A stretch of 64,000 bases of DNA from Pseudonocardia sediminis (GTDB taxonomy: Bacteria > Actinomycetota > Actinomycetes > Mycobacteriales > Pseudonocardiaceae), in contig NZ_SHKL01000001.1 in assembly GCF_004217185.1 (NCBI RefSeq), positions 4,648,001 to 4,712,000 on the forward strand. The letters run 5' to 3'. Shown piece by piece: positions 1-64,000 of the stretch. The first letter of the stretch is position 1. The number at the start of each line of letters is the position of its first letter. The notes beneath the pieces are model-generated. The model saw nothing but the letters and a program-made list of their open reading frames with translations. It had not been told where the DNA came from and did no database searches. Made by a program: the position numbers and the translations under genes.

Positions 1-277
1 GGGCAGGCGTCTCGGGCGGGGTTGGGTCCGCTGGGGGCTCCACGGCCGTCTCAGCCGCCTCAGCGGCCGGTTTCGGGGCCGGTTCGCCGCGGCGGGTCGA
101 CACCTCGCGCGGGAACTCGGCGCGGGACGGGGCAGCAGCCTTGAACGGCAGCTCTGGGACGGCGCGCTTCAGAAGGCAGCCGCCGTACACCAGCCCCCAC
201 GCGCCGGCCATGTCGTGGGCGAGATGAGTGGCGCCGGTGTCGTCGACGAACTCCACCGGCCAGATCGGATCCGGCAA
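1..277 (-). CDS. Hypothetical protein, partial (C-terminus beyond left edge)
   Basis: The frame is open from a TTG at 277 to the left edge, giving 92 visible codons. A GGAGGT ribosome site stands 6 nt before that TTG; an in-frame ATG at 295 lacks one. The visible protein has a globular start (LPDPIWPVEFVDDTGATHL) and then a Pro/Ala/Glu-rich tail rich in PAP and EPP runs, typical of a flexible linker. No family is recognised. It is the next gene after the lysis cassette, beyond a strong hairpin at 300-329, so it may belong to a separate transcript. Confidence 0.55.
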   Translation of the reverse strand, partial: MPDPIWPVEFVDDTGATHLAHDMAGAWGLVYGGCLLKRAVPELPFKAAAPSRAEFPREVSTRRGEPAPKPAAEAAETAVEPPADPTPPETPA

Positions 278-299
278 CGTGCTACCTCCGGGCATGAGG

Positions 300-329
300 A
301 AGCCCCCGCCGGGGATGTGGCGGGGGCTT
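300..329. terminator. Perfect 11-bp hairpin after the holin gene
   Basis: AAGCCCCCGCC at 300-310 pairs perfectly with GGCGGGGGCTT at 319-329 around an 8-nt loop. It lies between the holin stop (360) and the next leftward gene. There is no long T-run on the leftward strand, so termination is likely but not certain. Confidence 0.65.
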
Positions 330-359
330 GAGGAAAAAGCGGGTCAGGAGAGGGCGGGC

Positions 360-740
360 CTAGACCGTGGTGACGGTGGTGCTGGGCTCCGAGGCGGTCG
401 GGCGGTAGGAAACCTGCACCGGCGGGACCTCCTGCGTCCGGACGAACATCGCCGACACAGCGGCGGCCAGAGTGATCGCCACAACCTGCTGTTCCGGGGT
501 CCAGCCCAGGCCGAAGGAGATCCCGACCGCGACTGCTGCCTTGACCAGCCCGAGGGCGGCGGCGGAGATGCCGTCCGACCGGAGCACCGCAGCAGTCACC
601 AGGCCGAGCACGGCGACGACGCACGCGTTGAGCACGCCCTGCTGGTCGACGGTGAGAGGGAAGACGAACAGCGACAGGACCTGGATGACGGCGGCAGCCA
701 GGGCAGACCAGAGGGCGGGTTCACGGCCGAACAGCTTCAC
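360..740 (-). CDS. Holin-like membrane protein
   Basis: A 126-residue protein with at least three hydrophobic segments (about residues 8-24, 32-50 and 60-90) and a hydrophilic C-terminal tail. The GTG at 740 is chosen because AAAGGA lies 7 nt upstream; the frame stays open to 824 but without a ribosome site. It follows the M15 endolysin and two mini membrane proteins in one leftward cluster, the usual place of a holin that makes the membrane lesion releasing or activating the lysin. The call rests on topology and position, not on a recognised holin family signature. Confidence 0.65.
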   Translation of the reverse strand: MKLFGREPALWSALAAAVIQVLSLFVFPLTVDQQGVLNACVVAVLGLVTAAVLRSDGISAAALGLVKAAVAVGISFGLGWTPEQQVVAITLAAAVSAMFVRTQEVPPVQVSYRPTASEPSTTVTTV

Positions 741-897
741 TGCGGGTTCCTTTCGAGTGGTTCCCGGCAGTCGCCCGCCGGACGAGGTAGGCGAAGACGT
801 TCCGCCAGAATCGGATGAGGGCACCGGTCATGGCGCCGGCCGCGATCCCGGCGGCGAAGATGGCCAGGACGGTCACGACGAGGGGCAGGGTGATCAC
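721..897 (-). CDS. Mini membrane protein of lysis cassette
   Basis: A 58-residue ORF starts at GTG 897, 3 nt past the upstream stop, and overlaps the holin start by 20 nt. The N-terminus is one long hydrophobic helix (LPLVVTVLAIFAAGIAAGAM) followed by a basic segment (RFWRNVFAYLVRRATAGNH), giving an N-out or N-in single-pass protein. Tight spacing on both sides and placement between lysin and holin suggest a second holin, antiholin or pinholin-like role. No family is recognised. Confidence 0.55.
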   Translation of the reverse strand: MITLPLVVTVLAIFAAGIAAGAMTGALIRFWRNVFAYLVRRATAGNHSKGTRSEAVRP

Positions 898-900
898 GGG

Positions 901-1029
901 TTACAGCTCCCGGACCCGGGCCTGTTCGGTTCGGCGCTTGTTCACGGCGTCACGGACGGCCAGGACGACAGCGGTGGGGATGAGGCAGGCGCAGAGGGCG
1001 GGAAGCCACAGGGCGGCCGACCAGACCAC
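901..1029 (-). CDS. Mini membrane protein of lysis cassette
   Basis: A 42-residue protein whose GTG start overlaps the TAG stop of the endolysin (TAGTG). It has one hydrophobic segment (WSAALWLPALCACLIPTAVV) and a charged C-terminus (NKRRTEQARVREL). The arrangement of lysin, two single-pass mini proteins and a multi-pass holin suggests a three-component membrane step in lysis. Function is inferred from position only. Confidence 0.55.
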   Translation of the reverse strand: MVWSAALWLPALCACLIPTAVVLAVRDAVNKRRTEQARVREL

Positions 1030-1901
1030 TACTTGGCCTTGGCTTCCAGTGCGAGAGTCCCGCCGCGAGGGGCGTCGAGCACGATCCCGATCTGCGTGGT
1101 GCCCGACGGGAGCTCGGTCCACCAGCGCTGCGAGTGCCCGTTCGCGAACGACGCCGACACGGGGAAGTTCTTCAGCCCGCCCGTGTCGGACTGGGCGTAG
1201 ATGGTGCCGGTGACGTTGGCGCCGTTCCCGACGATCGACACCCAGGAGCGGGCGATGAGCTGGGATGCGCTGCCGGTGGGGACGATGAGCCGGAAGTCGT
1301 TGCGGCCCGCGGCGAGGGGCGTGTTGTCGAGCACTTCGATGTCCTCCGGGATGGCGGGGGCGGAAACAGGCGGAGTGGCGGAGGCGGGGGCCGATCCCCC
1401 GGCGAGTTCGCGGAGCGCGAGAGCGGTCATCGCGTCGGCATCAGCCGGGGAGCCCATGAATTCGTAGTGCATCGCGTCGGCCTTGCCGCGGGTCCCGTTC
1501 GAGCCGTAGTTGCCGCCCCACGCGAAGCCGTAGCGGTTCCACAGCAGCGGCATCCACACGGGCATGTCGGTTCGGCGCGGCCGGACGTAGGGGTTCGACT
1601 GCCAGTTCAGGTCGACGGCGAGGCCCCACGAGTGGTTCGACGGGCTGTTCGTGCCGGAGATGGCGCGGCAGTTGTAGCCGCCGCAATGCCCGGACTTGAG
1701 CCGGTAGCCGCGCTTCTCGGTGGCGTCCATGAGGAGGTCGACGAGGCGGGCGATGCGCTTGTGGACCGACACCCTGACCCCGGACAGGTCGGCGGATACG
1801 GTGGCGGTCCCGGCTGCCTTGGCGCCGTTGCAGGACGGCCAGCCGGCGCCCCAGCCTCGCTGTGCCGCGGTCTTGGAGTAGTCGGTGAGGTCGATGGCCA
1901 T
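1029..1901 (-). CDS. Endolysin, peptidase M15 (D-Ala-D-Ala carboxypeptidase/VanY-like)
   Basis: A 290-residue protein carrying the zinc-peptidase signature of family M15: SNHSWGLAVDLN supplies ligands His90 and Asp97, and HYEF supplies His145. Members cleave peptide cross-links or D-Ala termini of peptidoglycan. The N-terminal 150 residues hold the catalytic domain; after a Pro/Ala-rich linker (about 165-185) comes a beta-rich C-terminal domain of about 110 residues that could bind the wall or particle. The ATG at 1901 overlaps the preceding TGA (TGATG). Three membrane-protein genes follow directly, so this is the lysis cassette. No signal peptide is seen, consistent with holin-dependent release. 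Confidence 0.85.
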   Translation of the reverse strand: MAIDLTDYSKTAAQRGWGAGWPSCNGAKAAGTATVSADLSGVRVSVHKRIARLVDLLMDATEKRGYRLKSGHCGGYNCRAISGTNSPSNHSWGLAVDLNWQSNPYVRPRRTDMPVWMPLLWNRYGFAWGGNYGSNGTRGKADAMHYEFMGSPADADAMTALALRELAGGSAPASATPPVSAPAIPEDIEVLDNTPLAAGRNDFRLIVPTGSASQLIARSWVSIVGNGANVTGTIYAQSDTGGLKNFPVSASFANGHSQRWWTELPSGTTQIGIVLDAPRGGTLALEAKAK

Positions 1902-2137
1902 CAGGCGTTCCCGGCGTCGATCGCGGCCTGGTCCCGTTCGGTGGGTTCGGACGCCCACCCGTCGGGGAAGCAGTCGGGCGCGTCGTCGGTGTCGGTGATG
2001 CGCGGCCAGTGGGGGTCGGTGGCGGGGTCGGTGTGGACGTAGCCGTGGTCGGTCGGCGGCTCGGCGGACTCGGTGGGGGCCGGGTCCTGCTGGTGGTCGA
2101 GTACGCCGTCACCGTCGAAATCTGCGTGCCGGGACAC
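1901..2137 (-). CDS. Hypothetical acidic protein with EF-hand/dockerin-like DxDxDG motif
   Basis: The best start is GTG at 2137, preceded by AGGGAGG at 5 nt spacing, giving 78 residues; the frame is open back to a TTG at 2338, but without a ribosome site there. Near the N-terminus is DFDGDGVLD, the calcium-loop pattern of dockerins and thrombospondin type 3 repeats. The rest is acidic and Pro-rich. Its stop overlaps the endolysin start, so the two are translationally coupled. Calcium binding is inference from the motif alone. Confidence 0.5.
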   Translation of the reverse strand: MSRHADFDGDGVLDHQQDPAPTESAEPPTDHGYVHTDPATDPHWPRITDTDDAPDCFPDGWASEPTERDQAAIDAGNA

Positions 2138-2338
2138 GGGGACCTCCCTGCTGGGGTTGAGAGCGTGACGCCCGCCCATCCCGAACACCGCGAACAAAGC
2201 GTCATGAAGAGGAGTCATCGGGTCCGGGACATCACGGGGGATGACAGTGGGAAGCGGGAGCGTGGGCGGGTCGGTCGAGGCGTCCCACACGATCTGGGAG
2301 CGGGGATGGTCCGGGACCGGGAAACGGCGGATAGGCAA

Positions 2339-2376
2339 CGGCTCGCCCCCGATCCGCGAAGAGAGAGGGCGAGCCG
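2339..2376. terminator. Hairpin between winged-helix gene and lysis operon
   Basis: CGGCTCGCCC at 2339-2348 pairs perfectly with GGGCGAGCCG at 2367-2376 (18-nt loop). It stands just after the leftward gene ending at 2382 and may attenuate transcription into the lysis genes. No clear T-run follows. Confidence 0.5.
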
Positions 2377-2381
2377 CTGGT

Positions 2382-2927
2382 CTAGTTGTCCGAGGAGACG
2401 GTGTCCTCGCGGTCCCACTGGTCGGCCCACCACTCCGACTCAGTCATCGGACTGTCAGTGCTGACGTCAGTACTGACACCGGGACGGAGACGGGACAGGA
2501 CGGGTCTGGACGGGGAAGAAGGTTCAGCGGACTCTTCACTGACTGCCTTCGGACACCTCTCCGGTAGACACTCGGTGTGGTCGCCCCGGATGTGCAGGCG
2601 ACTCCGCCGCTTCTCGGCTCGCTGCCGTTCCTTGCGGCCCTCGTCGCGCAACGACGGCGGTGGAACGTGCTCCTCGATCTTCGGCAGGGTCACGGCGCCA
2701 TCTGTGCCGACCTCGATCAGCCCGGCTGCTGCGAGCACGCTCATCGCGGTCACGGGGTCGGGGAGATCGGAGCACCGTCGAGCATCAGCCGCGCGGATTT
2801 TGCCGTCGTAGCGGGAGGTCCGGGAGCAGAACTGTACGAGGCACAGGTAGTGCCAGCGGCAGTCGTAGGGGACGTCATCGAAGACGGGTCGGTCGGTCCA
2901 GCCGTCGTCCAGGCGGGTCCAGGTCAT
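2382..2927 (-). CDS. Winged-helix-like DNA-binding protein, module 1 (replisome-organiser-like)
   Basis: A 181-residue protein starting at the ATG that overlaps the leader ORF stop (ATGA). Residues 1-85 resemble a winged-helix domain (MTWTRLDDGWTD..., then VTAMSVLAAAGLIEVGTDGAVTL as a recognition helix and wing). A very basic stretch (about 90-115, KERQRAEKRRSR) and a Ser/Thr/acidic tail with paired tryptophans follow. The genes at 46.2 and 57.0 kb have the same layout and the same upstream module, so the three look like paralogues. Similar proteins in phages act as replication initiators or regulators; which applies here is unknown. Confidence 0.6.
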   Translation of the reverse strand: MTWTRLDDGWTDRPVFDDVPYDCRWHYLCLVQFCSRTSRYDGKIRAADARRCSDLPDPVTAMSVLAAAGLIEVGTDGAVTLPKIEEHVPPPSLRDEGRKERQRAEKRRSRLHIRGDHTECLPERCPKAVSEESAEPSSPSRPVLSRLRPGVSTDVSTDSPMTESEWWADQWDREDTVSSDN

Positions 2928-2983
2928 CGGACCACCCGCCACGTCGGCAGGGCATTCGGGCATGGGCTTGCTAGCCTCGTCAT
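2924..2983 (-). CDS. Leader peptide ORF, module 1
   Basis: A 19-codon ORF (MTRLASPCPNALPTWRVVR) preceded by GAGAG lying inside a small hairpin. Its TGA overlaps the ATG of the downstream gene. The position, length, MxRL start and ATGA overlap match the leader ORFs at 46147 and 56897, although the peptide sequence is poorly conserved after residue 5. Confidence 0.45.
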   Translation of the reverse strand: MTRLASPCPNALPTWRVVR

Positions 2984-3005
2984 GGCGACTCTCGCTTAGT
3001 CGTCA

Positions 3006-3045
3006 GGGTCGGGGCGCATGCCGTGAGAAGTCTGCGCCTCGGCCC
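3006..3045. terminator. Module 1 leader hairpin, T-run on plus strand
   Basis: GGGTCGGGGCGCA at 3006-3018 pairs with TGCGCCTCGGCCC at 3033-3045 with two mismatches. On the plus strand it is followed by GTTTTTTC, an intrinsic-terminator layout for rightward transcription. On the minus strand it is the 5' leader of the winged-helix gene. Confidence 0.6.
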
Positions 3046-3070
3046 GTTTTTTCTTGGGGAACGGACCCCT

Positions 3071-3104
3071 TGATCTTACCGCTTATCCGGCTGCCGATCG
3101 AGCC
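3071..3104 (-). promoter_or_regulatory. Conserved promoter block, module 1
   Basis: On the minus strand TCGATC (3101-3096) and TAAGAT (3078-3073) are 17 bp apart, with the shared segment GGATAAGCGGTAAGATC. The same block, mostly as GGATGAGCGGTAAGAT, occurs at 46026, 51269 and 56778. It reads as -35/-10 boxes of a sigma-70-type promoter for the leader ORF, winged-helix gene and possibly the lysis genes. Confidence 0.6.
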
Positions 3105-3146
3105 GTCTGGCGCGGTATTCGCGCAGGTGAGCGCACATTGTTGCGG

Positions 3147-3152
3147 TAGACT
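3147..3152 (+). promoter_or_regulatory. -10 box 6 nt before the phosphoesterase start
   Basis: TAGACT preceded by GCGG lies 6 nt before the ATG at 3159, so the transcript would begin at or next to the start codon. TTAGAGG could alternatively serve as a ribosome site if initiation lies further upstream. Confidence 0.45.
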
Positions 3153-3158
3153 TAGAGG

Positions 3159-3920
3159 ATGAAGATAGCCGTCGTCGGGGATACGCACGGAAACATGACG
3201 TGGTTACGAAACGACGTCATCCCGTACGCGCGCGACAGTGGCTGCGACCTTATCTTGCAGGTCGGCGATTTCGGCTTTGTCTGGCCTCAGGGCGCCTACG
3301 AGAACCAGGTGAGCAAGCTGAACCGTCTCCTAGATGGAGCAGGTCTTCGGCTGCTCTTCCTGCCGGGCAACCACGAGGATCACGCGAAACTTGCGCGGTT
3401 TACTGAGACCGCCAAAGTGAATGACGATGGGCACTATGTGCTCAGGTCACAGATCGCCTACACCGGACGTGTCTCATCGTGGGTCTGGGAAGGTCGCCGT
3501 CTTGCCGCGGTGGGTGGCGCGGTGTCGATTGACCGCGAGTGGCGCGTCCAGCAGCAGCGGAGGAGTCCCCGTCGGACTGCCATCTGGTGGCCCGAGGAGG
3601 TCCTTAGCCCCGAGGAGGTCGACGAAGCCAAAGCGTTTGGGACGGTAGACGTGCTATTCACGCACGACGGCCCGTCGGATTTTCCCGAGGGCGGGCTCAA
3701 GCCCGATCTGGACTCCACCGCCAACAGGCAGCGGATGACTGATATCGGCCGCGCTTTACGACCGCGCATCTGGTTCCACGGGCACTACCACCAACGCGTC
3801 ACGTACGGATTCCGTCACGACTACGGGACCTGCGCGGTCCACTGCCTGGACTGCGACTACTCGCCGCGATCCAAGGGAGTCGAGATCCTTGATCTCTCTA
3901 CTGCTAGATCCCAGGTCTAG
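3159..3920 (+). CDS. Calcineurin-like metallophosphoesterase
   Basis: A 253-residue protein with all five blocks of the metallophosphoesterase superfamily: GDTHG (Asp8, His10), GDFG (Asp37), GNHED (Asn71, His72), FTHDG, and GHYH near residue 208. These bind two metal ions and hydrolyse phosphomono- or diesters; candidate substrates are cyclic nucleotides, nucleic-acid ends or phosphoproteins. It is the only rightward gene in the left 27 kb, divergent from the winged-helix gene and convergent with the end of the structural operon. Regulation from the module 1 region is inferred. Confidence 0.85.
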   Translation: MKIAVVGDTHGNMTWLRNDVIPYARDSGCDLILQVGDFGFVWPQGAYENQVSKLNRLLDGAGLRLLFLPGNHEDHAKLARFTETAKVNDDGHYVLRSQIAYTGRVSSWVWEGRRLAAVGGAVSIDREWRVQQQRRSPRRTAIWWPEEVLSPEEVDEAKAFGTVDVLFTHDGPSDFPEGGLKPDLDSTANRQRMTDIGRALRPRIWFHGHYHQRVTYGFRHDYGTCAVHCLDCDYSPRSKGVEILDLSTARSQV

Positions 3921-3942
3921 CTGGATCCCTCGCTCCCTCGCT

Positions 3943-3996
3943 CCGTCTTCCCGGTCCCGACAGTCTTTTCGGGGAAGCTCCGGGACCGGGAGACGG
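3943..3996. terminator. Strong bidirectional terminator
   Basis: CCGTCTTCCCGGTCCCG (3943-3959) pairs with CGGGACCGGGAGACGG (3981-3996), one bulge. It lies between the convergent stops at 3920 and 4038 and so ends both the phosphoesterase transcript and the long leftward structural operon. Confidence 0.75.
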
Positions 3997-4037
3997 AGCC
4001 GTACCTTCACCCCCGCCACGGGAGGGGCACGGCAGAC

Positions 4038-4289
4038 CTAGGCGTAGCGGGCGCCAAGGGTCATCGCGCGAGCGACGGCCCGCTGAGCCTCACCGACCGC
4101 CTCGGTACTGGATATCTGCACAGAGATGTTTCCGACCGTCACCGTGTTGGGGTTCTCCCGGAACGCAGCCGTCGCGGCGCGGGAAGCCACGTAGGCGGAG
4201 ACGCTCAGCCCCTCACGTGCAGCGGCCTCAGCGATCCGCGCATAGTCGTCCTCGCTCACTCGGGAGCAGAGGATCCGGTTGCGGCGCAT
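4038..4289 (-). CDS. Ribbon-helix-helix/MobC-like small protein
   Basis: An 83-residue protein. Residues 1-42 follow the pattern of CopG/MobC ribbon-helix-helix proteins (a short basic strand, then VSEDDYARIAEAAAREGLSV and SAYVASRAA). The second half is a helix-strand extension of unknown role. It is the last gene of the long leftward structural operon, its start overlapping the stop of the preceding gene by one base. A DNA-binding or regulatory role is inferred from the N-terminal pattern. Confidence 0.5.
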   Translation of the reverse strand: MRRNRILCSRVSEDDYARIAEAAAREGLSVSAYVASRAATAAFRENPNTVTVGNISVQISSTEAVGEAQRAVARAMTLGARYA

Positions 4290-4729
4290 CAGGCTGCGTC
4301 GTCGGGCTGGGTCTCCACCGGCTGCGCGGGGTCGGCGACCGGCTCCACCGGGGCCGGGTCCGACGGGACCTCGGGCAGCGGGTCCGGGGTCGACACCTCA
4401 TCGGTCTGATCGAACTGGCCCACCACACCGTCGTAGGCGTCCTTCACCGCGACAGCCGCAGCGGACTCGGCGACATCCTCGCCCTTCAGCGACGCGTTCT
4501 CCGACCGCAGCGACGAGTTCTCCGCGAGAAGATCCGAGATCTTCGGGCCGAGAGTGTCCCGCAGGCCAGCCGCAACATCGTTCAGAACCTGGCTCGAATC
4601 GGCCATGACTTGCTCCATCTTCATCTGTCGATTACGAATCGCGACGACCACCTCGTGGGTCGCCCACGTCTTGGCTTGCACGTCGCTGAGGACACGGCGG
4701 GGCAGGAACAGTCGGTCGAGCCAGCTCAT
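4289..4729 (-). CDS. Hypothetical protein with coiled coil and acidic Pro-rich tail
   Basis: A 146-residue protein. It begins with an amphipathic, Arg-containing segment (MSWLDRLFLPRRVL), then a helical stretch with heptad-like spacing at about residues 60-85 (LLAENSSLRSENASLKGE), then an acidic Pro/Val/Glu-rich tail resembling a flexible linker. It overlaps the preceding gene by 4 nt. It could be a membrane-peripheral or virion-associated protein; no family is recognised. Confidence 0.5.
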   Translation of the reverse strand: MSWLDRLFLPRRVLSDVQAKTWATHEVVVAIRNRQMKMEQVMADSSQVLNDVAAGLRDTLGPKISDLLAENSSLRSENASLKGEDVAESAAAVAVKDAYDGVVGQFDQTDEVSTPDPLPEVPSDPAPVEPVADPAQPVETQPDDAA

Positions 4730-5061
4730 CGGCGCGCCTTCCTCAAACGGTCACGGTGCGCCTCGGTCAGCGCCGGAAGGTCCAGCCGGCGGATGAGACT
4801 CCCCCGCTGCCTCGGGACCGGCAGAGCCCTCGGCCGGGTCGACGACGCGAACGGCCCGAGTGCGGCGAGGTTCCGCCACATGTGCGCGTCCGACTCCGCG
4901 AGAGCGACCCGCTGGGACGGCGTCAGAGCCGCCTTGTCCCGACGGTCCAGCGGCACATACCTGGGGCACACCCACCTGCCGTGTTCACCGCAGTCCTCGC
5001 CACGGCGGTGGTGCTGGTGCGCATCCCAACCGCACCCACAGACACAACGCGCACGGATCAC
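4726..5061 (-). CDS. Hypothetical Cys/His-rich protein
   Basis: A 111-residue protein started at GTG 5061, which has AGGAGG 4 nt upstream; the open frame extends further but without a ribosome site. The N-terminus holds Cys and His residues in a zinc-finger-like arrangement (CVCGCGW, then HQHH, C, H and C). The C-terminal half is Arg/Leu-rich and helical. It overlaps the next gene by 4 nt. No family is recognised. Confidence 0.5.
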   Translation of the reverse strand: MIRARCVCGCGWDAHQHHRRGEDCGEHGRWVCPRYVPLDRRDKAALTPSQRVALAESDAHMWRNLAALGPFASSTRPRALPVPRQRGSLIRRLDLPALTEAHRDRLRKARR

Positions 5062-5114
5062 GGCGCCTCCTGACAGTCGTAGAACGAGACGCTCGAACAG
5101 GCGGCGCAAACGGT

Positions 5115-5399
5115 TCAGGGCGAGCCCGGGATCGGGGCGGTCATCACGCGGTCCACCAGCCGAGCCATCCGGCTCCCCCGTTCCAGCCGGTAACCCACCT
5201 CGGCGTAGAACACGAGCTCGTCGTGCAAGTACTCGCCCACCACGTCCGGGAACACCGTCTTCGCCCTCGTCGCTGCGGCCCGGATCCGCATCGCGTCGTG
5301 GTAGGCCAGAACCGTCGGCGGGTCCTGCGCGGCCGTCACAGGCTGCGGAGGGAGCGGGCCCATAGACGGCGGGGAGAAGTGCGTGGCGTACGAAGACAT
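5115..5399 (-). CDS. Hypothetical protein
   Basis: A 94-residue soluble protein: a Pro-rich N-terminus (about 1-28), then two predicted helices including AMRIRAAATRAKTVFPDVV and VFYAEVGYRLERGSRMARL. The start shares a base with the preceding stop. It sits in a run of accessory genes after the tail fibre region. No family is recognised. Confidence 0.5.
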   Translation of the reverse strand: MSSYATHFSPPSMGPLPPQPVTAAQDPPTVLAYHDAMRIRAAATRAKTVFPDVVGEYLHDELVFYAEVGYRLERGSRMARLVDRVMTAPIPGSP

Positions 5400-5893
5400 C
5401 AGGCGGCAGAACCTCCCGGGTCATGGCCGGACAACAAGTCAGGGAACCGGTGCAGCTCCGTCACCACCGGGCAGTTACCGCCCGTCGGGCACCCCAAAAT
5501 CAGGGCGTGGAGCCGCTGGAAATCCCGGCGCAAGTCCTGGATCAGCTCGTGGTCGTTGTCGCGGTCACGACGGATCTGATCCGCGTCAGCAACCACCTGC
5601 CGCAACTTCTCGTCCGCAGCGTTCGCGCGCTCGTTCGCCACCGACGCCGACTTCTCCGCCGCCGTCATCCGATCAAACGCCGACTGCGACATCTGCAGGT
5701 GCAGGCCACCGACGGCGATCGCCGCCTCCGTGCCCGTCTTCCCCGCCTCAGCCCCAGTCTTCGTGGCCTCCGCAGCGAGCTTCTTGTTCTCGTTCGGGAA
5801 CTTCCGCCACAGCAGAATCCCGCCGAGGATCGCGACAATCCCGCCACCCACGCCCATCACCTGCGACACCACGCCCATGACGGCGGCGAACAC
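5399..5893 (-). CDS. Membrane-anchored coiled-coil protein
   Basis: A 164-residue protein with one N-terminal transmembrane helix (about residues 8-29, GVGGGIVAILGGILLW), then a long Ala/Glu/Lys-rich coiled-coil region (about 35-135) and a short Cys-containing tail. The topology resembles tail-tip-associated or spanin-like anchored coiled coils, but there is no lipobox and no family match that I can name. It follows two multi-pass membrane proteins. Confidence 0.5.
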   Translation of the reverse strand: MFAAVMGVVSQVMGVGGGIVAILGGILLWRKFPNENKKLAAEATKTGAEAGKTGTEAAIAVGGLHLQMSQSAFDRMTAAEKSASVANERANAADEKLRQVVADADQIRRDRDNDHELIQDLRRDFQRLHALILGCPTGGNCPVVTELHRFPDLLSGHDPGGSAA

Positions 5894-5895
5894 GG

Positions 5896-6432
5896 CTACT
5901 CCCCGTCCGGGTCAGAGATCACCGGGGTGGACTCGACGCCGACCGTGACCAGGGTGTCCAACTTTCGGAGATCGACGTGGATCTGACGGATCCGTACACC
6001 AGAGGCGATCGCCAGGCCCAGGAACACGGAGCCGGCCGTCGCCCCAGCGGGACCGGACGAAGCGAGAGCGGCGGGGAGGAACGCGCACAGCGGCCAACCC
6101 ATGCCGTACATGGCGACCCGCTCCACCTGCAGCGACCGGCGAAGCGAGATCGGGCGCAGCAGCGGGGACAAGTGGACGCGCAGCAACGCGACCTGCCGCA
6201 GCCGGGAATCTCCAAGCCGCGGGCACGTCACCGCCCACAACCCGAGCAGCGCGAACCCGCCGACCAGCGCATACCAGGCCGCGGACGCGAGACTCCCCCA
6301 CGCCAGGTCGATAGCCGCCGACCGGAGCTGCGGGCCGACGAGACCGAACACCCCGATAACGACGCACGCGATGAGGACGGCGACCTCGAACGGGTGCCTA
6401 CCGTCCCGGACGACCAGCGCGGGCCGGGTCAC
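5896..6432 (-). CDS. Multi-pass membrane protein
   Basis: A 178-residue protein with about four hydrophobic segments (VLIACVVIGVFGLVG, SAAWYALVGGFALLGLWAV, PLCAFLPAALASS, GSVFLGLAIASGV). The GTG start at 6432 overlaps the stop of the preceding gene (GTGA); the longer open frame upstream overlaps that gene and is not credible. It is paired with the membrane protein encoded just upstream. Function is unknown. Confidence 0.55.
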   Translation of the reverse strand: MTRPALVVRDGRHPFEVAVLIACVVIGVFGLVGPQLRSAAIDLAWGSLASAAWYALVGGFALLGLWAVTCPRLGDSRLRQVALLRVHLSPLLRPISLRRSLQVERVAMYGMGWPLCAFLPAALASSGPAGATAGSVFLGLAIASGVRIRQIHVDLRKLDTLVTVGVESTPVISDPDGE

Positions 6433-6839
6433 TTCGATCCGTACTCGAGCGCCTGCGAGATGTGCCAGAAGCCGACACCGGCGAACACGACTGCACCCCA
6501 GTAGGAGGCGACGGGGTTGGCCTCGGCTGACTGGAAGAACCACAGCGCCACGAGGCCGTGCATAAGAGCCCCGATGAACAGGGCGACCATCACGGTGCGC
6601 CGCCCGATCGCGGCTGACACGAGGAGAGCCACGGCACCGAGGACCAGCAGGGTGCCCCACAAGCGGATCCCGCCGACCTCGCGCATCGTGCTGAACGACG
6701 CGGCCGACGCCCGAGCGTCCCCACCGAGAAGCAGAGAGATGCCGAGGGCCGCGGCGAGAGCGGTCGCGGCGAGATAGGCCCGGCCGAGACCCGGGAAACC
6801 CCGCCACAGGTGGGTGATGTCCGTGCGCTGCAACCTCAC
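6429..6839 (-). CDS. Multi-pass membrane protein
   Basis: A 136-residue protein with four hydrophobic helices (AYLAATALAAALGISLLL, LWGTLLVLGAVALLVSAAI, VMVALFIGALMHGLVALWF, ASYWGAVVFAGVGFWHI). The GTG start is preceded by GGGGGTGA. Together with the downstream four-helix protein it forms a coupled membrane pair within the late operon, after the receptor-binding genes. Candidate roles are a second holin or a superinfection factor; neither is demonstrated by sequence. Confidence 0.55.
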   Translation of the reverse strand: MRLQRTDITHLWRGFPGLGRAYLAATALAAALGISLLLGGDARASAASFSTMREVGGIRLWGTLLVLGAVALLVSAAIGRRTVMVALFIGALMHGLVALWFFQSAEANPVASYWGAVVFAGVGFWHISQALEYGSK

Positions 6840-6936
6840 CGTTCACCCCCGTACTTCGTGCTCGTGCCTACTGCGGTCGTTCACACTTCTGGTTGGTTAA
6901 CGACTAGCGGTCGTCACCGGATACGGCCTGGCTCGT

Positions 6937-7497
6937 TTACGCGACCCTCTGCAAGGTCAGGAACGACGGCGGATACAGGCTCGACGCGAGGATGTTGGAC
7001 GAATTCTGCGCCCACACCAGCTGCAGCGTTCCGGCAGCCGACGGGCGGAACAGGCCACGCGGGCAGGCGACGGTCACCAAGCCGCCCGAACACCCGAGCG
7101 CGATGGTGTTCCCCGCACCGATCGCCGTGACACCGACGGTCTGCAGAGACCCGGCCGTGGTCATAGCCGTACCGGAAGCGTCCATGCCGTTGGCGCTCCA
7201 CAGGATCGACGCCATCGCCGGGCCCGTGAACCCGATCTTCACATCCGAGATCGTCGGACCGTTGTAGCGGATCAGGCCGTCCAGTAGATACGTCGCACCG
7301 GCCGACACCGAGAACGCCATCCCTGCCGCGTTGACCGGGGTTGTGGACGCGACCACATCGGCCTGCGACGCGAGCTCGACGTACCGAGTCAGGCCCGGGG
7401 CGTCCCCCGTCGGCAGGTCGTCGGCCGGGATCGTGTCCCCCACCGGCATCTCCCGCAACTGCCCGCCGATCAACACCAGCGGGTTACGTGCAGCCAC
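6937..7497 (-). CDS. Probable virion tail/baseplate protein
   Basis: A 186-residue protein. The N-terminal 30 residues (LVLIGGQLREMPVGDTIPADDL) form a short adaptor often seen at the start of actinophage tail accessory proteins. The rest is rich in small residues and beta-forming segments, like a jelly-roll or receptor-binding head (GATYLLDGLIRYNGPTISDV, LQLVWAQNSS). It lies in a run of four similar-sized genes after the large minor tail protein. Assignment is by position and composition. Confidence 0.55.
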   Translation of the reverse strand: MAARNPLVLIGGQLREMPVGDTIPADDLPTGDAPGLTRYVELASQADVVASTTPVNAAGMAFSVSAGATYLLDGLIRYNGPTISDVKIGFTGPAMASILWSANGMDASGTAMTTAGSLQTVGVTAIGAGNTIALGCSGGLVTVACPRGLFRPSAAGTLQLVWAQNSSNILASSLYPPSFLTLQRVA

Positions 7498-7500
7498 TGG

Positions 7501-8013
7501 TCAGGACCGCAGAACCGGGGTGCCGTAGTTGAAGTTCAGGCAGGTCGCCGAGACCGCGAGGCCGACGACCTGGACGAGCTGACCGGCCGCCGTCGGGGCC
7601 GTGGCAGTGCTGCCGCCAGCAGTCGTCGGCGAAAGGTAGGCGACGCCCGGCGAGAGACCGGTGACAGCGGTGTTGCTGCCTTCGTAGTAGCAGGTGGCCG
7701 TCGCGTTGGCTGCCACCGCCGTCAGCACGAAACAGTGCGCTTCCTTGCCTGCCGTGGACCCGTCCGCCTTGCGGACACGGAACTGACCGCTCGACGACCA
7801 CACGTTCACCAAGTCCCCGGCCGCGAGAGCCTCCGACGCGATGATCTGCGCCGTGTCCGCGCCGATACCGGTCGGCATCAGATTGGCGGCGAGCTTTCCA
7901 GACCCGTCCGTAGCCACGATCTTTCCCGCGTCTCCCGAGCCAGCAGACGATGCGATCGCCTCCGTCTCGGCGAGACCACCGGACGCGGCCAGGCGAATGT
8001 ACTTGTCGGGCAC
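7501..8013 (-). CDS. Probable tail fibre/minor tail protein
   Basis: A 170-residue protein that starts MPDKYIRLAASGGLAETEAI and is composed of Ala/Gly/Thr-rich short beta segments. GKIVATDGSGKLAANLMPTG resembles the N-terminal attachment segment of phage tail fibres and head fibres, and the C-terminal part (about 70-170) looks like a carbohydrate-binding or hydrolytic-tip domain. No enzyme motif is seen. It is tightly spaced with its neighbours. Confidence 0.55.
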   Translation of the reverse strand: MPDKYIRLAASGGLAETEAIASSAGSGDAGKIVATDGSGKLAANLMPTGIGADTAQIIASEALAAGDLVNVWSSSGQFRVRKADGSTAGKEAHCFVLTAVAANATATCYYEGSNTAVTGLSPGVAYLSPTTAGGSTATAPTAAGQLVQVVGLAVSATCLNFNYGTPVLRS

Positions 8014-8025
8014 GATGAATCTCCC

Positions 8026-8553
8026 TTACGGCGCCAGAACAACGGACTGGAAGCGGTCCACAAACACACTCGTCGGGGACGTAGCGGTGCCGACCTGCGC
8101 GACGAACATGAACCGAGGACGAGACGGGGCCGCCTGAGTCAGCCGCCCCTCCTCGGAGAGGTAGACGGGGCCGACCGTCCACGACCACGACGGCTCGTCG
8201 ATCGGGCCGCGGGTCACGACCTCCACCAGCCCGCCGGCCGACGCAGCACCAGCGGTGAGCCACAGTGGCGCCCACCGGTCCAGCATCCGGTTCGACGCGG
8301 CGTAGCGGACCGACCCGTCCGGGAGCGGAGTCACCACACGATGCCCCGACAAGTCCACAGCGGCGGTGGCCTGCATGCTCAGGGTGCGGGTGCTCGACAC
8401 GCCGGGAGCGCCCACCACGGGAACCACAGCAACCGAACCCAAGACCGGGGCAGCAGTCGCAGCCATGGGCGGGCCGGGAGACGACACAGTCACCGACGTG
8501 GAGGACGGTGGAGCCAGGTGGATCGGCGGCAACCCAGAACCCATCTCACGCAT
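8026..8553 (-). CDS. Probable minor tail protein
   Basis: A 175-residue protein, ATG at 8553 overlapping the preceding stop (ATGCGTGA). The N-terminal 45 residues are Pro/Val/Ala-rich, then a beta-rich body (TLSMQATAAVDLSGHRVV, GPIDEPSWSWTVGPVYL). It shares the short-strand composition of neighbouring tail proteins. No enzyme motif is visible. Confidence 0.5.
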   Translation of the reverse strand: MREMGSGLPPIHLAPPSSTSVTVSSPGPPMAATAAPVLGSVAVVPVVGAPGVSSTRTLSMQATAAVDLSGHRVVTPLPDGSVRYAASNRMLDRWAPLWLTAGAASAGGLVEVVTRGPIDEPSWSWTVGPVYLSEEGRLTQAAPSRPRFMFVAQVGTATSPTSVFVDRFQSVVLAP

Positions 8554-8860
8554 AGACAACCGAGCCCTTCCCCCACAGCTCCGGGCGGCCATCACGGATG
8601 TAGAACAAGCGGGCCTGCTTCATGCCAGCAGCGACCGCAGCGTTCACCTGCGACGGGGAAACCGACCACGTGAACGACGCCCCATCCACGGCGGCAGCCC
8701 ACACGATCGGGGCGTTACTACCAGACGACGTCAGCCGCAGCTCCGCGGACGAGCCCTGCGGCCACAGGTCGTCGTCGTTCACCACCGACGCCGTGAACCA
8801 CGAATCCTTGCTCAGGTAGACGGTGAGCGCTTGAGGCTGGTAGCCGAGAGAGAGCGTCAC
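8546..8860 (-). CDS. Small structural-like protein (minor tail)
   Basis: A 104-residue protein that looks like a single beta-sandwich (LTVYLSKDSWFTASVVNDDD, SSAELRLTSSGSNAPIVW, ASFTWSVSPSQVNAAV). GTG start with AAAGGTGA upstream. Small proteins of this layout lie among baseplate and tail genes of actinophages; position supports a virion role. Confidence 0.5.
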   Translation of the reverse strand: MTLSLGYQPQALTVYLSKDSWFTASVVNDDDLWPQGSSAELRLTSSGSNAPIVWAAAVDGASFTWSVSPSQVNAAVAAGMKQARLFYIRDGRPELWGKGSVVYA

Positions 8861-8881
8861 GCCGTCACCTTTCAGCCGTTC

Positions 8882-9133
8882 CTACTGCCGGGAGATGTGG
8901 TCTTCCCGCTCGTTCGCTGCCTCGAGGTCCCGGGCTTCCTGCTCTGCTAGGAGGTCCGAACGACAACGCCACGCCAGGGCGGTCATCCCGGCCAGGAACA
9001 GGAACGGACCGAGGCCGAACACCGCGACGAGCGCCGACGGGGCCATGATCAGCGCTACGGCCAGGATGGCCAGAGCGACGGCGGACAGAACCCCGAAGAG
9101 ACCTATCGCGATCGTGTAGGCACGTACGGTCAT
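8882..9133 (-). CDS. Two-helix membrane protein
   Basis: An 83-residue protein with two transmembrane segments (about 5-30 and 35-54) and a charged coiled C-terminus (LLAEQEARDLEAANERED). The size and topology resemble small holin-like proteins, but it lies inside the tail gene cluster rather than beside the endolysin, so the role is open. Confidence 0.5.
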   Translation of the reverse strand: MTVRAYTIAIGLFGVLSAVALAILAVALIMAPSALVAVFGLGPFLFLAGMTALAWRCRSDLLAEQEARDLEAANEREDHISRQ

Positions 9134-9168
9134 ACGGGACTAACGCTCGCAAACCCGCGCCGTGACGG

Positions 9169-9480
9169 TCACACGTTGCTCAACGAGTTCCACATGCCCG
9201 TGACCGCCGCGATGATCTGCGCATCCGTGATACCGGCCTGCGCCGTCGGGCCGGCGGCAACGATCGTGGGGTCCGTGACAACCAGCGCCGCGTACTGCGT
9301 GAACATGTCCAGCCCCTGTAGCACGATCGAACGGGCGAATGCGACGCGCTGTTCCTTGCCGGTTGTACCCGTCTCGGTCACGACTTTGCGGGCTACAAAG
9401 TAGAACGCCAGAGCCACCCGCCGCTGGAACGTCGAGTCCTGCGCGATCGTGGCCGCGCCGTCCAGCGTCAAAGATGCCAC
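9169..9480 (-). CDS. Small protein following large minor tail gene
   Basis: A 103-residue protein started at GTG 9480 because AGGAGG lies 6 nt upstream; the longer frame reads antisense-like Arg/Ser/Pro-rich sequence inside the preceding gene. It is mainly helical (DSTFQRRVALAFYFVARKVV, AFARSIVLQGLDMFTQYAAL). Its position just after the large minor tail gene suggests a virion or assembly role. No family is recognised. Confidence 0.5.
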   Translation of the reverse strand: MASLTLDGAATIAQDSTFQRRVALAFYFVARKVVTETGTTGKEQRVAFARSIVLQGLDMFTQYAALVVTDPTIVAAGPTAQAGITDAQIIAAVTGMWNSLSNV

Positions 9481-9490
9481 GGTGCGCCTC

Positions 9491-12400
9491 CTAGAAGTTC
9501 GGGCCGAGGTAATGCACCGACATCTCGGTGAGGATGCCGTTCGCCGAGGGGGCGAAAGTGCAGGACGCGTTACTCCAATTGCCGAAATAGAGAATGTCTC
9601 CGGCCACAAGAGGGACCACCCGGTTCGCCTGCGTTGGGGATCCGTCCGTGCCGTTGGCGTTGAACTGGCGGATGTCGCGGGCCACCGACGATCCCGATGT
9701 CCGCGCGTTCTTCGTCACGAACCCCACGATGTTCGCTGTCGCGTTCGTCGAGGCTTGAAAGATCGTCTTGTAGTCGACCAGGTAGTTCCCGCTGACCGGG
9801 ATGGTGATGTTCGTGAACGTCGCCGCGCTCGTGCTGATCGCAGCCATCCCGTAGATGTCCGCGGTGACCACCCAGTCGCCCTGCGCGTAGACGTCCGTGG
9901 AAGCAGTGAGAGACACCGTGGCGTTGAGCCGGATCCGGCAGTACGGAACCCGGCCCATCGGGTAGACCTGGCCGGCGTCGTCGATGATGTGCGGCGTGGA
10001 CTTCCCGCCGCGGCGGAGCGTGAAGTTCCGCAACACAGCCGTAGGCGGGGTGCGCGGGATGGGGTCGGCGACAGCGGTCCGGAACGTCGCCACCGTGCCC
10101 AGCCACGCCTGCGCAGACGACATCGTGACCGCCGACGACACAGCGCCAGTCGCCGTAGCTACCTTCGACGCGACCGCGTAACCGTGCCCCGCTGCGCCGT
10201 TCCCGGACGCAACGATCATGAACCCGTTTGTCGGGTTCTTCCACGTCCCGCTTGAACCGATCGTCGGGGACGCCCACGCTGCGATCTGTAGCTCGTTCGC
10301 CTGGACTGTCGTGCCCGTGGTGCCGCTGTTCGCGGTCGACCCACTGCCGCTGTTGTTCGCGGAAACATCCAGTGTGCTGCCAGGCGCGATGCCCGAGTAC
10401 TCGAACAGGCCGACAGCCCACCGAGGGGACAAGGTCGCCGAAAACGACTCGGACGATCTCGAGGTAGCAGCCCCGGGCGACACGTAGTAGAGCAGCAGCT
10501 TCGACGTACCCGATGTGACACCGTCGATATAAGTCCACCCCGATGGAACGGTGACCTGCGGCGCGCCTGACCCGCCCGACGACGCCACCACGTACACCGA
10601 CATCACGAGCAAGTTCCCGGGCTTCGTCGCCGACGTCCACTTCGGGGTGATCGCCGACGCCGGCCCGGAGTCGATCCACGAACGGGACTGCCGCAGAGTC
10701 GGTTTCTGAAAACCGGTGGCGGGCTGCTCGCACAGGTCGAGGTAGTCGGACTCGATCTGGGAGCCGTTCCCGAACTCGATCCGGCCAGAGAGGTACGCGT
10801 TGGACTGGCCCGTCGCCGGATCCCGGGACAGGGCGAAGCCTGTGTTGACGCCGTCCCAGTACAGCAGCGGCGTGACCGCGTCGCCGATCTCCGTGCGCCA
10901 CCCGTTCGGGTCGCCCGCAATCAGAGTGTTCACCAAGACCAGCAGGGCCTCGAGCTTGTCCGCCGTCACCGAACCGGCCTGGATCGCACCCGCCGTCACC
11001 GAGTTCGCGGCCAACTTGTCCGCCGTCACAGCCAGCGCCGCGATCTTCTCCGCGATCACCGACGCAGCGACCAGCTTCTCCGTCGACACCGACCCAGCGG
11101 CCAGGTTCGCGGCCTGCACCCCGCCGGCGACGATGTTCGTCGACGTCACCGAATCCGCGGCGAGCTTCCCCGCAACGATCGAGTTCGAGATGATCTCGTT
11201 CGCGCCGATCGTGTTCGCAGCGACCGTGCCGGCGGTGACCGCATTCGCTGCGATCTTCCCGGCCACCACCGAGTTCGCGGCGAGCTCCGTCGCCCCGACC
11301 ACACCCGCCGAGATCGTCCCAGCAGTGATGGCGTTCGCCGCAACCTTCCCTGCGACCACACTGTTCGCCGACAACTCCGCCGACCCAACAGCGCCATCCT
11401 GGATCGCCGGAGCCGTGACAGCGTTCGCGGCGATCTTCGAGGCATCCACCGCGCCAGACGCGAGCTTGCTGGTGTCGACCGCGCTACCGGCGATCGTCGT
11501 TCCCGTCACAGCGCCGTTCTGGATGTGCGCCGTCCCGATCGCCCCGGACCCGATAGCCCCCGACCCGAGCGGCAGCGACACCCACGACGAACCGTTCCAG
11601 CGGGACACCGCGTTCCCGGCGGACGTGTTGAACCACAAGTCCCCCACCGACACGCCCGTAGGGGCGGCGGCCTGGTAGAACGCCTGGATCTTCCCGTCCG
11701 CCGTCGACTGCGCCGTCTGCGCGTTGACCAGCGCCGCCGCGATCCGAGTGTCCGACACCAGCACCCACGTGGACCCGGACCAGCGGTACAACTTGTTCGC
11801 GTCGTCCGTGTCCAGCCACAGATCGCCGGTGTTCGCACCCGACGGTGACGACGCCTGGTAGTAGACGGTGACCTTGCCGTCGACAGCGGCCTCAGCGCCC
11901 GCAGCCGCCGACAGAGCGTTCGCGGCATCCGTCTGCGCCTGCTGAGCCGACGCCAAAGCGGCAGCCACGCCCTGGTCGTTGACCGCGACCCAACCCGACC
12001 CGGAGTAGCGGTACAGCTTGTTCTGGTCGTCGGAGTCAGCCCACAGAGACCCCTGAGCAATCGTCCCAGTAGGCGCCGAAGCCTGGTAGAAGGTGGCGAT
12101 CGAGCCGATGTCCGCGGCCGTGAACGTCACTTTCGCCGGCGTGATCGACCCGTCCACGATCTTCGTCGCGTCCACCGAGCCGTTCGCCAGCTTCGACAGG
12201 TCCACGACCTGATTCCCGAGCTGCGCCGTACCGACTGCCCCCGCGGCCAGTTTCGCCTGCGTGACCGCATTCGCCGCTAGCTTCGTCTCGGTGACAAGCC
12301 CGTCCAGGATCTCCGTCGCCACCACTGGCTGCGGACGGGCAGGGCCGGCCACAAACGACGGCTCCGACGCCACACCCGACGTGTTGTAGGCGATCAGGAC

Positions 12401-12856
12401 GCACCAGTGGTCCGTCTCCGGCAACGGCGCAACCGGCATCGTCGCCGCACCCAGGAAGTGGCCGACGACGTTCCCGTCCGACGGGATGAACGCCTGCCCG
12501 ACCGGAGACACGAACACCTTGACGTGCGTGAAGTCCGACGGGGCCTGGCCGGCGAACTCGCCGTTCCAAGTGACCGCGACACCGTTGACCGTGCCCGTCA
12601 GCTGCGGGGTGTTCGGGCGAGGAGGGGCGGTGCCGTTGACCGCGAACCAGCCGAACTTGCCATCGACCTGAGCGCCGATACCGACCCGCTGTACACCGTT
12701 GTCGGTGAACCACAGCGTTCCGTTGTCGACGCTCGAGTTCCCCAACTGAGAGGCCCGCTGCCCTGCTTTGAGGGTGTCGACCTCGCGGCGGAGCTCGGCG
12801 AGTTCACGGACCAGGGTCCGGGTTGCCGGATCGGCGATTCGGGACGCGTCGACCAC
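9491..12856 (-). CDS. Large minor tail protein with three kinds of repeats
   Basis: An 1121-residue protein, start GTG 12856 with GAGG upstream. An N-terminal helix (RTLVRELAELRREVDTLK) and fibronectin-like region are followed by three copies of a roughly 55-60-residue unit containing YQASAPTG...GDLWxDTDDxNKLYRWSGSxWV (about residues 260-450). Next comes a long series of about 10-residue units of the AANAVTAGTI type (about 470-650), likely a trimeric fibrous shaft, and then globular C-terminal domains that could contact the host. It follows the hub-like gene, as host-recognition minor tail proteins usually do in actinophages. Confidence 0.75.
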   Translation of the reverse strand: MVDASRIADPATRTLVRELAELRREVDTLKAGQRASQLGNSSVDNGTLWFTDNGVQRVGIGAQVDGKFGWFAVNGTAPPRPNTPQLTGTVNGVAVTWNGEFAGQAPSDFTHVKVFVSPVGQAFIPSDGNVVGHFLGAATMPVAPLPETDHWCVLIAYNTSGVASEPSFVAGPARPQPVVATEILDGLVTETKLAANAVTQAKLAAGAVGTAQLGNQVVDLSKLANGSVDATKIVDGSITPAKVTFTAADIGSIATFYQASAPTGTIAQGSLWADSDDQNKLYRYSGSGWVAVNDQGVAAALASAQQAQTDAANALSAAAGAEAAVDGKVTVYYQASSPSGANTGDLWLDTDDANKLYRWSGSTWVLVSDTRIAAALVNAQTAQSTADGKIQAFYQAAAPTGVSVGDLWFNTSAGNAVSRWNGSSWVSLPLGSGAIGSGAIGTAHIQNGAVTGTTIAGSAVDTSKLASGAVDASKIAANAVTAPAIQDGAVGSAELSANSVVAGKVAANAITAGTISAGVVGATELAANSVVAGKIAANAVTAGTVAANTIGANEIISNSIVAGKLAADSVTSTNIVAGGVQAANLAAGSVSTEKLVAASVIAEKIAALAVTADKLAANSVTAGAIQAGSVTADKLEALLVLVNTLIAGDPNGWRTEIGDAVTPLLYWDGVNTGFALSRDPATGQSNAYLSGRIEFGNGSQIESDYLDLCEQPATGFQKPTLRQSRSWIDSGPASAITPKWTSATKPGNLLVMSVYVVASSGGSGAPQVTVPSGWTYIDGVTSGTSKLLLYYVSPGAATSRSSESFSATLSPRWAVGLFEYSGIAPGSTLDVSANNSGSGSTANSGTTGTTVQANELQIAAWASPTIGSSGTWKNPTNGFMIVASGNGAAGHGYAVASKVATATGAVSSAVTMSSAQAWLGTVATFRTAVADPIPRTPPTAVLRNFTLRRGGKSTPHIIDDAGQVYPMGRVPYCRIRLNATVSLTASTDVYAQGDWVVTADIYGMAAISTSAATFTNITIPVSGNYLVDYKTIFQASTNATANIVGFVTKNARTSGSSVARDIRQFNANGTDGSPTQANRVVPLVAGDILYFGNWSNASCTFAPSANGILTEMSVHYLGPNF

Positions 12857-12903
12857 CGCCACCTCGCATCCATCGCAGCCGGGGGGAGTCGCAGTGGGGG
12901 CGT

Positions 12904-14100
12904 CTAGAAGGTGGAACTGGACCGCAGCGCGAGCTTCACCGACTCGGAGGCCGGGGTGTACACGATCGACAGGACCCGCTGCTTCAACTGCAGATAGCCC
13001 AGCCACGGGATGTCCGCCGCAACCGGCACGTCATCCCCAACGTCGTATGAGCCGAGCGACGCGTTCGGGTGCCTCGCGTGCACGGTCACCTCAGTGACGT
13101 CGGCCAAAGCCTGACGACGGTTCAGCTCGTCCAAGGCGATAGCGTTCGCGGCCTGGATCGAGTCGATCGTCTTGTCCTCGACCACCACGACACGGCGCAG
13201 CCGGTTCCTCAGCGGACGTGACGCCTCACCGCGGATCCGCGCCGTCCCCTCGCCCTTACCGAGGACGACGACGTGCGAGGCGTACCGGTCGTCGGGCTCT
13301 TCCGGCCCGATCGCGGCGATGATGTTTTCCTCCTGCGCGAACCGCACACCCGTGGGTGTCGTGCCGATCCGCGGGTATCCCAACTCGATCCAGTGGATGA
13401 CGTCGGTCTTCGCCGCGTTCCAGGCGCACCGCTCCACGAAATCGAACGGGGTCTCCTTCGCGAGCGACTCGATCTCGGACTGGCAGTCCTTGTGCTCCCA
13501 CCAGTCCAGCGCCGAGTACGGGCCGGCGGTGAAGTCCACCTGGCTCGTCGTCGTGTCGGTCGTAGTGGTTCCGGTGGTCGCGCCATCAGCGCTTGCGGTG
13601 AAGGAAACTTCCTTCTTCGGTGTCCCCACCTGCGCATCGGTCTCGCCGACGACGGTGACGCCGAGGTTGCTCGCCGGGTAGGACTGCAACTCAGCCCAGA
13701 TAGCGCGGACGATGTCGGCCGGATCCAAGCCCAACCCCACACCGGTCTCCCCCGACGCGGAGTCCGTACCCGAAAGCAGGAACTTCCCCAAGTAGGGGAT
13801 GCCCTTCGCGTACGCAGACGGGCCGGCCGCATCCAACGTGAGCGTCTCGTCGGCGTCGATCTGCGCGGGCTGCAAAATCCCCGACGCCCGGATCACCCCG
13901 TCCTCCTCGACGTGAATCCACGTCGCCCACGGCTCAAGCCCGATGTCGCGGATGTCGCGGAGCTCAGCCGGGAAGTTTCCGGAGATCGCGGTCGGCCCGG
14001 ACAGATTCCACTGCACAGTCAAGTCGCTGACCCGGATGTCCCAGTGCAGGAACCGCTTCGTCAAGATGTCCTGGGCGATGACTCTCGTCGACTCCGGCAC
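12904..14100 (-). CDS. Minor tail/tail hub protein (ReqiPepy6 gp37-like family)
   Basis: A 398-residue protein with the layout of the siphovirus ReqiPepy6 gp37-like/Tal N-terminal family: an early strand-rich domain (FLHWDIRVSDLTVQWNLSGP, WIHVEEDGVIRASGILQP), a mid insertion rich in Thr, and a late region with VHARHPNASLGSYDVGDDVP that closes the hub fold. Such proteins form the tail hub below the Dit ring. It lies four bases downstream of the preceding minor tail gene and upstream of the fibre-like protein. Confidence 0.7.
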   Translation of the reverse strand: MPESTRVIAQDILTKRFLHWDIRVSDLTVQWNLSGPTAISGNFPAELRDIRDIGLEPWATWIHVEEDGVIRASGILQPAQIDADETLTLDAAGPSAYAKGIPYLGKFLLSGTDSASGETGVGLGLDPADIVRAIWAELQSYPASNLGVTVVGETDAQVGTPKKEVSFTASADGATTGTTTTDTTTSQVDFTAGPYSALDWWEHKDCQSEIESLAKETPFDFVERCAWNAAKTDVIHWIELGYPRIGTTPTGVRFAQEENIIAAIGPEEPDDRYASHVVVLGKGEGTARIRGEASRPLRNRLRRVVVVEDKTIDSIQAANAIALDELNRRQALADVTEVTVHARHPNASLGSYDVGDDVPVAADIPWLGYLQLKQRVLSIVYTPASESVKLALRSSSTF

Positions 14101-14103
14101 CGG

Positions 14104-15165
14104 CTAGTCCGGGTACCTCTGGAAGAAAACATTCAGCCGAGACGTGGTGCCGGCCTTCGCGTCCATTCGTCCCGGCCCGTTGTAGTAGTGCCGCATCTGC
14201 AGGCGGAACGTCACGACCCGCCCCCTGATGCTCGAGGGGACAGCGAACGTGCCCCCATAGGGGATCGTGTGGCGGGCCGGGACCTGCCCGTAGTCCAACG
14301 CCACCGTCAGCGGAGCCTGCGCCGACCCGTTCACCGTCATCCAGATCTCGCCGAAGATGTCGCCGTTCAAGATCTGCGCGCCGTAGACCGCAGCGTCGAT
14401 GTCCATGCTGGTCGCCCAAGACGGGATCGGCACATCCCACGTGGCGGCGGCCGGCCAGCTCTGCGTCGCCGTGGTGTTCGCGTTCAGGTAGTTGTGAACG
14501 GTGTCGGACGACGGATAGTTCGCGTCCCGCGCCGACGGCTTGAACTGCACATAGCTCGACTGCGCGATCGGGGGCGGGGTCACTGGCGGGTTGTCAATAA
14601 TGACTGTGCGGGTACCGCCGAGCGTTGCGAGAGACCTCAGGTCCGTGATGTGCGACTGCTGCACGATCCCGGTGCTCGCTGGCCGAGTGATCCGAGCCAG
14701 GGTGATAGCCGACCAGCCGCCCTCTGTGGGTCGCTGCGCGATGTCCCACGTCGTCGAGGCGACCCCTTCAATGACCTCGATGAACGCGTACGGACCGTCG
14801 ATGGCGGCCTGCCCCGTGGGCGTCGCCCACGACCCGGCCCCGGACACGTAGGGGTCTTTGATGACGAGAATGACGAGATCTGACCGACCGCCCGACGACG
14901 TCGTCGGGGACACCGTCACTTGCTCTGCCACATCGAACTTGCCCGCGTACCCCTCGTAGTTGCTGGCGAGGTGTTTCGCGCGGACCATGTATGCACCAGG
15001 CATCGCCTGAACCGCCGCCCCAGGCGTACCCAATGCCTTGATGGCGCAGTCGGCGGTCCCCAGAACGCCCTGAACCCCGGTCGTCAGCCCGTAGGCGAGG
15101 AGCCGGATCGACGCCGGAGTGTGCAGGGCGTTCTGGCCGATGTAGATCGGGTTGGGCAAAGCCAC
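14104..15165 (-). CDS. Minor tail protein
   Basis: A 353-residue protein. The N-terminal 200 residues (MALPNPIYIGQNALHTPASI, YAFIEVIEGVASTTWDIA, AITLARITRPASTGIVQ) match the general layout of actinophage upper-baseplate proteins. The C-terminal 140 residues look like a beta-sandwich, possibly carbohydrate-binding (TVHNYLNANTTATQSWPAAA). It sits between the Dit-like and hub-like genes. The specific role is inferred from synteny. Confidence 0.6.
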   Translation of the reverse strand: MALPNPIYIGQNALHTPASIRLLAYGLTTGVQGVLGTADCAIKALGTPGAAVQAMPGAYMVRAKHLASNYEGYAGKFDVAEQVTVSPTTSSGGRSDLVILVIKDPYVSGAGSWATPTGQAAIDGPYAFIEVIEGVASTTWDIAQRPTEGGWSAITLARITRPASTGIVQQSHITDLRSLATLGGTRTVIIDNPPVTPPPIAQSSYVQFKPSARDANYPSSDTVHNYLNANTTATQSWPAAATWDVPIPSWATSMDIDAAVYGAQILNGDIFGEIWMTVNGSAQAPLTVALDYGQVPARHTIPYGGTFAVPSSIRGRVVTFRLQMRHYYNGPGRMDAKAGTTSRLNVFFQRYPD

Positions 15166-15227
15166 GCCGAACCTCCTGGGAGTAGCGGGTCACGGCACGG
15201 CGGAAGGCGCCAAGAACGAAAGGAGCG

Positions 15228-16124
15228 CTAGTACGTGGAGTGCGCGGGACGGACAGACGTCGTCACCGAAGAAGTGCCAGTCGGATCGAACCCGCGGAGC
15301 AGGACCTGGGCCGTGCCCGGAGGGACACGCATCTGCGAGAGCCGTTGCGACGTCGCAGTGAAGTCACCGGCGAAGTTCGCGCCGTCACTGACCCGACGAA
15401 CACCTCGAGCCCACGGCGTCGGCTCGACCGTGATGGCCTGGTCGTAGGCGATCGTCGTGTTCAACGTCGCCGACCACATGCCGACGAGCTCGATCGTGGG
15501 CTGCTGGATCGGGCCGCGCACCGTCCACGACAACCACGCAGGCTTCGACCCGGACACACTCAGCTGCCCCGAAGCGATCCCGGCAGTGGTAGCCGCCCAT
15601 CCCCCGGTCTGCGGGCCGATCAGCCCGCCCAACTGGGCCGGCACGAACGGCACCACAAGCTGAGCAGTGCTGTCGCCGTAGTAGAGATTGTCGACCGTGT
15701 TGAACTCGGCGACGTAGTCGATCCGGCCCTGATGATCGAACGTCGACGTCGGAGCGAGCTTCCCCGTGCGACCGTAGACGCGTCGCGGCTCGCCGGCCCA
15801 GTTCCAGCGCAGAACCGAGACGGCGCCCGGGACGCTGCGGACAGACTCCGCGTCCCAAGCAGCCTCGAGCGCAGCCGCCGCGGCCCTACCCTCAGCCTTC
15901 GTGTAACAGTCGACCGTGATCTCGAGGGTGATCGTCCGCCCCCCCCGATGGCCCCGACCCCAGATCTGGCCATCAGCACGGGGTGCGTTCGTCGGGTCGT
16001 CCCGGACATCGGCCTCACCGAACTCGGGTGTGCCGACGATGTACTTCGTGCCGTCCCGGAACTGGCCGCGACCCATCAACAACGACCCGTCGAGCTCCCA
16101 CTGGCGGTCGAGCAGCACAGCCAT
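15228..16124 (-). CDS. Distal tail protein (Dit-like) minor tail protein
   Basis: A 298-residue protein directly after the tape measure, the standard place for the distal tail hub. The pattern RGGRTITLEITVDCYTKAEG...ALEAAW is typical of the N-terminal Dit domain, followed by VYGRTGKLAPTSTFDHQGRI and a C-terminal galectin-like region (WLSWTVRGPIQQPTIELVGM). The start shares a base with the tape-measure stop. Confidence 0.7.
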   Translation of the reverse strand: MAVLLDRQWELDGSLLMGRGQFRDGTKYIVGTPEFGEADVRDDPTNAPRADGQIWGRGHRGGRTITLEITVDCYTKAEGRAAAAALEAAWDAESVRSVPGAVSVLRWNWAGEPRRVYGRTGKLAPTSTFDHQGRIDYVAEFNTVDNLYYGDSTAQLVVPFVPAQLGGLIGPQTGGWAATTAGIASGQLSVSGSKPAWLSWTVRGPIQQPTIELVGMWSATLNTTIAYDQAITVEPTPWARGVRRVSDGANFAGDFTATSQRLSQMRVPPGTAQVLLRGFDPTGTSSVTTSVRPAHSTY

Positions 16125-19100
16125 CAGGCGTGCACCCCTCCCCGCTTCACCGACTTCACCCCGAAGTTGATCGCCCGTGCGACGTCAGCCGTCGTGGCGC
16201 CCTGCGGGGTGGTCACGTTCAAGTTCTCGAAAACCGGCGCGGACCGCAGCGGCTCGTACGGCGCCATCTCGACCTTCACGCCGTTCTTCCCCACCAGCTG
16301 CGTCAGCGTGTCGTAGCTGCGGGTCTCGACGTTGTTGAGGACGCGCTCCGGGTACTTCGTCCCGTTGAACCCGCCCTCACCCGGCTCCATGATTCCGCCG
16401 TTGTCGTAGAACCCGCGGGCACGGTGGAACGCCCACGCCTTCACCGGGTCCCCGTAGCGCTGCCGGATGTAGCCGAGGCCCCAGTTCGCCTGACCGGCCG
16501 GCGTCGGCTCGACCGGGCCGTACAGCGACGTCATCTTCTGGAACAGCCCGCGCGCCGATGTGGTCGGGTTCGCCGCGCCCGGATCCCACGACGACTCTTT
16601 CGCGACCAGCGGGAAGATGCCGTTGTCCCACTGCGGGCCCTTGTCCCACCCACCGAACCGGGCCGCGACCTGCTTCACCTGCTCGACCACAGCGCCGGAG
16701 ATACCCGAGATGTCGACGCCCCCACCCGAGGTCGCGAACATCGCCATCAACTGGGTGAGCGCCTTCTCCTTCACCTTGTCAGCAGAGAAACGCGCAACGC
16801 CCTGGCCGCGAGCGACCTGGTCCGACGGACCGAAGAACTTCGGGACGTCCCCGATCTCCTTGTACGCCTTCGCGAACGCCTCGTTCACCGCCGGCGTCGG
16901 GTCGAACCCACCACCGCCAGCCCCACCCGAGACGAACTGCCCGCCGACGACCGGAAGGTGGAACTGCTGCGTGAAATAGCCGTTGTCGGCGCCCCAGCGG
17001 GACGGGAAAGAGAACGGGGTTCCATTCGGGCCGTGCTGCTCCGCGTTCTGCCCACCAAGAGTGGCCGCCATGTGATCGTTGGGCTTGTTGCCGATTGCGT
17101 AGGCACTCTTAAGCCCTGGCGCGAACCCGCCCCAGGGCATACTCGCGGTTGTCCCAATTCGGCCGGAGTTTGGCGGGCGACCGGAAAGGATGTGCGTGAT
17201 GGCGCTCTGGAGAGAGCTGCAGTCCATGCCGGCGCGCGGGTTAGTGCCGCCACCGTAGACGTAGGGGGCCCCTCGCGCCTCTGTCGAGAGGTACCGCTTG
17301 GCCGCGTTGATCCGCTGGTCTACTGGGCCACCGGCGGCCCGCCGGGGCACGTTCTGGTCGAACCCGGACCGGCCGTGGAATTTCTTCGGGCTGACCCGCT
17401 GCAGCCCACCGGCTGCCTGCAACGCCTCGCCGTCCCCCGAGTTCAGAGCCGAGAGGAACGGGAGGGTCCGCTTCGCGACCTTCTCCCGGACCACGTACTC
17501 GCCGTTCGACACCCGCGCGGTCGCCATCCCACCCGAGTCGAGCCCGAGAATGGAGTCGGAGGTGCCGGTTCCCGGGCCGCGGAGGAGACCACCAGCCGCG
17601 AAGTTCGGGATGTAGGGGTTGACGTGCTTGCCTAGCGAGAACTGGCCGTCGAGGTGGTTCCAGGCGTCGGTGATCGACCGGATCGGGAAGTTGATGACCC
17701 ACTTCAGTGGGTTCCCCGAGTCCGGCATCGTCCGCGCCAACTGGGCACGCCACGAATCCGCGAACGCCGTTGTCGAACCAGCCGTGACGCCTTGCGCGCC
17801 CCGCACCTGCCCGAGGTGGTTCTGCACAACCCCCGACATGTTCGTGGTCGCACCGGACATGTTCGCGGTCTGGACCTGCGTGTTCAGGGCGAGCGCGTTG
17901 TTCGCCATCACCGTCTGCCCCTGCGACAGCCGGAGCCCGGTGTGCTGCAGCTGCGACGTCTGCGACATGCCCGTGGTCGCCGCGGCCATGCCGGCGTTCG
18001 TGGCCGCCGAGTTCGCGGCCGTGATGTTCGAGCTCACCTGCGTGGCGGCCTGGCCAGCGCGGAGCCCGGCGTGCTGGGCCTGGGACTGCAGGCTCATCCC
18101 GGTGGTAGTGGCGGCGACGTTCGCGTTGTTCGCTGCCGCGTTCTGCGCAGTCAGGTTCGTCGACAGCTGCGTAGCCGTCTGACCGGCCCGGAGACCGGCG
18201 TGCTGAGCCTGCGCGGCCAGCGACATACCGGTGGTCGTCGCGGCCATGCTCGCCGAGTTGATAGCCGTGTTCGCCGCGGTCGCGGCCGTCGACACCTGAG
18301 TAGCGACCTGCGCCGCCTGCAGCTGCGCGTTGGCCATGGGAGCCTGGACCCCGACCTGCACCCCGTACTGCAACAGCGCCGGGAACAGAGCTCCGGTCAT
18401 GGCTCCCACGAGTGGGGTCACGCCGGCCGTGGTCATCTGCTGCTGCCCCGCCGTCACCGCGGCCAGGGCAGGAGCCAGCATCCCCGCCGTAGCGGTAGCC
18501 GACGCCATCTGGGCCGACAGGGCGCCCGTCGCCCCGGCTGCTGCGGTAGTAGCGGCAGGGTCACCAGTCGGCACCGGGACCGGCGCGGCACTCGGGGCAG
18601 CAGAGGGGGAAGCGCCGCCGCCAGCAGGCATCGGCTTTGCGGCGCCGCCGGCGGCGAACCCGACCGGGCCACCCTTCGCCATCCCATTGATCGCGGTCAG
18701 CGTCTTGAGGCCGACAGCCTCCACCGACTGCTTCCGGACCACGAACTCGCCCGGGGTGAGCATCGCGGGGACCGTGTCCGACTTCGCGATCCGCTTCGAC
18801 CCGCGAGCACCCTGCGCGTAGCCGCGGATGACCTGCTTGTGCGAGATCGCGCCGCCGGCCGCGTAGCCGGGAATCAAGCCGCCCTCCGCCCACCCAACAA
18901 GGCGGCGCGCCGCCGAGATCTGCGGGCCGATCACCGGGATCGAGCCGAGCCCGTCGAGCATCGTCCCGATCAGCCGCCGGAATGCCTCCTCAGCGGGCCC
19001 GACGTTTGCGCCGACGTCGAACGACTGCGGCTTACGCGCGTTGTCCTGAACGCCGGCGACCTTGTTGTTCGCGGGCTGCGGGTTGCCGTCGACCGTCATC

Positions 19101-22100
19101 ACGCCGGTGGTCTTGTCGACCTTGACGCGCATGCCGTTGAGCTTCCCGTCGCACGGGACCGGGTTGCCGTCGACGAACATCGTGCCCGTCGTGCCGTCCG
19201 TCTTGGCCTTGATGCCGAGGCGAGCCTGGTCGGCGGGCGAGATGTTGCCGTTGATCCCGACCGTGCCGGTGGTGGCGTCGACGTTGAGCTTGAACCCGCC
19301 GACTGTCGCCGTCGCCGGGCCGGGGTCAGCGTCGACCCCGATAGTGCCCTTGGTCGAGTCGACAGCAGCCTTGACAGCGGCGAGAGCCGGGTAGACGGGG
19401 CTAGCGTTCGCGTCAAGCTGGACCGTCTTACCGTTCGGGAAGACCGCGACAGCGTTCCCCGCGTTGTCGATCTGCACCTTCGCGCCTGCAGCCGACAGGC
19501 CCGCATAGTCGAGGCCCTGAACCATCTGCTGCAACGCAGGGGTGAGCTGACCGGTGGTCTTCGAGACCATGTCGCCGATCGACTGCGCGTAGGCGGTGTT
19601 CGAGGCCGCCGACGTGTCGACGACGCCCTTCTTCTTCGCCTCCTCCGCCGCAGCACGCATCGCAGCATCGGCCTGCGCGGTCTGCGCCTGCTGCAAGCGG
19701 AGCTCGGCGTCCTTCGCCTCATCCGAGCCCGCGCCCGAGTTCCGGACCGCAGCCGCGTACTCATCCTGGGCCTGCTTCGTCGACCGCACCGACTGCTCGA
19801 GACCGAGGCGGGCGTTGATGCTGCCCAAGATCTTGTTCTGCTGGTCCGTGAGCGCCTGAGTGGCGTTCATCGTGGCGCGCCGGGCGTTCTCCTGCTCCCG
19901 AGCCACAGTCGCCGAGGAGGACGCGAGCTGGCGCTGTGCCTCGATTGCCTGAGGCGAGTTCACCCCGAAGTCGCGGACAGCCTTCTCGTAGTTGCCCTGG
20001 GTCTCCGTCGCGATTGACTGGGCCCGCTGCAGGTCCGTCATGGACGCGCGCCGCTTGTCCAGTTCGGCCCGGACCTCCTCGACGGAAGTCGCGATGCCCA
20101 TCTCGGATTTGATCCAGTTGTCGAGGTCGCTGATCCAGTTCGGCCCGATGACGCCGCCTGTAGAGCGCTGCGCCTCGACGGCAGCCGTCGCCTCCTGCGC
20201 GGACTTGCCGCCCCTCTCCATAGCGTCAGCAAGTTCGTTCGTGCTTGTCGTGCTGGCATCGACGATCGCAGTCAGCGCCAGTACGGCGCCGCCGACTAGC
20301 GGAAGCCCCGAAGCCAGGCCGGACGCAGCCGTACCGGCCATCTGCATACCGCGACCGGCCGCATAGCCAGCGGTGGCCGAGCCGGTCATCTTCTGAACAA
20401 ACCCGCCGCTGGCGGCGCCCGCTCGGTCGAATCCCGTCCGCATGTTCGTCAACGCGGTCGTCGCCGCCAGCGCGGACGGGTTGAAGAGCGTCGACGAGAC
20501 ATTTGCGAACCCGCGCAGACCACCCACGCTCTGCGCGATCGCCATCCCTGACATCGCCGTGCCCAGCTTGGAGGCCGCGGCCGCGGCGAGACCCGCCCCT
20601 GCCACGACCGAAGTCAGGCCAGGGTTGAGCTGCGCCAGCCACGACACCCAGTCCGTGATCCCGCGAACCACCTCGAGCACCGCGCCACCCAGGGGGGCCA
20701 AACTCACCGCGAACTGCGCCAGGTCGGAGCCGACGTCGGCCAGCCACCCGCCCAGATACTCGAGCGTGTCCCCGGCCTTCTGCAGCCAGTTCGTGAGCTC
20801 GCCCGTCTGCCGGGCCCCGATCACCCACGACTCGAACGCCTGCGCCGAGTTCTCGGCGAGCCTCGCGAACCGCTCCGTGACCGGACCAGCTGCAGCCGTC
20901 AGGTCGGTGAGCGCGCCGAACATGTGCAGCCCCGCGTCGCCGTACGACTGCAGGGCCCTGTTGTTCGACGACATGATCGAAGCGAAAGACGCCTGGAACG
21001 GCGGAGACGCCGCGAGCTTCCCGCCCCGCTCGGCCAGATCGCCGATGATGCTGCCGGTCTCCGCAAGCCCCTGCCGCAGCACCGGCTCCACCGCCAGGAG
21101 ACTGCGCATGCCGCGCTCGACGCCGGGCAGCATCTCCTCGGCGATCGCGCCAGTGACGCGCTTCCACGCCGGTTGGAACTCGTTACGCAGGAAGTTGACC
21201 ATGGATCGGCCAGCGGGGGTCAGCTTCGACAGGGCGTACTCGGCCTGTTTCGCTCCACCCGCCGCAGCTTCGCCGCCCGCCGTGTAGGCCTCAGCCAACT
21301 GGCGCTGAGCTGCGCTGACGGCGCGAGCCGAGTCCTCCTGCTGCCAGGCCGCTTGCTGGATCGCCTGTCCCACAGCGGCTTGACTAGCGCTGACTTGGTC
21401 GGCCGCATCGGCGTTCGCCCAAGCCGCTTGCTGAGACGCTCGGCCGATTCCGGCGTAAGCATCGCTAACGGCTGCTGCCGCATCCGACTGCTGCCAACTC
21501 GCCTGAATGGCCTGCTGGGCCGCCGCCTCTTGAGCTGCAGAAACCGCTTTCGCTCCGGAAATCTGAGCCTCGGTGACCCCGGCCGTGGCAGCGCCGACTC
21601 CGCGCTGAGCTTCCTCCAGCGAGCGCGTGGCCGCGACGACTTGGTCAGACCCCTGGACCCCGGTCCGCGCCCACTTCGCCTGCTCCTGAGTCAGGTCCCC
21701 GTAGCGGACCTGAGTCTCCTTCAGATTCTGCTCGGCCTCACGAACCGACAAGGCCATATCAGCCATCGCGAGGGGATCGGTCCCAGCACCAGCCTTCGCC
21801 AGGCGGTCACGCGCCTGAGCCAGAGAAAGCGCCGCGCGCTCCTCAGACAGACCCGCCCCAGCAACGCTGAGCTGCAGATCACGGTTCGCTCGGACCGCAT
21901 CTTGGGTAGCACGCGTCAACGCCTCTTGGGCGTACTGCCGTGCCCGCTGACTATTGGCCAACGAGGCTTCAGCAGAGGCCACGCGGGCGTTCGCTGAGGC
22001 CTGAGCATCGGCGACCGCACGAGCCGCTGCCGCCCGCTGCCAGCCCGCCTGGATGGCTTGGCGGGACGCTGCGACCTCGGCCTGACCGGCCGCTCGGACC

Positions 22101-23542
22101 GCTGCCGCTACCTGCTGTGCGCCAGTGATCGCGGTCCGGGCCTGCTGTGTCCTCGACTGATTCAGCGAGGCGATCGCGGATCCGACCTGCTGGGCGCCCG
22201 TGATCGCCGCCCGATCAGCCTGCGTCTGAGCCTGCGCCAAAGCCGACTGGGCCGAAGCGACCTGCTTAGCGCCGGCAGACCTAGTCCCCGACGCGGCAGC
22301 CGACGACGTCGCCGCCGACTTCTCATCCGCCTCGAGCGCCTTCAGCGCATCCCCGATACCGGAGAACCCAGCAATACCGGCCGCAGCGCCCTGCCCGAGA
22401 GCACCCGCGGCGCCACCCACAGCCGCCAAAGCAGCAGCAGCCGCCGGAGCGGCAGCAGCGATCGCCCCCAGGGCAGCGACAACGCCGCCCAGCATCAGCG
22501 CCGCGTTACCGGCCCCCGACGCGTCGACATTGACGTTGACGCGCTTACCGCCCAGTTCGGCGACCTGAGCCCGCAGCGCGGCGATCTTCGCCGACGCAGA
22601 CGCGATATCGGCGTCCACCTGAACCGACGGGGCCAACGACCCCAGACGGGTCAACTCGGCGGTCAGCCGCAGAATCTCCTGCTGCGCCTGCGCCGCCTTC
22701 ACCTGCACATCCGGCGACGCCGAAGTCAGATCCAGGCGAGACAGCTCCGACTGCAACGCCGACAACTGCAGCTGCGCGCGCGAAACATCCGCGACAACCT
22801 CAGGCGTCGCCCGCGCCGCATCAACCTGCGCAAGCTGCTGGTTGACCAAACCCAGCTTCGCCGACGCCGCCGCGATATCCGCGTCCACCTGCGGGGACGG
22901 CTTCATCGCGCCCAGGCGCTCAAGCTCCGCCCGGATCCGCAGCGCCTCCTGCTGCGCCCGCGCGATCTGCAGCTCAACCTCGGGGGTGGCCGTCTGCTGA
23001 GACAGGGTAGCCAGCCGGTTATCCAGCTCCGACAGCCGCGCCATCGCCTGCGACGTGTCAGCGGTGACCTTCGGCTCGGTCTTCTTCCGCTCGATCTCGT
23101 CCAACAGCCCGTTGAACTTTTCGAGCTTCGCCTGGCCCTCGGCGATCATCGCGTCGACGTTGACGCTGGCCTTGCGCTCGTTCAGCCGTTCAAGCTCGCC
23201 ATTGATCTTGTTGAGGTCACGCTGCGCCTCAGCGATCTGAGTCTTGACCTTCGGCGACGCGGTCTTCTTGTTGAGCTCATCGATCTTGTCGATCAGCTCA
23301 TTCGCGCGGGCCTCAGCAACCGCGATGTCGAACTCGACACCAGGGTTGGCCTTCTCCTTGTCCAGCGCCTTCAGCTCACGCTGGACCTCGGCGATCGCCG
23401 CTTTGACCTTCGACGCATCCGCATCGAGATCGACACTCTTCTCGAGGTCAATCCGCTTTAGTTCAGATTCCGCTTTCTTAGAAAAGCCGCGAACTGACGG
23501 TAAGAGCGTGACATATCCAGACCCCAATTCGTAATCGGGCAT
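16124..23542 (-). CDS. Tape measure protein with NlpC/P60 and lytic transglycosylase domains
   Basis: A 2472-residue protein; at about 1.5 Angstrom per residue it would set a tail near 0.37 micrometre. Residues about 15-330 contain roughly nine 36-37-residue heptad-like repeats with a VDAD/VQVDADI core. A hydrophobic Ala/Gly-rich segment lies near 345-400 and further repeats near 1700-1850 (a GMSLAAQAQHAGLRAGQ-type unit). Close to the C-terminus is an NlpC/P60-like domain (GMDCSS, Cys2108; NDHMAAT, His2157). After it comes a transglycosylase/lysozyme-like domain (AKESSWDPGAANP with Glu2316; SARGLFQ). These would open peptidoglycan during DNA entry. ATG at 23542 follows GGGGTGA. Confidence 0.9.
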   Translation of the reverse strand: MPDYELGSGYVTLLPSVRGFSKKAESELKRIDLEKSVDLDADASKVKAAIAEVQRELKALDKEKANPGVEFDIAVAEARANELIDKIDELNKKTASPKVKTQIAEAQRDLNKINGELERLNERKASVNVDAMIAEGQAKLEKFNGLLDEIERKKTEPKVTADTSQAMARLSELDNRLATLSQQTATPEVELQIARAQQEALRIRAELERLGAMKPSPQVDADIAAASAKLGLVNQQLAQVDAARATPEVVADVSRAQLQLSALQSELSRLDLTSASPDVQVKAAQAQQEILRLTAELTRLGSLAPSVQVDADIASASAKIAALRAQVAELGGKRVNVNVDASGAGNAALMLGGVVAALGAIAAAAPAAAAALAAVGGAAGALGQGAAAGIAGFSGIGDALKALEADEKSAATSSAAASGTRSAGAKQVASAQSALAQAQTQADRAAITGAQQVGSAIASLNQSRTQQARTAITGAQQVAAAVRAAGQAEVAASRQAIQAGWQRAAAARAVADAQASANARVASAEASLANSQRARQYAQEALTRATQDAVRANRDLQLSVAGAGLSEERAALSLAQARDRLAKAGAGTDPLAMADMALSVREAEQNLKETQVRYGDLTQEQAKWARTGVQGSDQVVAATRSLEEAQRGVGAATAGVTEAQISGAKAVSAAQEAAAQQAIQASWQQSDAAAAVSDAYAGIGRASQQAAWANADAADQVSASQAAVGQAIQQAAWQQEDSARAVSAAQRQLAEAYTAGGEAAAGGAKQAEYALSKLTPAGRSMVNFLRNEFQPAWKRVTGAIAEEMLPGVERGMRSLLAVEPVLRQGLAETGSIIGDLAERGGKLAASPPFQASFASIMSSNNRALQSYGDAGLHMFGALTDLTAAAGPVTERFARLAENSAQAFESWVIGARQTGELTNWLQKAGDTLEYLGGWLADVGSDLAQFAVSLAPLGGAVLEVVRGITDWVSWLAQLNPGLTSVVAGAGLAAAAASKLGTAMSGMAIAQSVGGLRGFANVSSTLFNPSALAATTALTNMRTGFDRAGAASGGFVQKMTGSATAGYAAGRGMQMAGTAASGLASGLPLVGGAVLALTAIVDASTTSTNELADAMERGGKSAQEATAAVEAQRSTGGVIGPNWISDLDNWIKSEMGIATSVEEVRAELDKRRASMTDLQRAQSIATETQGNYEKAVRDFGVNSPQAIEAQRQLASSSATVAREQENARRATMNATQALTDQQNKILGSINARLGLEQSVRSTKQAQDEYAAAVRNSGAGSDEAKDAELRLQQAQTAQADAAMRAAAEEAKKKGVVDTSAASNTAYAQSIGDMVSKTTGQLTPALQQMVQGLDYAGLSAAGAKVQIDNAGNAVAVFPNGKTVQLDANASPVYPALAAVKAAVDSTKGTIGVDADPGPATATVGGFKLNVDATTGTVGINGNISPADQARLGIKAKTDGTTGTMFVDGNPVPCDGKLNGMRVKVDKTTGVMTVDGNPQPANNKVAGVQDNARKPQSFDVGANVGPAEEAFRRLIGTMLDGLGSIPVIGPQISAARRLVGWAEGGLIPGYAAGGAISHKQVIRGYAQGARGSKRIAKSDTVPAMLTPGEFVVRKQSVEAVGLKTLTAINGMAKGGPVGFAAGGAAKPMPAGGGASPSAAPSAAPVPVPTGDPAATTAAAGATGALSAQMASATATAGMLAPALAAVTAGQQQMTTAGVTPLVGAMTGALFPALLQYGVQVGVQAPMANAQLQAAQVATQVSTAATAANTAINSASMAATTTGMSLAAQAQHAGLRAGQTATQLSTNLTAQNAAANNANVAATTTGMSLQSQAQHAGLRAGQAATQVSSNITAANSAATNAGMAAATTGMSQTSQLQHTGLRLSQGQTVMANNALALNTQVQTANMSGATTNMSGVVQNHLGQVRGAQGVTAGSTTAFADSWRAQLARTMPDSGNPLKWVINFPIRSITDAWNHLDGQFSLGKHVNPYIPNFAAGGLLRGPGTGTSDSILGLDSGGMATARVSNGEYVVREKVAKRTLPFLSALNSGDGEALQAAGGLQRVSPKKFHGRSGFDQNVPRRAAGGPVDQRINAAKRYLSTEARGAPYVYGGGTNPRAGMDCSSLQSAITHILSGRPPNSGRIGTTASMPWGGFAPGLKSAYAIGNKPNDHMAATLGGQNAEQHGPNGTPFSFPSRWGADNGYFTQQFHLPVVGGQFVSGGAGGGGFDPTPAVNEAFAKAYKEIGDVPKFFGPSDQVARGQGVARFSADKVKEKALTQLMAMFATSGGGVDISGISGAVVEQVKQVAARFGGWDKGPQWDNGIFPLVAKESSWDPGAANPTTSARGLFQKMTSLYGPVEPTPAGQANWGLGYIRQRYGDPVKAWAFHRARGFYDNGGIMEPGEGGFNGTKYPERVLNNVETRSYDTLTQLVGKNGVKVEMAPYEPLRSAPVFENLNVTTPQGATTADVARAINFGVKSVKRGGVHA

Positions 23543-23553
23543 TCGATGTCACC

Positions 23554-23577
23554 CCCGACTACTATTGAAGTGTCGGG
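23554..23577 (-). other. Hairpin just before the tape-measure start
   Basis: CCCGAC (23554-23559) pairs with GTCGGG (23572-23577) with a 12-nt AT-rich loop, located between the tail-chaperone stop and the tape-measure ribosome site. It may tune translation of the tape measure. No T-run is present. Confidence 0.4.
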
Positions 23578-23581
23578 ATTT

Positions 23582-24522
23582 TCATTCTCCCGGAGATACT
23601 TCGATTGACCCTAAGTTGTTACGAATGATTGCTTGCTTTGATTCATGCTCCGCGATGTGCGCGTCGAACTCTTCCTGAGGCACGAACACCAGTTCTTCCA
23701 TGAGCTGGTCAAACGCCTGGTGTGCGGCGCGGCGCTTCACAATGTCAGCGGCAGTCTCAGGAGTCGGCCACGGCTTCGCGCGGGACTTCTTCCGACTGCC
23801 AGACGTGACATGGATGTTCTGCTGCAAGAGCTGGAACAGCGCCGCGAGGATCTGCGTCTGCTCGCCCATCTCGAACGTCTCAGGGCGATGTTGCTTCGTC
23901 TGCAGCAGGCCAGCCTCGGCCGCGGCCTCGTACACCTCGACGTCCCGCAGCTTTGCCCACCGCAGATACGAATCGGACCTCCGGTCCAGCATCGCGACCA
24001 GATTCTCTAGCTTCGCGAACGAGTGCCGACCCCGCCAGAAGTCAACGATGTCCAGGCCGAACCGCTCATGCAGGTCGGCCTCAAGCGCGTCCCCGTACCG
24101 GTCTACGACCCAACTGAGGTCAGACGCCCTTTTCCCGCATCACTGTCCGGGTCGGCGTCCTTGTCGTCCGCCGGCGTGGGGTCGTAGTACTTATCGATGT
24201 CCCGCATCAGCGCAGCGAGCGCGTCATCGGCCATCTCAGCGCCCTCAGTCGTCCAGAAGGCATCGAAGTCCTTACCGAACCGGATCTGCAGCGACACCAG
24301 GGTCGGCTGCTCCATCGGCGGGGTATCGATCAGCGCCTGCACATCCATCGCGTCCAGGGCCTTGTTCCACAACAGCTCGGCCTTCAACTGTCGCTGCTTC
24401 TCGCCGAACGTGAAGTGGCGGAACGCTTTCGGTCGAGTAGGAGTCTTCCGACCCTTGATCGTGTACTCGTACGGGTCGTCCTTCGTGGCTTCATCCTGGA
24501 AGTCCACTGCCGTGCGCTTCAT
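23582..24522 (-). CDS. Tail assembly chaperone, frameshifted long form (G-T-like)
   Basis: Reading 131 codons of the G-like frame, then slipping -1 at GGGAAAA (24136-24130), gives a 313-residue fusion. The shifted frame has no start of its own until 23992 but is open from the slip site (KRASDLSWVVDRYGDALEAD...), which fits a gpG-gpT fusion. The T part is helical with a basic patch (SGSRKKSRAKPWPTP) and ends in an acidic tail just before the tape measure. Tail chaperone frameshifts are widespread in siphoviruses. Confidence 0.85.
24103..24522 (-). CDS. Tail assembly chaperone (short form, G-like)
   Basis: A 139-residue acidic helical protein located between the major tail region and the tape measure, where lambda-like phages encode gpG. 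It carries YTIKGRKTPTRPKAFRHFTF near the start, common in actinophage tail chaperones, and a disordered acidic end (DKDADPDSDAGKG). The ribosome slips within this last segment to make the long form. It binds the tape measure during tail assembly in the known families. Confidence 0.8.
   Translation of the reverse strand: MKRTAVDFQDEATKDDPYEYTIKGRKTPTRPKAFRHFTFGEKQRQLKAELLWNKALDAMDVQALIDTPPMEQPTLVSLQIRFGKDFDAFWTTEGAEMADDALAALMRDIDKYYDPTPADDKDADPDSDAGKGRLTSVGS
24130..24136 (-). promoter_or_regulatory. -1 ribosomal frameshift site GGGAAAA
   Basis: On the minus strand the heptamer G GGA AAA lies in the zero frame of the G-like chaperone (GCG GGA AAA GGG). Both P- and A-site tRNAs can re-pair after a -1 slip. 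The zero frame stops 24 nt later and the -1 frame stays open to 23582. Confidence 0.85.
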
Positions 24523-24561
24523 GGTGCCTCCTGCATCCCGGTTTCAAGGTGCTGCTTGGGG

Positions 24562-24762
24562 TTACTGCTGCGCTGGTGGCTCCGGCCGCAACGTCGGGGA
24601 AACCACCGGACGAGGCGGCGGAGCGGCGAGAGGCTGCTCCGGCGGAACCTCGGCGATGTCATGCCCCCCGTCGTAGAGGGCGGCGAGATAGCTTGCGCGG
24701 TCGCCGAACACGACCTCTTGACCGGTTTCCTTGTGGGTCAGCGCCAGACGTTCGTCGGCCAT
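24562..24762 (-). CDS. Small protein between major tail and chaperone genes
   Basis: A 66-residue protein, ATG at 24762 chosen for GAGAGG upstream. The N-terminal half (LALTHKETGQEVVFGDRASY) looks like a small beta-alpha unit and the C-terminal half is a Pro-rich tail. It may be a tail accessory or chaperone-associated protein; no family is recognised. The reading frame continues upstream through the hairpin, which is unlikely to be translated. Confidence 0.55.
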   Translation of the reverse strand: MADERLALTHKETGQEVVFGDRASYLAALYDGGHDIAEVPPEQPLAAPPPRPVVSPTLRPEPPAQQ

Positions 24763-24792
24763 AGCTGCCTCTCTGATGAGTAGAGCGAGGGT

Positions 24793-24835
24793 CCCGGTTT
24801 CACGCGCAGGGTGACGGGGCCGCGATGAAACCGGG
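24793..24835. terminator. Hairpin after the major tail gene
   Basis: CCCGGTTTCA (24793-24802) pairs perfectly with TGAAACCGGG (24826-24835). It sits downstream of the major tail gene (ends 24862), where partial termination would give more major tail mRNA than downstream tail mRNA. Confidence 0.55.
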
Positions 24836-24861
24836 CGGAAACGGCGCGACCCCGCCACGAT

Positions 24862-25539
24862 CTAGGCGGAGGCCACAGTGATCCCCATGCGCTGGGCTGC
24901 GGCCAGAGCGCCGGGGCCGAACAGGTACTCGCTGTAAGGGCCGCCGGCCTCGTCGTCCTCGTCAGCCGCGAGCGTCACTCCGAACATCTTCGGAGCGTCA
25001 TCGGAATTATTCCATTGCTCGTCCTCGTTCTCCGAGAGGCTCACTCGGCCGAACACGCGGGCCATGTAGAAACGGGACGCGCCCTGGCCATCAGCGCCGA
25101 GAGCAACAGCGCGCCAATACTTTGTGACAGGCTGACTCGGCTGGGTGAACTTCCACTCGCCAGCCGCAGACATCTGAACGCCCGACAGGTCGAGACCGTG
25201 GTAGACCTCGTACGCCTTCCGCTTCGTCTCCAGCATGCCGAACGACATATCCGTATCGATCGACTCGACGTCGCGACGCAGCACCGAGGAAGAGCCCCAC
25301 CCTCGGACCTCCTGCATGGAGCGGTCGAGTGTGAAGGACACGCCTTCATCGCTCAGGCGCCCGACCGACTCGTAGACGTCCGGGATCTTGATCTGGCCGC
25401 TGGCTGCGACCAGCGTGGTGATCAGGGGGGCGGACTCGGGCGCGAGAAGCACGCCACCGAGTACCGCGCGCCTAATGTTCTTGGCGTCGAACTCAAGGTG
25501 GGTCTCGAGGCTTGCCGTGGTGGTAGCCGGGGTGCTCAT
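24862..25539 (-). CDS. Major tail protein (tail tube)
   Basis: A 225-residue protein between the tail terminator region and the tail chaperones, the invariant place of the tube protein. Features include a disordered Thr-rich start (MSTPATTTASLETHLEF), a tube-like beta core (VSFTLDRSMQEVRGWGSSSV, VYHGLDLSGVQMSAAGEWKF) and the closing segment MFGVTLAADEDDEAGGPYSE. An HNH nuclease gene has been inserted just upstream. Confidence 0.8.
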   Translation of the reverse strand: MSTPATTTASLETHLEFDAKNIRRAVLGGVLLAPESAPLITTLVAASGQIKIPDVYESVGRLSDEGVSFTLDRSMQEVRGWGSSSVLRRDVESIDTDMSFGMLETKRKAYEVYHGLDLSGVQMSAAGEWKFTQPSQPVTKYWRAVALGADGQGASRFYMARVFGRVSLSENEDEQWNNSDDAPKMFGVTLAADEDDEAGGPYSEYLFGPGALAAAQRMGITVASA

Positions 25540-25595
25540 AGAGCGGCCTTCCTGTGGGATCAGGCCGTCGTACGGCCGGGTCAGTGCATGGCAAA

Positions 25596-25624
25596 CACCC
25601 CGAACCGCGGTGCGGGTCGGGGTG
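25596..25624. terminator. Hairpin between HNH and major tail genes
   Basis: CACCCCGAACCGC (25596-25608) pairs with GCGGGTCGGGGTG (25612-25624) with one mismatch; on the leftward strand GTTTG follows. A smaller perfect hairpin lies at 25563-25577. They isolate the nuclease gene from the major tail gene. Confidence 0.5.
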
Positions 25625-25645
25625 GTCGAGCGCCCGGTTTCCTAG

Positions 25646-26497
25646 CTACGCCACGTCTACAGACGTCCTGACGCCTTTAGACAAATTGCAGCGCAAGTGT
25701 GCTGGTTGCGTATTCGCGTAGGTATGCTCACCGCCGCGAGCAAGTGGAATAATGTGATCGACCGAGAACGACATCGGGTCGGGATGCTTCAGGTCCTCAT
25801 CGATCCCCCTGTCACAGAGACCACAGCGGCCTGCGAAGCGGTCCATGAGAACTCGTCGCTCGACCACGTCGTACGGCGCTTGGTGACGGCGCGCGCGCCT
25901 CGCGTGCTGCAGTTGAGCGACGAACTCTCGGTTCGACTTACGCCAGACAGCCTTGATGTCGCGGAGTCGCTGCTTGTGACAGTCCAGCGAACACGTCGCG
26001 GTGAGACCGCCCTTGCGGTTGTCGGCCTGCTCAGTCGCGCCACAAACGAGACACGGAGCTAGCCTGCGTCGTCGTTTGGCAGCCCGTTCTGTCGACGTCT
26101 TTACTGAAGCGCGGAGACGACGGACGTGCTCCACTTTCGCTCGGTCATCTCGTCGCCGAGCGCAACCCGCGCAGTATCTGGTCCGACCACCACGCTCAGC
26201 AACCCGCGTAGTCCCCGGAACCAAATCCGGAAGGGCCGCCTTGCAGGATCCGCACAAAACTGGCACTACTGGATCCACGCCGTATCGTCGAGCCTGGTTG
26301 TAATGCGGGTAGCAGAGCCCACGACAGAGACGCTTCTGATCCTGGACACATCCAGGGACTCGGCAGCTAGTCGGGCGTGGAGGAGGGGTCGTCGACCCAC
26401 GCGCGATCCTGCGAGACCGTGCGTAGTGGCGCTGGCATAGGGCCTTGGCGTGGACGGGACGACCGCAATCGGGGGTGGAACATATAGGCTCGCTCAC
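25646..26497 (-). CDS. HNH homing endonuclease with zinc-finger N-terminus
   Basis: A 283-residue protein. Several Cys/His zinc-binding clusters fill the first 165 residues (CSTPDCGRPVHAKALCQRHY, CRVPGC...CRGLCYPHY, CGSC...CAGC, CLVCGA). The HNH nuclease domain is at about 215-275 (CGLC, FSVDHIIPLARGGEHTYANT, LRCNLSKG). Zinc modules likely bind DNA and the HNH site nicks or cuts it. It interrupts the tail-terminator/major-tail gene order and is bounded by hairpins on both sides, as expected for a free-standing mobile endonuclease. Confidence 0.85.
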   Translation of the reverse strand: MSEPICSTPDCGRPVHAKALCQRHYARSRRIARGSTTPPPRPTSCRVPGCVQDQKRLCRGLCYPHYNQARRYGVDPVVPVLCGSCKAALPDLVPGTTRVAERGGRTRYCAGCARRRDDRAKVEHVRRLRASVKTSTERAAKRRRRLAPCLVCGATEQADNRKGGLTATCSLDCHKQRLRDIKAVWRKSNREFVAQLQHARRARRHQAPYDVVERRVLMDRFAGRCGLCDRGIDEDLKHPDPMSFSVDHIIPLARGGEHTYANTQPAHLRCNLSKGVRTSVDVA

Positions 26498-26536
26498 GCG
26501 AGCACCTCCGGAGATCAGAGTCCAGGTGCTTGCACT

Positions 26537-26597
26537 GCGTCGGGGGGTGTTGAAGGCACCCTCCGACGCCCTTTCATTCTACCCACTTTATGGGTAG
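26537..26597. terminator. Two adjacent hairpins upstream of HNH gene
   Basis: GCGTCGGGGGGTG (26537-26549) pairs with CACCCTCCGACGC (26557-26569). CTACCCA (26579-26585) pairs with TGGGTAG (26591-26597) and overlaps the tail-terminator stop codon. They probably end the head operon transcript before the inserted nuclease. Confidence 0.55.
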
Positions 26598-27040
26598 ACG
26601 GTGGGCTTATCCCAGTGAGGGCGGAGACGTATTAAGTAGCCTCCCTCAGTTCTCCGATCATCTTCATCGGTGATCGGGAACGGTGCCGGTGCTGACGACT
26701 CCGTGATCCGGTGAATCGCGATCCCCTTGTGTGATCCTCCGTCGCGGTACGACAGGAGAATCCGGCGGAGCTCGCGCGTGATCTCCTGCGATTCGACGCG
26801 GGACGGCGCCCACGAAGCGACGTAGACGACGCCGACGAGGAGGTCGCCGATCGCGTTGACCCCGCCGACACCGGGCGCGAGCTGGGCGTGGACGTAGCGC
26901 TCGTCCCGGTCGTCCGGGGTCCGTGTGCCGACCCGCTCGAGGCCCAACCGTTCCCCGGCGACTTCGACGTCCGCAGCCATGTCCTTGATGAGCGCTTCGA
27001 CGTCAGGGAACTGGTCAGTAACGGCGAGTGGGGCCGGCAC
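26588..27040 (-). CDS. Tail terminator protein
   Basis: A 150-residue protein started at GTG 27040, which overlaps the preceding TAG (TAGTG). The pattern VEALIKDMAADVEVAGERLG..., HAQLAPGVGGVNAIGDLLVG, VASWAPSRVESQEITRELRR and a final YLIRLRPHWDKPTVYP is that of small tail-terminator/tail-completion proteins that cap the tube next to the head. It lies between the neck proteins and the major tail gene. Confidence 0.65.
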   Translation of the reverse strand: MPAPLAVTDQFPDVEALIKDMAADVEVAGERLGLERVGTRTPDDRDERYVHAQLAPGVGGVNAIGDLLVGVVYVASWAPSRVESQEITRELRRILLSYRDGGSHKGIAIHRITESSAPAPFPITDEDDRRTEGGYLIRLRPHWDKPTVYP

Positions 27041-27423
27041 TAGGTGGCCTTCGCCGCGCCGAGTGCTTTCGCGACGTAGTTCCGCTCGGTGGTGACCGAG
27101 TTGCCGACGTCCTGCGGTACAGCAGCACCGCCGCGAGGACGATTCCGCCCCGAGTAGGAGTCCTGCACGACACGGACGGCTACCCGGTCCCCGGTGACGG
27201 ACTTGTGGCCGCCCTCCACGCGAGTCGATCGTGCGGTACCGCCTCCGCCTGCCCTGTTCGACTTCGGGGTGAAGCCGGCCAGGATCGGGGCGAACTTCTC
27301 CGCAGCCGGCCGGAGGGCTTGCTGCTCGATGCGACGGGACTTCAGCAGAGCTCGAACGTTGCGCTGGTTCGGCCGGAAACCATCCACCGCGACCTCCACA
27401 GTTGTGATGACGGCGGCGGACAC
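27040..27423 (-). CDS. Neck/tail completion protein (HK97 gp10-like)
   Basis: A 127-residue basic protein with the HK97 gp10-like pattern: an N-terminal helix ending in LKSRRIEQQALRPAAEKFAP, a Gly-rich loop with GFTPKSNRAGGGGTARST and a beta region. Such proteins join head-tail connector to tail tube. GTG start at 27423. It overlaps the tail terminator by one base. Confidence 0.6.
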   Translation of the reverse strand: MSAAVITTVEVAVDGFRPNQRNVRALLKSRRIEQQALRPAAEKFAPILAGFTPKSNRAGGGGTARSTRVEGGHKSVTGDRVAVRVVQDSYSGRNRPRGGAAVPQDVGNSVTTERNYVAKALGAAKAT

Positions 27424-27460
27424 AGGTAACGATCACGGTGGCCGTGTACGAATAGCGGGC

Positions 27461-27676
27461 ATGGTGGTCACCGTGTCGCTGCGCAGTGTCGTGACAGCGT
27501 TTGTCCTGTTCGTGGCTTTCGGCCTGTTCGTGGCCGGCCCGATCTACCTTGTTGCGAACAACTTGCCGATGGTGGCGTTCATCGTCGGCCTGTTCGGGTT
27601 CGCAGCGGTGTTCGCGTGGGTGCTGTCGCGCGGTATCGACGTGGCGGCCCGGTTGTTTCGGCGTGTCAGCCGGTAG
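27461..27676 (+). CDS. Plus-strand two-helix membrane protein (moron candidate)
   Basis: A 71-residue ORF on the opposite strand in the only real gap of the head-tail joining cluster. Two hydrophobic helices (SVVTAFVLFVAFGLFVAGPIY and PMVAFIVGLFGFAAVFAWVL) are followed by a basic tail (RLFRRVSR). No leftward ORF fits this gap, which supports coding on the plus strand. TACGAAT lies 7 nt before the ATG, possibly a -10 of a leaderless transcript. Such isolated, independently transcribed genes (morons) often encode membrane proteins for superinfection exclusion; function here is unproven. Confidence 0.6.
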   Translation: MVVTVSLRSVVTAFVLFVAFGLFVAGPIYLVANNLPMVAFIVGLFGFAAVFAWVLSRGIDVAARLFRRVSR

Positions 27677-28373
27677 TCCGCTCGAGGTGCACGATCAGAC
27701 CTGGTTCACCCGTCGAGTTCGCTGACGGCCACGTCTCGGGTGAACCGATGACCCGCCACGGGCCGAGCGCCTTCAAGCTCGAACCAACGGCCGGTTCCGG
27801 GTCGCTTGCCCGTCGGACCCGGTCCGTCGCACGGATGTCAGCTGAGGCGTCCGCGACGTACAGGTCAGCTTTAGTCGTGACCCGCTGCCCCGTCGTGAGA
27901 TCCTCGGAACCAGGCGTGAGGCGGACCGTGCAGCCGGTGACGGCGTGCTCGGTGGGGGCCCCGACGATGTCGCCATCGTTATCCCGCGCCGCCCGCACCA
28001 CGATGACCGTCTCCAGGGTCGACCCGGTTCCCGCATAGGTGATGTCGAGCTCGACATGGTCCACCCGACCGCGAAGGTCCGGCCACACCGCAGGCTGCCC
28101 AGCAACGTCCAGGCGGGTTCGGCCTGACGCGCCGACGAGCCACCCGTCCACCTCGACGAGGTCCCGGGTCCGGATCTGACCGAGGACCGCGCCGCCGTAC
28201 ACGCGGAACTCCCGAACCGGCTTCCCGGCGGTCGCCTCGTCCCCGCCAGTGGTGCCGCGGGGTTCGACGAAGCAGCCGGCGACCGTGTCCACGACCCCGG
28301 ACTCGACCAGAGCCCCGTCGACGCGCTCACGCCGGATCACGCGGACTGTCTGGCCGCCGATGCTGCGCGCCAC
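27666..28373 (-). CDS. Head-tail stopper-like protein, internally duplicated
   Basis: A 235-residue protein composed of two similar halves. Each half has a VxxR...G...V.GC.V start (AGCFVEPRG; TGCTVRLTP), a mid strand ending in a 'D-x-V' turn and a tryptophan motif (WLVGASGRTRLDVAGQPAVW; WRVIGSPETWPSANSTGEPG). A single copy is typical of actinophage head-closure proteins of about 110-120 residues. The fusion would place two stopper domains in one chain. It lies between the connector and the tail completion genes. Confidence 0.6.
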   Translation of the reverse strand: MARSIGGQTVRVIRRERVDGALVESGVVDTVAGCFVEPRGTTGGDEATAGKPVREFRVYGGAVLGQIRTRDLVEVDGWLVGASGRTRLDVAGQPAVWPDLRGRVDHVELDITYAGTGSTLETVIVVRAARDNDGDIVGAPTEHAVTGCTVRLTPGSEDLTTGQRVTTKADLYVADASADIRATDRVRRASDPEPAVGSSLKALGPWRVIGSPETWPSANSTGEPGLIVHLERTTG

Positions 28374-28374
28374 G

Positions 28375-28776
28375 TCAGCCCCACAGGGAGACGCTGTAGC
28401 CGCGTCCCGTCGAACTACCGGTGGCGACTGCCGTGGAGGTGCCGTTGAGCAGAGCCCGCTGGTCCGCCGTCAAACGCAGCAGACCAGACGCGACCGCGAC
28501 GTTGATCGTGTGCGACGTCGACAACCCGCCCACCGTCTGAGACTCGGACTGGCGGGCCCGCGGATTGTTCATCACCGACGCCACCATCTCCGACTCGACC
28601 CGCACCACCCTGATCTCCGGTGTGCGGCCGTCCCCGACCCGGGCCTGCAGGTCGGGGAACTCAACAAGGATCAGGTCCTCGGCCTGCTCGAGGAGCGTTG
28701 CCACCTTGCCGGCGTCGTCCTCGACAGTCAGGTCGGGGGCGTAGATCAGGACGTCGTTGAAGTCGGCGAACGCCAC
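28375..28776 (-). CDS. Head-tail adaptor (Gp15/Gp19-like connector)
   Basis: A 133-residue protein with the helical bundle pattern of phage head-tail adaptors (FNDVLIYAPDLTVEDDAGKV, ATLLEQAEDLILVEFPDL) followed by RVGDGRTPEIRVVRVESEMV and an exposed loop carrying NPRARQSESQTVGG, which is characteristic of the Gp19/Gp15/Gp42 family. It connects the portal ring to the stopper. It lies two genes after the capsid gene. Confidence 0.75.
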   Translation of the reverse strand: MAFADFNDVLIYAPDLTVEDDAGKVATLLEQAEDLILVEFPDLQARVGDGRTPEIRVVRVESEMVASVMNNPRARQSESQTVGGLSTSHTINVAVASGLLRLTADQRALLNGTSTAVATGSSTGRGYSVSLWG

Positions 28777-28793
28777 ACCAGCCCCCTACCCCG

Positions 28794-29147
28794 TCAGTCC
28801 GTCTCGGTCTCTCCGGTGTCCAGGTTGTGAGTGACGGTCACAAGCTTCCCGTCAGGGCCACGAACCTGGTACTTCTCGACCCGGTCGGGGCCCTTGTCGT
28901 GCTCGGGCTCCTCCGGCTGCGGGAGCGGAATGACGGCGTTCACCGTCTGGTACCCGGCAGCCGCGGCTGCGGCCTTGTCGGGCTCCACCGAGGTAGCCCG
29001 CTCGTACGGGTCGGTGGTGTCGTGCGGGGCGTCGCCCGGCTCGACGACGCTGGGCCGGTCGATGTGGTGATCGAGCGTGGTCTGCTTACGCTCCCGGCGC
29101 CGACGGGTCGGCTGCTGTCCGGGGGTCTCCGCTGCTGTAGCGGCCAT
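28794..29147 (-). CDS. Hypothetical head-region protein
   Basis: A 117-residue protein with a basic N-terminus (TRRRRERKQ), a central acidic disordered part and a C-terminal small domain (VEKYQVRGPDGKLVTVTHNL). A small protein at this place, after the capsid gene, is common in actinophages and may be a capsid accessory protein. No family can be named. Confidence 0.5.
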   Translation of the reverse strand: MAATAAETPGQQPTRRRRERKQTTLDHHIDRPSVVEPGDAPHDTTDPYERATSVEPDKAAAAAAGYQTVNAVIPLPQPEEPEHDKGPDRVEKYQVRGPDGKLVTVTHNLDTGETETD

Positions 29148-29191
29148 GATGATCTCCTGCGGGTGTGGGGTGGTCTGGGTTGCGGCTACGG

Positions 29192-30130
29192 TCAGCTGTT
29201 GAGAACTCCGCGCAAACGAGCGCTCGCCTTCGGACCGAACGAAGCCAGCCCCACGTAGAACTCGATCCGTGTCCGGTAGACCGGCTTGGAGTCGATCTCG
29301 CCGAGGTCGTACACCTGGACGCCGCCGTTGGTGATACCGGTCGTGCCGCCGTCCGACTCGTCCTGGCCGAACTTCACCGCGTAGATCGACGACGCGGCCG
29401 AGCTCGAGCCCTGCGTCTCCGTCTGCGGGATGATCGGGGTGCCGTCAGCGCGGGTACCGATGTCCAGCACCGGAACGCCGTGCCAGGTCGCGACCCGCTT
29501 ACCGGTGGAGTCCTCGCGGATCGTCTCCGCGCCACCCAGACGGCGGCCGGCAGACAGGATCCGGGCCCGGATCGCGGCGTTCGTGTAGAGCGCGTCAGCG
29601 CCACCGTCCACAGCGGCCATGAGGGCGTCGAGGGCGTCGAAGAAGTCGTGCCCACCCGCGACCGGCCCCATACCGTTCGTGGCCGTGTCGATGACCTGCG
29701 AACCGGCGATCCGCTTCTTCAGGCCGTCGAACGCCTTCGAGTCGACCGCCACGTCACCGTTGATGAACGTGTCCTGGAACTTGTAGGACGACGACTTCAC
29801 CTTCATGCGGGCCTGGTTCGCCCGCAGGCTCCCCAGGTCCGACGGGGTCGTCTGCTCCAGGAACTTGTCCACGTCCGCGTCGCCACCGAGAATGCTCAGC
29901 TTCTCGGTCGCCTGCACGATGGTGCCCGTGGACTCGATGTACGCCTCGTTAACCCCTCGGAAAGCCACTCCGGGCAGGGTCTGTTCCATGTTGTAGGCGT
30001 AGGCGTTGCCGGCGATCGGCATCAGCGGGAGACGGTCGAGCAGTGGAGACTCGATTACGAACGTCTCCATGATGCCCTGCGCCAGCGGCGTGGGCGCGTA
30101 CCGAGAAGCCTCGGCCAGGGTCATTGCCAC
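29192..30130 (-). CDS. Major capsid protein (HK97 fold)
   Basis: A 312-residue protein located just after the scaffold gene. It shows HK97-fold hallmarks: N-arm (LAEASRYAPTPLAQGIMETF), E-loop region (GNAYAYNMEQTLPGVAFRG), spine helix (KLSILGGDADVDKFLEQ) and P-domain, with an A-domain end (SIYAVKFGQDESDGGTTGIT). There is no prohead protease gene beside it. GTG at 30130 has AAGGAGG upstream at 9 nt; an ATG lies two codons further. Confidence 0.85.
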   Translation of the reverse strand: MAMTLAEASRYAPTPLAQGIMETFVIESPLLDRLPLMPIAGNAYAYNMEQTLPGVAFRGVNEAYIESTGTIVQATEKLSILGGDADVDKFLEQTTPSDLGSLRANQARMKVKSSSYKFQDTFINGDVAVDSKAFDGLKKRIAGSQVIDTATNGMGPVAGGHDFFDALDALMAAVDGGADALYTNAAIRARILSAGRRLGGAETIREDSTGKRVATWHGVPVLDIGTRADGTPIIPQTETQGSSSAASSIYAVKFGQDESDGGTTGITNGGVQVYDLGEIDSKPVYRTRIEFYVGLASFGPKASARLRGVLNS

Positions 30131-30184
30131 AGTGGTTCCCCTCCTTGGGGATGGCCCCGGTCGAGTGTCGAGCCGGGAGTAGGT

Positions 30185-31039
30185 CTACTTCTTGGATTCC
30201 GAGAAGGCGGCGGCCATTCGTCCGACGCCCGGGGTCGCGTTCGCGGAGCCGGGCTGGGTGCCGTTTCCGGTCGCGCCGATGCCCGCGTCAGATGCGGGGG
30301 CCGCGGTCTTGGTGGAGCGGTACGCCTCGTTGCCGTCGACCGCGGACTTGATGACCGCGGCCAGGTCCTTCTCGAAGCTGTCGCTGGCCGGGTCCATGTC
30401 CTTGATGGAGTCGGCGACGCGGCGGGAGTCGAGGACAGCGGCGACGTTCGCGCCGAGCTTCGGGTCTGAACCGATCCGCCACGCGGCGAGCTCGACCCGC
30501 TGCTGGCGGATCGTGTCCTCGCGTGACTGGACCTCTCGGTCCTTCTCCGCGGAGACTTCTGTGAGCCGGGCGTCGCGCTCGGCCACCGCCCGCTGCAGAG
30601 CCTCCGGGTCGGGCGGAGCGTCGCCCTTCTTGACCCCGAGTGCGACAGCCAGGTTGTCCATCAGGTCCTGGTGGGCCTTCGCCGCACGTTCGACCTCGGC
30701 CTGCTTGTCCTTGACCGCCTGCTCGGCTGTCTTGCGGTCTTCCCGTTCCTTCTGGAGGGTCCGCTCGAGCTTCGAGGTGTCGCCGCCAGGCTTCTGCTCG
30801 GCGGGTTTGCCAGATCCTTCGGGGTCGGCGTCGCGCCGACCCTCATGGTTCTGACCGGGCCCACTGGGCTTACCGGCGGTGCCGGTCTCGGAGCCGCCAC
30901 CGCTCTCGTCGCCAGACTCAGCCTGCTCGGCAGAACTAGTCGTTGCTGCCGCAGTGTTTCCGGCGCCTCCGCCGGAGCCTCCCTCGCCCTCAGCGAGAGC
31001 GGTCAGGAGCAGCGCGGAGAATCGCTTGTTGTTCTTCAT
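30185..31039 (-). CDS. Scaffolding protein
   Basis: A 284-residue protein: a Gly/Ser/Glu-rich disordered N-terminus (about 15-85), a long coiled coil (about 90-190, LERTLQKEREDRKTAEQAVK...), and a C-terminal part with helix-turn-helix and final GRMAAAFSESKK that would bind the capsid inside. This layout and the location just upstream of the major capsid gene are diagnostic of siphovirus scaffolds. Confidence 0.8.
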   Translation of the reverse strand: MKNNKRFSALLLTALAEGEGGSGGGAGNTAAATTSSAEQAESGDESGGGSETGTAGKPSGPGQNHEGRRDADPEGSGKPAEQKPGGDTSKLERTLQKEREDRKTAEQAVKDKQAEVERAAKAHQDLMDNLAVALGVKKGDAPPDPEALQRAVAERDARLTEVSAEKDREVQSREDTIRQQRVELAAWRIGSDPKLGANVAAVLDSRRVADSIKDMDPASDSFEKDLAAVIKSAVDGNEAYRSTKTAAPASDAGIGATGNGTQPGSANATPGVGRMAAAFSESKK

Positions 31040-31056
31040 GGGGTGTCCACTTCTTG

Positions 31057-31132
31057 GGCGTCGCGCCCGTGTTGGGACGTCACCGGGGCGTCGCGCCGAG
31101 ATGACTGATGCCTGCTGTGCCGGCGTCGCGCC
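31057..31132. repeat. Three copies of GGCGTCGCGCC upstream of scaffold gene
   Basis: GGCGTCGCGCC occurs at 31057-31067, 31087-31097 and 31122-31132 in the 137-bp gap between the MuF-like and scaffold genes. A fourth copy lies inside the scaffold gene at 30827-30837. The element has inverted arms (GGCG/CGCC). It may be a protein site, an RNA structure or a recombination remnant. Confidence 0.5.
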
Positions 31133-31176
31133 AGGAGCAGGTGTTCCGCCCGTTAAGCGCCGGGCAGAGCGCAGGT

Positions 31177-31746
31177 CTAATCGGTGATATAGCCGAACTT
31201 CCGGAGCAGCTTGACCGCCGTGTCCCGGTCGCCGTCAGCGATCTCAAGCACGCTCTCCGGCATCAGCCGCGGCACCTTCGCCCGGCTGTACCGGGTCGGG
31301 CCCTTCTCGGAGCCGTACTGGGCGATCAAGCGTTTGCCGGCGATACCGCCCCGCGTGGTGCCCTCGTCGGTGACGTACAGCTGGCGGCCGTACACGTCGA
31401 CCCGTTCGAGTTTCCCTCGGGACTTACCGCCGCGGAGCATCTGCTGTTCCGCGTTCGTGAGTCGCCCCGGTCGGGACAGGCCCTTGGCGCCGCGGCGGGC
31501 GTTCACGGCCTGGTTCATGTCGGCGCCCAGCCGGATCGCCTCAGCGGTGGCCTTGCCGAAGTACTTGTTCTGGTCCGACTCCGTCAAAGACTCGAAGTAC
31601 GCCTGCGGGTCCGTGACGAGGTCGTCGGCCGCGTCTTCGGCGGCCGGGATGTGGATGCAGTCGCAACTTGGGGTTGTCTCGGGTGCCGCTGGAAACCAGA
31701 CGACACCCGATACCTCCGTCCCGCGAGGATCGCGCAACGACCGCAC
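31177..31746 (-). CDS. MuF-like capsid protein, C-terminal part (other frame)
   Basis: This frame, open from a GTG at 31746 with no ribosome site, becomes protein-like from CDCIHIPAAEDAADDLVTDP onward. That is the usual continuation of the MuF/head-morphogenesis motif GFQRHPRCDC. The rest (GADMNQAVNARRGAKGLSRP, ... KVPRLMPESVLEIADGDRDT, KLLRKFGYITD) is the C-terminal domain of this family. The upstream half lies in another frame (31584-32267), so the genuine product needs a frameshift, or this part is separately translated or inactive. Confidence 0.65.
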   Translation of the reverse strand: MRSLRDPRGTEVSGVVWFPAAPETTPSCDCIHIPAAEDAADDLVTDPQAYFESLTESDQNKYFGKATAEAIRLGADMNQAVNARRGAKGLSRPGRLTNAEQQMLRGGKSRGKLERVDVYGRQLYVTDEGTTRGGIAGKRLIAQYGSEKGPTRYSRAKVPRLMPESVLEIADGDRDTAVKLLRKFGYITD

Positions 31747-32267
31747 GACGGAGGGACTAGCATCCGGACGTAGCCTGTGACCTGCGGTTCGACCGCCATC
31801 TCGATGTCGGTTGCGGCCCGGCCGGTGTCGGAAATCTGTGTGTTGACGATCGTCGCCAGTGACTCCTCACCGGACGCGATCGCCTCGTCGGCTGGCTTAC
31901 CTCGCGCAATGTCCGCCAACGTCGCGAAGATCGGGGCGTACATCAGGTCGTCGAGATCCCGCCCGTCCGAGGCGATCCCAGTCAGCGCGTCCGGGAGCAG
32001 GTCCCCCAGAGGCGACGGGTCGACGCCCTGCGCGCGGAGAACCCTGTCGACGTACTCGCCGGCCTGGTCGATCGCCGCCAACTGCAGGGTGCCGACGCCA
32101 GCCATGAGCCGATCTGAAGCGCCGATCCGATCCCAAGACCCGCGGAGGTCGGCGGGGTCGAGCTCGCGCCACACCTTGCGGGCTTCCTGCTCCCCGCGGC
32201 GAGACAACGTCGCCAAGAGCGCGTAGAACGCTCGGGCGGTCTCCGCGACTGCTTCTGCGGTCGCCAC
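31584..32267 (-). CDS. MuF-like capsid protein, N-terminal part
   Basis: A 227-codon frame whose first 197 residues form the helical MuF-like domain (RAFYALLATLSRRGEQEARK..., LAAIDQAGEYVDRVL, SDTGRAATDIEMAVEPQV) ending in the family motif CGRCAILAGRRYRVSSGFQR. After HPR the frame leaves the expected CDC and ends in a low-complexity Arg/Thr/Ser tail (RPPKTRPTTSSRTRRRTSSL). The expected CDCIHIP lies in the other frame 11 nt further on, at 31665. MuF proteins are minor head proteins bound near the portal. Confidence 0.7.
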   Translation of the reverse strand: MATAEAVAETARAFYALLATLSRRGEQEARKVWRELDPADLRGSWDRIGASDRLMAGVGTLQLAAIDQAGEYVDRVLRAQGVDPSPLGDLLPDALTGIASDGRDLDDLMYAPIFATLADIARGKPADEAIASGEESLATIVNTQISDTGRAATDIEMAVEPQVTGYVRMLVPPSCGRCAILAGRRYRVSSGFQRHPRQPQVATASTSRPPKTRPTTSSRTRRRTSSL

Positions 32268-32270
32268 CGG

Positions 32271-33839
32271 CTAAGCCGCCGTCGTCGGGCGGGTCTGGGT
32301 CGCCTGCGGCGGAAGCGTCACCGAGTCCGTAGCTGCGGGAGGCTCCGGTGTCGCCCGGAACCTATCGGCGGCCTGCAGGATCGGATCCGTGGCGGCCTGC
32401 GCCTGCGCGTCCTCGAGCTTCTTACGCTGCTCGTCCTCGCGGAGCTTCAACCACCGCTCCACCTTCTGCGGTGTCGCGCCCGGCAGCAGCTCGTAGCCGG
32501 CCTGCACCGGGAACTCCGCTCCCGACACCAGCTTGACGATGCCGTCGACGAGGACCGCAAACTGCTTCGTCTCCGTCTCCGCCCAAATGACCTCGGACGC
32601 GAGATCCTCGAACTGCTCGCCGCGGGCCCGGTTCGCCAAGCGCATGACCTGCTCCACGGACTCGCCGTTCCAGCGCTTCAGGTCCGAGATCAGGGACTGC
32701 AACGTCGACTCGGCCGCAGTGAGGGTGTCGCTGGACAGGTTCGACATCCGGTTCAGCAAGTACTGCGGCGGCACCTGCCCCGTAGCGAACAAGTCCGTGA
32801 GGAACTCTGTGAGCACCGAGATGTAGTTGCTGAGGTTGCTCTCGGGCATGTCGAACACCTTGGTGTCCGCGCCCGGGAACACCAGCGCTCGGTCTACCCC
32901 GACTCGCCCTGGGGAAGTGACGATCGGCAACGGCTGCCCGTTCGCGTCCAGCAACACCGTCCCGTCCTCGGCGCGCTGCGGCACAATCGCACCGTGCTCA
33001 TCCCGTAGGACTGGGTCGTAGCCGGTGAACACTCTCTGCCGGTAGGCGGAGAACTGCATCGCCAACAGCGTTTGGAAGCGGATCGTGTTGATCGCGTCCT
33101 GCTGCGGCATCAGCTGCTCGAGCGCCGACGTCGGTTCCCCGTCCGCGTCCTGACGGTTGTCGAACGCGACGAACGGGTTGTCCTCCAACGGGTTCGCCCC
33201 GGCCTTCACCAGCGACCACGCGCCCGGGGTGATCGAACCGGACATGCCGCCACGCTCGAACCGGAACCACGACTCGTCGTCGTAGACCACGCCCACCTGC
33301 CGCGACGTCTGACCGTCCACGCCGGCCGGCAGGATCAGCCGCGACGGGGGCCGGTCGTCGACCGTGTACGTCTTGCAAGACCACAACGTCGTCCACGGGT
33401 CGTCCGGGTCCGGCTCGAGATGTACCCGCTTGCCGTTCTCCGGCCGGATCAGCGGCGACTTCCGCGCCTTCTGGTTCGGCCACACGCTCATCAAGCCGCG
33501 CCCGTGCAGGAACGCGTCCGTGTACGGGATCCGCTGCCGGCTGTCGAGCTTGTTCGGCTGCCACACCTCGTTCCAGGTGGCAACATCAGCCTCGTCGTCC
33601 CTGCCAGTGCGGAAACCCTCCGCGCGGAGCCGCTGGATGGGGGTGTCCATCGCCAAGGCGAGCCAGTTAGCGACCGCCTGCTCCCGCAGCTTCAAGTACT
33701 CCGCGTTCACGCCCTCGGGCGCGTACGGCAGGTCCTGGTTGCCCTTGTAGTAGGCGGTGCGGCGCTCGTAGCCGGGCTGCTTCGCGCTGATCCGGGCAAG
33801 CCCGATGTCGAGCCGGTCCCGCGCCTGGGCCTCGTCCAC
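32271..33839 (-). CDS. Portal protein (SPP1 gp6-like)
   Basis: A protein of about 522 residues with the actinophage/SPP1-type portal layout: an N-terminal RDRLDIGLARI...RRTAYYKGNQDLPYAP, LREQAVANWLALAMDTPIQR, a clip/wing (WTTLWSCKTYTVDDR, FRFERGGMSGS), the stem region with PQQDAINTIRFQTLLAMQFS, and a crown (NRMSNLSSDTLTAAESTLQS). It forms the dodecameric DNA channel of the head. GTG at 33839 has a GGGGGT site close upstream; TTG at 33854 is an alternative. Confidence 0.85.
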   Translation of the reverse strand: MDEAQARDRLDIGLARISAKQPGYERRTAYYKGNQDLPYAPEGVNAEYLKLREQAVANWLALAMDTPIQRLRAEGFRTGRDDEADVATWNEVWQPNKLDSRQRIPYTDAFLHGRGLMSVWPNQKARKSPLIRPENGKRVHLEPDPDDPWTTLWSCKTYTVDDRPPSRLILPAGVDGQTSRQVGVVYDDESWFRFERGGMSGSITPGAWSLVKAGANPLEDNPFVAFDNRQDADGEPTSALEQLMPQQDAINTIRFQTLLAMQFSAYRQRVFTGYDPVLRDEHGAIVPQRAEDGTVLLDANGQPLPIVTSPGRVGVDRALVFPGADTKVFDMPESNLSNYISVLTEFLTDLFATGQVPPQYLLNRMSNLSSDTLTAAESTLQSLISDLKRWNGESVEQVMRLANRARGEQFEDLASEVIWAETETKQFAVLVDGIVKLVSGAEFPVQAGYELLPGATPQKVERWLKLREDEQRKKLEDAQAQAATDPILQAADRFRATPEPPAATDSVTLPPQATQTRPTTAA

Positions 33840-33858
33840 AAGACCCCCAGCCAATGTC

Positions 33859-34482
33859 CTAGTTGAAGCCGTACATGCGAGTGGAGATCTTTGAGGCGAC
33901 CACAGGCTTTCTCCCCCAGCCGGCGGCGCGAGCATCAGCTGCGGCCTCGTGGCAGATCACGGAAGTGACCGCGCAGTCGATCTTCTGCATCTGGCTTGGT
34001 TTCCCGAGGATGTAGCGGTCCGCAGACTTGGCGATCTTGCGCGCGTTACCCATATGCGTCGCGGTCACCGGGCACCCATCGTGGGAAAGCTCGCCCGTCT
34101 TCAAGTCAGCCACGAACCGAGTCAGAGCCGGGTACATGCGGCCGATCTGGTTCGTCGGCCACGGCAAGAACCGCTCCTCGCCCCACATCCGGGCCCACTG
34201 CTCGATCTCCGTCTCCCACGACGTCTCATCGTGGAAGCCAGGGTCGCAGTACGCCCGCTCGAGCGTGAACGTGTCGACGATCTCCGTCCAGGCCACCAGC
34301 ACCTGATCGCGCGGGATGCGCCCGCCCCACTCGGCGGGATCCCAGATCGTCGGGAGACGGTCAGGGCCGTAACGCGGGGTGAACTGGAAACCGGCCAGAG
34401 TCTCGAGCCGGATGACGCTGAAGTCCGAGTTCTCGCTGCCGTCGAACCCAGCGCACACCGGGGTGCTCGCATCGACAGTCAC
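33859..34482 (-). CDS. Terminase large subunit, nuclease domain (separate gene)
   Basis: A 207-residue protein with the RNase-H-like terminase nuclease motifs: CAGFDGSENSDFSVI (first Asp), AYCDPGFHDETSW (second Asp) and a late acidic region near DRYILGKPSQMQKIDCAVTS. It normally forms the C-terminal half of a roughly 560-residue TerL; here its GTG start overlaps the stop of the ATPase gene by GTGA, with no in-frame link. It cuts DNA during packaging and must act with the ATPase product. Confidence 0.8.
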   Translation of the reverse strand: MTVDASTPVCAGFDGSENSDFSVIRLETLAGFQFTPRYGPDRLPTIWDPAEWGGRIPRDQVLVAWTEIVDTFTLERAYCDPGFHDETSWETEIEQWARMWGEERFLPWPTNQIGRMYPALTRFVADLKTGELSHDGCPVTATHMGNARKIAKSADRYILGKPSQMQKIDCAVTSVICHEAAADARAAGWGRKPVVASKISTRMYGFN

Positions 34483-36527
34483 GCCGGGACCAGCTCGCGC
34501 GACCCCGCTTCAGCCGAGTCCCACAAGCCGTCAGGAAGCCAGGCTCCAGAGCCCTGCACGATACGGTTCCCGTAAAACCGCTCAGCCTGCGCCGGATCCG
34601 ACTCCATGAGCTCCGCCGCCTCGGCCTCGATCGCGTCCAGGTCCACCCACCACGAACCTTGGTAGACGTAGCGGTGGATCTGCCGGCGGTCGGCCTTGTT
34701 CTTGTACGACAGGTGCGCCGGCGGCTTCCGGTAGAAGCGGAAGATGTCCCGCGACGGCGACTCGAACGTCTTCTGCGCCGTCGAGTTCTCCGCCGGGTTC
34801 CAGCAGTTCGTCGTCTCCAGGGCGCGGCCACCCATACCAGCCAGGCCTCGCCGCTGCGTCTGGGCGACGTAGTGAAGCTTGTTGCGGTCGTTGTAGAGCT
34901 GCGTCTCGTCCTGCACCGCGTACGAGATCGGGTTACCCAGCCGGGACATCGCCGACGAAGTCACCGTTTCGACCTTGCCCTCGTTCGGGAGCCGGATGAA
35001 GTTCTCGCGGATCTTCAACAGCTCACCCAGACGACCGTTGCGGATCATCGACTGCAGCGGGCGGTACGTGTTGGCGGTCTGCTCGTCGCTGTAGGCCGTC
35101 AACTGGATCAGAGGAGTCGGCCACGGCATGCCCTTCGGCTCACCCGGCTCGTAATCCCAACCCCAACCGCAGTCGCAGCCGAACTCGGCGCAGTCATACG
35201 CCTCACCCGACTTGGCCCACCCCGCGAACAACGCCGGGCCGGCAGCTTCGAGCGCGATACCGCTCGCTGCCCAAGGCCCCTTACCGCTGTTGCCGGTCGG
35301 GATCATCTCTTTGCCAGCGAGAAACGTGTGCGAGCTTGAGTCGACGGTGATGCACTGTGTCGGGACGGCAGGCATCGGATCAATCGACACGATTCGTCGA
35401 TGCTCGTGCTGCGCGTGACTACGTCCCGGCGGCTTAAGCCGGGACTGCTTACGCGAGAGCCGAAACACCGGCATGTCCGACCGCGCTGCGAAACCGATGC
35501 GCCACTTCGGGCCGGTCACTCGGCCGTCCAGCTTAGCTTCGCCCTCATAGCAGACGGGACGAATCCCGAGCGACCTGATCAGCTCTAGAGCGCCGTCACG
35601 TAACGCCGGAAGCGTCGTCGTGAACTCGCACCTGCCACGCTCATCGCAGTACCCGTCGGTGTCCATGAGCCCTTGCAGCAACGACCAGCGCTGCTTCTCC
35701 GAGGCTCGCAAGTAGCTCGACGGGATGTGCTTGTTGCCGAGAAGGCCCGCTTGACGCAGATCGCCGTACAGCCCGATCGTCTGACGTCGCTTCTCGACCC
35801 TCGTCCGGCGAACCTCGTACCCAGCTAGCTCGACCTCATCGAAGACACCGTCGTCGATGCCAGTGATCCGGCCATCACCGCTGTGGCCATCCCCCAGCCA
35901 TGCCCCAAGTACGTACGGGTCAATCGGGAGGTCCGCGTTAGAAAGCTGAAGCGGCGACGCATTCCGAACTCGGAACCGTCGCGCGCCGTGCGAGTCGACC
36001 AAGCCGGCGTCGAGCATCTGCTGAGTCGAGACCCGTTCGGTTACATACGTGCCTGACGGGGTCCGCCGGTCCACGACCCAACTGTGATCGCCGCAAGCGA
36101 TCAACTCTGCGCCGTCGGAGAAGAGGACCCGGAACGTCTGCACATCCCAAACGGGCGACTTCGAGACGACGCGCGTGGGGTCACCATCGCGATCGAACAC
36201 GGCGTCGCCGACGGCGAGGTCGCCCATGGTCGTCCACCCCGTAGGGGTAGCGATGAGCGTATCGAGCGCCAACGCTTTCTGGGGCGCCACGATCTGAGAG
36301 CGGCGGTAGAAGAACGCGGGCGCCAGCACCGGGTTCTCTGGCACCCAGACGGCGTCCTCACGTACCCGGTAGTGGTTGTAGGTGCACCACGCCTGCCAGT
36401 CCGCCATGACGTACGGCTCGCCCTTGTGGAAACCGTCCGGGACGACACAGTGATGCTCGATCCAGTGCTCCGCCAACGGCCCCAGTGTCGGGAAGTCGAC
36501 GACGTACTCGTCAGCCTGCGTCGTCAC
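34479..36527 (-). CDS. Terminase large subunit, ATPase domain, interrupted by an intein
   Basis: A 682-codon gene. The extein (353 residues after splicing) begins MTTQADEYVVDFPTLGPL and contains the Walker A loop VAPQK|SGKGPW, split by an intein at residue 84/85, and a Walker B-like AVQDETQ near the middle. The C-terminus ends at SRELVPA, with the nuclease domain in the next gene. The ATPase powers DNA packaging. GTG start at 36527 overlaps the small subunit gene by 17 nt. Confidence 0.85.
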   Translation of the reverse strand: MTTQADEYVVDFPTLGPLAEHWIEHHCVVPDGFHKGEPYVMADWQAWCTYNHYRVREDAVWVPENPVLAPAFFYRRSQIVAPQKALALDTLIATPTGWTTMGDLAVGDAVFDRDGDPTRVVSKSPVWDVQTFRVLFSDGAELIACGDHSWVVDRRTPSGTYVTERVSTQQMLDAGLVDSHGARRFRVRNASPLQLSNADLPIDPYVLGAWLGDGHSGDGRITGIDDGVFDEVELAGYEVRRTRVEKRRQTIGLYGDLRQAGLLGNKHIPSSYLRASEKQRWSLLQGLMDTDGYCDERGRCEFTTTLPALRDGALELIRSLGIRPVCYEGEAKLDGRVTGPKWRIGFAARSDMPVFRLSRKQSRLKPPGRSHAQHEHRRIVSIDPMPAVPTQCITVDSSSHTFLAGKEMIPTGNSGKGPWAASGIALEAAGPALFAGWAKSGEAYDCAEFGCDCGWGWDYEPGEPKGMPWPTPLIQLTAYSDEQTANTYRPLQSMIRNGRLGELLKIRENFIRLPNEGKVETVTSSAMSRLGNPISYAVQDETQLYNDRNKLHYVAQTQRRGLAGMGGRALETTNCWNPAENSTAQKTFESPSRDIFRFYRKPPAHLSYKNKADRRQIHRYVYQGSWWVDLDAIEAEAAELMESDPAQAERFYGNRIVQGSGAWLPDGLWDSAEAGSRELVPA
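35289..36275 (-). other. Class 3 intein with LAGLIDADG homing endonuclease domain
   Basis: Residues 85-413 (329 aa) of the terminase ATPase. The N-terminal residue is Ala (ALALDTLIATPTGWTTMGDL), not Cys/Ser, and the WCT triad of class 3 inteins is present: Trp150 in GDHSW (block B), Cys392 in TQCITVD (block F) and Thr411 in IPTGN (block G); Asn413 and extein Ser414 are the C-terminal splice residues. Two LAGLIDADG-like motifs (VLGAWLGDGHSG, LLQGLMDTDGYC) indicate a DOD endonuclease. Confidence 0.85.
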
Positions 36528-36975
36528 CGTTCACGACCTTGAACCGCGACCGGGGGCGAGCAGTGGCAGTGGGCTTCTTCGCGGTCGCACGCTTCTCGCT
36601 GACCACATCCGCCGCGACCTTCCAGCCGTTCTCCTTGAGCCCAGCCGGCGTCAGGCCGATCTGGTCGGCGAAACGCACCACGACGTTGCCGAGAGCCGCC
36701 GAGGCGTCGCTGGCTTCCATCCGAACAGACCAGCGAACCCACATCGCCACGGTGCGCTGACGCCACGGCTCGGCAGCCCACGCGGCAGCCTGAGGAGTCC
36801 GCCACGCCTGCTCCCACACCTCACGCTCGCGGTCGGCGAGGTCCGGCAGCGGGAAGTCAGGAGTCTCGCCTGTGAAGCCTTCAGCGGGAAGAGCAGTCAA
36901 AGACAGGCCGCGGCGATCAGAGCGCCCGGAGGTTGGGTCGGGCTGCGGGCCGGATCTATTACGCGCGCCTCCCAT
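36511..36975 (-). CDS. Terminase small subunit
   Basis: A 154-residue protein, immediately upstream of the large subunit. A disordered N-terminus is followed by a helical domain (DREREVWEQAWRTPQAAAW, RTVAMWVRWSVRMEASDASA, DQIGLTPAGLKENGWKVA) typical of P27-type small terminases, and a basic C-terminus. ATG is preceded by GGAGGTGAATCT. It recognises the packaging site in known systems. Confidence 0.75.
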   Translation of the reverse strand: MGGARNRSGPQPDPTSGRSDRRGLSLTALPAEGFTGETPDFPLPDLADREREVWEQAWRTPQAAAWAAEPWRQRTVAMWVRWSVRMEASDASAALGNVVVRFADQIGLTPAGLKENGWKVAADVVSEKRATAKKPTATARPRSRFKVVNGDDAG

Positions 36976-36989
36976 AGATTCACCTCCGT

Positions 36990-38024
36990 CTAGCCGATCA
37001 AGCTTAGTTGTTCACCGCCGCCCCGATCGGACTTGAGGCAGTTGCAACTGAAACACGCTGTTCGCAAGTTGGCCATGGTATGACTACCGCCGCGGGCCAG
37101 CGGGATGACGTGATCCAGTGTCGGCGCACGGGGATGCGGAACCGCCTTGTCGATTGCTACTTTTCTTCGACATAGATGGCAGCGGTATTGGTCTCTCTTG
37201 TAGATCCTGCGCCGCCAGATCGGTTCGCACTCGCTGCGATGTTTGCGTAACCGACGGCGCCCGTTGCCCGCGCGCCTACTACACCGCCGTGAGCAGTACC
37301 ACGTATCCGCTCCCTGGATCGTCCGGTCCCACAGGAATCGATCCCCGCACTCACGGCATTCACTGTCAACGAACCGAACCCGGTGCCGCCGACGTGACTC
37401 ATGGGTGACTGGCACAGGGGTGCTGCGGATTGGGTGTCCATCCGGAACAGCACTTGACGGCCACTGACCCGTGAATATGAGTGTTCGGCACGGTCCTGAG
37501 CGGCAGGTAACCCGAGCGCCTTCGCGAAGACTCTGCCGTCGTCGTTCAACTAGTTGGCCGCAGGCCTCGCACTGCCGCTTGACCCGCAAGCCCGGGTCGA
37601 CGTACCCCCGCGTTTTGGCATTCTCGTGCCAGAACCGCTTGCCGTGATCCTCGCAGCAGCACAGTTGCGTATGACGGCGCGGGCGGAACAGGAGGCTACA
37701 TGTACCTAGTGCACATGGTCGGTCTGGCAACGGTTCGGCGAACCGCACCCCGGCGTGGACTTGCGAGCAGAACAGGCTGCAAAACTTAGTGTTACCACGA
37801 CGGCCAGCGATGCTAGATCCGCATTGCACGCATAAACGCTGGGCGTCGCAGTTATCGCAATACAGCGGTGGCGTTCCGGCCGGTGCTGGCACGAGGTGGC
37901 CGCACCGAGCCTGGCGAGCCTGCTTTGGCCACGATTGCCCCGGAGAGCAGGACTCGCAAGCCATCCGCTGTCGGCCAGGATGGCTCGGCACTTCGTGACC
38001 GCAACGTGCTACGCGCGTTTTCAA
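36990..38024 (-). CDS. HNH endonuclease with multiple zinc fingers
   Basis: A 344-residue protein. Many CxxC pairs (CGHEV, CESC, CDNC, CVQCGS, CEACGQ, CRECGD, CSRRCS) fill the first 260 residues, followed by an HNH domain (YKRDQYRCHLCRRKV, PTLDHVIPLARGGSHTMANL, CFSCNCLKSDRGGG). TTG start with GGGAG upstream. It lies between the packaging HNH gene and the terminase genes and resembles the endonuclease at 25646, so it is probably a mobile element relative. Confidence 0.8.
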   Translation of the reverse strand: MKTRVARCGHEVPSHPGRQRMACESCSPGQSWPKQARQARCGHLVPAPAGTPPLYCDNCDAQRLCVQCGSSIAGRRGNTKFCSLFCSQVHAGVRFAEPLPDRPCALGTCSLLFRPRRHTQLCCCEDHGKRFWHENAKTRGYVDPGLRVKRQCEACGQLVERRRQSLREGARVTCRSGPCRTLIFTGQWPSSAVPDGHPIRSTPVPVTHESRRRHRVRFVDSECRECGDRFLWDRTIQGADTWYCSRRCSRRAGNGRRRLRKHRSECEPIWRRRIYKRDQYRCHLCRRKVAIDKAVPHPRAPTLDHVIPLARGGSHTMANLRTACFSCNCLKSDRGGGEQLSLIG

Positions 38025-38048
38025 TTTGTCACTGCTCCCATGAGATGC

Positions 38049-38082
38049 GACAGGCCCGGAGCATGGGAACTCCGGGCCTGTC
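38049..38082. terminator. Perfect 13-bp hairpin upstream of HNH gene
   Basis: GACAGGCCCGGAG (38049-38061) pairs perfectly with CTCCGGGCCTGTC (38070-38082), loop of 8 nt. No T-run on either strand. It is the strongest of a series of hairpins in this intergenic region. Confidence 0.6.
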
Positions 38083-38479
38083 TAGCCCTCCGGGATCAGC
38101 GGAGGGGTGTGTCTACCTGCGGGCCGGAAGTGGCGGCAGGTGGAAGATCGCGAAGGGTGAACCCTGCGCGCCTAGGGCGGCTCTCCCCGCCGGTGACTGG
38201 CAGGTCAGGCGCCCCTTGGGTCCCCCGCCAGGGTACCCTAAGAACCGCTGGTCAGACCCTTGATCGTTGATCACATGCTGCGTTTCCGCAGGTCAGAAGC
38301 GTGCCGGTTGCGGTCACTCGCAGTGACGGGCTGGCGGGCAAGAGCGGAGGCCGCCGGCCGATTCGGAGGTTGGCCTCAAGCCCGCTCGGCGAGCTCAACC
38401 ACTACGCAGCGGCCGGCACGTACGTGCGACAAAGGCCATCCATCGACGCGAAGCCATCGGGTTCGGCTCACGCTTCGGG
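38083..38479. other. Structured intergenic region, possible packaging site or RNA
   Basis: A gap of about 400 bp with no credible gene on either strand. Inverted repeats follow each other: 38086-38106, 38113-38143, 38154-38165, 38176-38191, the palindrome AGGGTACCCT at 38230-38239 and GTCACT/AGTGAC at 38313-38327. It lies between two HNH genes just upstream of terS, where cohesive-end sites of many actinophages lie. No tRNA-like cloverleaf was found. Confidence 0.5.
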
Positions 38480-38863
38480 TCACGCGTACTGCTCGCGGTC
38501 GTTCCATCCGCCTCGCTGAGCCGGCTCGGCTGCTGTCGCTTTGCCGTGGTGCACATGGCACAAGCCTCGACCCGCATCAGGGTCATTAGCATCAAGGCCT
38601 TGAGCAACGAGGTCACGTCTACTCAATGGCCAATGGTCGGCCACTGTGCTCGGCTCGATGCAACCCTCAGGCCATTGGCATGTCGGATGCTTGGCCAAGA
38701 CGCCTGGCCTGAACCGTGTGCGGTGCTCGTGGTCGTAGCCTCGCTGGGCTGGCGTGCCTCGGGCCTGGTCCGCTGTGCGCCTGCAGGCTGGGCACTTACC
38801 GCCGAGAGAATGGAGATCGGGGCAACCTGGAGTGGAGCACACACGGATGCGTGGTCTAGGCAT
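38480..38863 (-). CDS. HNH endonuclease (terminase-associated)
   Basis: A 127-residue protein with CSTPGCPDLHSLGGKCPACR, RGYDHEHRTRFRPGVLAKHP, CQWPEGCIEPSTVADHWPLS and a final GRGLCHVHHGKATA. This is the short HNH type encoded next to terminases, where it can take part in DNA packaging (HK97 gp74-like). Start ATG at 38863 taken because homologous proteins begin MPRPR-like; an upstream in-frame TTG gives a less convincing N-terminus. Confidence 0.75.
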   Translation of the reverse strand: MPRPRIRVCSTPGCPDLHSLGGKCPACRRTADQARGTPAQRGYDHEHRTRFRPGVLAKHPTCQWPEGCIEPSTVADHWPLSRRDLVAQGLDANDPDAGRGLCHVHHGKATAAEPAQRGGWNDREQYA

Positions 38864-38886
38864 CGTGGCTCGGCTGCTGTGCGAGT

Positions 38887-39196
38887 AGCACTTCGGCAGG
38901 GGGACGGTGGAAGTGCTGGATCCTGCCCGGTAGCACTTCAACCGGAACGCGCGGCGTCACCGCTTACGCCCTCGTGCTGCCCTGGTCCTGGCTGCCTTGC
39001 GGGCGCTAGCACTTCGCTTGGCGTGCGTGGTTCCGCTGTTCGCGATGGCCGCGGCCTTGGACTTCGAAGCACCTTGCCTGCGCAGGGCATCGTAGACATT
39101 CCTGCGTCCGGGCGCGATGTAGCCCTTGCGGTTCCCGCCTCGCTTGCCGCTGCCCTTGCGAGCCATGGCGTCTTACCTCCGAGGTGACAGCACTTC
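38887..39196. repeat. Five copies of the octamer AGCACTTC/GAAGTGCT
   Basis: AGCACTTC occurs at 38887, 38932, 39008 and 39189 on the plus strand and inverted (GAAGTGCT) at 38910. In four cases the element reads GAAGTGCT(A/G) on the leftward strand. Some copies fall in or next to gene starts. The density within 310 bp is far above chance for an 8-mer. Confidence 0.45.
38957..39166 (-). CDS. Small basic protein with helix-hairpin motif
   Basis: A 69-residue, very Arg/Lys-rich protein. The core NVYDALRRQGASKSKAAAIAN is a recurrent motif of small phage basic proteins (YxALRRxGxSKxxAAxIAN) and the flanks are Lys/Arg/Ser/Ala-rich. Nucleic-acid binding is likely from composition. ATG preceded by GGAGGTAAG. 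Confidence 0.55.
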   Translation of the reverse strand: MARKGSGKRGGNRKGYIAPGRRNVYDALRRQGASKSKAAAIANSGTTHAKRSASARKAARTRAARGRKR

Positions 39197-39204
39197 GGGT
39201 TGCG

Positions 39205-39333
39205 CTACTTCTTACGACGGCTCTTTCGGCCCCCTGCGGCGCTGCCCCGCGCAGCCTCCGGCGTACCAGCCTTGGCGCCGCTCTTCTTGCCGAGCGACTT
39301 CGGTCGGCCTCCGCTGGTCTTCTTCGCTGGCAT
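39205..39333 (-). CDS. Tiny basic Lys/Arg/Ser protein
   Basis: A 42-residue protein (MPAKKTSGGRPKSLGKKSGA... ending GGRKSRRKK) between two other small genes. Its composition is histone-tail-like, with the SPKK/GRPK-type patterns seen in DNA-condensing peptides. It overlaps nothing and is preceded by CAGGAGTAGCC. Function is unknown, possibly DNA binding. Confidence 0.5.
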   Translation of the reverse strand: MPAKKTSGGRPKSLGKKSGAKAGTPEAARGSAAGGRKSRRKK

Positions 39334-39335
39334 GG

Positions 39336-39653
39336 CTACTCCTGGGGCAAGTCGAGGTGCTGCAGGTCTATTGGTTCGACAGGCGGTGCCTCAGGGTTGC
39401 CGCGCTGCTCGATGAGGATGCGGTGGGCGAACATCGTGACGGTGACCTTGACGAGGTCAGCCTGGTCGTCGCGGTATCCGTCGGCCTGGTTGAACTCCAT
39501 GGCGTGGACGCGGATGGTCTCGCCTTTGGGGCACAGGATCGGGGTGCCGTTGATGCGGAGCTCGTTGGCTTTCAGTACGCCCGTAGCACCGCTACCCGAC
39601 TGGGCTGGCGTGTACTCGAGGATCTCGATGTGGGCCGGCTGAGGCCGCGGCAT
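39336..39653 (-). CDS. Hypothetical protein
   Basis: A 105-residue protein with an ATG that overlaps the preceding TGA (TGATG). It looks like a single beta-rich domain (HIEILEYTPAQSGSGATGVL, ELRINGTPILCPKGETIRVH, DLVKVTVTMFAHRILIEQRG). Proteins of this kind are encoded in many actinophages with no known role. No family named with confidence. Confidence 0.5.
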   Translation of the reverse strand: MPRPQPAHIEILEYTPAQSGSGATGVLKANELRINGTPILCPKGETIRVHAMEFNQADGYRDDQADLVKVTVTMFAHRILIEQRGNPEAPPVEPIDLQHLDLPQE

Positions 39654-39823
39654 CAATCTTCCTCGTGGTCTTCAACAGGCGGGATCCCGGCGTCCAGGAA
39701 CTGCGGGTACAGGCTCGACCTGCGCACCACGCACTCGCCCGGCTTCACTGTCGCTGGCACACGCTCGCGCGGCTCGCAGCCGTCCAGGCGCTCGTGCACC
39801 GCTCGGAGCCAGTCGTTCGCCAT
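39653..39823 (-). CDS. Small hypothetical protein
   Basis: A 56-residue protein (MANDWLRAVHERLDGCEPRE ... PVEDHEED). It starts with an amphipathic helix and ends acidic. The stop overlaps the next start by TGATG. Function unknown. Confidence 0.5.
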   Translation of the reverse strand: MANDWLRAVHERLDGCEPRERVPATVKPGECVVRRSSLYPQFLDAGIPPVEDHEED

Positions 39824-39900
39824 CGGGTGCCTCCACTGTCGGAACCTGCAGGGCCCGAGATGTCGCTGGGGAGCGGAGACCTAGGGGCCGAGCAGGTGGG

Positions 39901-40134
39901 TCAGGAGGTGGTGCGGGACAAGAAAAAGCGCCGGTCCAAGAGCGCCTCGATATCGTCGTTGATGCGCGTACGACCGGCGGGACTGAGGGAGTCGACCTTG
40001 CGTCGCTTACACAGGACGCGAAGGTGCTCATCCACGGAAGGGATGTCTGGACAGGAGAAGGCCTCGCGGTGCGGGGCCGACCTGACGAGGACCGCTTCCC
40101 TGGCTTGCTGCTGAGCTCGCGTGAGTGGCGGCAT
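39901..40134 (-). CDS. Hypothetical helical protein
   Basis: A 77-residue protein, ATG at 40134 with GGGGGTGA upstream. The open frame extends to 40251 without a ribosome site. Mostly helical (LTRAQQQAREAVLVRSAPHR, PSVDEHLRVLCKRRKVDSLS, TRINDDIEALLDRRFFLS). Not recognised. Confidence 0.5.
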   Translation of the reverse strand: MPPLTRAQQQAREAVLVRSAPHREAFSCPDIPSVDEHLRVLCKRRKVDSLSPAGRTRINDDIEALLDRRFFLSRTTS

Positions 40135-40270
40135 CGTCACCCCCGGTAGCGGTGGTGCCAGGATTCCCCGGGCTGAGACCGACGACTCGTGACAGTCCGT
40201 GCCCGATAAGAACGATCGCGCGCTCTGAGCGGCTTCGGAAGAAGTGGACATAAGAATGCCCGGGTTCCAT

Positions 40271-40283
40271 GTTCTCTGAGAAC
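40271..40283. promoter_or_regulatory. Palindrome GTTCTCTGAGAAC, operator candidate
   Basis: A perfect 6-bp-arm palindrome in the intergenic region between the genes ending at 40308 and starting at 40134. On the leftward strand TTGACC (40297-40292) lies just upstream and could be a -35. A repressor site is suggested by symmetry only. Confidence 0.4.
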
Positions 40284-40307
40284 GGGCGCATGGTCAAGTC
40301 GCGCTCG

Positions 40308-40670
40308 TTAACTGGCACGTTGGGCGCGGGTGCGGCGCAGTTCGGCGTTGTAGTCCAGCGCGGCTCGGAGCTCGACCCGGAGACGGCCATCTTTCCCGAC
40401 GTCGCCGTCGATCTTGTCTCTGTAGACCCACATGTAAACGGCTCGCACTGAGACCCCGGTGTGTTCGGCTGCGATGTCGACGGTCACCCAGTCGTCGAGT
40501 TCTTCGACGCCGCGGACTGGGCGGAGCCACGTCTGGCCGTAGCGGTCGACGAGCTGCCCGTCCAGTTCGGCGCAGGCCTCTGGTGCGTACTCGGCGAGAA
40601 GGTCCCGGTACCAGCGCGCGCAGCGTTGCGCCCGGTCGGTGCGGGTGTCTCCGGGCCACGGCCAGGTCAT
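40308..40670 (-). CDS. Helix-turn-helix DNA-binding protein (MerR/excise-like wHTH)
   Basis: A 120-residue protein starting at an ATG overlapping the preceding stop (ATGA). The N-terminal 60 residues are helical (ARWYRDLLAEYAPEACAELD). The second half is a winged HTH: VEELDDWVTVDIAAEHTGVSV, RAVYMWVYRDKIDGDVGKDG, RLRVELRAALDY. The WVTV..AAEHTGVSVRAVYMWVY motif is common in actinophage DNA-binding proteins of the excisionase/MerR-like type. Regulatory role inferred. Confidence 0.6.
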   Translation of the reverse strand: MTWPWPGDTRTDRAQRCARWYRDLLAEYAPEACAELDGQLVDRYGQTWLRPVRGVEELDDWVTVDIAAEHTGVSVRAVYMWVYRDKIDGDVGKDGRLRVELRAALDYNAELRRTRAQRAS

Positions 40671-41827
40671 GCCGCTCCTCGCCGGACGGGGGCCGAGTGG
40701 TCGCACACGGTTCGGTCTCGGAGCCGTCCGATCTTGTCGCACTGGTTGCATGCTTTGATCCGCCTGTTCTCGTCGGAGGCGAGGATGTCGGTGAGGCGCT
40801 TGTAGTCCTCTTCGGCCCACCGTTCGTGGCAGGTCTCGCATTCGACGTGGTCTTTGCCGTTGGGTCGGACAAGGGTGAGGCGCCCGCATCTGGGGTTGGG
40901 GCAGGGCGCGGGAAGTTTGTGCACGAGCTCGCCGCGGCCGGCGAGGATGCGGGTGCGGTCGTGGAGGTCGAGCATCCGTAGGGCTGCGTCGAGGCCGTCT
41001 TGCGCCCAGTAGGTGTATTCGTGCCAGCCGGTGGCGCCGGTGCTGAGGACGTCTCCGCCTTCGGGGTCTGGTCGCCAGACGCGGACTCGTTCGCCGCCTC
41101 GGTAGACGTCGCGGTCGATGGCGGGGAGCTGGGTAAGGGTGTCGGTGGTGTTGGTGAGGACGGACACGGCTCGTTCGACTCGGATGCGGGCGCGGGACGT
41201 CCAGGCGGCTTCGATGTCCCAGTCCTGGCCTAGTGCTTCGGCTACCTGCTCGGCCCAGAGGGTGGTTTCGACGTCGATGTCGCGCATGAGGGCTTCGACG
41301 GATAGCCTGATGGGGACGGGGAGGTCTCGGGATGAGGAGACGACTTCGCCTGTGGTGTCTCCGCCGGCGGCTATGAGGGTGGCGAGTTCGCGCCAGTCGG
41401 CTGCGAGGTGCGGGATTTCGTTGCGGACGGTCTGGGTGCAGATGGTGCACAGGCCGCGGTCGGTGTTGATGGGGACGCCGACGTAGACGAGGTGGCCCTT
41501 GGCTTTGATTGGGCGCCCGTCGGGGCCTTGGACTCGTTGCCGGTCTCCGCAGCGTCGGTCGCGTGCGCAGCGTCGGGTGCGGTCAATCTCCGGAGGTTCG
41601 TCCTCTGTGGTGTCAGGCTGCGCGTGTAGCGCGTTGGCTGTGGCCGTGCGGGTGGATGCTGCTCTGGCGACAGCGGCGATCTGGCCGGCCACAGCGCCAC
41701 GACTCGAGCTGCCTCGGCGGTCGAGCTCGGCGTGGAGTGAGCCGCAGCCGCCGTCCTGGTCGCAGTCGGCCATGCTGCCCCTCCCGTGGCAACGGCAAGG
41801 GCATGTGAGGGCGTACGGGTCTGACAT
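40667..41827 (-). CDS. Hypothetical Cys-rich protein with C-terminal zinc ribbon
   Basis: A 386-residue protein. Cysteine pairs at the N-terminus (CPCRCHG, CDQDGGCG), CARDRRCG near residue 90, CTICTQ in the middle, and a C-terminal zinc ribbon (CPNPRCGRLTLVRPNGKDHV, CETCHERW) followed by an HTH-like tail (YKRLTDILASDENRRIKACN). Proteins of this layout occur in many actinophages. No enzymatic motif is seen. Confidence 0.55.
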   Translation of the reverse strand: MSDPYALTCPCRCHGRGSMADCDQDGGCGSLHAELDRRGSSSRGAVAGQIAAVARAASTRTATANALHAQPDTTEDEPPEIDRTRRCARDRRCGDRQRVQGPDGRPIKAKGHLVYVGVPINTDRGLCTICTQTVRNEIPHLAADWRELATLIAAGGDTTGEVVSSSRDLPVPIRLSVEALMRDIDVETTLWAEQVAEALGQDWDIEAAWTSRARIRVERAVSVLTNTTDTLTQLPAIDRDVYRGGERVRVWRPDPEGGDVLSTGATGWHEYTYWAQDGLDAALRMLDLHDRTRILAGRGELVHKLPAPCPNPRCGRLTLVRPNGKDHVECETCHERWAEEDYKRLTDILASDENRRIKACNQCDKIGRLRDRTVCDHSAPVRRGAA

Positions 41828-41949
41828 GGCGCGGCCTCCGTGATCTACAGTCTCGGATCAGCCTCGGTCTCGTCCCCGTGGTCGTCTGTTAGATCGGCGC
41901 GGCTCCACCTCTCGCTCCCCAGCACAGGGGCGGGGCCGCGTCGTCGGGC

Positions 41950-42309
41950 TCAGGCGGAGCTCGTCTCCCCCGCTTCGGCGCGGTCCACTAGGGACCGGCG
42001 GATGTGCCCGACTCGTTCGATCTCTCGTTCCAGGTACTCACGGTTCGCGGCAAACACCTGCCGCTGGTGCGCGAGGTCCTTTTCCAGATTGCGGATGGCT
42101 TGCTCCGCTTTCTGTGCGTCCCGGTAGGCGGTAGCGAAAGCGGTCATGACGATGGCGTCGGCGCCGTGGGGTGTGGGCACGCTCGGGTTCTGGCCGCTCT
42201 GCGTGTTGCACCAGGGCAGCGTCAGGTCCCAGGCGGTGTCGAGCACGGGATCATCGTGGTCGCTCTGTGGCAGTGGCTGGGTGTAGCGCGGCCCGTCGGT
42301 GTCGGTCAT
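41950..42309 (-). CDS. Hypothetical coiled-coil protein
   Basis: A 119-residue protein with a disordered Asp/Pro-rich start and a long helix at about 55-115 (AYRDAQKAEQAIRNLEKDLA, HQRQVFAANREYLEREIERV). It overlaps the preceding gene by 4 nt. Not recognised. The 122 bp downstream (41828-41949) hold no supported gene. Confidence 0.5.
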   Translation of the reverse strand: MTDTDGPRYTQPLPQSDHDDPVLDTAWDLTLPWCNTQSGQNPSVPTPHGADAIVMTAFATAYRDAQKAEQAIRNLEKDLAHQRQVFAANREYLEREIERVGHIRRSLVDRAEAGETSSA

Positions 42310-42563
42310 GAGGTCTCCTCGGCGTCTCGCCTACGTAGCCATTGGTGGTCGCAGAACACGCACTGGCGCTGGACGGCTGGGGTGCCTTCCGGGGGCCGGC
42401 CGATGACCATGACGACGAACCCGCCCTCGACGCGCTCGTTGGGCGGGTACTCGGTGTGGCGGAGGTAGTGGGTGCCGAGCAGGCCGCAGCTCGGGCAGGT
42501 GCAGAACGGGTCGTTCTCCTCGCGGGGTTCTACCCGCGCGGCAGTCGAGTCACGGTCAGTCAT
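42306..42563 (-). CDS. Hypothetical zinc-ribbon protein
   Basis: An 85-residue protein, ATG overlapping the upstream stop (ATGA). CTCPSCGLLGTH and QCVFCDHQW form a two-CxxC zinc ribbon enclosing a beta segment (GGFVVMVIGRPPEGTPAVQR). Possibly nucleic-acid binding; family unknown. Confidence 0.5.
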   Translation of the reverse strand: MTDRDSTAARVEPREENDPFCTCPSCGLLGTHYLRHTEYPPNERVEGGFVVMVIGRPPEGTPAVQRQCVFCDHQWLRRRDAEETS

Positions 42564-42898
42564 GCCGTGCACTCAGTCATGACATGCGGGCCGCTGGCTC
42601 CGCAACGGTGGGGAATCGACTGCGCAGCCCAGAGCGGACCGTCTGGATTCTTGCGGAGCGCTTCCCTCTCGTGCCTCATCGCCAGCTTCCAGGCCGCCCC
42701 TTGGACCATCCGCCGTGCCCGGTCGCGGCGACGGGCGTGGGTTCCTCCGCCTCGCTTCGCGCACGCGACACCTTCGGCCGCCTTGCACTCTCCGCAGGGC
42801 ACGATCAGCACGGCGTCGTCGTAAGGGACGCCGTAGCCGATCAGACGGTGCGTTTGCCTTTCGTCAACTGGGCTACGGATCCAAGCGTTGGTCGTCAT
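42560..42898 (-). CDS. Hypothetical protein with CxxC...C motif
   Basis: A 112-residue protein, ATG overlapping the upstream TGA. VPCGECKAAEGVACAKRGGG is a Cys motif also seen in short actinophage zinc-finger proteins (CPxCxAxxGxxC), followed by a basic helix (THARRRDRARRMVQGAAWKL). Nucleic-acid binding is likely by composition. Confidence 0.5.
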   Translation of the reverse strand: MTTNAWIRSPVDERQTHRLIGYGVPYDDAVLIVPCGECKAAEGVACAKRGGGTHARRRDRARRMVQGAAWKLAMRHEREALRKNPDGPLWAAQSIPHRCGASGPHVMTECTA

Positions 42899-43119
42899 GC
42901 GCGGTCCTGTTCGTCGGGCCAGTCGGTTCCAGTGGAGATCATGTACGCCTCCATTGAGGCGATCATGCGGTCGGCCAGCGAAACTTGCGTCCCGGGCCAT
43001 GGGTCGTGCAGGAACGGCTTCTCGCCGACCGCTACAGCTGACCGCTCACCCCGGAGCGTGTCCCTCCATAGCCGGAGGTCTGCTGGCCTGACGCATACGG
43101 AATCACCGCCGGCGGTCAT
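42895..43119 (-). CDS. Hypothetical protein
   Basis: A 74-residue protein in the coupled operon (ATGA overlaps on both sides). It is helical (CVRPADLRLWRDTLRGERSA, LADRMIASMEAYMISTGTDW). Not recognised. Confidence 0.45.
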   Translation of the reverse strand: MTAGGDSVCVRPADLRLWRDTLRGERSAVAVGEKPFLHDPWPGTQVSLADRMIASMEAYMISTGTDWPDEQDRA

Positions 43120-43391
43120 CGCGTCTCCTGTCGGTGTCGTCGAGCGGACTGGCAACGGTCAGGGGTGTGCTCGGTGAGGAACGCGCCCTCCACAGTGCCT
43201 CCGCCGCTGGCCGTGAAGTGGGCTGGCTCGCGCTCGTAGAGGCGGGGGCTTGGCTCTACCGGCGTGGTGCGGCAAGTGAGCAAACCCAAGGGCGTCTCGA
43301 CGCGAGACACGGTGGTTGGTCCAGTCGGGATGGCGCCCATCAGGTCGTCGACCATCACCGGGGTTCCGCAGTTCTCGCACGGCTCGTTCAC
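43116..43391 (-). CDS. Hypothetical protein with CxxC pair
   Basis: A 91-residue protein, GTG at 43391 overlapping the preceding stop (GTGA). CENCGTPVMVDDLMG near the start suggests half a zinc ribbon. The remainder is polar with a Cys/Arg-containing end. Not recognised. Confidence 0.45.
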   Translation of the reverse strand: MNEPCENCGTPVMVDDLMGAIPTGPTTVSRVETPLGLLTCRTTPVEPSPRLYEREPAHFTASGGGTVEGAFLTEHTPDRCQSARRHRQETR

Positions 43392-43666
43392 GACCACCAC
43401 TCCCGGCACGCTGGGCAGTTCCGTCGCATCTCGCGGCGGCTGGCTTCCTCGGCCTTCACGCGCTGGCGGTCCGCTTCACACTCCCGTTCCCAGCGTCGCT
43501 GCCGGTACTGGTTCTCGGCGTCAACGGCGGCGAGGGCTTCCGCGTAGTGCGGGGTCTCCGGGTGTGGCAGCGGGACGATGTCGGGTTTGAAGATGAGCTC
43601 GGGTTCGACCGCGGTCATCGGGCAGTAGCAGGGAGGCGGCCCCAGCGCGTTGAGATCGGCGGTCAT
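43388..43666 (-). CDS. Hypothetical protein
   Basis: A 92-residue protein with a Pro-rich start and a charged helix (ALAAVDAENQYRQRRWEREC, EADRQRVKAEEASRREMRRN), ending CPACREWWS. Not recognised. Confidence 0.45.
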   Translation of the reverse strand: MTADLNALGPPPCYCPMTAVEPELIFKPDIVPLPHPETPHYAEALAAVDAENQYRQRRWERECEADRQRVKAEEASRREMRRNCPACREWWS

Positions 43667-43712
43667 GTCCCTCCCCCATGTACGAGACGCAGCGTGGGAC
43701 GCGACGCGGCGA

Positions 43713-44558
43713 TCACGACTCTCCTCCGTGCTGCTCCAAGAACCGCGCTAAACCAGCGTGCACGTTCTGGATCGACCGGACAGCGTCAAGAGAACGCTTG
43801 GTCGCGAGATCAGCGGCCTTGTTCGCAACCTGTACGTCGCGGAGTGCGGCAATGACGGTCTCGACGTCGACGTACCCGATGCCGCCGTTGCCGATGCGGC
43901 TGGCGTCGTGGAAGGTCGGGCCTAGTTCGCGGACTATCTGGGCGGCGATGTCCCGCTCTACACCGTTCGCGGTGTCCATGGCGTGCTCGCGAAGTTGGCT
44001 CGACAGGTCGCGGATCGTGTCCCGGCACTGCTCCACATCCCGACCGAGGCGAGCCACCTGCTCCTGGGCGTCACGCACGGTCCAGTGCAGGCGCGCGGCC
44101 AAGGCACGGACAGCAGGCGTCTGCTCATCGGGCTTCAGCTGTGGGGCTTCACGGACCACTGTCATCGCGCGGGACCGGGCGCGGGATGGCGGGCACATGA
44201 CGCCCCACGACGGCGGCAAGTCGAGCCCATCCACGAGCGCGGCGTAAGGAACGACGAGCCACCAGCGGTCGCAGTACCGCTGCCACGGGTCGGACTTCGT
44301 GAGGTCGGCTAGTTCGACCTGTAGGTCTGCACGAGACACCTTGATCTCGTGGCCGACCAGTTCTGAGCCGGCCGCGCGAGTGACGCCCTGCCAGATGAGG
44401 TCGGCTCGGCGGCCTCCCCCGGGCGCGTCGATCTCGGCGGCGAAGATCCCTGCTGGGACGGTCTCGTCGCGGATGTAGTGCCGTCGTAGGGCGGACAGGA
44501 GATCCGAGGCGGTGGTCTTCTGCGGCGCCTCAACGCCCGGAATCGTCTGTGCAGTCAC
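43713..44558 (-). CDS. MmcB-like PD-(D/E)XK nuclease-fold protein
   Basis: A 281-residue protein. The N-terminal 130 residues match the MmcB DNA-repair family: AEIDAPGGGRRADLIWQGVT, SELVGHEIKVSRADLQVELA and WQRYCDRWWLVVPYAALVDG, containing the D...E-x-K core of PD-(D/E)XK nucleases. The second half is a coiled-coil extension (about 160-275). GTG start overlaps the previous stop (GTGA). Likely acts on DNA, possibly in repair or in host-DNA degradation. Confidence 0.6.
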   Translation of the reverse strand: MTAQTIPGVEAPQKTTASDLLSALRRHYIRDETVPAGIFAAEIDAPGGGRRADLIWQGVTRAAGSELVGHEIKVSRADLQVELADLTKSDPWQRYCDRWWLVVPYAALVDGLDLPPSWGVMCPPSRARSRAMTVVREAPQLKPDEQTPAVRALAARLHWTVRDAQEQVARLGRDVEQCRDTIRDLSSQLREHAMDTANGVERDIAAQIVRELGPTFHDASRIGNGGIGYVDVETVIAALRDVQVANKAADLATKRSLDAVRSIQNVHAGLARFLEQHGGES

Positions 44559-45070
44559 AGCGCACCTCCGTGGACTAGGCGCAGCGTGGGACGCGAGGAC
44601 GGTTCCCACACCTTGACGGGGACACCGGCAGCGCGCAGATGCCGGAGGCAGTCGTTGGTTCCGGCGCTGTCGCCGAGTGGGTAGGCGAGGGCGTGCGTCG
44701 GCTTGTGCTCGGTCACCATCCGGGCGTTCCTACGGGGGCCTGCTGCCGGACAGTACGTTCCCCCGCCGCGGGATGGCCGGCGGTGGTTACGGGTGCAGGT
44801 GAGGTCGCACGGGCCCGTCCAGTCCGCTCGCACCTCCTCGTGCAGCGACTGAAAGCCGGACTCGTCGGAGATGTCCTGCCACGCCTTCTTCGCGAGGTAG
44901 TCGGCGCCGAACCGTTCCCCCGTGCCCTTGTCTCGGGAGACCTGGCCGCCCTGAATCAGGACGGGTGTGCCGGTCGTGGACAACTGCAACAGCGCCAGGA
45001 GGTCGGAGCGGATGGTGGCGTAGTCGCGCCATTCACGGCTACCTGTCACGAGGATGCGGAGCTGGGTCAT
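44555..45070 (-). CDS. SLOG-fold protein (DUF2493/YspA-like)
   Basis: A 171-residue protein. LRILVTGSREWRDYATIRSD is the nucleotide-binding glycine loop of SLOG/DprA-like Rossmann proteins; GTPVLIQGGQVSRDKGTGER and a final HLRAAGVPVKVWEP complete the fold. The middle carries a CDLTCTRNHRR insertion. Such proteins sense or process nucleotides. It is coupled to its neighbours by ATGA/GTGA overlaps. Confidence 0.65.
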   Translation of the reverse strand: MTQLRILVTGSREWRDYATIRSDLLALLQLSTTGTPVLIQGGQVSRDKGTGERFGADYLAKKAWQDISDESGFQSLHEEVRADWTGPCDLTCTRNHRRPSRGGGTYCPAAGPRRNARMVTEHKPTHALAYPLGDSAGTNDCLRHLRAAGVPVKVWEPSSRPTLRLVHGGAL

Positions 45071-45327
45071 GACGCGCCCCGATCAAGCCAGCGGATCATC
45101 GCGACGAGGTTCTCCGTCGAGACGTCGTTCCCGTGCTCGAACCGATGGATCGTGGAGGCGTTGCCCACCCCGATCTGCTCGGCCGCGGCCCGCATCGACA
45201 GCCGCTCGCGGCGACGCTTCTCCCGTACGAGGAACCGCAGGTTCGTGATGACCTCGACGATCTCGGCGTAGGAGGTCAGCTCGCAGTCACCGCTCGGCTG
45301 GGGCGCCGTGTCTGGGGTCGCGGTCAC
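45067..45327 (-). CDS. XRE-family transcription regulator
   Basis: An 86-residue protein consisting of a single XRE HTH: LVREKRRRERLSMRAAAEQI and GVGNASTIHRFEHGNDVSTE, NLVAMIRWL. The HTH is preceded by a short acidic region. Second gene of the operon started at 45956. Targets unknown; hosts often pair XRE proteins with DUF397 proteins, one of which is encoded at 61042. Confidence 0.7.
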   Translation of the reverse strand: MTATPDTAPQPSGDCELTSYAEIVEVITNLRFLVREKRRRERLSMRAAAEQIGVGNASTIHRFEHGNDVSTENLVAMIRWLDRGAS

Positions 45328-45956
45328 GGGGTCTCCTCGCGGGCGGAACGGATAGCAGCGAGGAGTAGGGACGACAGGGCTCCGACGTAGATCGTTGCTA
45401 CGTCAGAGTCGTCAGCCCGCTCGACCGAGACGATCTCCAGCACATCGCCGCCGAAGTCGGGGTTACAGGACACCCACGGCTGACCTTGCCCGCCCCACGT
45501 GGCGTCGAAGTCTTCGGCGATGGTCAGCCCTTCGCTCTCGCACACCTGCCGTACGTCGTCTACGGAACGGAGAGAGGGAGGGAGATCGGAATCGTCGTCA
45601 TGCCCGGTGTCCAGTTCCCACTGACGGAACGCTAGGACGTCGTGTCCGACCTGCTCTGGCGGTAGGCCAGCAAGAACGTCTAGAGCAGCGGCGAGTCTCG
45701 GCCACCGACTTCCGTCGCGGTATCGCAAGAACCCGCGACCCGCTGGACGTCCGCCACCCCAGACTTCGCGGACGACCGATAAAGCTTCACTGTCGGCGCC
45801 GAGCGCGATCATCGCTTCGCGCAGTTCGTCGGCCATAAAGAGGAGCGCCGGGGACGGGTTCGGGTCGTTGTCGACGTCTGCGAGTACGGCCTTCATGCGA
45901 CTTCGGAAGTCACCGGATGATGGTGCGGAATCGCGCGATCCGACTGTCTCCGTCAT
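45324..45956 (-). CDS. Hypothetical protein, first gene of leaderless operon
   Basis: A 210-residue acidic protein beginning MTETVGSRDS. Mixed alpha/beta with a Trp-rich centre (VREVWGGGRPAGRGFLRYRD, FDATWGGQGQPWVSCNPDFG). The ATG lies only 7 nt from the -10 TAGTAT. The first 15 bases of the gene are nearly the same as those of the gene at 56708, so the promoter duplication extends into the coding start. Not recognised. Confidence 0.55.
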   Translation of the reverse strand: MTETVGSRDSAPSSGDFRSRMKAVLADVDNDPNPSPALLFMADELREAMIALGADSEALSVVREVWGGGRPAGRGFLRYRDGSRWPRLAAALDVLAGLPPEQVGHDVLAFRQWELDTGHDDDSDLPPSLRSVDDVRQVCESEGLTIAEDFDATWGGQGQPWVSCNPDFGGDVLEIVSVERADDSDVATIYVGALSSLLLAAIRSAREETP

Positions 45957-45963
45957 GCCCTAC

Positions 45964-46006
45964 ATACTACCGCGATAAGCGTGCCCATTGGTGCGCTGAC
46001 CAGCAC
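45964..46006 (-). promoter_or_regulatory. Divergent leaderless promoter with conserved upstream box, module 2
   Basis: On the minus strand TAGTAT (45969-45964) stands 7 nt before the ATG at 45956. Upstream, GTGCTGGTCAGCGC (46006-45993) is repeated exactly, at the same 23-nt distance from the -10, in module 4 (56758-56745). Confidence 0.55.
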
Positions 46007-46025
46007 GAAACTGCCCGCAGATCAA

Positions 46026-46054
46026 TGGATCGACAGGCGGATGAGCGGTAAGAT
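46026..46054 (+). promoter_or_regulatory. Conserved promoter block, module 2
   Basis: TGGATC and TAAGAT separated by 17 bp. The 29-base block is identical to 51269-51297 and near-identical to the blocks at 56778 and (inverted) 3073-3101. Confidence 0.65.
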
Positions 46055-46081
46055 TCGAGGTGCACGCTCCCCCATGAAAAC

Positions 46082-46124
46082 GGGGTCCGACGCCCAGCCT
46101 GGACAGCAGATGGCGTCGAACCCC
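46082..46124. terminator. Module 2 leader hairpin with T-run on minus strand
   Basis: GGGGTCCGACGCC (46082-46094) pairs with GGCGTCGAACCCC (46112-46124) with one mismatch; the loop holds CCTGGACAGCA, shared with module 4. On the minus strand GTTTTC follows, so it can terminate leftward transcripts. The preceding CCCC could alternatively pair with GGGG. Confidence 0.6.
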
Positions 46125-46146
46125 TGACGACTTGCAAGGAGTCGCC

Positions 46147-46203
46147 ATGTGCAGGTTAGACAGCCATACCCGGACCCGCCTAGCAGGGCGGTGGGGCCGA
46201 TGA
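46147..46203 (+). CDS. Leader peptide ORF, module 2
   Basis: An 18-codon ORF (MCRLDSHTRTRLAGRWGR) with AAGGAG upstream. The ribosome site is inside a small hairpin: CGACT (46128-46132) pairs with AGTCG (46140-46144). The TGA overlaps the ATG of the winged-helix gene at 46200. Similar in position and start to the ORFs at 2983 and 56897. Confidence 0.5.
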   Translation: MCRLDSHTRTRLAGRWGR

Positions 46204-46764
46204 CATGGACCAAGTTGTCCGACGACTTCAGCGACGACTGCTGGACCCTGTCGGCCGCCGCGTTCCGCCTCCACGTCGAGGGCCTGTGCTGGTCCAACCG
46301 GAAGTTGCTGGACCTCGCCATCCCGAAGGACGACCTCCGTCGGTTCGCGAAGGACACGGCCGCGGTGACGGAGCTGCTCGACGTCGGCTGGTGGTCCGAC
46401 ACGGGCAGGACCTACCGGATCAACCACCACGCCCAGTACCAACGCCTCCGGGACGACGTCGTGAAGCAGCAGGCCGCGAACGCCCGCAACGGCGCGAAGG
46501 GTGGCCGACCTAGGAAGCCTGGACGCGAACAGGTGCGTGACTTGAGGAAGCCAGAAACCCAGTCGGTTAGCGAACCGCTAGGCGAAAGGGACGGGACTGG
46601 ACTGGTCTGGACGAGAGGAAGAGGAGGAGCTACTGATGAACCTCCACGAGGAGCGGTACTCGGGCTCAGACGCAGACCCCATGTCCGCCCCCTACCTGTC
46701 CCGGCTCGACGAGGAAGACGAGGATTGGGAACGGACGTGGGGACCGAGAGATCAGGCGTCGTGA
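46200..46764 (+). CDS. Winged-helix-like DNA-binding protein, module 2, with apparent frameshift
   Basis: The frame starting at 46200 encodes a winged-helix-like domain (MTWTKLSDDFSDDCWTLSAA, VTELLDVGWWSDTGRTYRIN) and a basic linker (NARNGAKGGRPRKPG). Near GGCGAAAGGGAC (about 46581) the protein-like frame moves by +1: KGTGLDWSGREEEELL, then RYSGSDADPMSAPYLSRLDE ending at 46764, matching the tail of the 56953 gene (RYSGSDSDEITGPYFAELEE). Without a shift, the original frame continues to 47006 as Arg-rich sequence antisense to another gene. A combined product would have about 187 residues. Confidence 0.55.
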
Positions 46765-46976
46765 CGGAGGCTGTCGGGGTCGGAGACAGCCCGTCGCGCC
46801 TTCTCCCACGCGGCAACCGTGGACTTCGTCCGTGGCTGGACCTCACCCCAGACGATCTCTTCCTGTCCAGACCGCTCTTGCTGGTCCTGCTGGCCTCCGA
46901 CCGCGGAGATGTGCGCGTCGGTGAACGCACGACCGTAGGCACTGGTGAATGCTTCGTAGTCGCTGATGTGGTCCAC
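46752..46976 (-). CDS. Hypothetical protein
   Basis: A 74-residue protein from GTG 46976 (GGGAG upstream). Mixed composition with a Gln/Glu-rich centre (FTDAHISAVGGQQDQQERSG). Its stop overlaps the end of the rightward winged-helix gene by 13 nt, supporting 46764 as that gene's true end. Not recognised. Confidence 0.45.
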   Translation of the reverse strand: MDHISDYEAFTSAYGRAFTDAHISAVGGQQDQQERSGQEEIVWGEVQPRTKSTVAAWEKARRAVSDPDSLRHDA

Positions 46977-47083
46977 GCTGGGAGTCTCCCACTCGGAGGG
47001 TTGTGACGGGCTAGGGCCGCTGTCGGGACCGGTGCCGGGCACTGCCTGCGCGCCGGTCCTGACGCCCTTGCACTTGGCCCTTA

Positions 47084-47308
47084 TTAGTCGCTCAGGTCCC
47101 GAGACTCGATCATCGCTACCGCGTGCAGGTTGATGTGCACCGTCGGTCCGCCATCGGTGGACCTGATGATCTGGCTGGGCATGGCGTCCTTGGTACCCCG
47201 CCACACCGCAGCCGCCGCCTCCTGTATGCCCGTTGCTACGTCCTCGTCGACGCGGGTACAGACCTCAGCGCCGTGCAAGAAGATGAACCTCAGTCGTACT
47301 TCGCTCAT
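47084..47308 (-). CDS. Hypothetical protein
   Basis: A 74-residue protein (MSEVRLRFIFLHGAEVCTRV ... TVHINLHAVAMIESRDLSD) that looks like a small beta-alpha fold. ATG preceded by GGGGTAGGGAG. The final segment, TVHINLHAVAMIE, resembles a common short phage domain. Not recognised. Confidence 0.5.
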   Translation of the reverse strand: MSEVRLRFIFLHGAEVCTRVDEDVATGIQEAAAAVWRGTKDAMPSQIIRSTDGGPTVHINLHAVAMIESRDLSD

Positions 47309-47314
47309 CGCTCC

Positions 47315-47425
47315 CTACCCCTTCCCCGTACCCCTGAGAGCCCGCCTGAGCCCCGGGCCGGTCATGTCCCGTGCTGGGTGTGGGTGGCGGCAGCCGGCGC
47401 CAGAGGGGCAGCAGGAGCGAGTCAC
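47315..47425 (-). CDS. Small ORF, coupled to neighbours
   Basis: A 36-codon ORF whose GTG overlaps the preceding stop (GTGA) and which ends 7 nt before the next start. Rich in Cys, Arg and Gly (VTRSCCPSGAGCRHPHPARD). Only spacing supports it. Confidence 0.3.
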   Translation of the reverse strand: MTRSCCPSGAGCRHPHPARDMTGPGLRRALRGTGKG

Positions 47426-47796
47426 GGCTCCTGCCCCGCGTCCTGACGAGCGTCGTACGCCGCCGCTCGTGCATCACGGTCCCGGAGTGACTGGATCGCT
47501 GCGTAGGCCGCGCGGAAGCGGGTCGAGAACAGGACGTGGGAATCAGGACGGGAGCGCGTGATGGCGGTTGCGATGTCGTTCGCCAGTTTCGATTCGGTCG
47601 CGCTCAGGTCGGGCCTGGACAGGGGCTGTGCAGGCGGCGGGCACAGCAGGTCTGCTTCCGCCCTAAGCTTCGCGGCGACTTCCTCCACGGTCCCGACGCC
47701 GGACTCGGCGGTGCTGTGGCCGGGCGCGTTCCAGACCTCGATCACGTAGCGGAGAGGCCGTGGGGTCGGGTCGCCCGATGCGATGTCGTCGCTCAC
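47422..47796 (-). CDS. Hypothetical protein
   Basis: A 124-residue protein from GTG 47796 (GAGGAGGAGG upstream). VIEVWNAPGHSTAESGVGTV is followed by a helical part ending RDARAAAYDARQDAGQEP. Not recognised; located directly after the Lsr2 gene in one operon. Confidence 0.45.
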   Translation of the reverse strand: MSDDIASGDPTPRPLRYVIEVWNAPGHSTAESGVGTVEEVAAKLRAEADLLCPPPAQPLSRPDLSATESKLANDIATAITRSRPDSHVLFSTRFRAAYAAIQSLRDRDARAAAYDARQDAGQEP

Positions 47797-47830
47797 TCGT
47801 CCTCCTCCTCGCACCCGCACTCGATCTGGA

Positions 47831-48205
47831 TCAACCGGCCAAGGCGGGTCGACGGAAACGGTGGGAGACCAGCGACGCATTGCCCGCCTGGTACGCCTCC
47901 TGGATGTCATTCGGGATGCGGCCTCGGTCGCCGATCTCGATCCCGGCGGCTCGAGCCCACTCGCGCAGGTCCCGGTTCCCGGCACGGTCCGTCGGCGAGC
48001 GGCGAGACGTCGGGTTCCCGCGTCCCGGTCCGCCCGTCTTCCGTGCCGCAGCGATGTACGGGGCCAGGAGGTCACGGAGCTTGGCGGCGTTCGACTCGGA
48101 CAAGTCGATCGCGTGCTGCCGGCCGTCCAGCCCGAACGTCACGGTCTCGGCTGCTTCCCCTCCGTCCAAGTCGTCGACGAGGGAGACAGTCGCTACACGG
48201 GCCAT
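47831..48205 (-). CDS. lsr2: Lsr2-like xenogeneic silencer/nucleoid protein
   Basis: A 124-residue protein with the whole Lsr2 layout. The N-terminal dimerisation domain is VATVSLVDDLDGGEAAETVTF, DGRQHAIDLSESNAAKLRDL; the C-terminal DNA-binding domain is RDLREWARAAGIEIGDRGRI with the AT-minor-groove RGR hook at residues 94-96. Host Lsr2 silences AT-rich foreign DNA; phage copies are thought to interfere with, mimic or protect from this. It carries a C-terminal extension of about 15 residues. Confidence 0.85.
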   Translation of the reverse strand: MARVATVSLVDDLDGGEAAETVTFGLDGRQHAIDLSESNAAKLRDLLAPYIAAARKTGGPGRGNPTSRRSPTDRAGNRDLREWARAAGIEIGDRGRIPNDIQEAYQAGNASLVSHRFRRPALAG

Positions 48206-48234
48206 CGGATGGTTCTCCTATCAGGGGAAAACGG

Positions 48235-48609
48235 TCAGGAAGAGGCAGCAGGCAGGTCGGTCATCGGGTCCGGCTTCGTCCAGTCGCCCTCGTTGCAGAA
48301 CCCGCACGGGACACGGCCAGAAGCGACACGTCGGCGGTCGCCGCGAAAGTCGGGAGACCAGTTCTTGTCGTCGACCCACCCGATCCCGCCGCACGAACAC
48401 GGTAGGACTGGAAGGTCGGCAGAACACCACGGGCAGAACGCGATCGCGATCCACGACGACCCGCCGTCCCGAACCGGCAGCCCGAACTCCTGGTGCTGGT
48501 CGGACCAGACCACGGTCACGTCGGGGCAGGTGTGCGATGTCGTGTGCTGGCCGCAGGAGAGCGTCGCGTTCTCCCGCAGCATGTCGCAGCAGTACGTCGG
48601 ATCGGTCAC
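48235..48609 (-). CDS. DUF6980-like zinc-ribbon protein
   Basis: A 124-residue protein from GTG 48609 (GAGGAGG upstream). CCDMLRENATLSCGQHTTSH, SDQHQEFGLPVRDGGSSWIA and AFCPWCSADLP form the DUF6980 pattern; a second Cys pair (PCSCGGIGW...CGFC) follows. Zinc binding is likely. Function of the family is unknown. Confidence 0.6.
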   Translation of the reverse strand: MTDPTYCCDMLRENATLSCGQHTTSHTCPDVTVVWSDQHQEFGLPVRDGGSSWIAIAFCPWCSADLPVLPCSCGGIGWVDDKNWSPDFRGDRRRVASGRVPCGFCNEGDWTKPDPMTDLPAASS

Positions 48610-48911
48610 GTTTCCTCCTCGGTGGTTCCGTCCCAGCCGGCCTGACGGGGACCCCGAGACGCGGCATTCCGCCAACCCGGAGTAGCAGGGCGAGGAGGGC
48701 CACCCAGAGTGCGGGTGGAGCGGTAGGTGTCGAGGTCGGAACGGAGACGGGAGTTCTCGGCGGCCAGAGACTCGGCGCGGTCGCAGCACTCGCAGGAGCC
48801 GCCCATCGGGGGCCTGTCCGCCATGCCCTCTGCGATCGTGTGAATGACCGTGCCGTCACCGTCAACCAGCGCGACACGGTTGGGGCTGATCTCCATGTGG
48901 GGTCCAGTCAC
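48606..48911 (-). CDS. Hypothetical protein
   Basis: A 101-residue protein from GTG 48911 (GTGA overlap). A beta-rich start (NRVALVDGDGTVIHTIAEGM), a CECCDRAESLAAENSRLRSD element (Cys pair plus short coiled coil) and a disordered end. Shares the 'LAAENSRLRSD' type helix with other small genes of this region. Not recognised. Confidence 0.45.
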   Translation of the reverse strand: MTGPHMEISPNRVALVDGDGTVIHTIAEGMADRPPMGGSCECCDRAESLAAENSRLRSDLDTYRSTRTLGGPPRPATPGWRNAASRGPRQAGWDGTTEEET

Positions 48912-49204
48912 GACGCCACCTCTCGTACGACCTTCTTGGCAGTAGCGAGCGCTTTCGGGGACAACGTCGTCTGATCCAATCGACGGCAGATGTCCACGCC
49001 CAAGGTCGAGGCCCTGGGGTACCAGCCGTGTTCGAACGCGGGATCCTGGCCGACCCACCGGTCCAGACGCTCGGCGATAGCTTTGACCGTCATCTCCACG
49101 ATCTCGTCCGGAGTGGAGGCAAGGGCGGCGCCGCGGCCAATCGTGGTTGTCCGGATTACGTCGTGGACCTCTTGCCTCAGCGCCGCACGTTCGTCTGCGC
49201 TCAC
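48908..49204 (-). CDS. Hypothetical helical protein
   Basis: A 98-residue protein from GTG 49204 (GTGA overlap). Helical, with VEMTVKAIAERLDRWVGQDP and YPRASTLGVDICRRLDQTTL. Not recognised. Confidence 0.45.
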   Translation of the reverse strand: MSADERAALRQEVHDVIRTTTIGRGAALASTPDEIVEMTVKAIAERLDRWVGQDPAFEHGWYPRASTLGVDICRRLDQTTLSPKALATAKKVVREVAS

Positions 49205-49518
49205 GTCGTCACCGCCGCGGCGCACCGGCCCGGGACGAACGTGTGCATCTCGTCGCAGTCATGACCCGCGCACGAGTCCTCGGCCGGGGACGAGCTAGAT
49301 GTCTCCGCGCCCATCAGCATCAGAGACTCGGCGAGCTGCTCAGCCTCGGCCTGGTCCTCGACGAACCACTCGGCCTCGACGCGGAACCCGACTGGTTTCG
49401 CCGGCTGCTCGTCCAGCATCCGCTCGCGGCAGCACCAAGCCACCGGGACCGGTGGATCCACGGCCCCGCAGTGTCGACAGTCGGGGGCACGGTCGACTTG
49501 GTCCCGGGACTCGGTCAT
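49201..49518 (-). CDS. Hypothetical Cys-rich protein
   Basis: A 105-residue protein, ATG overlapping the upstream stop. CRHCGAVDPPVPVAWCC and CAGHDCDEMHTFVPGRC at the two ends could bind zinc; the middle is an acidic helix (EAEWFVEDQAEAEQLAESLM). Not recognised. Confidence 0.45.
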   Translation of the reverse strand: MTESRDQVDRAPDCRHCGAVDPPVPVAWCCRERMLDEQPAKPVGFRVEAEWFVEDQAEAEQLAESLMLMGAETSSSSPAEDSCAGHDCDEMHTFVPGRCAAAVTT

Positions 49519-49844
49519 GACGGGACCTCGGTGACCGGACCCCACCGGCGTAACAGCTCGGCGGTGCTCAGGTAGCACTTCCCGCCGTCCTTGTAGCCCT
49601 TCCACTCGTCGGGACGGTGGGTTCGGCCCCAGCTCGGAGAGCAGCCGTCGCAATCGCCGTCCGTGCCGTCGTGGACGGATTTCACGTCGCCGGGGATCGA
49701 CAGGTCCGCGCGCAGCGTGTCGGCGACGTGCTCGGCCAGCATCCCCCACCTGACGCCGACGTGGGTCTGCATGACGTCCAGCAGCGTCCAGACCAGAGCA
49801 GGGCGGTCGGACAGGAAGTCCGCGTCCCAGGTTCGCGCGGTCAC
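49515..49844 (-). CDS. Hypothetical protein
   Basis: A 109-residue protein from GTG 49844. A helical N-terminus (FLSDRPALVWTLLDVMQTHV) and a C-terminal part with WGRTHRPDEWKGYKDGGKCY. Not recognised. Confidence 0.45.
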   Translation of the reverse strand: MTARTWDADFLSDRPALVWTLLDVMQTHVGVRWGMLAEHVADTLRADLSIPGDVKSVHDGTDGDCDGCSPSWGRTHRPDEWKGYKDGGKCYLSTAELLRRWGPVTEVPS

Positions 49845-50104
49845 GTCGACACCACCGCGAGGTCCGCCATCATCGCCTTGCCCTTCGGGGTGAGTCGGTA
49901 GTAGCGCCGTGGGAAGTCGGGGTTAGCCGCCTCCTCCTCGGTTTCGTGGCCGTCCACCAGCCATCCTGCAGTGATCAAACGCGTCAGGACGCGGCAGACG
50001 ATCGGCTGGGCCACGCCCGTCTCCGTCGACAGGTCGTAGCTGTAGTGGCGGGCGTCCGGGCTGCGTAGGAGGACTACAGCGAGAGAGGAGACGCGGTCAG
50101 TCAT
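49841..50104 (-). CDS. PadR/MarR-like winged-helix regulator
   Basis: An 87-residue winged helix: SLAVVLLRSPDARHYSYDLS, TETGVAQPIVCRVLTRLITA, GWLVDGHETEEE and RRYYRLTPKGKAMMADL. The YRLTPKGK wing is characteristic of PadR proteins. It is encoded downstream of and coupled to the RNA ligase (ATGA). Confidence 0.75.
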   Translation of the reverse strand: MTDRVSSLAVVLLRSPDARHYSYDLSTETGVAQPIVCRVLTRLITAGWLVDGHETEEEAANPDFPRRYYRLTPKGKAMMADLAVVST

Positions 50105-51210
50105 GCTGCGTCCTCCGTCTGGCATCGCAGGTTCGACGGGCGATGGTCAGCGGAGGGCTTCACCTCGCGCCACGCCAGGTCCGACACGCCCCGGCCGTCG
50201 AGAAGTCGGAACAGGTACGCCTTGTTCGGCCGGTCCTTCGCGACCATCGCGTAGTCCTTCCGCGTCCACCCCGCCGGGAGAAACCTCAGGATCGCGGTGT
50301 GGTCCTCGCCAGCCGTGTCCTCGATAGCTGCGGCGTCGCGCTGTAGGTCGCGGGCGACCATCGACACCCAGCCGTGGAACTCGTCCGGGAGACCGGAGAT
50401 CAGGTCCGCGATGTCGTCACCCTCACCGAGCCGCTCCCACACGGTGCGGGCGTTCAAGCCGGTCACGATGCGGTGCAGGGCCACGTAGTCGGCCTGCTTC
50501 ACCTTGACCGCGGCGCCGGACACGATGGATCGGACGACGAAGCCCTCTCGGCCCGGCCGCGGAGCCGCGGCCAGGGCATCGGCGTAGCTGCCGAACGCGA
50601 ACGCTTCGACGACTGGGCCGGGCCACTGGATTGCGTTGGCGAGCCGCCACGCAGGTACGTGCTGCCCGTCGTGGTCGCGAACCCCTCCGAGCAAGACCAG
50701 ATCATCCTGCCCTGCGTAGTCGATGACAATCCGGTTGGCCGGATAGACGATCTCGAACAGCGTCGTGACGCCCGGGATCGGGCACACCGTGCGGGTGTAC
50801 CGCTGTGCCCACAGCGCGGTCGCGTGCTGAGCCTGCTCCGAAGTGAACGAGCCGCGGGTCGCGATGCCGTACTCGCCGTCGGCGGGGTACAGGATCCCGA
50901 GCGACCCGTCCACCTTGTCGGTGACCTCTACTGCCTCGCGACCGTCGATGGTGGGCGCGTTCGGCTCGTGGTGGTTGTGCACCTTCGGGAACGGTCGCGC
51001 GACGATCCCGCCGTGTGCGTCAACGATCAGTCCACGGCATGTGCGAGTAACGGGGGTCCACGCCGAATCCCACTGGCAAGTGTCGGTGTAGTTGTAGATG
51101 GACAGCGGCAGCGTCGGGTGTTCCTGACGCTTTACGTGACCAGCCGCAATAGCGGCGTCCAAGTCATTCACGCCGAACAGATCGGTGATGTTCGCTGCGG
51201 CTGTCTGCAC
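50101..51210 (-). CDS. T4 Rnl1-like RNA ligase
   Basis: A 369-residue protein with nucleotidyltransferase motifs: CRGLIVDAHGGIVARPFPKV upstream, motif I TDKVDGSLGI (adenylated Lys99), motif III-like VTTLFEIVYPANRIV, motif IV REGFVVRS, and motif V AAVKVKQADY. Rnl1 proteins seal RNA 5'-P/3'-OH ends and can repair tRNAs cut by host anticodon nucleases. The GTG start lies 6 nt from a -10 TATTCT, so the mRNA is probably leaderless. A PadR-like regulator follows. Confidence 0.8.
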   Translation of the reverse strand: MQTAAANITDLFGVNDLDAAIAAGHVKRQEHPTLPLSIYNYTDTCQWDSAWTPVTRTCRGLIVDAHGGIVARPFPKVHNHHEPNAPTIDGREAVEVTDKVDGSLGILYPADGEYGIATRGSFTSEQAQHATALWAQRYTRTVCPIPGVTTLFEIVYPANRIVIDYAGQDDLVLLGGVRDHDGQHVPAWRLANAIQWPGPVVEAFAFGSYADALAAAPRPGREGFVVRSIVSGAAVKVKQADYVALHRIVTGLNARTVWERLGEGDDIADLISGLPDEFHGWVSMVARDLQRDAAAIEDTAGEDHTAILRFLPAGWTRKDYAMVAKDRPNKAYLFRLLDGRGVSDLAWREVKPSADHRPSNLRCQTEDAA

Positions 51211-51216
51211 ACCTAA

Positions 51217-51222
51217 AGAATA
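51217..51222 (-). promoter_or_regulatory. -10 box of leaderless RNA ligase mRNA, module 3
   Basis: TATTCT on the minus strand stands 6 nt from the GTG start at 51210, preceded by GG as in the other divergent promoters. Confidence 0.5.
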
Positions 51223-51268
51223 CCATTCCGCACCGTCTGCGAGTGGGCCGAATAGGCACCTCAGCGGG

Positions 51269-51297
51269 TGGATCGACAGGCGGATGAGCGGTAAGAT
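51269..51297 (+). promoter_or_regulatory. Conserved promoter block, module 3
   Basis: TGGATC, a 17-bp spacer and TAAGAT, identical in all 29 bases to 46026-46054. Confidence 0.65.
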
Positions 51298-51337
51298 CAG
51301 AGACGTAGCCTTCGGGCTCGCTCCCCCACATAGAAGT

Positions 51338-51393
51338 GCCCCGGACTACCTGCTGACAACAGGCCCGGGGCGCGATCGAGAGACAGGCTCGAT
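51338..51393 (+). promoter_or_regulatory. Module 3 leader hairpins
   Basis: GCCCCGG (51338-51344) pairs with CCGGGGC (51365-51371), with inner CCTG/CAGG. ATCGAG (51375-51380) pairs with CTCGAT (51388-51393), ending right before the ATG at 51394 and enclosing GAGAGACAGG, the probable ribosome site. A TTCG tetraloop hairpin lies at 51307-51318. No T-run is present here, unlike the other modules. Confidence 0.55.
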
Positions 51394-52236
51394 ATGCCCC
51401 ACGATACACAGGACACCCATACCCCCGACAGCATCCGTTGGGGGCGACGGTCACACACCTTCGTGCCCATGCCCGAGTGGATCCTCCTCGGCGGGCTCAC
51501 CCCGCAGGCCGTCACGCTTTACTCCCTCCTGCTGGCGCACGTGAACCGCAAGGAGGGCGACGGGCTCGCGTGGCCGGGACTCCGCACTCTGGCCGGGATG
51601 ATGGGGTTCCGCCGACACCAGTCCGTGCACCGCTACGTGCAGGAGCTTGAAGAGGTCGGCGCGATCTCCGTGCAGCGAACGAAGGATGGGCCGACCGGGA
51701 ACCGGAACGTCTACCGGATCAACGAGACGCCGGAAGAGAACTACACGGGCGTCCGGTCGTTGGGCGACTTCTACGCCCTCCGCAGGAATCAGAATCGGGG
51801 CCTTGTGCGCTCCACCGCACAAGGCTTGTTCCCGGCAGGAGACAAGGGCTTGTCGGCTGTGGACGACCAGAACCAGACGAACGCAACGAGACGTATAGAT
51901 CCAGACGAAGTTACTTCTAGCGACGCTGTGAGCGGCCGTCATTTCGCAGGCTCAACGACGGATAGAAAGATCTTCATCCCGCACTGGTTGAAGCGCTGCG
52001 AGGACCGAGGCAAGGTGTCGCAGTACCTCGTCGGGGCCGCAGTTGCGACAATGGAAGCGGCCGGTCTTGAAGTCAGCGAGGACGCCAAGGACGCGATGGG
52101 CTTCACGCTCGACCACAAGTGCGAGTCCCTGACGAACATCCAGCTGTCCGAGCGGGCTCAGGCATGGGTCCTGGCCGCAGGTACCGGCGACCGCAACGGC
52201 TGGCTCGGCACATGGCCACAGAGGAAGGCGTCATGA
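51394..52236 (+). CDS. Winged-helix DNA-binding protein, module 3 (replication-initiator-like)
   Basis: A 280-residue protein. MPHDTQDTHTPDSIRWGRR at the start matches the leader peptides of the other modules (D-S/T-H-T...RWGR) and looks fused in frame. Residues about 27-110 form a winged helix (WILLGGLTPQAVTLYSLLLA, TLAGMMGFRRHQSVHRYVQE, AISVQRTKDGPTGNRNVYRI), similar to RepA/DnaD-like initiators. The C-terminal part (about 190-280, HWLKRCEDRGKVSQYLVGAA) is helical. Possible roles are replication initiation or transcription control. Confidence 0.65.
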   Translation: MPHDTQDTHTPDSIRWGRRSHTFVPMPEWILLGGLTPQAVTLYSLLLAHVNRKEGDGLAWPGLRTLAGMMGFRRHQSVHRYVQELEEVGAISVQRTKDGPTGNRNVYRINETPEENYTGVRSLGDFYALRRNQNRGLVRSTAQGLFPAGDKGLSAVDDQNQTNATRRIDPDEVTSSDAVSGRHFAGSTTDRKIFIPHWLKRCEDRGKVSQYLVGAAVATMEAAGLEVSEDAKDAMGFTLDHKCESLTNIQLSERAQAWVLAAGTGDRNGWLGTWPQRKAS

Positions 52237-52255
52237 CGAGAAGAGAGGCAGCACC

Positions 52256-52849
52256 GTGGGCCTGTTGAACCTGACCCCTCACCCTGTTCGGGTCTACCAC
52301 GAGAAAACCCCGGACCGGATCCGCGACCTTGACGAAGGTCTCCTGTTCCGCATCGACCCGACGGAGGCTCCCGCCCGTCTCGCGATGTCGGACGTGGGGA
52401 TCACGTGGGACGTGATGGACGACTACAACACCAACTACCTTGCCCCTGTTCGGCGCGTCCGCTTCGGCCAGGTCGACAACTTGCCCGACCCGGAGGAAGG
52501 GACGTGGCTGGTGGTGCCGCTCCTCGTGGCCCGGGACCAGCCCGACCGTCGAGACCTTCTTTTCCCGACCCGCGAGGTCCGGAACATGGACGGGACGGTC
52601 GTTGGGTGCCGTGGGTTCGGACAGGTCGACTGCGGCGACGGGGATGGCGTGGACTTGACGCTTGGGTGGTCGAACTCGGACACGGGCCCAACGGGGATGC
52701 GGCTGTACGCGCTGGATGCCGGGGAGAGTCCGCGGTGGGCTGTCCCGCACGCCCGTGTTGCTGAGGTGCCGTTGATGGAGCGGGGTCACCACGAGGGCGA
52801 CCGGTTTCGTCTGGTGTTCGCAGGGGACCGTTTTGGGCGCATGCGGTGA
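52256..52849 (+). CDS. Hypothetical protein (LNLTPHxV family)
   Basis: A 197-residue protein with GTG start and GAGAGGCAGC upstream. LLNLTPHPVRVYHEKTPDRI is a start motif found in many phage hypothetical proteins; a LVVPLLVARDQPDRRDLLFP stretch and a Gly/Asp-rich middle follow. The family is usually encoded near replication/regulation genes. It is downstream of the winged-helix gene. Confidence 0.55.
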   Translation: MGLLNLTPHPVRVYHEKTPDRIRDLDEGLLFRIDPTEAPARLAMSDVGITWDVMDDYNTNYLAPVRRVRFGQVDNLPDPEEGTWLVVPLLVARDQPDRRDLLFPTREVRNMDGTVVGCRGFGQVDCGDGDGVDLTLGWSNSDTGPTGMRLYALDAGESPRWAVPHARVAEVPLMERGHHEGDRFRLVFAGDRFGRMR

Positions 52850-52900
52850 CACTGTGGGGCGACCTCGCCTGTCCGGTCCGGACGGAGAGAGAAGGGCGTC

Positions 52901-53278
52901 ATGACGGAGCCACCGCGCGAGCCCCGTTGGTTCTGGTGGTCTCAAGATCAGCTGGACAGCCCGTGGTGTCTGTTCCTTTGGGGGTCGGACGAGTGGGGTC
53001 GCCGCGATCTCGGTGTGCGACTTCCCGGCGGGATGCTCTTTCTCGCGTTATGGCGGTTTCGCGAGTTCCGAGGGCCGTGCGCCCGGTGTGGTCAGTGGGA
53101 GCATGTCGACGGCTGGAACGGGTCGCACTGCCAGTCCTGCGCCCTTGAGTTGTTTGACTGGGGTCGCGGGTGCATCTGCCCGTCTTGGATGGAGGCAGCC
53201 GACCTGGAGGGGTGGCTCGATCACTTTCCAGAACCGGGTTGCCCTGTGCACGACCCAACGAGCGAGGTGACTGTATGA
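52901..53278 (+). CDS. Hypothetical Trp/Cys-rich protein
   Basis: A 125-residue protein with WFWWSQDQLDSPWCLFLWGS at the N-terminus and a Cys-rich C-terminal half (CARCGQWEHVDGWNGSHCQS, CALELFDWGRGCICPSW) that could bind zinc or a metal. Last gene of the module 3 rightward operon. Not recognised. A possible 18-codon ORF (53275-53331) overlaps its stop by ATGA. Confidence 0.5.
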   Translation: MTEPPREPRWFWWSQDQLDSPWCLFLWGSDEWGRRDLGVRLPGGMLFLALWRFREFRGPCARCGQWEHVDGWNGSHCQSCALELFDWGRGCICPSWMEAADLEGWLDHFPEPGCPVHDPTSEVTV

Positions 53279-53336
53279 ACGCGCACCATCCCGCTTACGA
53301 CCCGGTGTGGGCCGCTACAGCCCCGTCCTGACGCCG

Positions 53337-53534
53337 TTAGGGCTTGGTGCGCTTCATCCGCTGGCGGTCAGCTCGATTCGGGACCGGCTTCATGACGCTG
53401 TGATCGTCCAGGCAGTTCGACTTCCCGGCGCGAGGACGTGCCGCGGCCATCTCGGCTAGACGCTCCTTCACCTCAGCAGCCTTCCGTTCAGCGGCGCTGG
53501 TGTCGACGTCGAGCATCGGCTTGCTGGTGCTCAC
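53337..53534 (-). CDS. Small hypothetical protein
   Basis: A 65-residue basic helical protein (DTSAAERKAAEVKERLAEMA, AARPRAGKSNCLDDHSVMKP, RADRQRMKRTKP). It is the end of a leftward operon converging on the module 3 genes. Not recognised. Confidence 0.5.
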   Translation of the reverse strand: MSTSKPMLDVDTSAAERKAAEVKERLAEMAAARPRAGKSNCLDDHSVMKPVPNRADRQRMKRTKP

Positions 53535-53746
53535 TGCGTCTCATCGGGATTTCGGTCCAGGACTCGGACCTCGCCGGGGTTCAACCAGTCAAACCGGTCG
53601 TCCCCGAACTCGACCTTGACCGGCCTGAACATCGTGCCGTGGTCTACGTATGTGACCGTCCCTACGGCGCCGCGCACGAAGTAGGACGAGTCAGCGGTGA
53701 CCACGACTCGGTCTCCGACGGTGAACATCTGAGCGGCAGTTCTCAC
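53531..53746 (-). CDS. Small SH3/KOW-like protein
   Basis: A 71-residue protein from GTG 53746 (GAGGAG at 5 nt). MFTVGDRVVVTADSSYFVRG, AVGTVTYVDHGTMFRPVKVE, FGDDRFDWLNPGEVRVLD form a small beta barrel of the KOW/SH3 type. Nucleic-acid or protein binding; role unknown. Confidence 0.55.
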   Translation of the reverse strand: MRTAAQMFTVGDRVVVTADSSYFVRGAVGTVTYVDHGTMFRPVKVEFGDDRFDWLNPGEVRVLDRNPDETQ

Positions 53747-53787
53747 GACTTCTCCTCGTGTGTCTGGTCGGTGCAGGTTGGGCCGGG

Positions 53788-53883
53788 TCACCAGCCGTCG
53801 TTGTCGTTCATCTCGCCCCAGGACTGGCCCGGGTCGGTCTCGTCCTCCACGTCGTGCTGGTCGGCGTTCGCCGGGTCGCTCAT
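53788..53883 (-). CDS. Tiny acidic protein
   Basis: A 31-codon ORF (MSDPANADQHDVEDETDPGQ ... NDNDGW) with GAGGAG upstream. Strongly acidic; small acidic phage peptides can inhibit DNA-binding host proteins, but no evidence of that is seen here. Confidence 0.45.
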   Translation of the reverse strand: MSDPANADQHDVEDETDPGQSWGEMNDNDGW

Positions 53884-53960
53884 AAGGAATCTCCTCGTGT
53901 GTCAGGCTGCTCGCCGTTGCGAAGTCGCTGCAGCACAGCGTGTCCGGCGTGGAGAAGCAT
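53880..53960 (-). CDS. Tiny ORF
   Basis: A 26-codon ORF (MLLHAGHAVLQRLRNGEQPD...) whose stop overlaps the next start (ATGA). No clear ribosome site. Only spacing supports it. Confidence 0.3.
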   Translation of the reverse strand: MLLHAGHAVLQRLRNGEQPDTRGDSL

Positions 53961-54004
53961 CTGGATCTCGCTTTCTGGGCGTCGGGGGGGCCGGCACCAC
54001 CGGG

Positions 54005-54364
54005 TCAGTCGGGAACGTTGGTCAGGGCGGCGATCAGCGCGTCCCGGGTCTCCGCGTCCTCCCGCAGCTCAAACTTGCGGTAGGCGTCGCGGACTGCGCG
54101 GACCGCCTCCCGCTTCTCGGCGGCAGCCCGCACAGAGCGGGCGTACTCGGTCTGGCCCCGCTTGACCTCGCGCAGCTTCTCCTCCCACCGAGCGTGCCCG
54201 TCGCGGGCCTCGTCCTCGGTGAAGTGGTACTCGGCCTGCCCGGCGAGGGGGCCGCCGAAGATGGCGGTCTCGAACGGCGCCCGCAGGCCGGGCCGGATGG
54301 TGGACACCCGCCCAGCGGCGTCCAAGTCGGAGTAGAGGAACGTGTTGTCGACGGTCGTGGTCAT
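54005..54364 (-). CDS. Hypothetical protein, first gene of leftward operon
   Basis: A 119-residue protein. A beta start (DNTFLYSDLDAAGRVSTIRP, APFETAIFGGPLAGQAEYHF) is followed by long charged helices (EDEARDGHARWEEKLREVKR). The ATG has GGAAGGA upstream. Transcribed divergently from the HTH gene at 54492 across the operator region. Not recognised. Confidence 0.5.
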   Translation of the reverse strand: MTTTVDNTFLYSDLDAAGRVSTIRPGLRAPFETAIFGGPLAGQAEYHFTEDEARDGHARWEEKLREVKRGQTEYARSVRAAAEKREAVRAVRDAYRKFELREDAETRDALIAALTNVPD

Positions 54365-54428
54365 GGCCGGGAGTTCCTTCCGGTCAGAGGGTGTCGCGGG
54401 CGGTCAGAGGTGGTTCGCCCGTCTCTGT

Positions 54429-54492
54429 TGTAGATGACTCTACAGCTAGTCGGACCACATTCGCAAGCCCTCATGCTGTAGTGTTTTCTACA
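54429..54492. promoter_or_regulatory. Divergent promoter with two TGTAG operators
   Basis: TGTAGA-N4-TCTACA (54429-54444) and TGTAG-N6-CTACA (54477-54492) are inverted repeats with the same half-site. The second overlaps -10 TAGTGT (54479-54484) and touches the ATG of the HTH gene 7 nt away. On the minus strand TTGCGA and TAGAGT (18-bp spacer) form a promoter crossed by the first repeat. Confidence 0.6.
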
Positions 54493-54692
54493 TGCGAGCC
54501 GAACACACCAGGGCCGAAGTCGAGCGCATCGGGAAACGGCGAGATAGACACAAACAGCAGGTCGTAGACGACACCGCCGAGCTTCGAGAAGCCGTCCTCC
54601 GCGCCCTTGACGACGGCTACAGCGAGAACGAACTAGCAGTTGTCGGGAAAGTCGACCGCATGACGATCCGGACGTGGCTCGGCAAACGCTGA
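54492..54692 (+). CDS. Small helix-turn-helix protein, probably autoregulatory
   Basis: A 66-residue protein with a basic N-terminal helix (EVERIGKRRDRHKQQVVDDT) and a C-terminal HTH (LREAVLRALDDGYSENELAV, VGKVDRMTIRTWLGKR). A palindrome covers its own -10 and start, and a second site lies at the divergent promoter, so autorepression and control of the leftward operon are likely. Its mRNA would be leaderless. Stop overlaps nothing; ends 5 nt from the convergent neighbour. Confidence 0.65.
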   Translation: MRAEHTRAEVERIGKRRDRHKQQVVDDTAELREAVLRALDDGYSENELAVVGKVDRMTIRTWLGKR

Positions 54693-54696
54693 CCGG

Positions 54697-55149
54697 TCAC
54701 GACCCCTCCCCTGCCCTCTGCCCCGGCACTCCCTGCCGCTGTGCTCGTTTCGCCGCTACCTCGTCCAAGCGTTGGTTCCGCACTGTCCGGGACAGGTCCT
54801 GCAACGCCATGTGGTCGGCCCCGGCTTGGGATTCGTTCATCGCCACCCGCGCCTCCAAGTCCCGGAGCTGCTGCCGTTGCGCGTCGAGTCGTTCGGTGTT
54901 GTCGGCGGTCCAGAACGGGATCGTCAGGAAGAACAGCAGGACGCCGGCGCACAGGGTGAGCATGGTGGCGGTGACGAGGTCGACGACGGTCCAGGTTACG
55001 GCGAACAACAGCGCCAGGACGAGAAGAGCGGCCACCACCCGGTTGGGGTGACGTCGCCAGCGGTGCGGGTCCGCCCTCCACACCGGCAGCGGTTCCGGTT
55101 CGGCGGCGATACGGGGCAGTGGGGGCATGCCGGGGCTGGTGTCCGTCAC
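54697..55149 (-). CDS. Membrane protein with C-terminal coiled region
   Basis: A 150-residue protein from GTG 55149 (GTGA overlap). Two adjacent transmembrane helices (RVVAALLVLALLFAVTWTVV and TATMLTLCAGVLLFFLTIPF) are preceded by about 35 polar residues. A charged helical tail follows (LDAQRQQLRDLEARVAMNES). Topology places both termini on the same side. Function unknown. Confidence 0.5.
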   Translation of the reverse strand: MTDTSPGMPPLPRIAAEPEPLPVWRADPHRWRRHPNRVVAALLVLALLFAVTWTVVDLVTATMLTLCAGVLLFFLTIPFWTADNTERLDAQRQQLRDLEARVAMNESQAGADHMALQDLSRTVRNQRLDEVAAKRAQRQGVPGQRAGEGS

Positions 55150-55529
55150 GTCTCTGCCTCCACGAATCCCCCGCCTTCCTCGTCGGCGATACGCAGCACT
55201 AGGCGGCCGTTGTGCGCGTCCAAGTCCAGAGCTAAAGCCGTCGAGCCTCGGGTGATGCGGAGGTGCGCCAAACCGGTCGCGAGGACTTCCAGGTGGATGT
55301 CGACGCCGCGCAGAACGAGGTCGTCGACCGCTTCCGGGTTTTCTGCGTCGAGGACGAGGTGTTCCGGGCCGCGTGGTGTCGTGGAGGCGGGAAGGGCGTC
55401 TAGACGGCGGGCGGCTTCGACGAGGGTGGCGGCTGGTTCGTCCGCGCTCAGCATCACGAGAGCCTCGGCGATCGCGGCGACGTCCTCGGCGAGTACGGCG
55501 TGGGATCGGCCGGCGGGGTCGTCGGTCAC
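55146..55529 (-). CDS. Hypothetical protein
   Basis: A 127-residue protein from GTG 55529. Helical then beta (EDVAAIAEALVMLSADEPAA, EHLVLDAENPEAVDDLVLRG, STALALDLDAHNGRLVLRIA). Not recognised. Confidence 0.45.
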   Translation of the reverse strand: MTDDPAGRSHAVLAEDVAAIAEALVMLSADEPAATLVEAARRLDALPASTTPRGPEHLVLDAENPEAVDDLVLRGVDIHLEVLATGLAHLRITRGSTALALDLDAHNGRLVLRIADEEGGGFVEAET

Positions 55530-55828
55530 GCCGCCCTCCCTGCACGAGCTCGGCACGGGTGCGTCGCCAGCCACGCCGCCCGGTACGCGTCCCGATGCGA
55601 GCCGTACGAGGACACGATCATCACCGCACCCGTCAAAGTGGAGACGGTGGTGACCTTCCACGGGTCAGGGCCGGGGAACTTCTTGACGGAGAGACGGCGG
55701 GCAGGCTCGACCCTCCGAGGCGCGGGCCAGTTCACCCGGGACAGGGTCCGCAGGCGGTCGTAGCAGGTGGTCGCGTACCCAGAGAGCGCGGAGATGGGGC
55801 TCACGACGCCGGTCGGGAGATCGGTCAC
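55526..55828 (-). CDS. Hypothetical protein
   Basis: A 100-residue protein from GTG 55828 (GTGA overlap). Contains VKKFPGPDPWKVTTVSTLTG and AVMIVSSYGSHRDAYRAAWL. Not recognised. Confidence 0.45.
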   Translation of the reverse strand: MTDLPTGVVSPISALSGYATTCYDRLRTLSRVNWPAPRRVEPARRLSVKKFPGPDPWKVTTVSTLTGAVMIVSSYGSHRDAYRAAWLATHPCRARAGRAA

Positions 55829-56490
55829 GGTCCCTCCGGGTATCGCGGCTTGGCAACGGACCGCCAGGCGTCCCGGCCGCGGATGAGCGACCCCTCGACG
55901 TGCGGCCACGACAGAACACCGTCGGTCACTTGATCAGCCGCCGCGGCCAGCTCGTCCCCGGCGGCCCGCAGTGCGGCAGACTCGGAGCGGAGACGGCGGA
56001 TGGTCGCTTGCGCCTCGTCGAGCGTGGCGCAGACGTCGTTGTCGAGCGCGTCGTTGTTGACCATCACGTCGAGGTAGCTCAGGAACACGTCCGTCCGCCG
56101 GTCGTCCGGCGCGGTGTCTCCTGACCGGGGACTCGTAGACGCACTGGTGAGGCGGGGAAGCAGGTAACGAATCCGGGCCGCAGCAGTACGTTCGCCACAG
56201 GCCCGACCAAGAACGTACAGATCCTGCCGTTCGTTCGCGGTGTGACGGCGCCGCATCTCGGCGTCGGTGCCGTCAGCCAGACCGTCGAACTCCGCGGCCA
56301 GCTCTTCCCAGGTTCGCGGCTGCTCATCGTCGTACGGTTCCCCATCCGGGGCGAGGGCAGCGGGCGGTGCGGTGTCGTCTCCTGAGGTCACGACCCGCGT
56401 GGACGGACATACACAGTGCTCTACAAACACTTCCCCTTTGGCGTCGTACTGGCAGCCACACCAGCCAGAGGCGATGTCCCGGCCGGTCAC
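55825..56490 (-). CDS. Hypothetical protein, paralogous to the gene at 61622
   Basis: A 221-residue protein. The segment LRSESAALRAAGDELAAAAD is shared with the 61622-62542 protein and the underlying DNA is nearly identical over about 43 bp. An N-terminal Cys cluster (CGCQYDAKGEVFVEHCVC) could bind zinc. GTG start with GTGA overlap. Function unknown. Confidence 0.5.
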   Translation of the reverse strand: MTGRDIASGWCGCQYDAKGEVFVEHCVCPSTRVVTSGDDTAPPAALAPDGEPYDDEQPRTWEELAAEFDGLADGTDAEMRRRHTANERQDLYVLGRACGERTAAARIRYLLPRLTSASTSPRSGDTAPDDRRTDVFLSYLDVMVNNDALDNDVCATLDEAQATIRRLRSESAALRAAGDELAAAADQVTDGVLSWPHVEGSLIRGRDAWRSVAKPRYPEGP

Positions 56491-56708
56491 GACGCGATCC
56501 GTCCCTTAAAGCGGTCCAGCATCTCGTGCATTGTCGCGCTGATCTGGTCGAGCCGGATGACGTCACAGTCGGGGCAGAAGTACGGCCCCCACGGCGTCCC
56601 CGCTGGCTCTCCGCACTCGATGCAAGACTTTCCAGAAGGGGTCGCGCAATTGTGCGCGTAACCGTCTCCGGTCCAGCAGTTCGGATGCGATCGGACGGTC
56701 TCCGTCAT
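56487..56708 (-). CDS. Zinc-ribbon protein, first gene of leaderless operon
   Basis: A 73-residue protein from ATG 56708, 7 nt from -10 TAGAAT. CATPSGKSCIECGEPAGTPW and FCPDCDVIRLDQISATMHEM form a zinc ribbon plus helix, a recurrent actinophage layout. Its first codons (MTETV) and upstream DNA are duplicated at 45956. Confidence 0.55.
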   Translation of the reverse strand: MTETVRSHPNCWTGDGYAHNCATPSGKSCIECGEPAGTPWGPYFCPDCDVIRLDQISATMHEMLDRFKGRIAS

Positions 56709-56715
56709 GCCTCTG

Positions 56716-56758
56716 ATTCTACCGCGCCGAACGGCCCGAATCCCGCGCTGACCAGCAC
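56716..56758 (-). promoter_or_regulatory. Divergent leaderless promoter with conserved box, module 4
   Basis: TAGAAT (56721-56716) is 7 nt from the ATG at 56708; GTGCTGGTCAGCGC (56758-56745) lies 23 nt upstream of the -10, as in module 2. Confidence 0.55.
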
Positions 56759-56777
56759 AAAATAGGCGTCGCAGCAA

Positions 56778-56806
56778 TGGATCGGCGACCGGATGAGCGG
56801 TAAGAT
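56778..56806 (+). promoter_or_regulatory. Conserved promoter block, module 4
   Basis: TGGATC and TAAGAT 17 bp apart, with GGATGAGCGGTAAGATC shared with modules 2 and 3. Confidence 0.65.
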
Positions 56807-56833
56807 CGGAGTCGTTAGCTCCCCATGAAAAAC

Positions 56834-56874
56834 GGGGCCCGGCGCCCGCCTGGACAGCATCGGCGCCGAACCCC
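56834..56874. terminator. Module 4 leader hairpin with T-run on minus strand
   Basis: GGGGCCCGGCGCC (56834-56846) pairs with GGCGCCGAACCCC (56862-56874), two mismatches. One base pair differs from module 2 on both arms (A-T there, G-C here), a compensatory change. On the minus strand GTTTTTC follows. Confidence 0.6.
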
Positions 56875-56896
56875 TGACGACTGAATGAGAGTCGCT

Positions 56897-56956
56897 GTGT
56901 TCAGGCTAGACACCCATGCCCCGACCCGCCACAGCCGGACGGGGGTGGCCCGATGA
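56897..56956 (+). CDS. Leader peptide ORF, module 4
   Basis: A 19-codon GTG ORF (MFRLDTHAPTRHSRTGVAR) behind a small hairpin (CGACT 56878-56882, AGTCG 56890-56894) whose loop holds the GAGAG ribosome site. Its TGA overlaps the ATG of the winged-helix gene (ATGA). Confidence 0.5.
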   Translation: MFRLDTHAPTRHSRTGVAR

Positions 56957-57591
56957 CCGACGCACGCTTCCCCGAGCGGTGGCTGATGGACGTCCGAGTC
57001 CAGGCCCTCACCGACGCCGGATACCGCCTGTTCGGCAACGCGCTGATGTGGTCCGTGAGCAACCGGACCGACGGCGAGATCACGGACAAGCGCCTGCCGA
57101 TGATCCCGTACGTCGACACCATGGCCATCCCCGAACTGGTCGAGGCCGGGCTGTGGACCAGGCGCAAGGACAGGTGGCTGATAGCCGACTTCGAGACCAC
57201 GCAGACCGGAAGCGACGAGCTGGGGCGGCTCGACAGGATGCGGAAGGCCGAGCGGGATAAGAAGTCCCGGCAGCGCGCAGCCAAGGCCGCCGCCACCGAC
57301 GCTGACCACTCTGTCCCGGGGACAGTCCCGGGGACATTTCGGGGGACAGCACAGGACAGGAAAGGCGAGGAGAGGCTAGGAGAGGAAGTACTACCGGGAG
57401 ACACACACGAACGAGACAGACCAGCAGACGTGGCTGACCACCCGGCTCCTCGTCCAGACGCTCTTGCTCTTGTCTCCCCCGACCGCTACTCCGGATCAGA
57501 CTCCGACGAGATCACCGGCCCTTACTTCGCCGAGTTGGAAGAGGAGGAGCGTCAACGCCGTGAGGAGTGGGGCGAGCAGGACGCGGGGTGA
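56953..57591 (+). CDS. Winged-helix-like DNA-binding protein, module 4
   Basis: A 212-residue protein: an initiator-like winged helix (residues 1-85, WLMDVRVQALTDAGYRLFGN, MAIPELVEAGLWTRRKDRWL), a basic helix (DRMRKAERDKKSRQRAAKAA), an extended linker with the repeated VPGT, and an acidic tail (YFAELEEEERQRREEWGEQD). It is the full-length member of the family seen at 2.4 and 46.2 kb. Likely binds phage DNA; replication initiation or transcription control both possible. Confidence 0.65.
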   Translation: MTDARFPERWLMDVRVQALTDAGYRLFGNALMWSVSNRTDGEITDKRLPMIPYVDTMAIPELVEAGLWTRRKDRWLIADFETTQTGSDELGRLDRMRKAERDKKSRQRAAKAAATDADHSVPGTVPGTFRGTAQDRKGEERLGEEVLPGDTHERDRPADVADHPAPRPDALALVSPDRYSGSDSDEITGPYFAELEEEERQRREEWGEQDAG

Positions 57592-57600
57592 GCCGGCGGT

Positions 57601-57843
57601 CTACTTCTCGTCGGCGACCAGTTCCTCTTGGCGGGAGCACTCGACCTTCGTGACGTCTCTGAGGTCTAGCCCGTGCATCGCGGCCAGGTACACATCCCCA
57701 TCGTCTGCGAGGCGGGGCCGGTACACGGATCCGTTCGGAAGCTCGATGCGCGGGTCGTCGTGGAGCCAGCGCAGGATCAGGTCGGCCACGTCGTCATCGT
57801 CCACAGCGAGGGTGATGAGTCGGGGCTGCTGGTGCTGGTTCAT
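57601..57843 (-). CDS. Hypothetical protein
   Basis: An 80-residue acidic protein, ATG 57843 with AGAGGAGA upstream. LITLAVDDDDVADLILRWLH, VYRPRLADDGDVYLAAMHGL. Converges with the module 4 gene, divergent from 58043. Not recognised. Confidence 0.5.
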   Translation of the reverse strand: MNQHQQPRLITLAVDDDDVADLILRWLHDDPRIELPNGSVYRPRLADDGDVYLAAMHGLDLRDVTKVECSRQEELVADEK

Positions 57844-57984
57844 CGCGTCTCCTCTTGGCGGGTTTGCTTTCACTATCACCACGACACTCGACCCCCTGAT
57901 CCGTGCTCGCTACGCCGTATCTCACCTGATCGGACTAGCGACCCGGTCGGTGAGAGTCCGAGAGGAACCACATGTAAATAGGTG

Positions 57985-58013
57985 TTGACGTGTCTCCCGG
58001 GAGGTGTAATTAT
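57985..58013 (+). promoter_or_regulatory. Strong sigma-70-like promoter with spacer palindrome
   Basis: TTGACG (57985-57990) and AATTAT (58008-58013; TAATTA one base earlier) flank a 17-bp spacer containing the palindrome CTCCCGGGAG (57994-58003), a likely repressor site. The gene starts at 58043 after GGACGGAGAAC. Confidence 0.65.
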
Positions 58014-58042
58014 GGGTTTACACAACGAGGACGGAGAACACC

Positions 58043-58315
58043 ATGAACGACAAGCACACCCTCCCCACCCTGACCGACACCGAGGCCGCGAAGTACGCCA
58101 AGATCGCCCGCCAGATCAAGCGCACCGTCCGCGTCTGGACCGATTCCCGCGGTATGACCGCGACCTCGTTCCAGCAGACCCCCAGCAACGCCCACCTCGC
58201 TTTCCACCGCGACGGCACCGTCACCGAGCACCAGTACGAGTCCCAGGCCGAGGTCGCCCGCAACGCCAAGGCCGCGCTGGCCGCGCAGATCGACGCCCAC
58301 AAGGCGCAGGCGTGA
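58043..58315 (+). CDS. Hypothetical protein
   Basis: A 90-residue protein with EAAKYAKIARQIKRTVRVWT, DSRGMTATSFQQTPSNAHLA and a helical end (ARNAKAALAAQIDAHKAQA). First gene after the strong promoter at 57985, so probably highly or early expressed. Not recognised. Confidence 0.55.
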   Translation: MNDKHTLPTLTDTEAAKYAKIARQIKRTVRVWTDSRGMTATSFQQTPSNAHLAFHRDGTVTEHQYESQAEVARNAKAALAAQIDAHKAQA

Positions 58316-58815
58316 CCACCGCCGAACAGGCAACGGAGAGCGTGCTGCGCCACGGCCAGACCAGTGCGGCCCGGGCACTGGCAGACGCAGAGCTGATCGA
58401 AGTAGTCCACCGAGTAGCAGCCCAGAGCAACCTGGACATGGACGCCCCCATCCGCGACGGAGAAGCCATCCTCGAACGGGGGCACAGCCGCACCCGGAAA
58501 GCGCTCGCTGACCTTGTCGCCATGGCCGTGAACCGGGGCATCCCGTGGCCGGCAGTGGCGCGGCACCCGCTGGCCGCCCGCCCGTGGGAACTGATCCCGA
58601 TGATCCCCGACCGGGCAGCCCGCGCCGACGCCTACCGCTCCGAGATCCACTATGCAGAGCAGACCGCAGCCGCCCTACGCACGCGACGCGGAGCGTGGCT
58701 GGGACAGGTGCTCGACGCGGCCGACGCGCCCACGAAGATCGCTCTCGCCGGTGAACTGGGGTGCTCCCGGCCGACGCTGGACAAGTGGCTCGACAAGGGC
58801 GCCGTCGCGGTGTGA
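58312..58815 (+). CDS. HTH-containing hypothetical protein
   Basis: A 167-residue protein, GTG overlapping the preceding stop (GTGA). Helical, with ADLVAMAVNRGIPWPAVARH and a C-terminal HTH (PTKIALAGELGCSRPTLDKW). Possibly a regulator, perhaps of its own promoter with the CTCCCGGGAG site. Family unknown. Confidence 0.55.
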   Translation: MTTAEQATESVLRHGQTSAARALADAELIEVVHRVAAQSNLDMDAPIRDGEAILERGHSRTRKALADLVAMAVNRGIPWPAVARHPLAARPWELIPMIPDRAARADAYRSEIHYAEQTAAALRTRRGAWLGQVLDAADAPTKIALAGELGCSRPTLDKWLDKGAVAV

Positions 58816-58876
58816 GCGGCTCGGTCGCGACGTCGTTGCTTTGGGACTGCTTTGGCGGAACCGACGGGATTCCGGC

Positions 58877-59431
58877 TCACGACGCCTTCCTCCCGTCCAG
58901 CCAGTCCACCCGCGCCAGGGACTCCGCGTGGTGAGCTCGGGACGGGACAGGCCACTCGAGGTGCTGCGCGCACATGCTGGCCGCAGCGAGCCCGTCCCAG
59001 CCGTCGTTGGACGGAGAGTCGACGTCAGGCCACAACCGCGCCATCGCCACCGACACGTCGGACTTGTCGGCGTTCCCCCGCCCGGTCGCCCACTTCTTCA
59101 GGGTCGCCGGGTTCACGCTCACCACGCGCACGTTCCGACGGTGCAGGGCGTGCACGATCCGCCACCAGCAGCCAGCACGGTCCCACAGGGATCCGCCGGC
59201 GACCCGCGCTGTCACGCCCATCTCGATCCCGACCAGCGTCGTGTCGTCGGTCGCGTGCTCGAGGACCCCGGCTGCGATGCGGTAGAGGCGGCGATCCCGG
59301 TCGAGCAGGGACTCCGCGCGGCGGCCACTGGACTCAACGATTTCCGCTCGGGCGACGCACTGTGGTTCGGCATGGTCGATGATCCCGACGCCGGTACGGG
59401 TCAGGGACAGGTCGATTCCGAGGACTCTCAC
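58877..59431 (-). CDS. RuvC-like Holliday junction resolvase
   Basis: A 184-residue protein from GTG 59431 (GTGA overlap). RVLGIDLSLTRTGVGIIDHA carries the first catalytic Asp (Asp7); VGIEMGV gives Glu70; NADKSDVSVAMARLWPDVDS and NDGWDGLAAASMCA give the last acidic residues near 143-146. This is the RNase-H-like RuvC layout common in actinophages, which resolves branched DNA before packaging. Confidence 0.8.
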   Translation of the reverse strand: MRVLGIDLSLTRTGVGIIDHAEPQCVARAEIVESSGRRAESLLDRDRRLYRIAAGVLEHATDDTTLVGIEMGVTARVAGGSLWDRAGCWWRIVHALHRRNVRVVSVNPATLKKWATGRGNADKSDVSVAMARLWPDVDSPSNDGWDGLAAASMCAQHLEWPVPSRAHHAESLARVDWLDGRKAS

Positions 59432-59634
59432 TGCTCGAACACCACCGTGAGTTCCGCCCCGTCGTAGCTGAGCGACTTGATCCGGCTGCCCGGCATCTCC
59501 GAGCACGACAGGGTGTGCCACTGCTCGGCGAGCTGCATCAGCCTGGCCGGGTCCAGGGACTTCTGCTGGTAGGTCCGGTACGTCAGGGTTGCGGAGACGC
59601 GGCGGATCTCGTCCCGGTCGATCTGTTCACTCAC
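59428..59634 (-). CDS. Hypothetical protein
   Basis: A 68-residue protein from GTG 59634 (GTGA overlap). VSATLTYRTYQQKSLDPARL and RIKSLSYDGAELTVVFEQ. Coupled to the resolvase. Not recognised. Confidence 0.45.
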   Translation of the reverse strand: MSEQIDRDEIRRVSATLTYRTYQQKSLDPARLMQLAEQWHTLSCSEMPGSRIKSLSYDGAELTVVFEQ

Positions 59635-60083
59635 GACGTCTCCACCGCGCGGACGGGGACACCGTGACGGCGGCACTCGTCCACCAGCAGCCGCTCATAG
59701 AACCCGTGACCGGCCAGGGACGCCACGACGAGAGGCGGATGGGACCGTGCGATGGCCTGCACTGCCCGCACCCGCTCCACCACCGTCCCGGACCACAACC
59801 GGACCGGCTCCGACCTCAGTTGGCACGGCTTGTGCTCAAGAACCCACTCCGACGCCCACACGCACGCCGGGTCGTGGACGACGGTGATGGGCCGGCCGAT
59901 CTCACGCCACACCTCCCACAGGGCGCGGCGTAGCGGTCGCGGGTCCCGGGACCCCGGTGACGCGACGACCGCGGTGCGCGGGTTCGGGTCCATCGGCGGT
60001 GGGTCCGGGCTGGGGTCCTGCCACGGCCGGGACCACGGCTCGGTGGGGAGAGCGCCACGGAGAGGCTCAGCGAGCGCGGTCAC
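59631..60083 (-). CDS. SLOG/DUF2493-like protein
   Basis: A 150-residue protein. RTAVVASPGSRDPRPLRRAL, ITVVHDPACVWASEWVLEHK, AIARSHPPLVVASLAGHGFY and a final DECRRHGVPVRAVETS follow the Rossmann-like order of SLOG proteins such as that encoded at 44555, although the GSR loop is shorter. Nucleotide binding is inferred. Confidence 0.5.
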   Translation of the reverse strand: MTALAEPLRGALPTEPWSRPWQDPSPDPPPMDPNPRTAVVASPGSRDPRPLRRALWEVWREIGRPITVVHDPACVWASEWVLEHKPCQLRSEPVRLWSGTVVERVRAVQAIARSHPPLVVASLAGHGFYERLLVDECRRHGVPVRAVETS

Positions 60084-60703
60084 TTGACCACCTCCCCCGC
60101 CATGATCCGGTCGTAGATTAGATCTGAAGCTTCTTGTAAAGACGGCAGAGTCTCAGGGTGCCGAGACTTCCTACGAGTTCTCCCCGCGTTCTTGCATGAG
60201 AGGCACTGCCTATGCCCATACTTGGTCATCTTGTAACGGTCGATATTCGGCAAAATTAATAAGTGTCCGCGCGAGCATCGGACTTTGTCCGCATGCCGGT
60301 TCCGACCATGACGGATTCTGTCTGCGGCATTCTCAAGAGGAGTTCCCCACAGCAAGTTGCTTGCGTGATTGTTCCCTGGATCGCCATCATAGTGTCTAAC
60401 TTGGCAGCCAGCGGGCCGGGGTCCGCCAAACGCTTCCAGTACCAGGATGTGAACGGCCACCGTCCTGGCTCCGGAGATGTTGACGTGGCTGTAACCAGTT
60501 CGGGGGTGGAAGTTTGGCTTAAGGATGACGCCTTTAAAAGTGCGACGACGCCCGGTGTAGTCAACAATCAGACGGGTCTTGCTCCGGACGCGACCATGCG
60601 ACGAAACCTCGTACTTGTCGTCCCGGACTGTGGTCCGCCACCTCTCTTGCCCACCCTGCGGCGGACGCTGAGAGGAGACAGCTAGTTCCTGCGTTGCCGT
60701 CAT
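60080..60703 (-). CDS. NUMOD4-HNH homing endonuclease
   Basis: A 207-residue protein: NUMOD4 start (QERWRTTVRDDKYEVSSHGR), HNH core (VAVHILVLEAFGGPRPAGCQ, VRHYDGDPGNNHASNLLWGT) and a C-terminal Cys pair (CSRGHLLILP, CLSCKNAG). It lies between genes of another coupled operon and its codon use is less GC-rich, consistent with recent insertion. Free-standing homing endonuclease. Confidence 0.8.
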   Translation of the reverse strand: MTATQELAVSSQRPPQGGQERWRTTVRDDKYEVSSHGRVRSKTRLIVDYTGRRRTFKGVILKPNFHPRTGYSHVNISGARTVAVHILVLEAFGGPRPAGCQVRHYDGDPGNNHASNLLWGTPLENAADRIRHGRNRHADKVRCSRGHLLILPNIDRYKMTKYGHRQCLSCKNAGRTRRKSRHPETLPSLQEASDLIYDRIMAGEVVK

Positions 60704-61029
60704 CGTGCCTCTCCCGATCGCGGCTGAATCGCATCACGGCAGAAAGCGTCGTCGCCACGGTCATGGGAGCGCTCACGCGCCTGGTCGCCCTGATTGCACC
60801 GGCACGCGCGAGGACCGAACAGGGAAGCCACGGAAGAGTCAGCCAGCAGGTGCCGGGCGACGTCCTGCATCAGGGCCTTGTTGGCAGCAGGCACCTCGCT
60901 CCACGGCACGGCCGAGTCACGGCGGGTCTCGTAGCCGTGGTCCGGGGCCAGACGCTCATAGAGCTCGTGGAAACGGCGGGCCAGGAAGTCAGGAGCAGCG
61001 CTTTCGGGGACGTGCTCGGTGGTGGTCAA
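60700..61029 (-). CDS. Hypothetical protein
   Basis: A 109-residue protein. FHELYERLAPDHGYETRRDS, AVPWSEVPAANKALMQDVAR is a repeated phage motif of unknown function; a Cys-containing C-terminus (CRCNQGDQARERSHDRGDDA) follows. ATGA overlap with the endonuclease gene. Confidence 0.5.
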   Translation of the reverse strand: MTTTEHVPESAAPDFLARRFHELYERLAPDHGYETRRDSAVPWSEVPAANKALMQDVARHLLADSSVASLFGPRACRCNQGDQARERSHDRGDDAFCRDAIQPRSGEAR

Positions 61030-61041
61030 TCGGGTCTCCGT

Positions 61042-61269
61042 TCAGGTGGGGAGCTGATCGGTCGGGGTGAGGTCGGAGGTGAGCGCGTCCAGGCTGAACT
61101 CGCCCTCGGCCGCACCGAGGAGGAAAGCGGCCCACTCCTCGTGGCTGAACCACAGGCGGGGCCCGCGGGACAGGTCCGAGTGCTGCACGTACACGCCCGT
61201 CCCGTGACCGTCCGCAGAGACGGCGACACAGCCTCCCGCCGCGCAGTACGAGCTGATGCGTGGCGTCAT
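61042..61269 (-). CDS. DUF397-like protein
   Basis: A 75-residue protein with the DUF397 pattern: AAGGCVAVSADGHGTGVYVQ, HSDLSRGPRLWFSHEEWAAF, GEFSLDALTSDLTP. DUF397 proteins of filamentous actinomycetes act with XRE regulators in development and silencing. An XRE protein is encoded at 45067. Confidence 0.65.
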   Translation of the reverse strand: MTPRISSYCAAGGCVAVSADGHGTGVYVQHSDLSRGPRLWFSHEEWAAFLLGAAEGEFSLDALTSDLTPTDQLPT

Positions 61270-61622
61270 GACTTCTCCACCTTCGGGGACTTGAACGGAT
61301 GCTGGTCCTCGTCGACCTCGCGGACGTGGCCGCCGGCGGAACGCTGACGAGCGTCAGGACGGGACAGGAGCTGGGCGGCGCCGATCGTCACCGGGTGCAC
61401 GACCGGCCAGTCGGCGACGTCCGAGTCGCGCACGTGATCCGGGGTGATCGGCTTGGTGCTCGTCGGCGCCCAGCAGTTCGGGGCGACCTTCACTGCGCGG
61501 GGCGTGGACAGGTCCAGGCGGCGGCGCTGGTCATCGGGTGGCTGCATCCGCCAAATGCCGATCGGGTCGTCCTCCGGCGCGGTGGAAGGGGCGGACTCGC
61601 GGTCGCCGTAGAACTCCGACAT
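61266..61622 (-). CDS. Hypothetical protein
   Basis: A 118-residue polar protein (RRRLDLSTPRAVKVAPNCWA, VVHPVTIGAAQLLSRPDARQ). Coupled on both sides. Not recognised. Confidence 0.45.
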   Translation of the reverse strand: MSEFYGDRESAPSTAPEDDPIGIWRMQPPDDQRRRLDLSTPRAVKVAPNCWAPTSTKPITPDHVRDSDVADWPVVHPVTIGAAQLLSRPDARQRSAGGHVREVDEDQHPFKSPKVEKS

Positions 61623-62542
61623 CAGAGGTCACCGCCGCCGGTGGTGGGTGCCCCAGCAGCGCACGGGCGGTAGCGCGGCACCCATCCGGTAGAGGCGTCC
61701 ACCGTGTAACCCGGAGGCCCGTGTCCCGATGGCAGAGGCCAGAACCGGGCGCTGCCATCGACGGCGTCCCACCCTGTGAGGTGCCCAGTCCGATCGCGGT
61801 AGCGCCCGCAATCGGAGCACAACCCGGGTGACGTCTCGACATAGCCTGGCGGGTCTTGGGTGGTGGGTGGCCCGGCAGCGGACCGCCAGAAGTCGACCAG
61901 CGGGCACAGCGTCGAGCGGCCGAGGGGCGAGTACGGATCGGTCTGTGTCAGCCACAGCGTCATCCCGTCTGCGAGCGCGTCCCCGGCGGCCCGCAGCGCG
62001 GCAGCCTCGGAGCGGAGACGGGCGATGTCCTGCATCAGGTGGTACCCGCAGGCGTCTGCCCCGCCCCCAGCGAGAAGTTCGTCGCACACCTGCCCGTGGC
62101 CTTCGTAGCGGCAGCAGCGCTGATCCCAGCCCACCGTCTCGTCGTCCGGTGCGGTGCCTCCTGCCCGGGGACCAGTAGCTGCGAGCAACGCGCGACGGGC
62201 TCGCCGGATCACGTCGTCGAGGCTGGTCGAACGACGGGTCTCGAGAGCGTCCGGCGCGTCCAGGTTGTCCAGCCACCGCGCGAACTCGTACACCGGCTCG
62301 GCGTCGGCTGTCCCTGCCCGGGGACCAGCAGCCGCGCCGGGTACAGATCCGCACGTGCGGCACGCGCCCATCGCCTGGTTCTCGATCAGAGTCGCGACGA
62401 CAGGGTGCTCCGGGTCAGCGGGCAGGTACTGACCGAAGGAAGCCTCGGCGCGGTCCACGACCCACCGCCGGACCGACTGACGGCACTCAGGGCAGGGGAT
62501 GAAGTCGTCGGCGGGCGGTGCGGTTTCGTCTCCTGCGGTCAT
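61622..62542 (-). CDS. Hypothetical protein with Cys motifs, paralogous to 55825 gene
   Basis: A 306-residue protein. CPECRQSVRRWVVDRAEASF and CRTCGS form an N-terminal zinc ribbon; LRSEAAALRAAGDALA is shared with the 55825 protein; CSDCGRYRDRTGHLTGWDAV lies near the C-terminus. It seems a mosaic of segments recurring in this region. Function unknown. Confidence 0.5.
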   Translation of the reverse strand: MTAGDETAPPADDFIPCPECRQSVRRWVVDRAEASFGQYLPADPEHPVVATLIENQAMGACRTCGSVPGAAAGPRAGTADAEPVYEFARWLDNLDAPDALETRRSTSLDDVIRRARRALLAATGPRAGGTAPDDETVGWDQRCCRYEGHGQVCDELLAGGGADACGYHLMQDIARLRSEAAALRAAGDALADGMTLWLTQTDPYSPLGRSTLCPLVDFWRSAAGPPTTQDPPGYVETSPGLCSDCGRYRDRTGHLTGWDAVDGSARFWPLPSGHGPPGYTVDASTGWVPRYRPCAAGAPTTGGGDL

Positions 62543-62754
62543 CGCTGCGCCTCCACCATCTCCTCGACATGGAGCTGCTGGTGAACCGTATCGGCGCCGT
62601 GCAGAAGAGTCAGGTCCAGGACGTTGTTGACCAGACTCCAGCCCACATCCAGCACCTCGACCGGTAAACCCCCAGGTGCCGGGTGGCCGTTGACCGCCAC
62701 AAGCCGATCACCGACCCGCAGGTCGCCTGCCTTGCATATCGTCGTTTCGCTCAC
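62539..62754 (-). CDS. Small SH3-like protein
   Basis: A 71-residue protein: AGDLRVGDRLVAVNGHPAPG, LPVEVLDVGWSLVNNVLDLT, HQQLHVEEMVEA. Small beta-barrel layout like the 53531 protein. Role unknown. Confidence 0.5.
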   Translation of the reverse strand: MSETTICKAGDLRVGDRLVAVNGHPAPGGLPVEVLDVGWSLVNNVLDLTLLHGADTVHQQLHVEEMVEAQR

Positions 62755-63032
62755 GACTCGTCACCGTCCACGTGCTCCGGGCGCTTGTGGCAGCGCGGGC
62801 ACTCCACGCGCGGCTCACCGAACAGATTCGTCGCGAGGCTGTCCCGGGAACCGTGCGGGTGAGTGCAGGTCTCGCGGATCGCGCGTCGCCATCGGGTCTG
62901 CACAACCTGGAACACCTCGCTGGCACCCCACTCGCCTCTCGGCGGCCACGGCGGGGCGCCAGGCGCGGAGACGAGCCGGCGGATGGAATCCATCGTCGGG
63001 ACCTGCAGGGGCTCCCACTCGACGTCGTTCAC
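62751..63032 (-). CDS. Hypothetical protein with CxxC end
   Basis: A 93-residue protein from GTG 63032 (GTGA overlap). WGASEVFQVVQTRWRRAIRE, CTHPHGSRDSLATNLFGEPR and CPRCHKRPEH may bind zinc. Not recognised. Confidence 0.45.
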   Translation of the reverse strand: MNDVEWEPLQVPTMDSIRRLVSAPGAPPWPPRGEWGASEVFQVVQTRWRRAIRETCTHPHGSRDSLATNLFGEPRVECPRCHKRPEHVDGDES

Positions 63033-63952
63033 TGCTCCTCCTCCCACGGGGACTCAGTGCGGGTGGTCGACACAGTGCGAGACTCGACGCGCAGATCGGT
63101 GTAGCCGTCAGCCGACAGGTGCGCCAGAAAGATGTCTAGACCGAACCGGCGGATCAGGTCGTCGTCGTGGAAGCGCGAGTTCCCGTCCGGGTGGGTCCCG
63201 GCGACGCGGCGCTCTCGGACCGTCTCGGTGGTGGTGTCTCCTGCCGGCGGAAACCGGTTCGAGGGATGGATCGGGCCCGGGTTGTGCGACCACGGCACCA
63301 GCCGACGACACGGAGACTGCCCAGCCTGGACGATGTGCATCCAGTGCGGGCCATCGTGCTCGCGGCCCGTGCCGCAGAGTTCGCACGTGACTCGGAGCCC
63401 GCAGTTGCGGCAGGTGCGGGCGCGATGAGCGACTGTTCGGGCGTCTCCTGCGGGAGGGGACGAGACGGCGCGGATCGCGGCCACGATGTCGTCGGACGGA
63501 GTGTCCATCGCGAGATTCAGGGCTTCACACACCTTGCCGAGAGCATGGCAGGCCACCACGTCGTTGCCGTCCTGAGCTAGCGGGGTCACGGGGGTCCCGA
63601 TGAAACGCCAGTTGTGCAGGTCTCGGCGAAGCTGGTCGACCGCTGCCGCCACGTCTTCGCCGAACGCTCCGTCGTGCCACTTCCGGACAAGGTCGACGAC
63701 GGCACCAGCCGAGACCGCAAGGGCGTCACCGAACGACTCGACGAGCTCGCACGAGATCGGGCCGTGAGGCGGCAGGGCGGGTTCGGCTGCTAAGGCGGCG
63801 CGGACCAACGTCGCGGCATGCTGGCGTTGCCCTGCATCGGACCCGCCGTACTCGATGTCATCGAGCGATTCAGGGTTCCGCCGGAAGTAGGTCAGTGCGT
63901 CGGCGACCGTCGGCCGGGCGGTGGCGGCGGGTACGGCGGTGGGAGAGGGCAT
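63029..63952 (-). CDS. Hypothetical protein with central zinc cluster
   Basis: A 307-residue protein, ATG 63952 with GGAGGA upstream (an in-frame GTG at 63985 lacks a good site). The N-terminal half is helical (ADALTYFRRNPESLDDIEYG, VVDLVRKWHDGAFGEDVAAA). A central CRNCGLRVTCELCGTGREHD could bind zinc, and a PPAGDTTTETV segment recalls the repeated segments of the 55.8 and 61.6 kb genes. Right-most gene of the window. Confidence 0.5.
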   Translation of the reverse strand: MPSPTAVPAATARPTVADALTYFRRNPESLDDIEYGGSDAGQRQHAATLVRAALAAEPALPPHGPISCELVESFGDALAVSAGAVVDLVRKWHDGAFGEDVAAAVDQLRRDLHNWRFIGTPVTPLAQDGNDVVACHALGKVCEALNLAMDTPSDDIVAAIRAVSSPPAGDARTVAHRARTCRNCGLRVTCELCGTGREHDGPHWMHIVQAGQSPCRRLVPWSHNPGPIHPSNRFPPAGDTTTETVRERRVAGTHPDGNSRFHDDDLIRRFGLDIFLAHLSADGYTDLRVESRTVSTTRTESPWEEEQ

Positions 63953-64000
63953 AGAGGTTCCTCCGGGAGAGGGAGAAGAAGTCACGACGAGACCGTCGGG

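Follow-up and report, generated by a model that had tools for sequence, protein, structure and literature searches.

Seven copies of a putative two-way control module in an integrated phage-like element of Pseudonocardia sediminis

Seven copies of one module are spread over 88.6 kb of the Pseudonocardia sediminis genome, and with moderate confidence we interpret this module as a repeated two-way (divergent) control unit of one integrated phage-like element. The DNA analysed, hereafter the window, is a stretch of 64,000 nucleotides (bases 4,648,001-4,712,000 of contig C1, 6.50 Mb, in a genome of 6.61 Mb and two contigs). A preliminary description of this window had reported four copies of a regulatory module placed between divergent genes. 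All four were found where they had been placed (c1 to c4), and the total rises to seven with three copies outside the window: c5 (window +64,964) and c6 (+81,111) to its right and c7 (-7,513) to its left. Alignment of the seven copies, which that description had proposed for its four, revealed conserved blocks at the promoter, at a dyad and at the transcript start; conservation is restricted to these blocks and the letters between them have diverged. In the arrangement that we propose, the conserved promoter would drive a short winged-helix (wHTH) or other HTH gene in one direction, a second promoter would drive the neighbouring gene in the other direction, from a leaderless mRNA in most copies, and the dyad between the two promoters would probably be the target of a single regulator, common to all copies, that controls the two directions jointly.

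We take the seven modules to belong to one integrated phage-like element of ~110 kb in tRNA-Asn. A 39-bp direct repeat, which matches the end of the tRNA-Asn gene, is present at window positions -21,741 and 88,204, and a tyrosine integrase adjoins its right copy; no third copy was found in the 144 kb examined at a threshold of at least 24 of the 39 letters. The stretch between the repeats was taken as one integrated element. Its genes include those for a capsid, a terminase, a portal, an M15 peptidase (endolysin) and an Ant antirepressor, as well as an Erf protein, a DnaC-like loader and a replication initiator; a 2,472-residue ORF is probably the tape measure, despite Pfam returning no match. 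The kin of the element are distant: the best relatives of the capsid share 70% identity with it and, among 62 genomes of the genus, the capsid occurs in its own genome alone.

The promoter block of the wHTH side reads TSGATC-17 bp-TAAGAT, as first described, and spans (-35 to -10) positions 3073-3101 on the minus strand in c1 and, on the plus strand, 46026-46054 in c2, 51269-51297 in c3 and 56778-56806 in c4. This pattern, which was derived from the window copies, gave four matches with no mismatch in the window and none in 100 shuffles; the -10 is TAGGAT in c6 and TAGTAT in c7. The inner half of the spacer, CGGATNAGCGG, is nearly invariant as well, with a single departure, in c7. A weight matrix of the block scored 36.2-46.3 bits for the seven copies and 12.7 bits for the runner-up site in 144 kb, the best score in five shuffles being 12.9 bits; as the matrix was made from these same seven blocks, it is the gap that matters and not the scores themselves. 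A sigma-70 consensus scan of positions 44,500-58,500, which span copies 2-4, listed none of the c2-c4 promoters, so that promoter function is argued from conservation, from which we infer that the block would act as a promoter.

The promoters of c2 and c3 are identical over exactly 29 bases, a run that had been noted at the outset for two copies, though the genes downstream are of different types. The leader of c3 is closest to that of c7, yet the c7 promoter is the most divergent of all. The copies that resemble each other in the promoter are thus not those that do so in the leader, and the parts of the unit have been exchanged, or kept alike, separately. Such discordance is found after exchange, and the DNA around c2 and c4 is itself duplicated (73% identity over 161 nt). 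Both observations would suit a set of duplicated cassettes of common ancestry, spread by recombination, in which separate small genes have their own promoters and no regulator in common. However, the blocks and their spacings have been kept while the letters between them diverged, and we therefore give this explanation little credence. Common ancestry of the copies is nevertheless possible, so that their fixed features are not independent of each other.

Upstream of the promoter, a gap-free alignment anchored on the -35 has eight columns, between -65 and -52, in which six or all seven of the copies agree, a level of conservation equalled by none of 2,000 sets of random stretches. Seven of the eight columns fall in a 14-bp stretch of imperfect two-fold symmetry, the centre of which lies at -61.5 relative to the inferred wHTH start. 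This dyad occupies 3121-3134 (minus strand) in c1, 45993-46006 in c2 and 56745-56758 in c4, the last two having the same 14 bases, GCGCTGACCAGCAC. Five copies show the dyad clearly, c6 has a weak version of it and c3 lacks it; in the five clear copies the gap that separates it from the -35 keeps its length of 19 bp. Away from this position the dyad matrix is unspecific, a coding site at 21,301 reaching 15.6 bits as compared with 16.5-20.4 bits for the clear copies.

On the other side of the dyad, a TANNNT -10 box in the opposite orientation is present in all seven copies. These boxes, chosen by eye before their spacing was measured, lie 45 or 46 nt from the rightward -35 in c1, c3, c6 and c7 and 56 nt from it in c2, c4 and c5, two distance classes that differ by about one helical turn. 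A start codon follows 6-7 nt past the box, the spacing of leaderless mRNAs, in five of the seven (c1, c2, c3, c4 and c7); past the box, c5 has a 5-codon ORF and the next gene of c6 starts 106 nt away. The back-to-back promoter initially assigned to every copy is thus general as far as the -10 is concerned, whereas the closely following start codon is restricted to five copies. The opposite -10 and predicted leaderless start span 3143-3161 on the plus strand in c1, where the gene (3159-3920) encodes a metallophosphoesterase, and, on the minus strand, 45954-45973 in c2 (gene 45324-45956), 51208-51226 in c3 (GTG start of a T4-type RNA ligase gene, 50101-51210) and 56706-56725 in c4 (gene 56487-56708). 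The opposite-side genes of c5 and c6 correspond to DUF5131 and phrog_4604 respectively, and those of c2 and c4 returned no family match in a profile search that covered c1-c6.

Similar features are described in cluster O mycobacteriophages (PMC4351075), in which a long leftward region contains several promoters, a divergent pair gives leaderless mRNAs and a 17-bp dyad is repeated; the repeat, TGTTCGGNNNCCGAACA, has more than 30 occurrences there, mostly away from promoters. The module shares with that system several promoters in a leftward region, a divergent pair with predicted leaderless mRNAs and repeated dyads, but its dyad holds a fixed position relative to the promoter. Searching the window for TGTTCGGNNNCCGAACA gave one match with 2 mismatches where 0.35 were expected, as chance allows.

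The wHTH transcript would open with two hairpins, a long one (H1) and a short one (H2), of which H2 would display the ribosome site at the start codon. H1 and H2 follow each other 3 nt apart in the four window copies, at 3006-3045 and 2986-3002 on the minus strand in c1, where H2 lies at the start codon of the leader ORF, and on the plus strand at 46082-46124 and 46128-46144 in c2, 51338-51371 and 51375-51393 in c3, and 56834-56874 and 56878-56894 in c4. In the H1 structure of c1, c2, c4, c5 and c6, 95% of the cells are paired, a value that none of 500 shuffles reaches, the slid control structures being 36-45% paired. Three pairs are changed on both sides, which is also seen in 70 of 500 shuffles, and the covariation score was reached by 2 of 500. 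These five leaders thus lend moderate comparative support to the predicted structure, H2 being invariant among them. In all seven copies a gap of 0-2 nt separates the end of H2 from the start codon, an arrangement seen at 4 of 154 other gene starts, by a geometry criterion that was fixed after the copies had been seen, and H2-like geometry occurs in 3.3% of random 30-mers. The H2 stem is CGACT/AGTCG in five copies, ATCGAG/CTCGAT in c3 and GTCGA/TCGAC in c7, and its loop has 7 nt in six copies and 3 nt in c5; H1 of c3 is also of a second sequence type, and c3 groups with c7. Hairpins of both kinds, which had been proposed for each window copy, can be drawn in each and gain from the comparison, but folding the seven leaders one by one gives weak signals (z -0.37 to -2.65), and H2 is missing from the minimum-energy folds of c3 and c5. 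A pairing of a conserved C-rich stretch with the 5' arm of H1 was dropped, as inspection by eye showed that it is not kept in c7.

The leader recalls the start-associated elements of cluster K mycobacteriophages. In these phages (PMC3203893) the 13-bp SAS, GGGATAGGAGCCC, is located just before start codons at the ribosome site, about half of the elements having an upstream inverted repeat that forms a long hairpin (ESAS). Like these, the module recurs many times within a single actinobacterial phage genome, places an element at the start site and lies outside the structural genes. The upstream inverted repeat is likewise present, as H1 before H2, although its sequence differs from ESAS and the comparison is one of layout only. 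Unlike SAS/ESAS, the module adds to the hairpins a promoter, a dyad, a leader ORF and one type of gene, and SAS itself, with up to 2 departures, gave no match before start codons in the window, where 1.76 were expected. No Rfam family reached its curated score in the window, and a scan of the c1-c6 loci that admitted E values of up to 1 brought up two matches, both put down to chance. We conclude that the module is a variant of the repeated control elements found in actinobacterial phages, and that it is a member of neither the SAS/ESAS nor the cluster O set.

The long hairpin beside a start-site element, which is also the ESAS/SAS layout (PMC3203893), raises the question of whether the hairpins are the core of the module. 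In that case the start-codon site would be an RNA operator, a single protein of phage or host origin would bind it and set the translation of all seven genes in an SAS/ESAS-like manner, and the promoter would be an ordinary one. Three different stem sequences all preserve the H2 geometry, which is what such an operator would lead one to expect; however, the letters of the stem change so freely that the protein would need to read shape, and conservation of the promoter block and dyad is as strong as that of the leader. We consider an RNA operator of this kind unlikely. A second comparison can be made with the put RNAs of phage HK022, described in PMC9378689 as ~70 nt long with two stem-loops after early promoters. 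The module resembles them in layout only, with two stem-loops within the first ~90 nt past the promoter, and its leader might similarly act on RNA polymerase to yield a transcript that ignores terminators. Such an action appears distinctly improbable, as H2 covers the ribosome site, unlike put RNA, and as the downstream units are short, the predicted c2-c6 transcripts spanning, by our gene calls, one or two genes before convergent genes and leaving little to read through. For the two-way control unit that we favour, we infer an RNA mechanism in which the leader governs translation of the gene behind it.

Five copies carry a separate leader ORF, 18-20 residues long, whose end overlaps the start of the wHTH gene in ATGA (c1, c2, c4 and c5) or GTGA (c6); it lies at 2924-2983 on the minus strand in c1 (19 residues) and, on the plus strand, at 46147-46203 in c2 (18 residues) and 56897-56956 in c4 (19 residues). 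In c3 and c7 the leader is fused and read on in frame into the HTH gene. These findings agree with the ATGA overlaps originally noted for copies 1, 2 and 4 and with the fused leader noted for copy 3. All five separate ORFs contain an AGG codon followed by CTA or TTA, a pair that never occurs in the better-scoring gene calls (21,441 codon pairs), where TTA and CTA account for 0.4% and 1.8% of leucine codons and AGG for 3.9% of arginine codons. A C-to-T change within AGG-YTA leaves the amino acid unchanged. Conservation of the pair could possibly have an RNA cause, as its bases also fit a small RNA hairpin in c1, c2 and c6. In the mechanism that we propose, translation would cross the short leader slowly, at two adjacent rare codons, and re-initiate at the ATGA or GTGA of the wHTH gene, which would hold the DNA-binding protein at a low level and make it dependent on translation of the leader.

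The genes behind the leaders lie at 2382-2927 (minus strand) in c1 and, on the plus strand, at 46200-47006 in c2, 51394-52236 in c3 and 56953-57591 in c4. A winged-helix-like gene had been assigned to each of these copies; c1, c2 and c4 indeed have one, whereas the c3 gene is of another HTH type and groups with that of c7. In c2 the second half of the frame looks disturbed, and a C-terminal motif is out of frame with the winged-helix part (46200-46765). The proteins of c1, c2, c4, c5 and c6 align as one family. Those of c2, c4, c5 and c6 match phrog_2447 and phrog_3926 (replication initiation) with E 1e-9 or better for both; the c1 protein has no such match (best phrog_9474, E 0.017) and is placed in the family by alignment alone, with 18% identity to c4. 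The phrog_2447 matches stop at profile position 120-163 of 295, covering roughly the N-terminal half. A longer relative at 68381-69250 matches phrog_2447 to position 276 and adjoins the gene for the DnaC-like loader. The c3 and c7 proteins are HTH_36-like (c7 above and c3 below the Pfam cut-off), touch replication-initiation families and share a stretch near the C-terminus. A model of the c6 protein, with a block confidence of 79-97 over residues 1-110, contains helices and a two-stranded wing and resembles models of phage HTH proteins and replisome organizers (18 matches, E up to 0.001); none of the solved structures gave a convincing match (best E 0.28). A short HTH (Cro/CI-like) ORF lies 3' of the c7 gene on the same strand (L007:11343-11489, window -8657 to -8511); it falls below the Pfam cut-off and is a possible immunity-type regulator.

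By family match and predicted fold, the proteins of c2, c4, c5 and c6 thus resemble phage replication initiators and replisome organizers, from which they differ in that the matches cover only about the first half of the profiles and that one element has five short paralogs. The modules could in principle be replication sites, the proteins being initiator relatives that bind repeats near their own genes: four of the five proteins of this type match replication-initiation families at E below 1e-11, and the longer member of the family adjoins the DnaC-like loader. However, the conserved blocks occupy promoter positions rather than forming repeat arrays within one site, and seven origins would be hard to accommodate; we regard this as very unlikely. 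In the two-way control unit, the wHTH proteins, as shortened kin of the replication initiator that the element encodes, would probably serve as local regulators.

The position of the copies in the element was examined on a map of simple, uncurated gene calls, which missed the wHTH genes of c1, c2 and c6. Copies c2-c6 separate blocks in which most genes point left, and their wHTH units run rightward for one gene (two in c3) before convergent genes are met; c1 and c7 point left, and c1 precedes the endolysin (M15 peptidase) gene. This map fits modules that head transcription blocks, each with a small regulator gene placed back to back, and it partly supports the suggestion that duplicated control units partition the right arm and the lysis region. 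The usual description of a temperate phage has a single central switch. A promoter, an RNA leader and a DNA-binding gene repeated seven times would allow gene blocks to be added or exchanged under common control. One could go further and imagine an element assembled from plug-in blocks of genes, the majority of which begin with the same two-way switch, with a shared regulator reading the helically phased dyad to fire the blocks together, the shortened replication initiators acting as local brakes and the rare Arg and Leu codons tying the brake to the translation state of the host; this fuller picture is speculative and we hold it to be rather doubtful. The seven copies also constitute a natural mutation series, in which the promoter, the position of the dyad, the geometry of the stem and the rare codon pair are fixed and the stem letters and gene type vary.

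We asked whether the module is present elsewhere. Searches of 50,697 phage records with the 801-base module region, the right 24 kb or the c4 protein gave no match, nor did the full promoter pattern or the c7 protein in viral contigs. The core promoter pattern occurred in 16 viral contigs, and inspection of the surroundings of each site found neither a -35 nor a leader in any of them; the surroundings of one match in a genome-contig scan (an Erythrobacter MAG) were also without the module. With up to 3 mismatches, the promoter pattern was found in 4 of the 62 genus genomes, six times in its own and once, with 3 mismatches, in each of three others. A looser pattern with up to 2 mismatches was found in 53 of 297 family-sample genomes, the best outside its own having 1 mismatch, a result for the pattern alone. 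An RNA model, R1, was built from c1, c2, c4, c5 and c6, and does not find c3 or c7. It matched 23 of the 62 genus genomes at E up to 0.1, its own included (best outside, 9.2e-6), and ten of these loci outside its own genome, when inspected, showed no promoter block and no such start codon. In 85 viral loci (80 of 129 capsid-bearing loci and 5 with a wHTH gene) R1 gave 6 matches in 5 loci, of which L086 and L093 were rejected after inspection, the others being L111, L162 and L163; an 18-bit match at L008:14826-14913 was likewise rejected. No mention of the module was found in the published literature searched.

Members of the wHTH family are more widespread, occurring in at least 29 of 249 family-sample genomes, with at least six in the P. 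sediminis genome and one or two in each of the other 28 (11 candidates scored per genome). These more distant genes are without the module as far as tested. In ten loci with wHTH relatives (L032-L034, L036 and L040-L045) none was seen upstream by eye. At the 28 wHTH loci of other family-sample genomes, an automatic test, which left out 7 loci without a usable start codon, detected a short ORF over a possible start in at least nine; a stem precedes such an ORF in L186, gene-start stems occur in L186 and L192, and the sequences of these stems and ORFs differ from the module. R1 gave two weak matches (E 0.44 and 0.62) in 39 wHTH loci, of which L168 is from the P. sediminis genome itself. As far as tested, therefore, the phage records, viral contigs, the one genome-contig scan, the 62 genus genomes and the family-sample wHTH loci contain no second example of the module. 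In two of the loci in other genomes, L189 and L191, the wHTH start is overlapped by a leader ORF of another kind, conserved between the two, just before position 1501. The P. sediminis genome itself has an extra family member without module at L040 (C1:4288320-4291820), ~360 kb away; by eye, this gene lies just before a putative capsid-type gene, and the locus is possibly a small phage satellite.

Other features of the element are worth recording. A TraG/TraD-type coupling protein and a 1,383-residue TrwC-type relaxase with helicase domains are encoded at L007:1964-8532 (window ~-18036 to -11468); as both lie within the attachment sites that enclose the phage genes, conjugation and phage genes are found in one element. 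In the terminase gene (34479-36527, minus strand), matches to phage terminases are confined to the two end pieces, and the middle resembles a homing-endonuclease domain with an E value just above the cut-off (0.00031), an intein-like arrangement. Finally, the right arm contains two pairs of duplicate stretches, 55946-56002/61971-62027 and 56360-56390/62511-62541, which are 89% and 94% identical respectively and suggest a recent duplication between leftward blocks.
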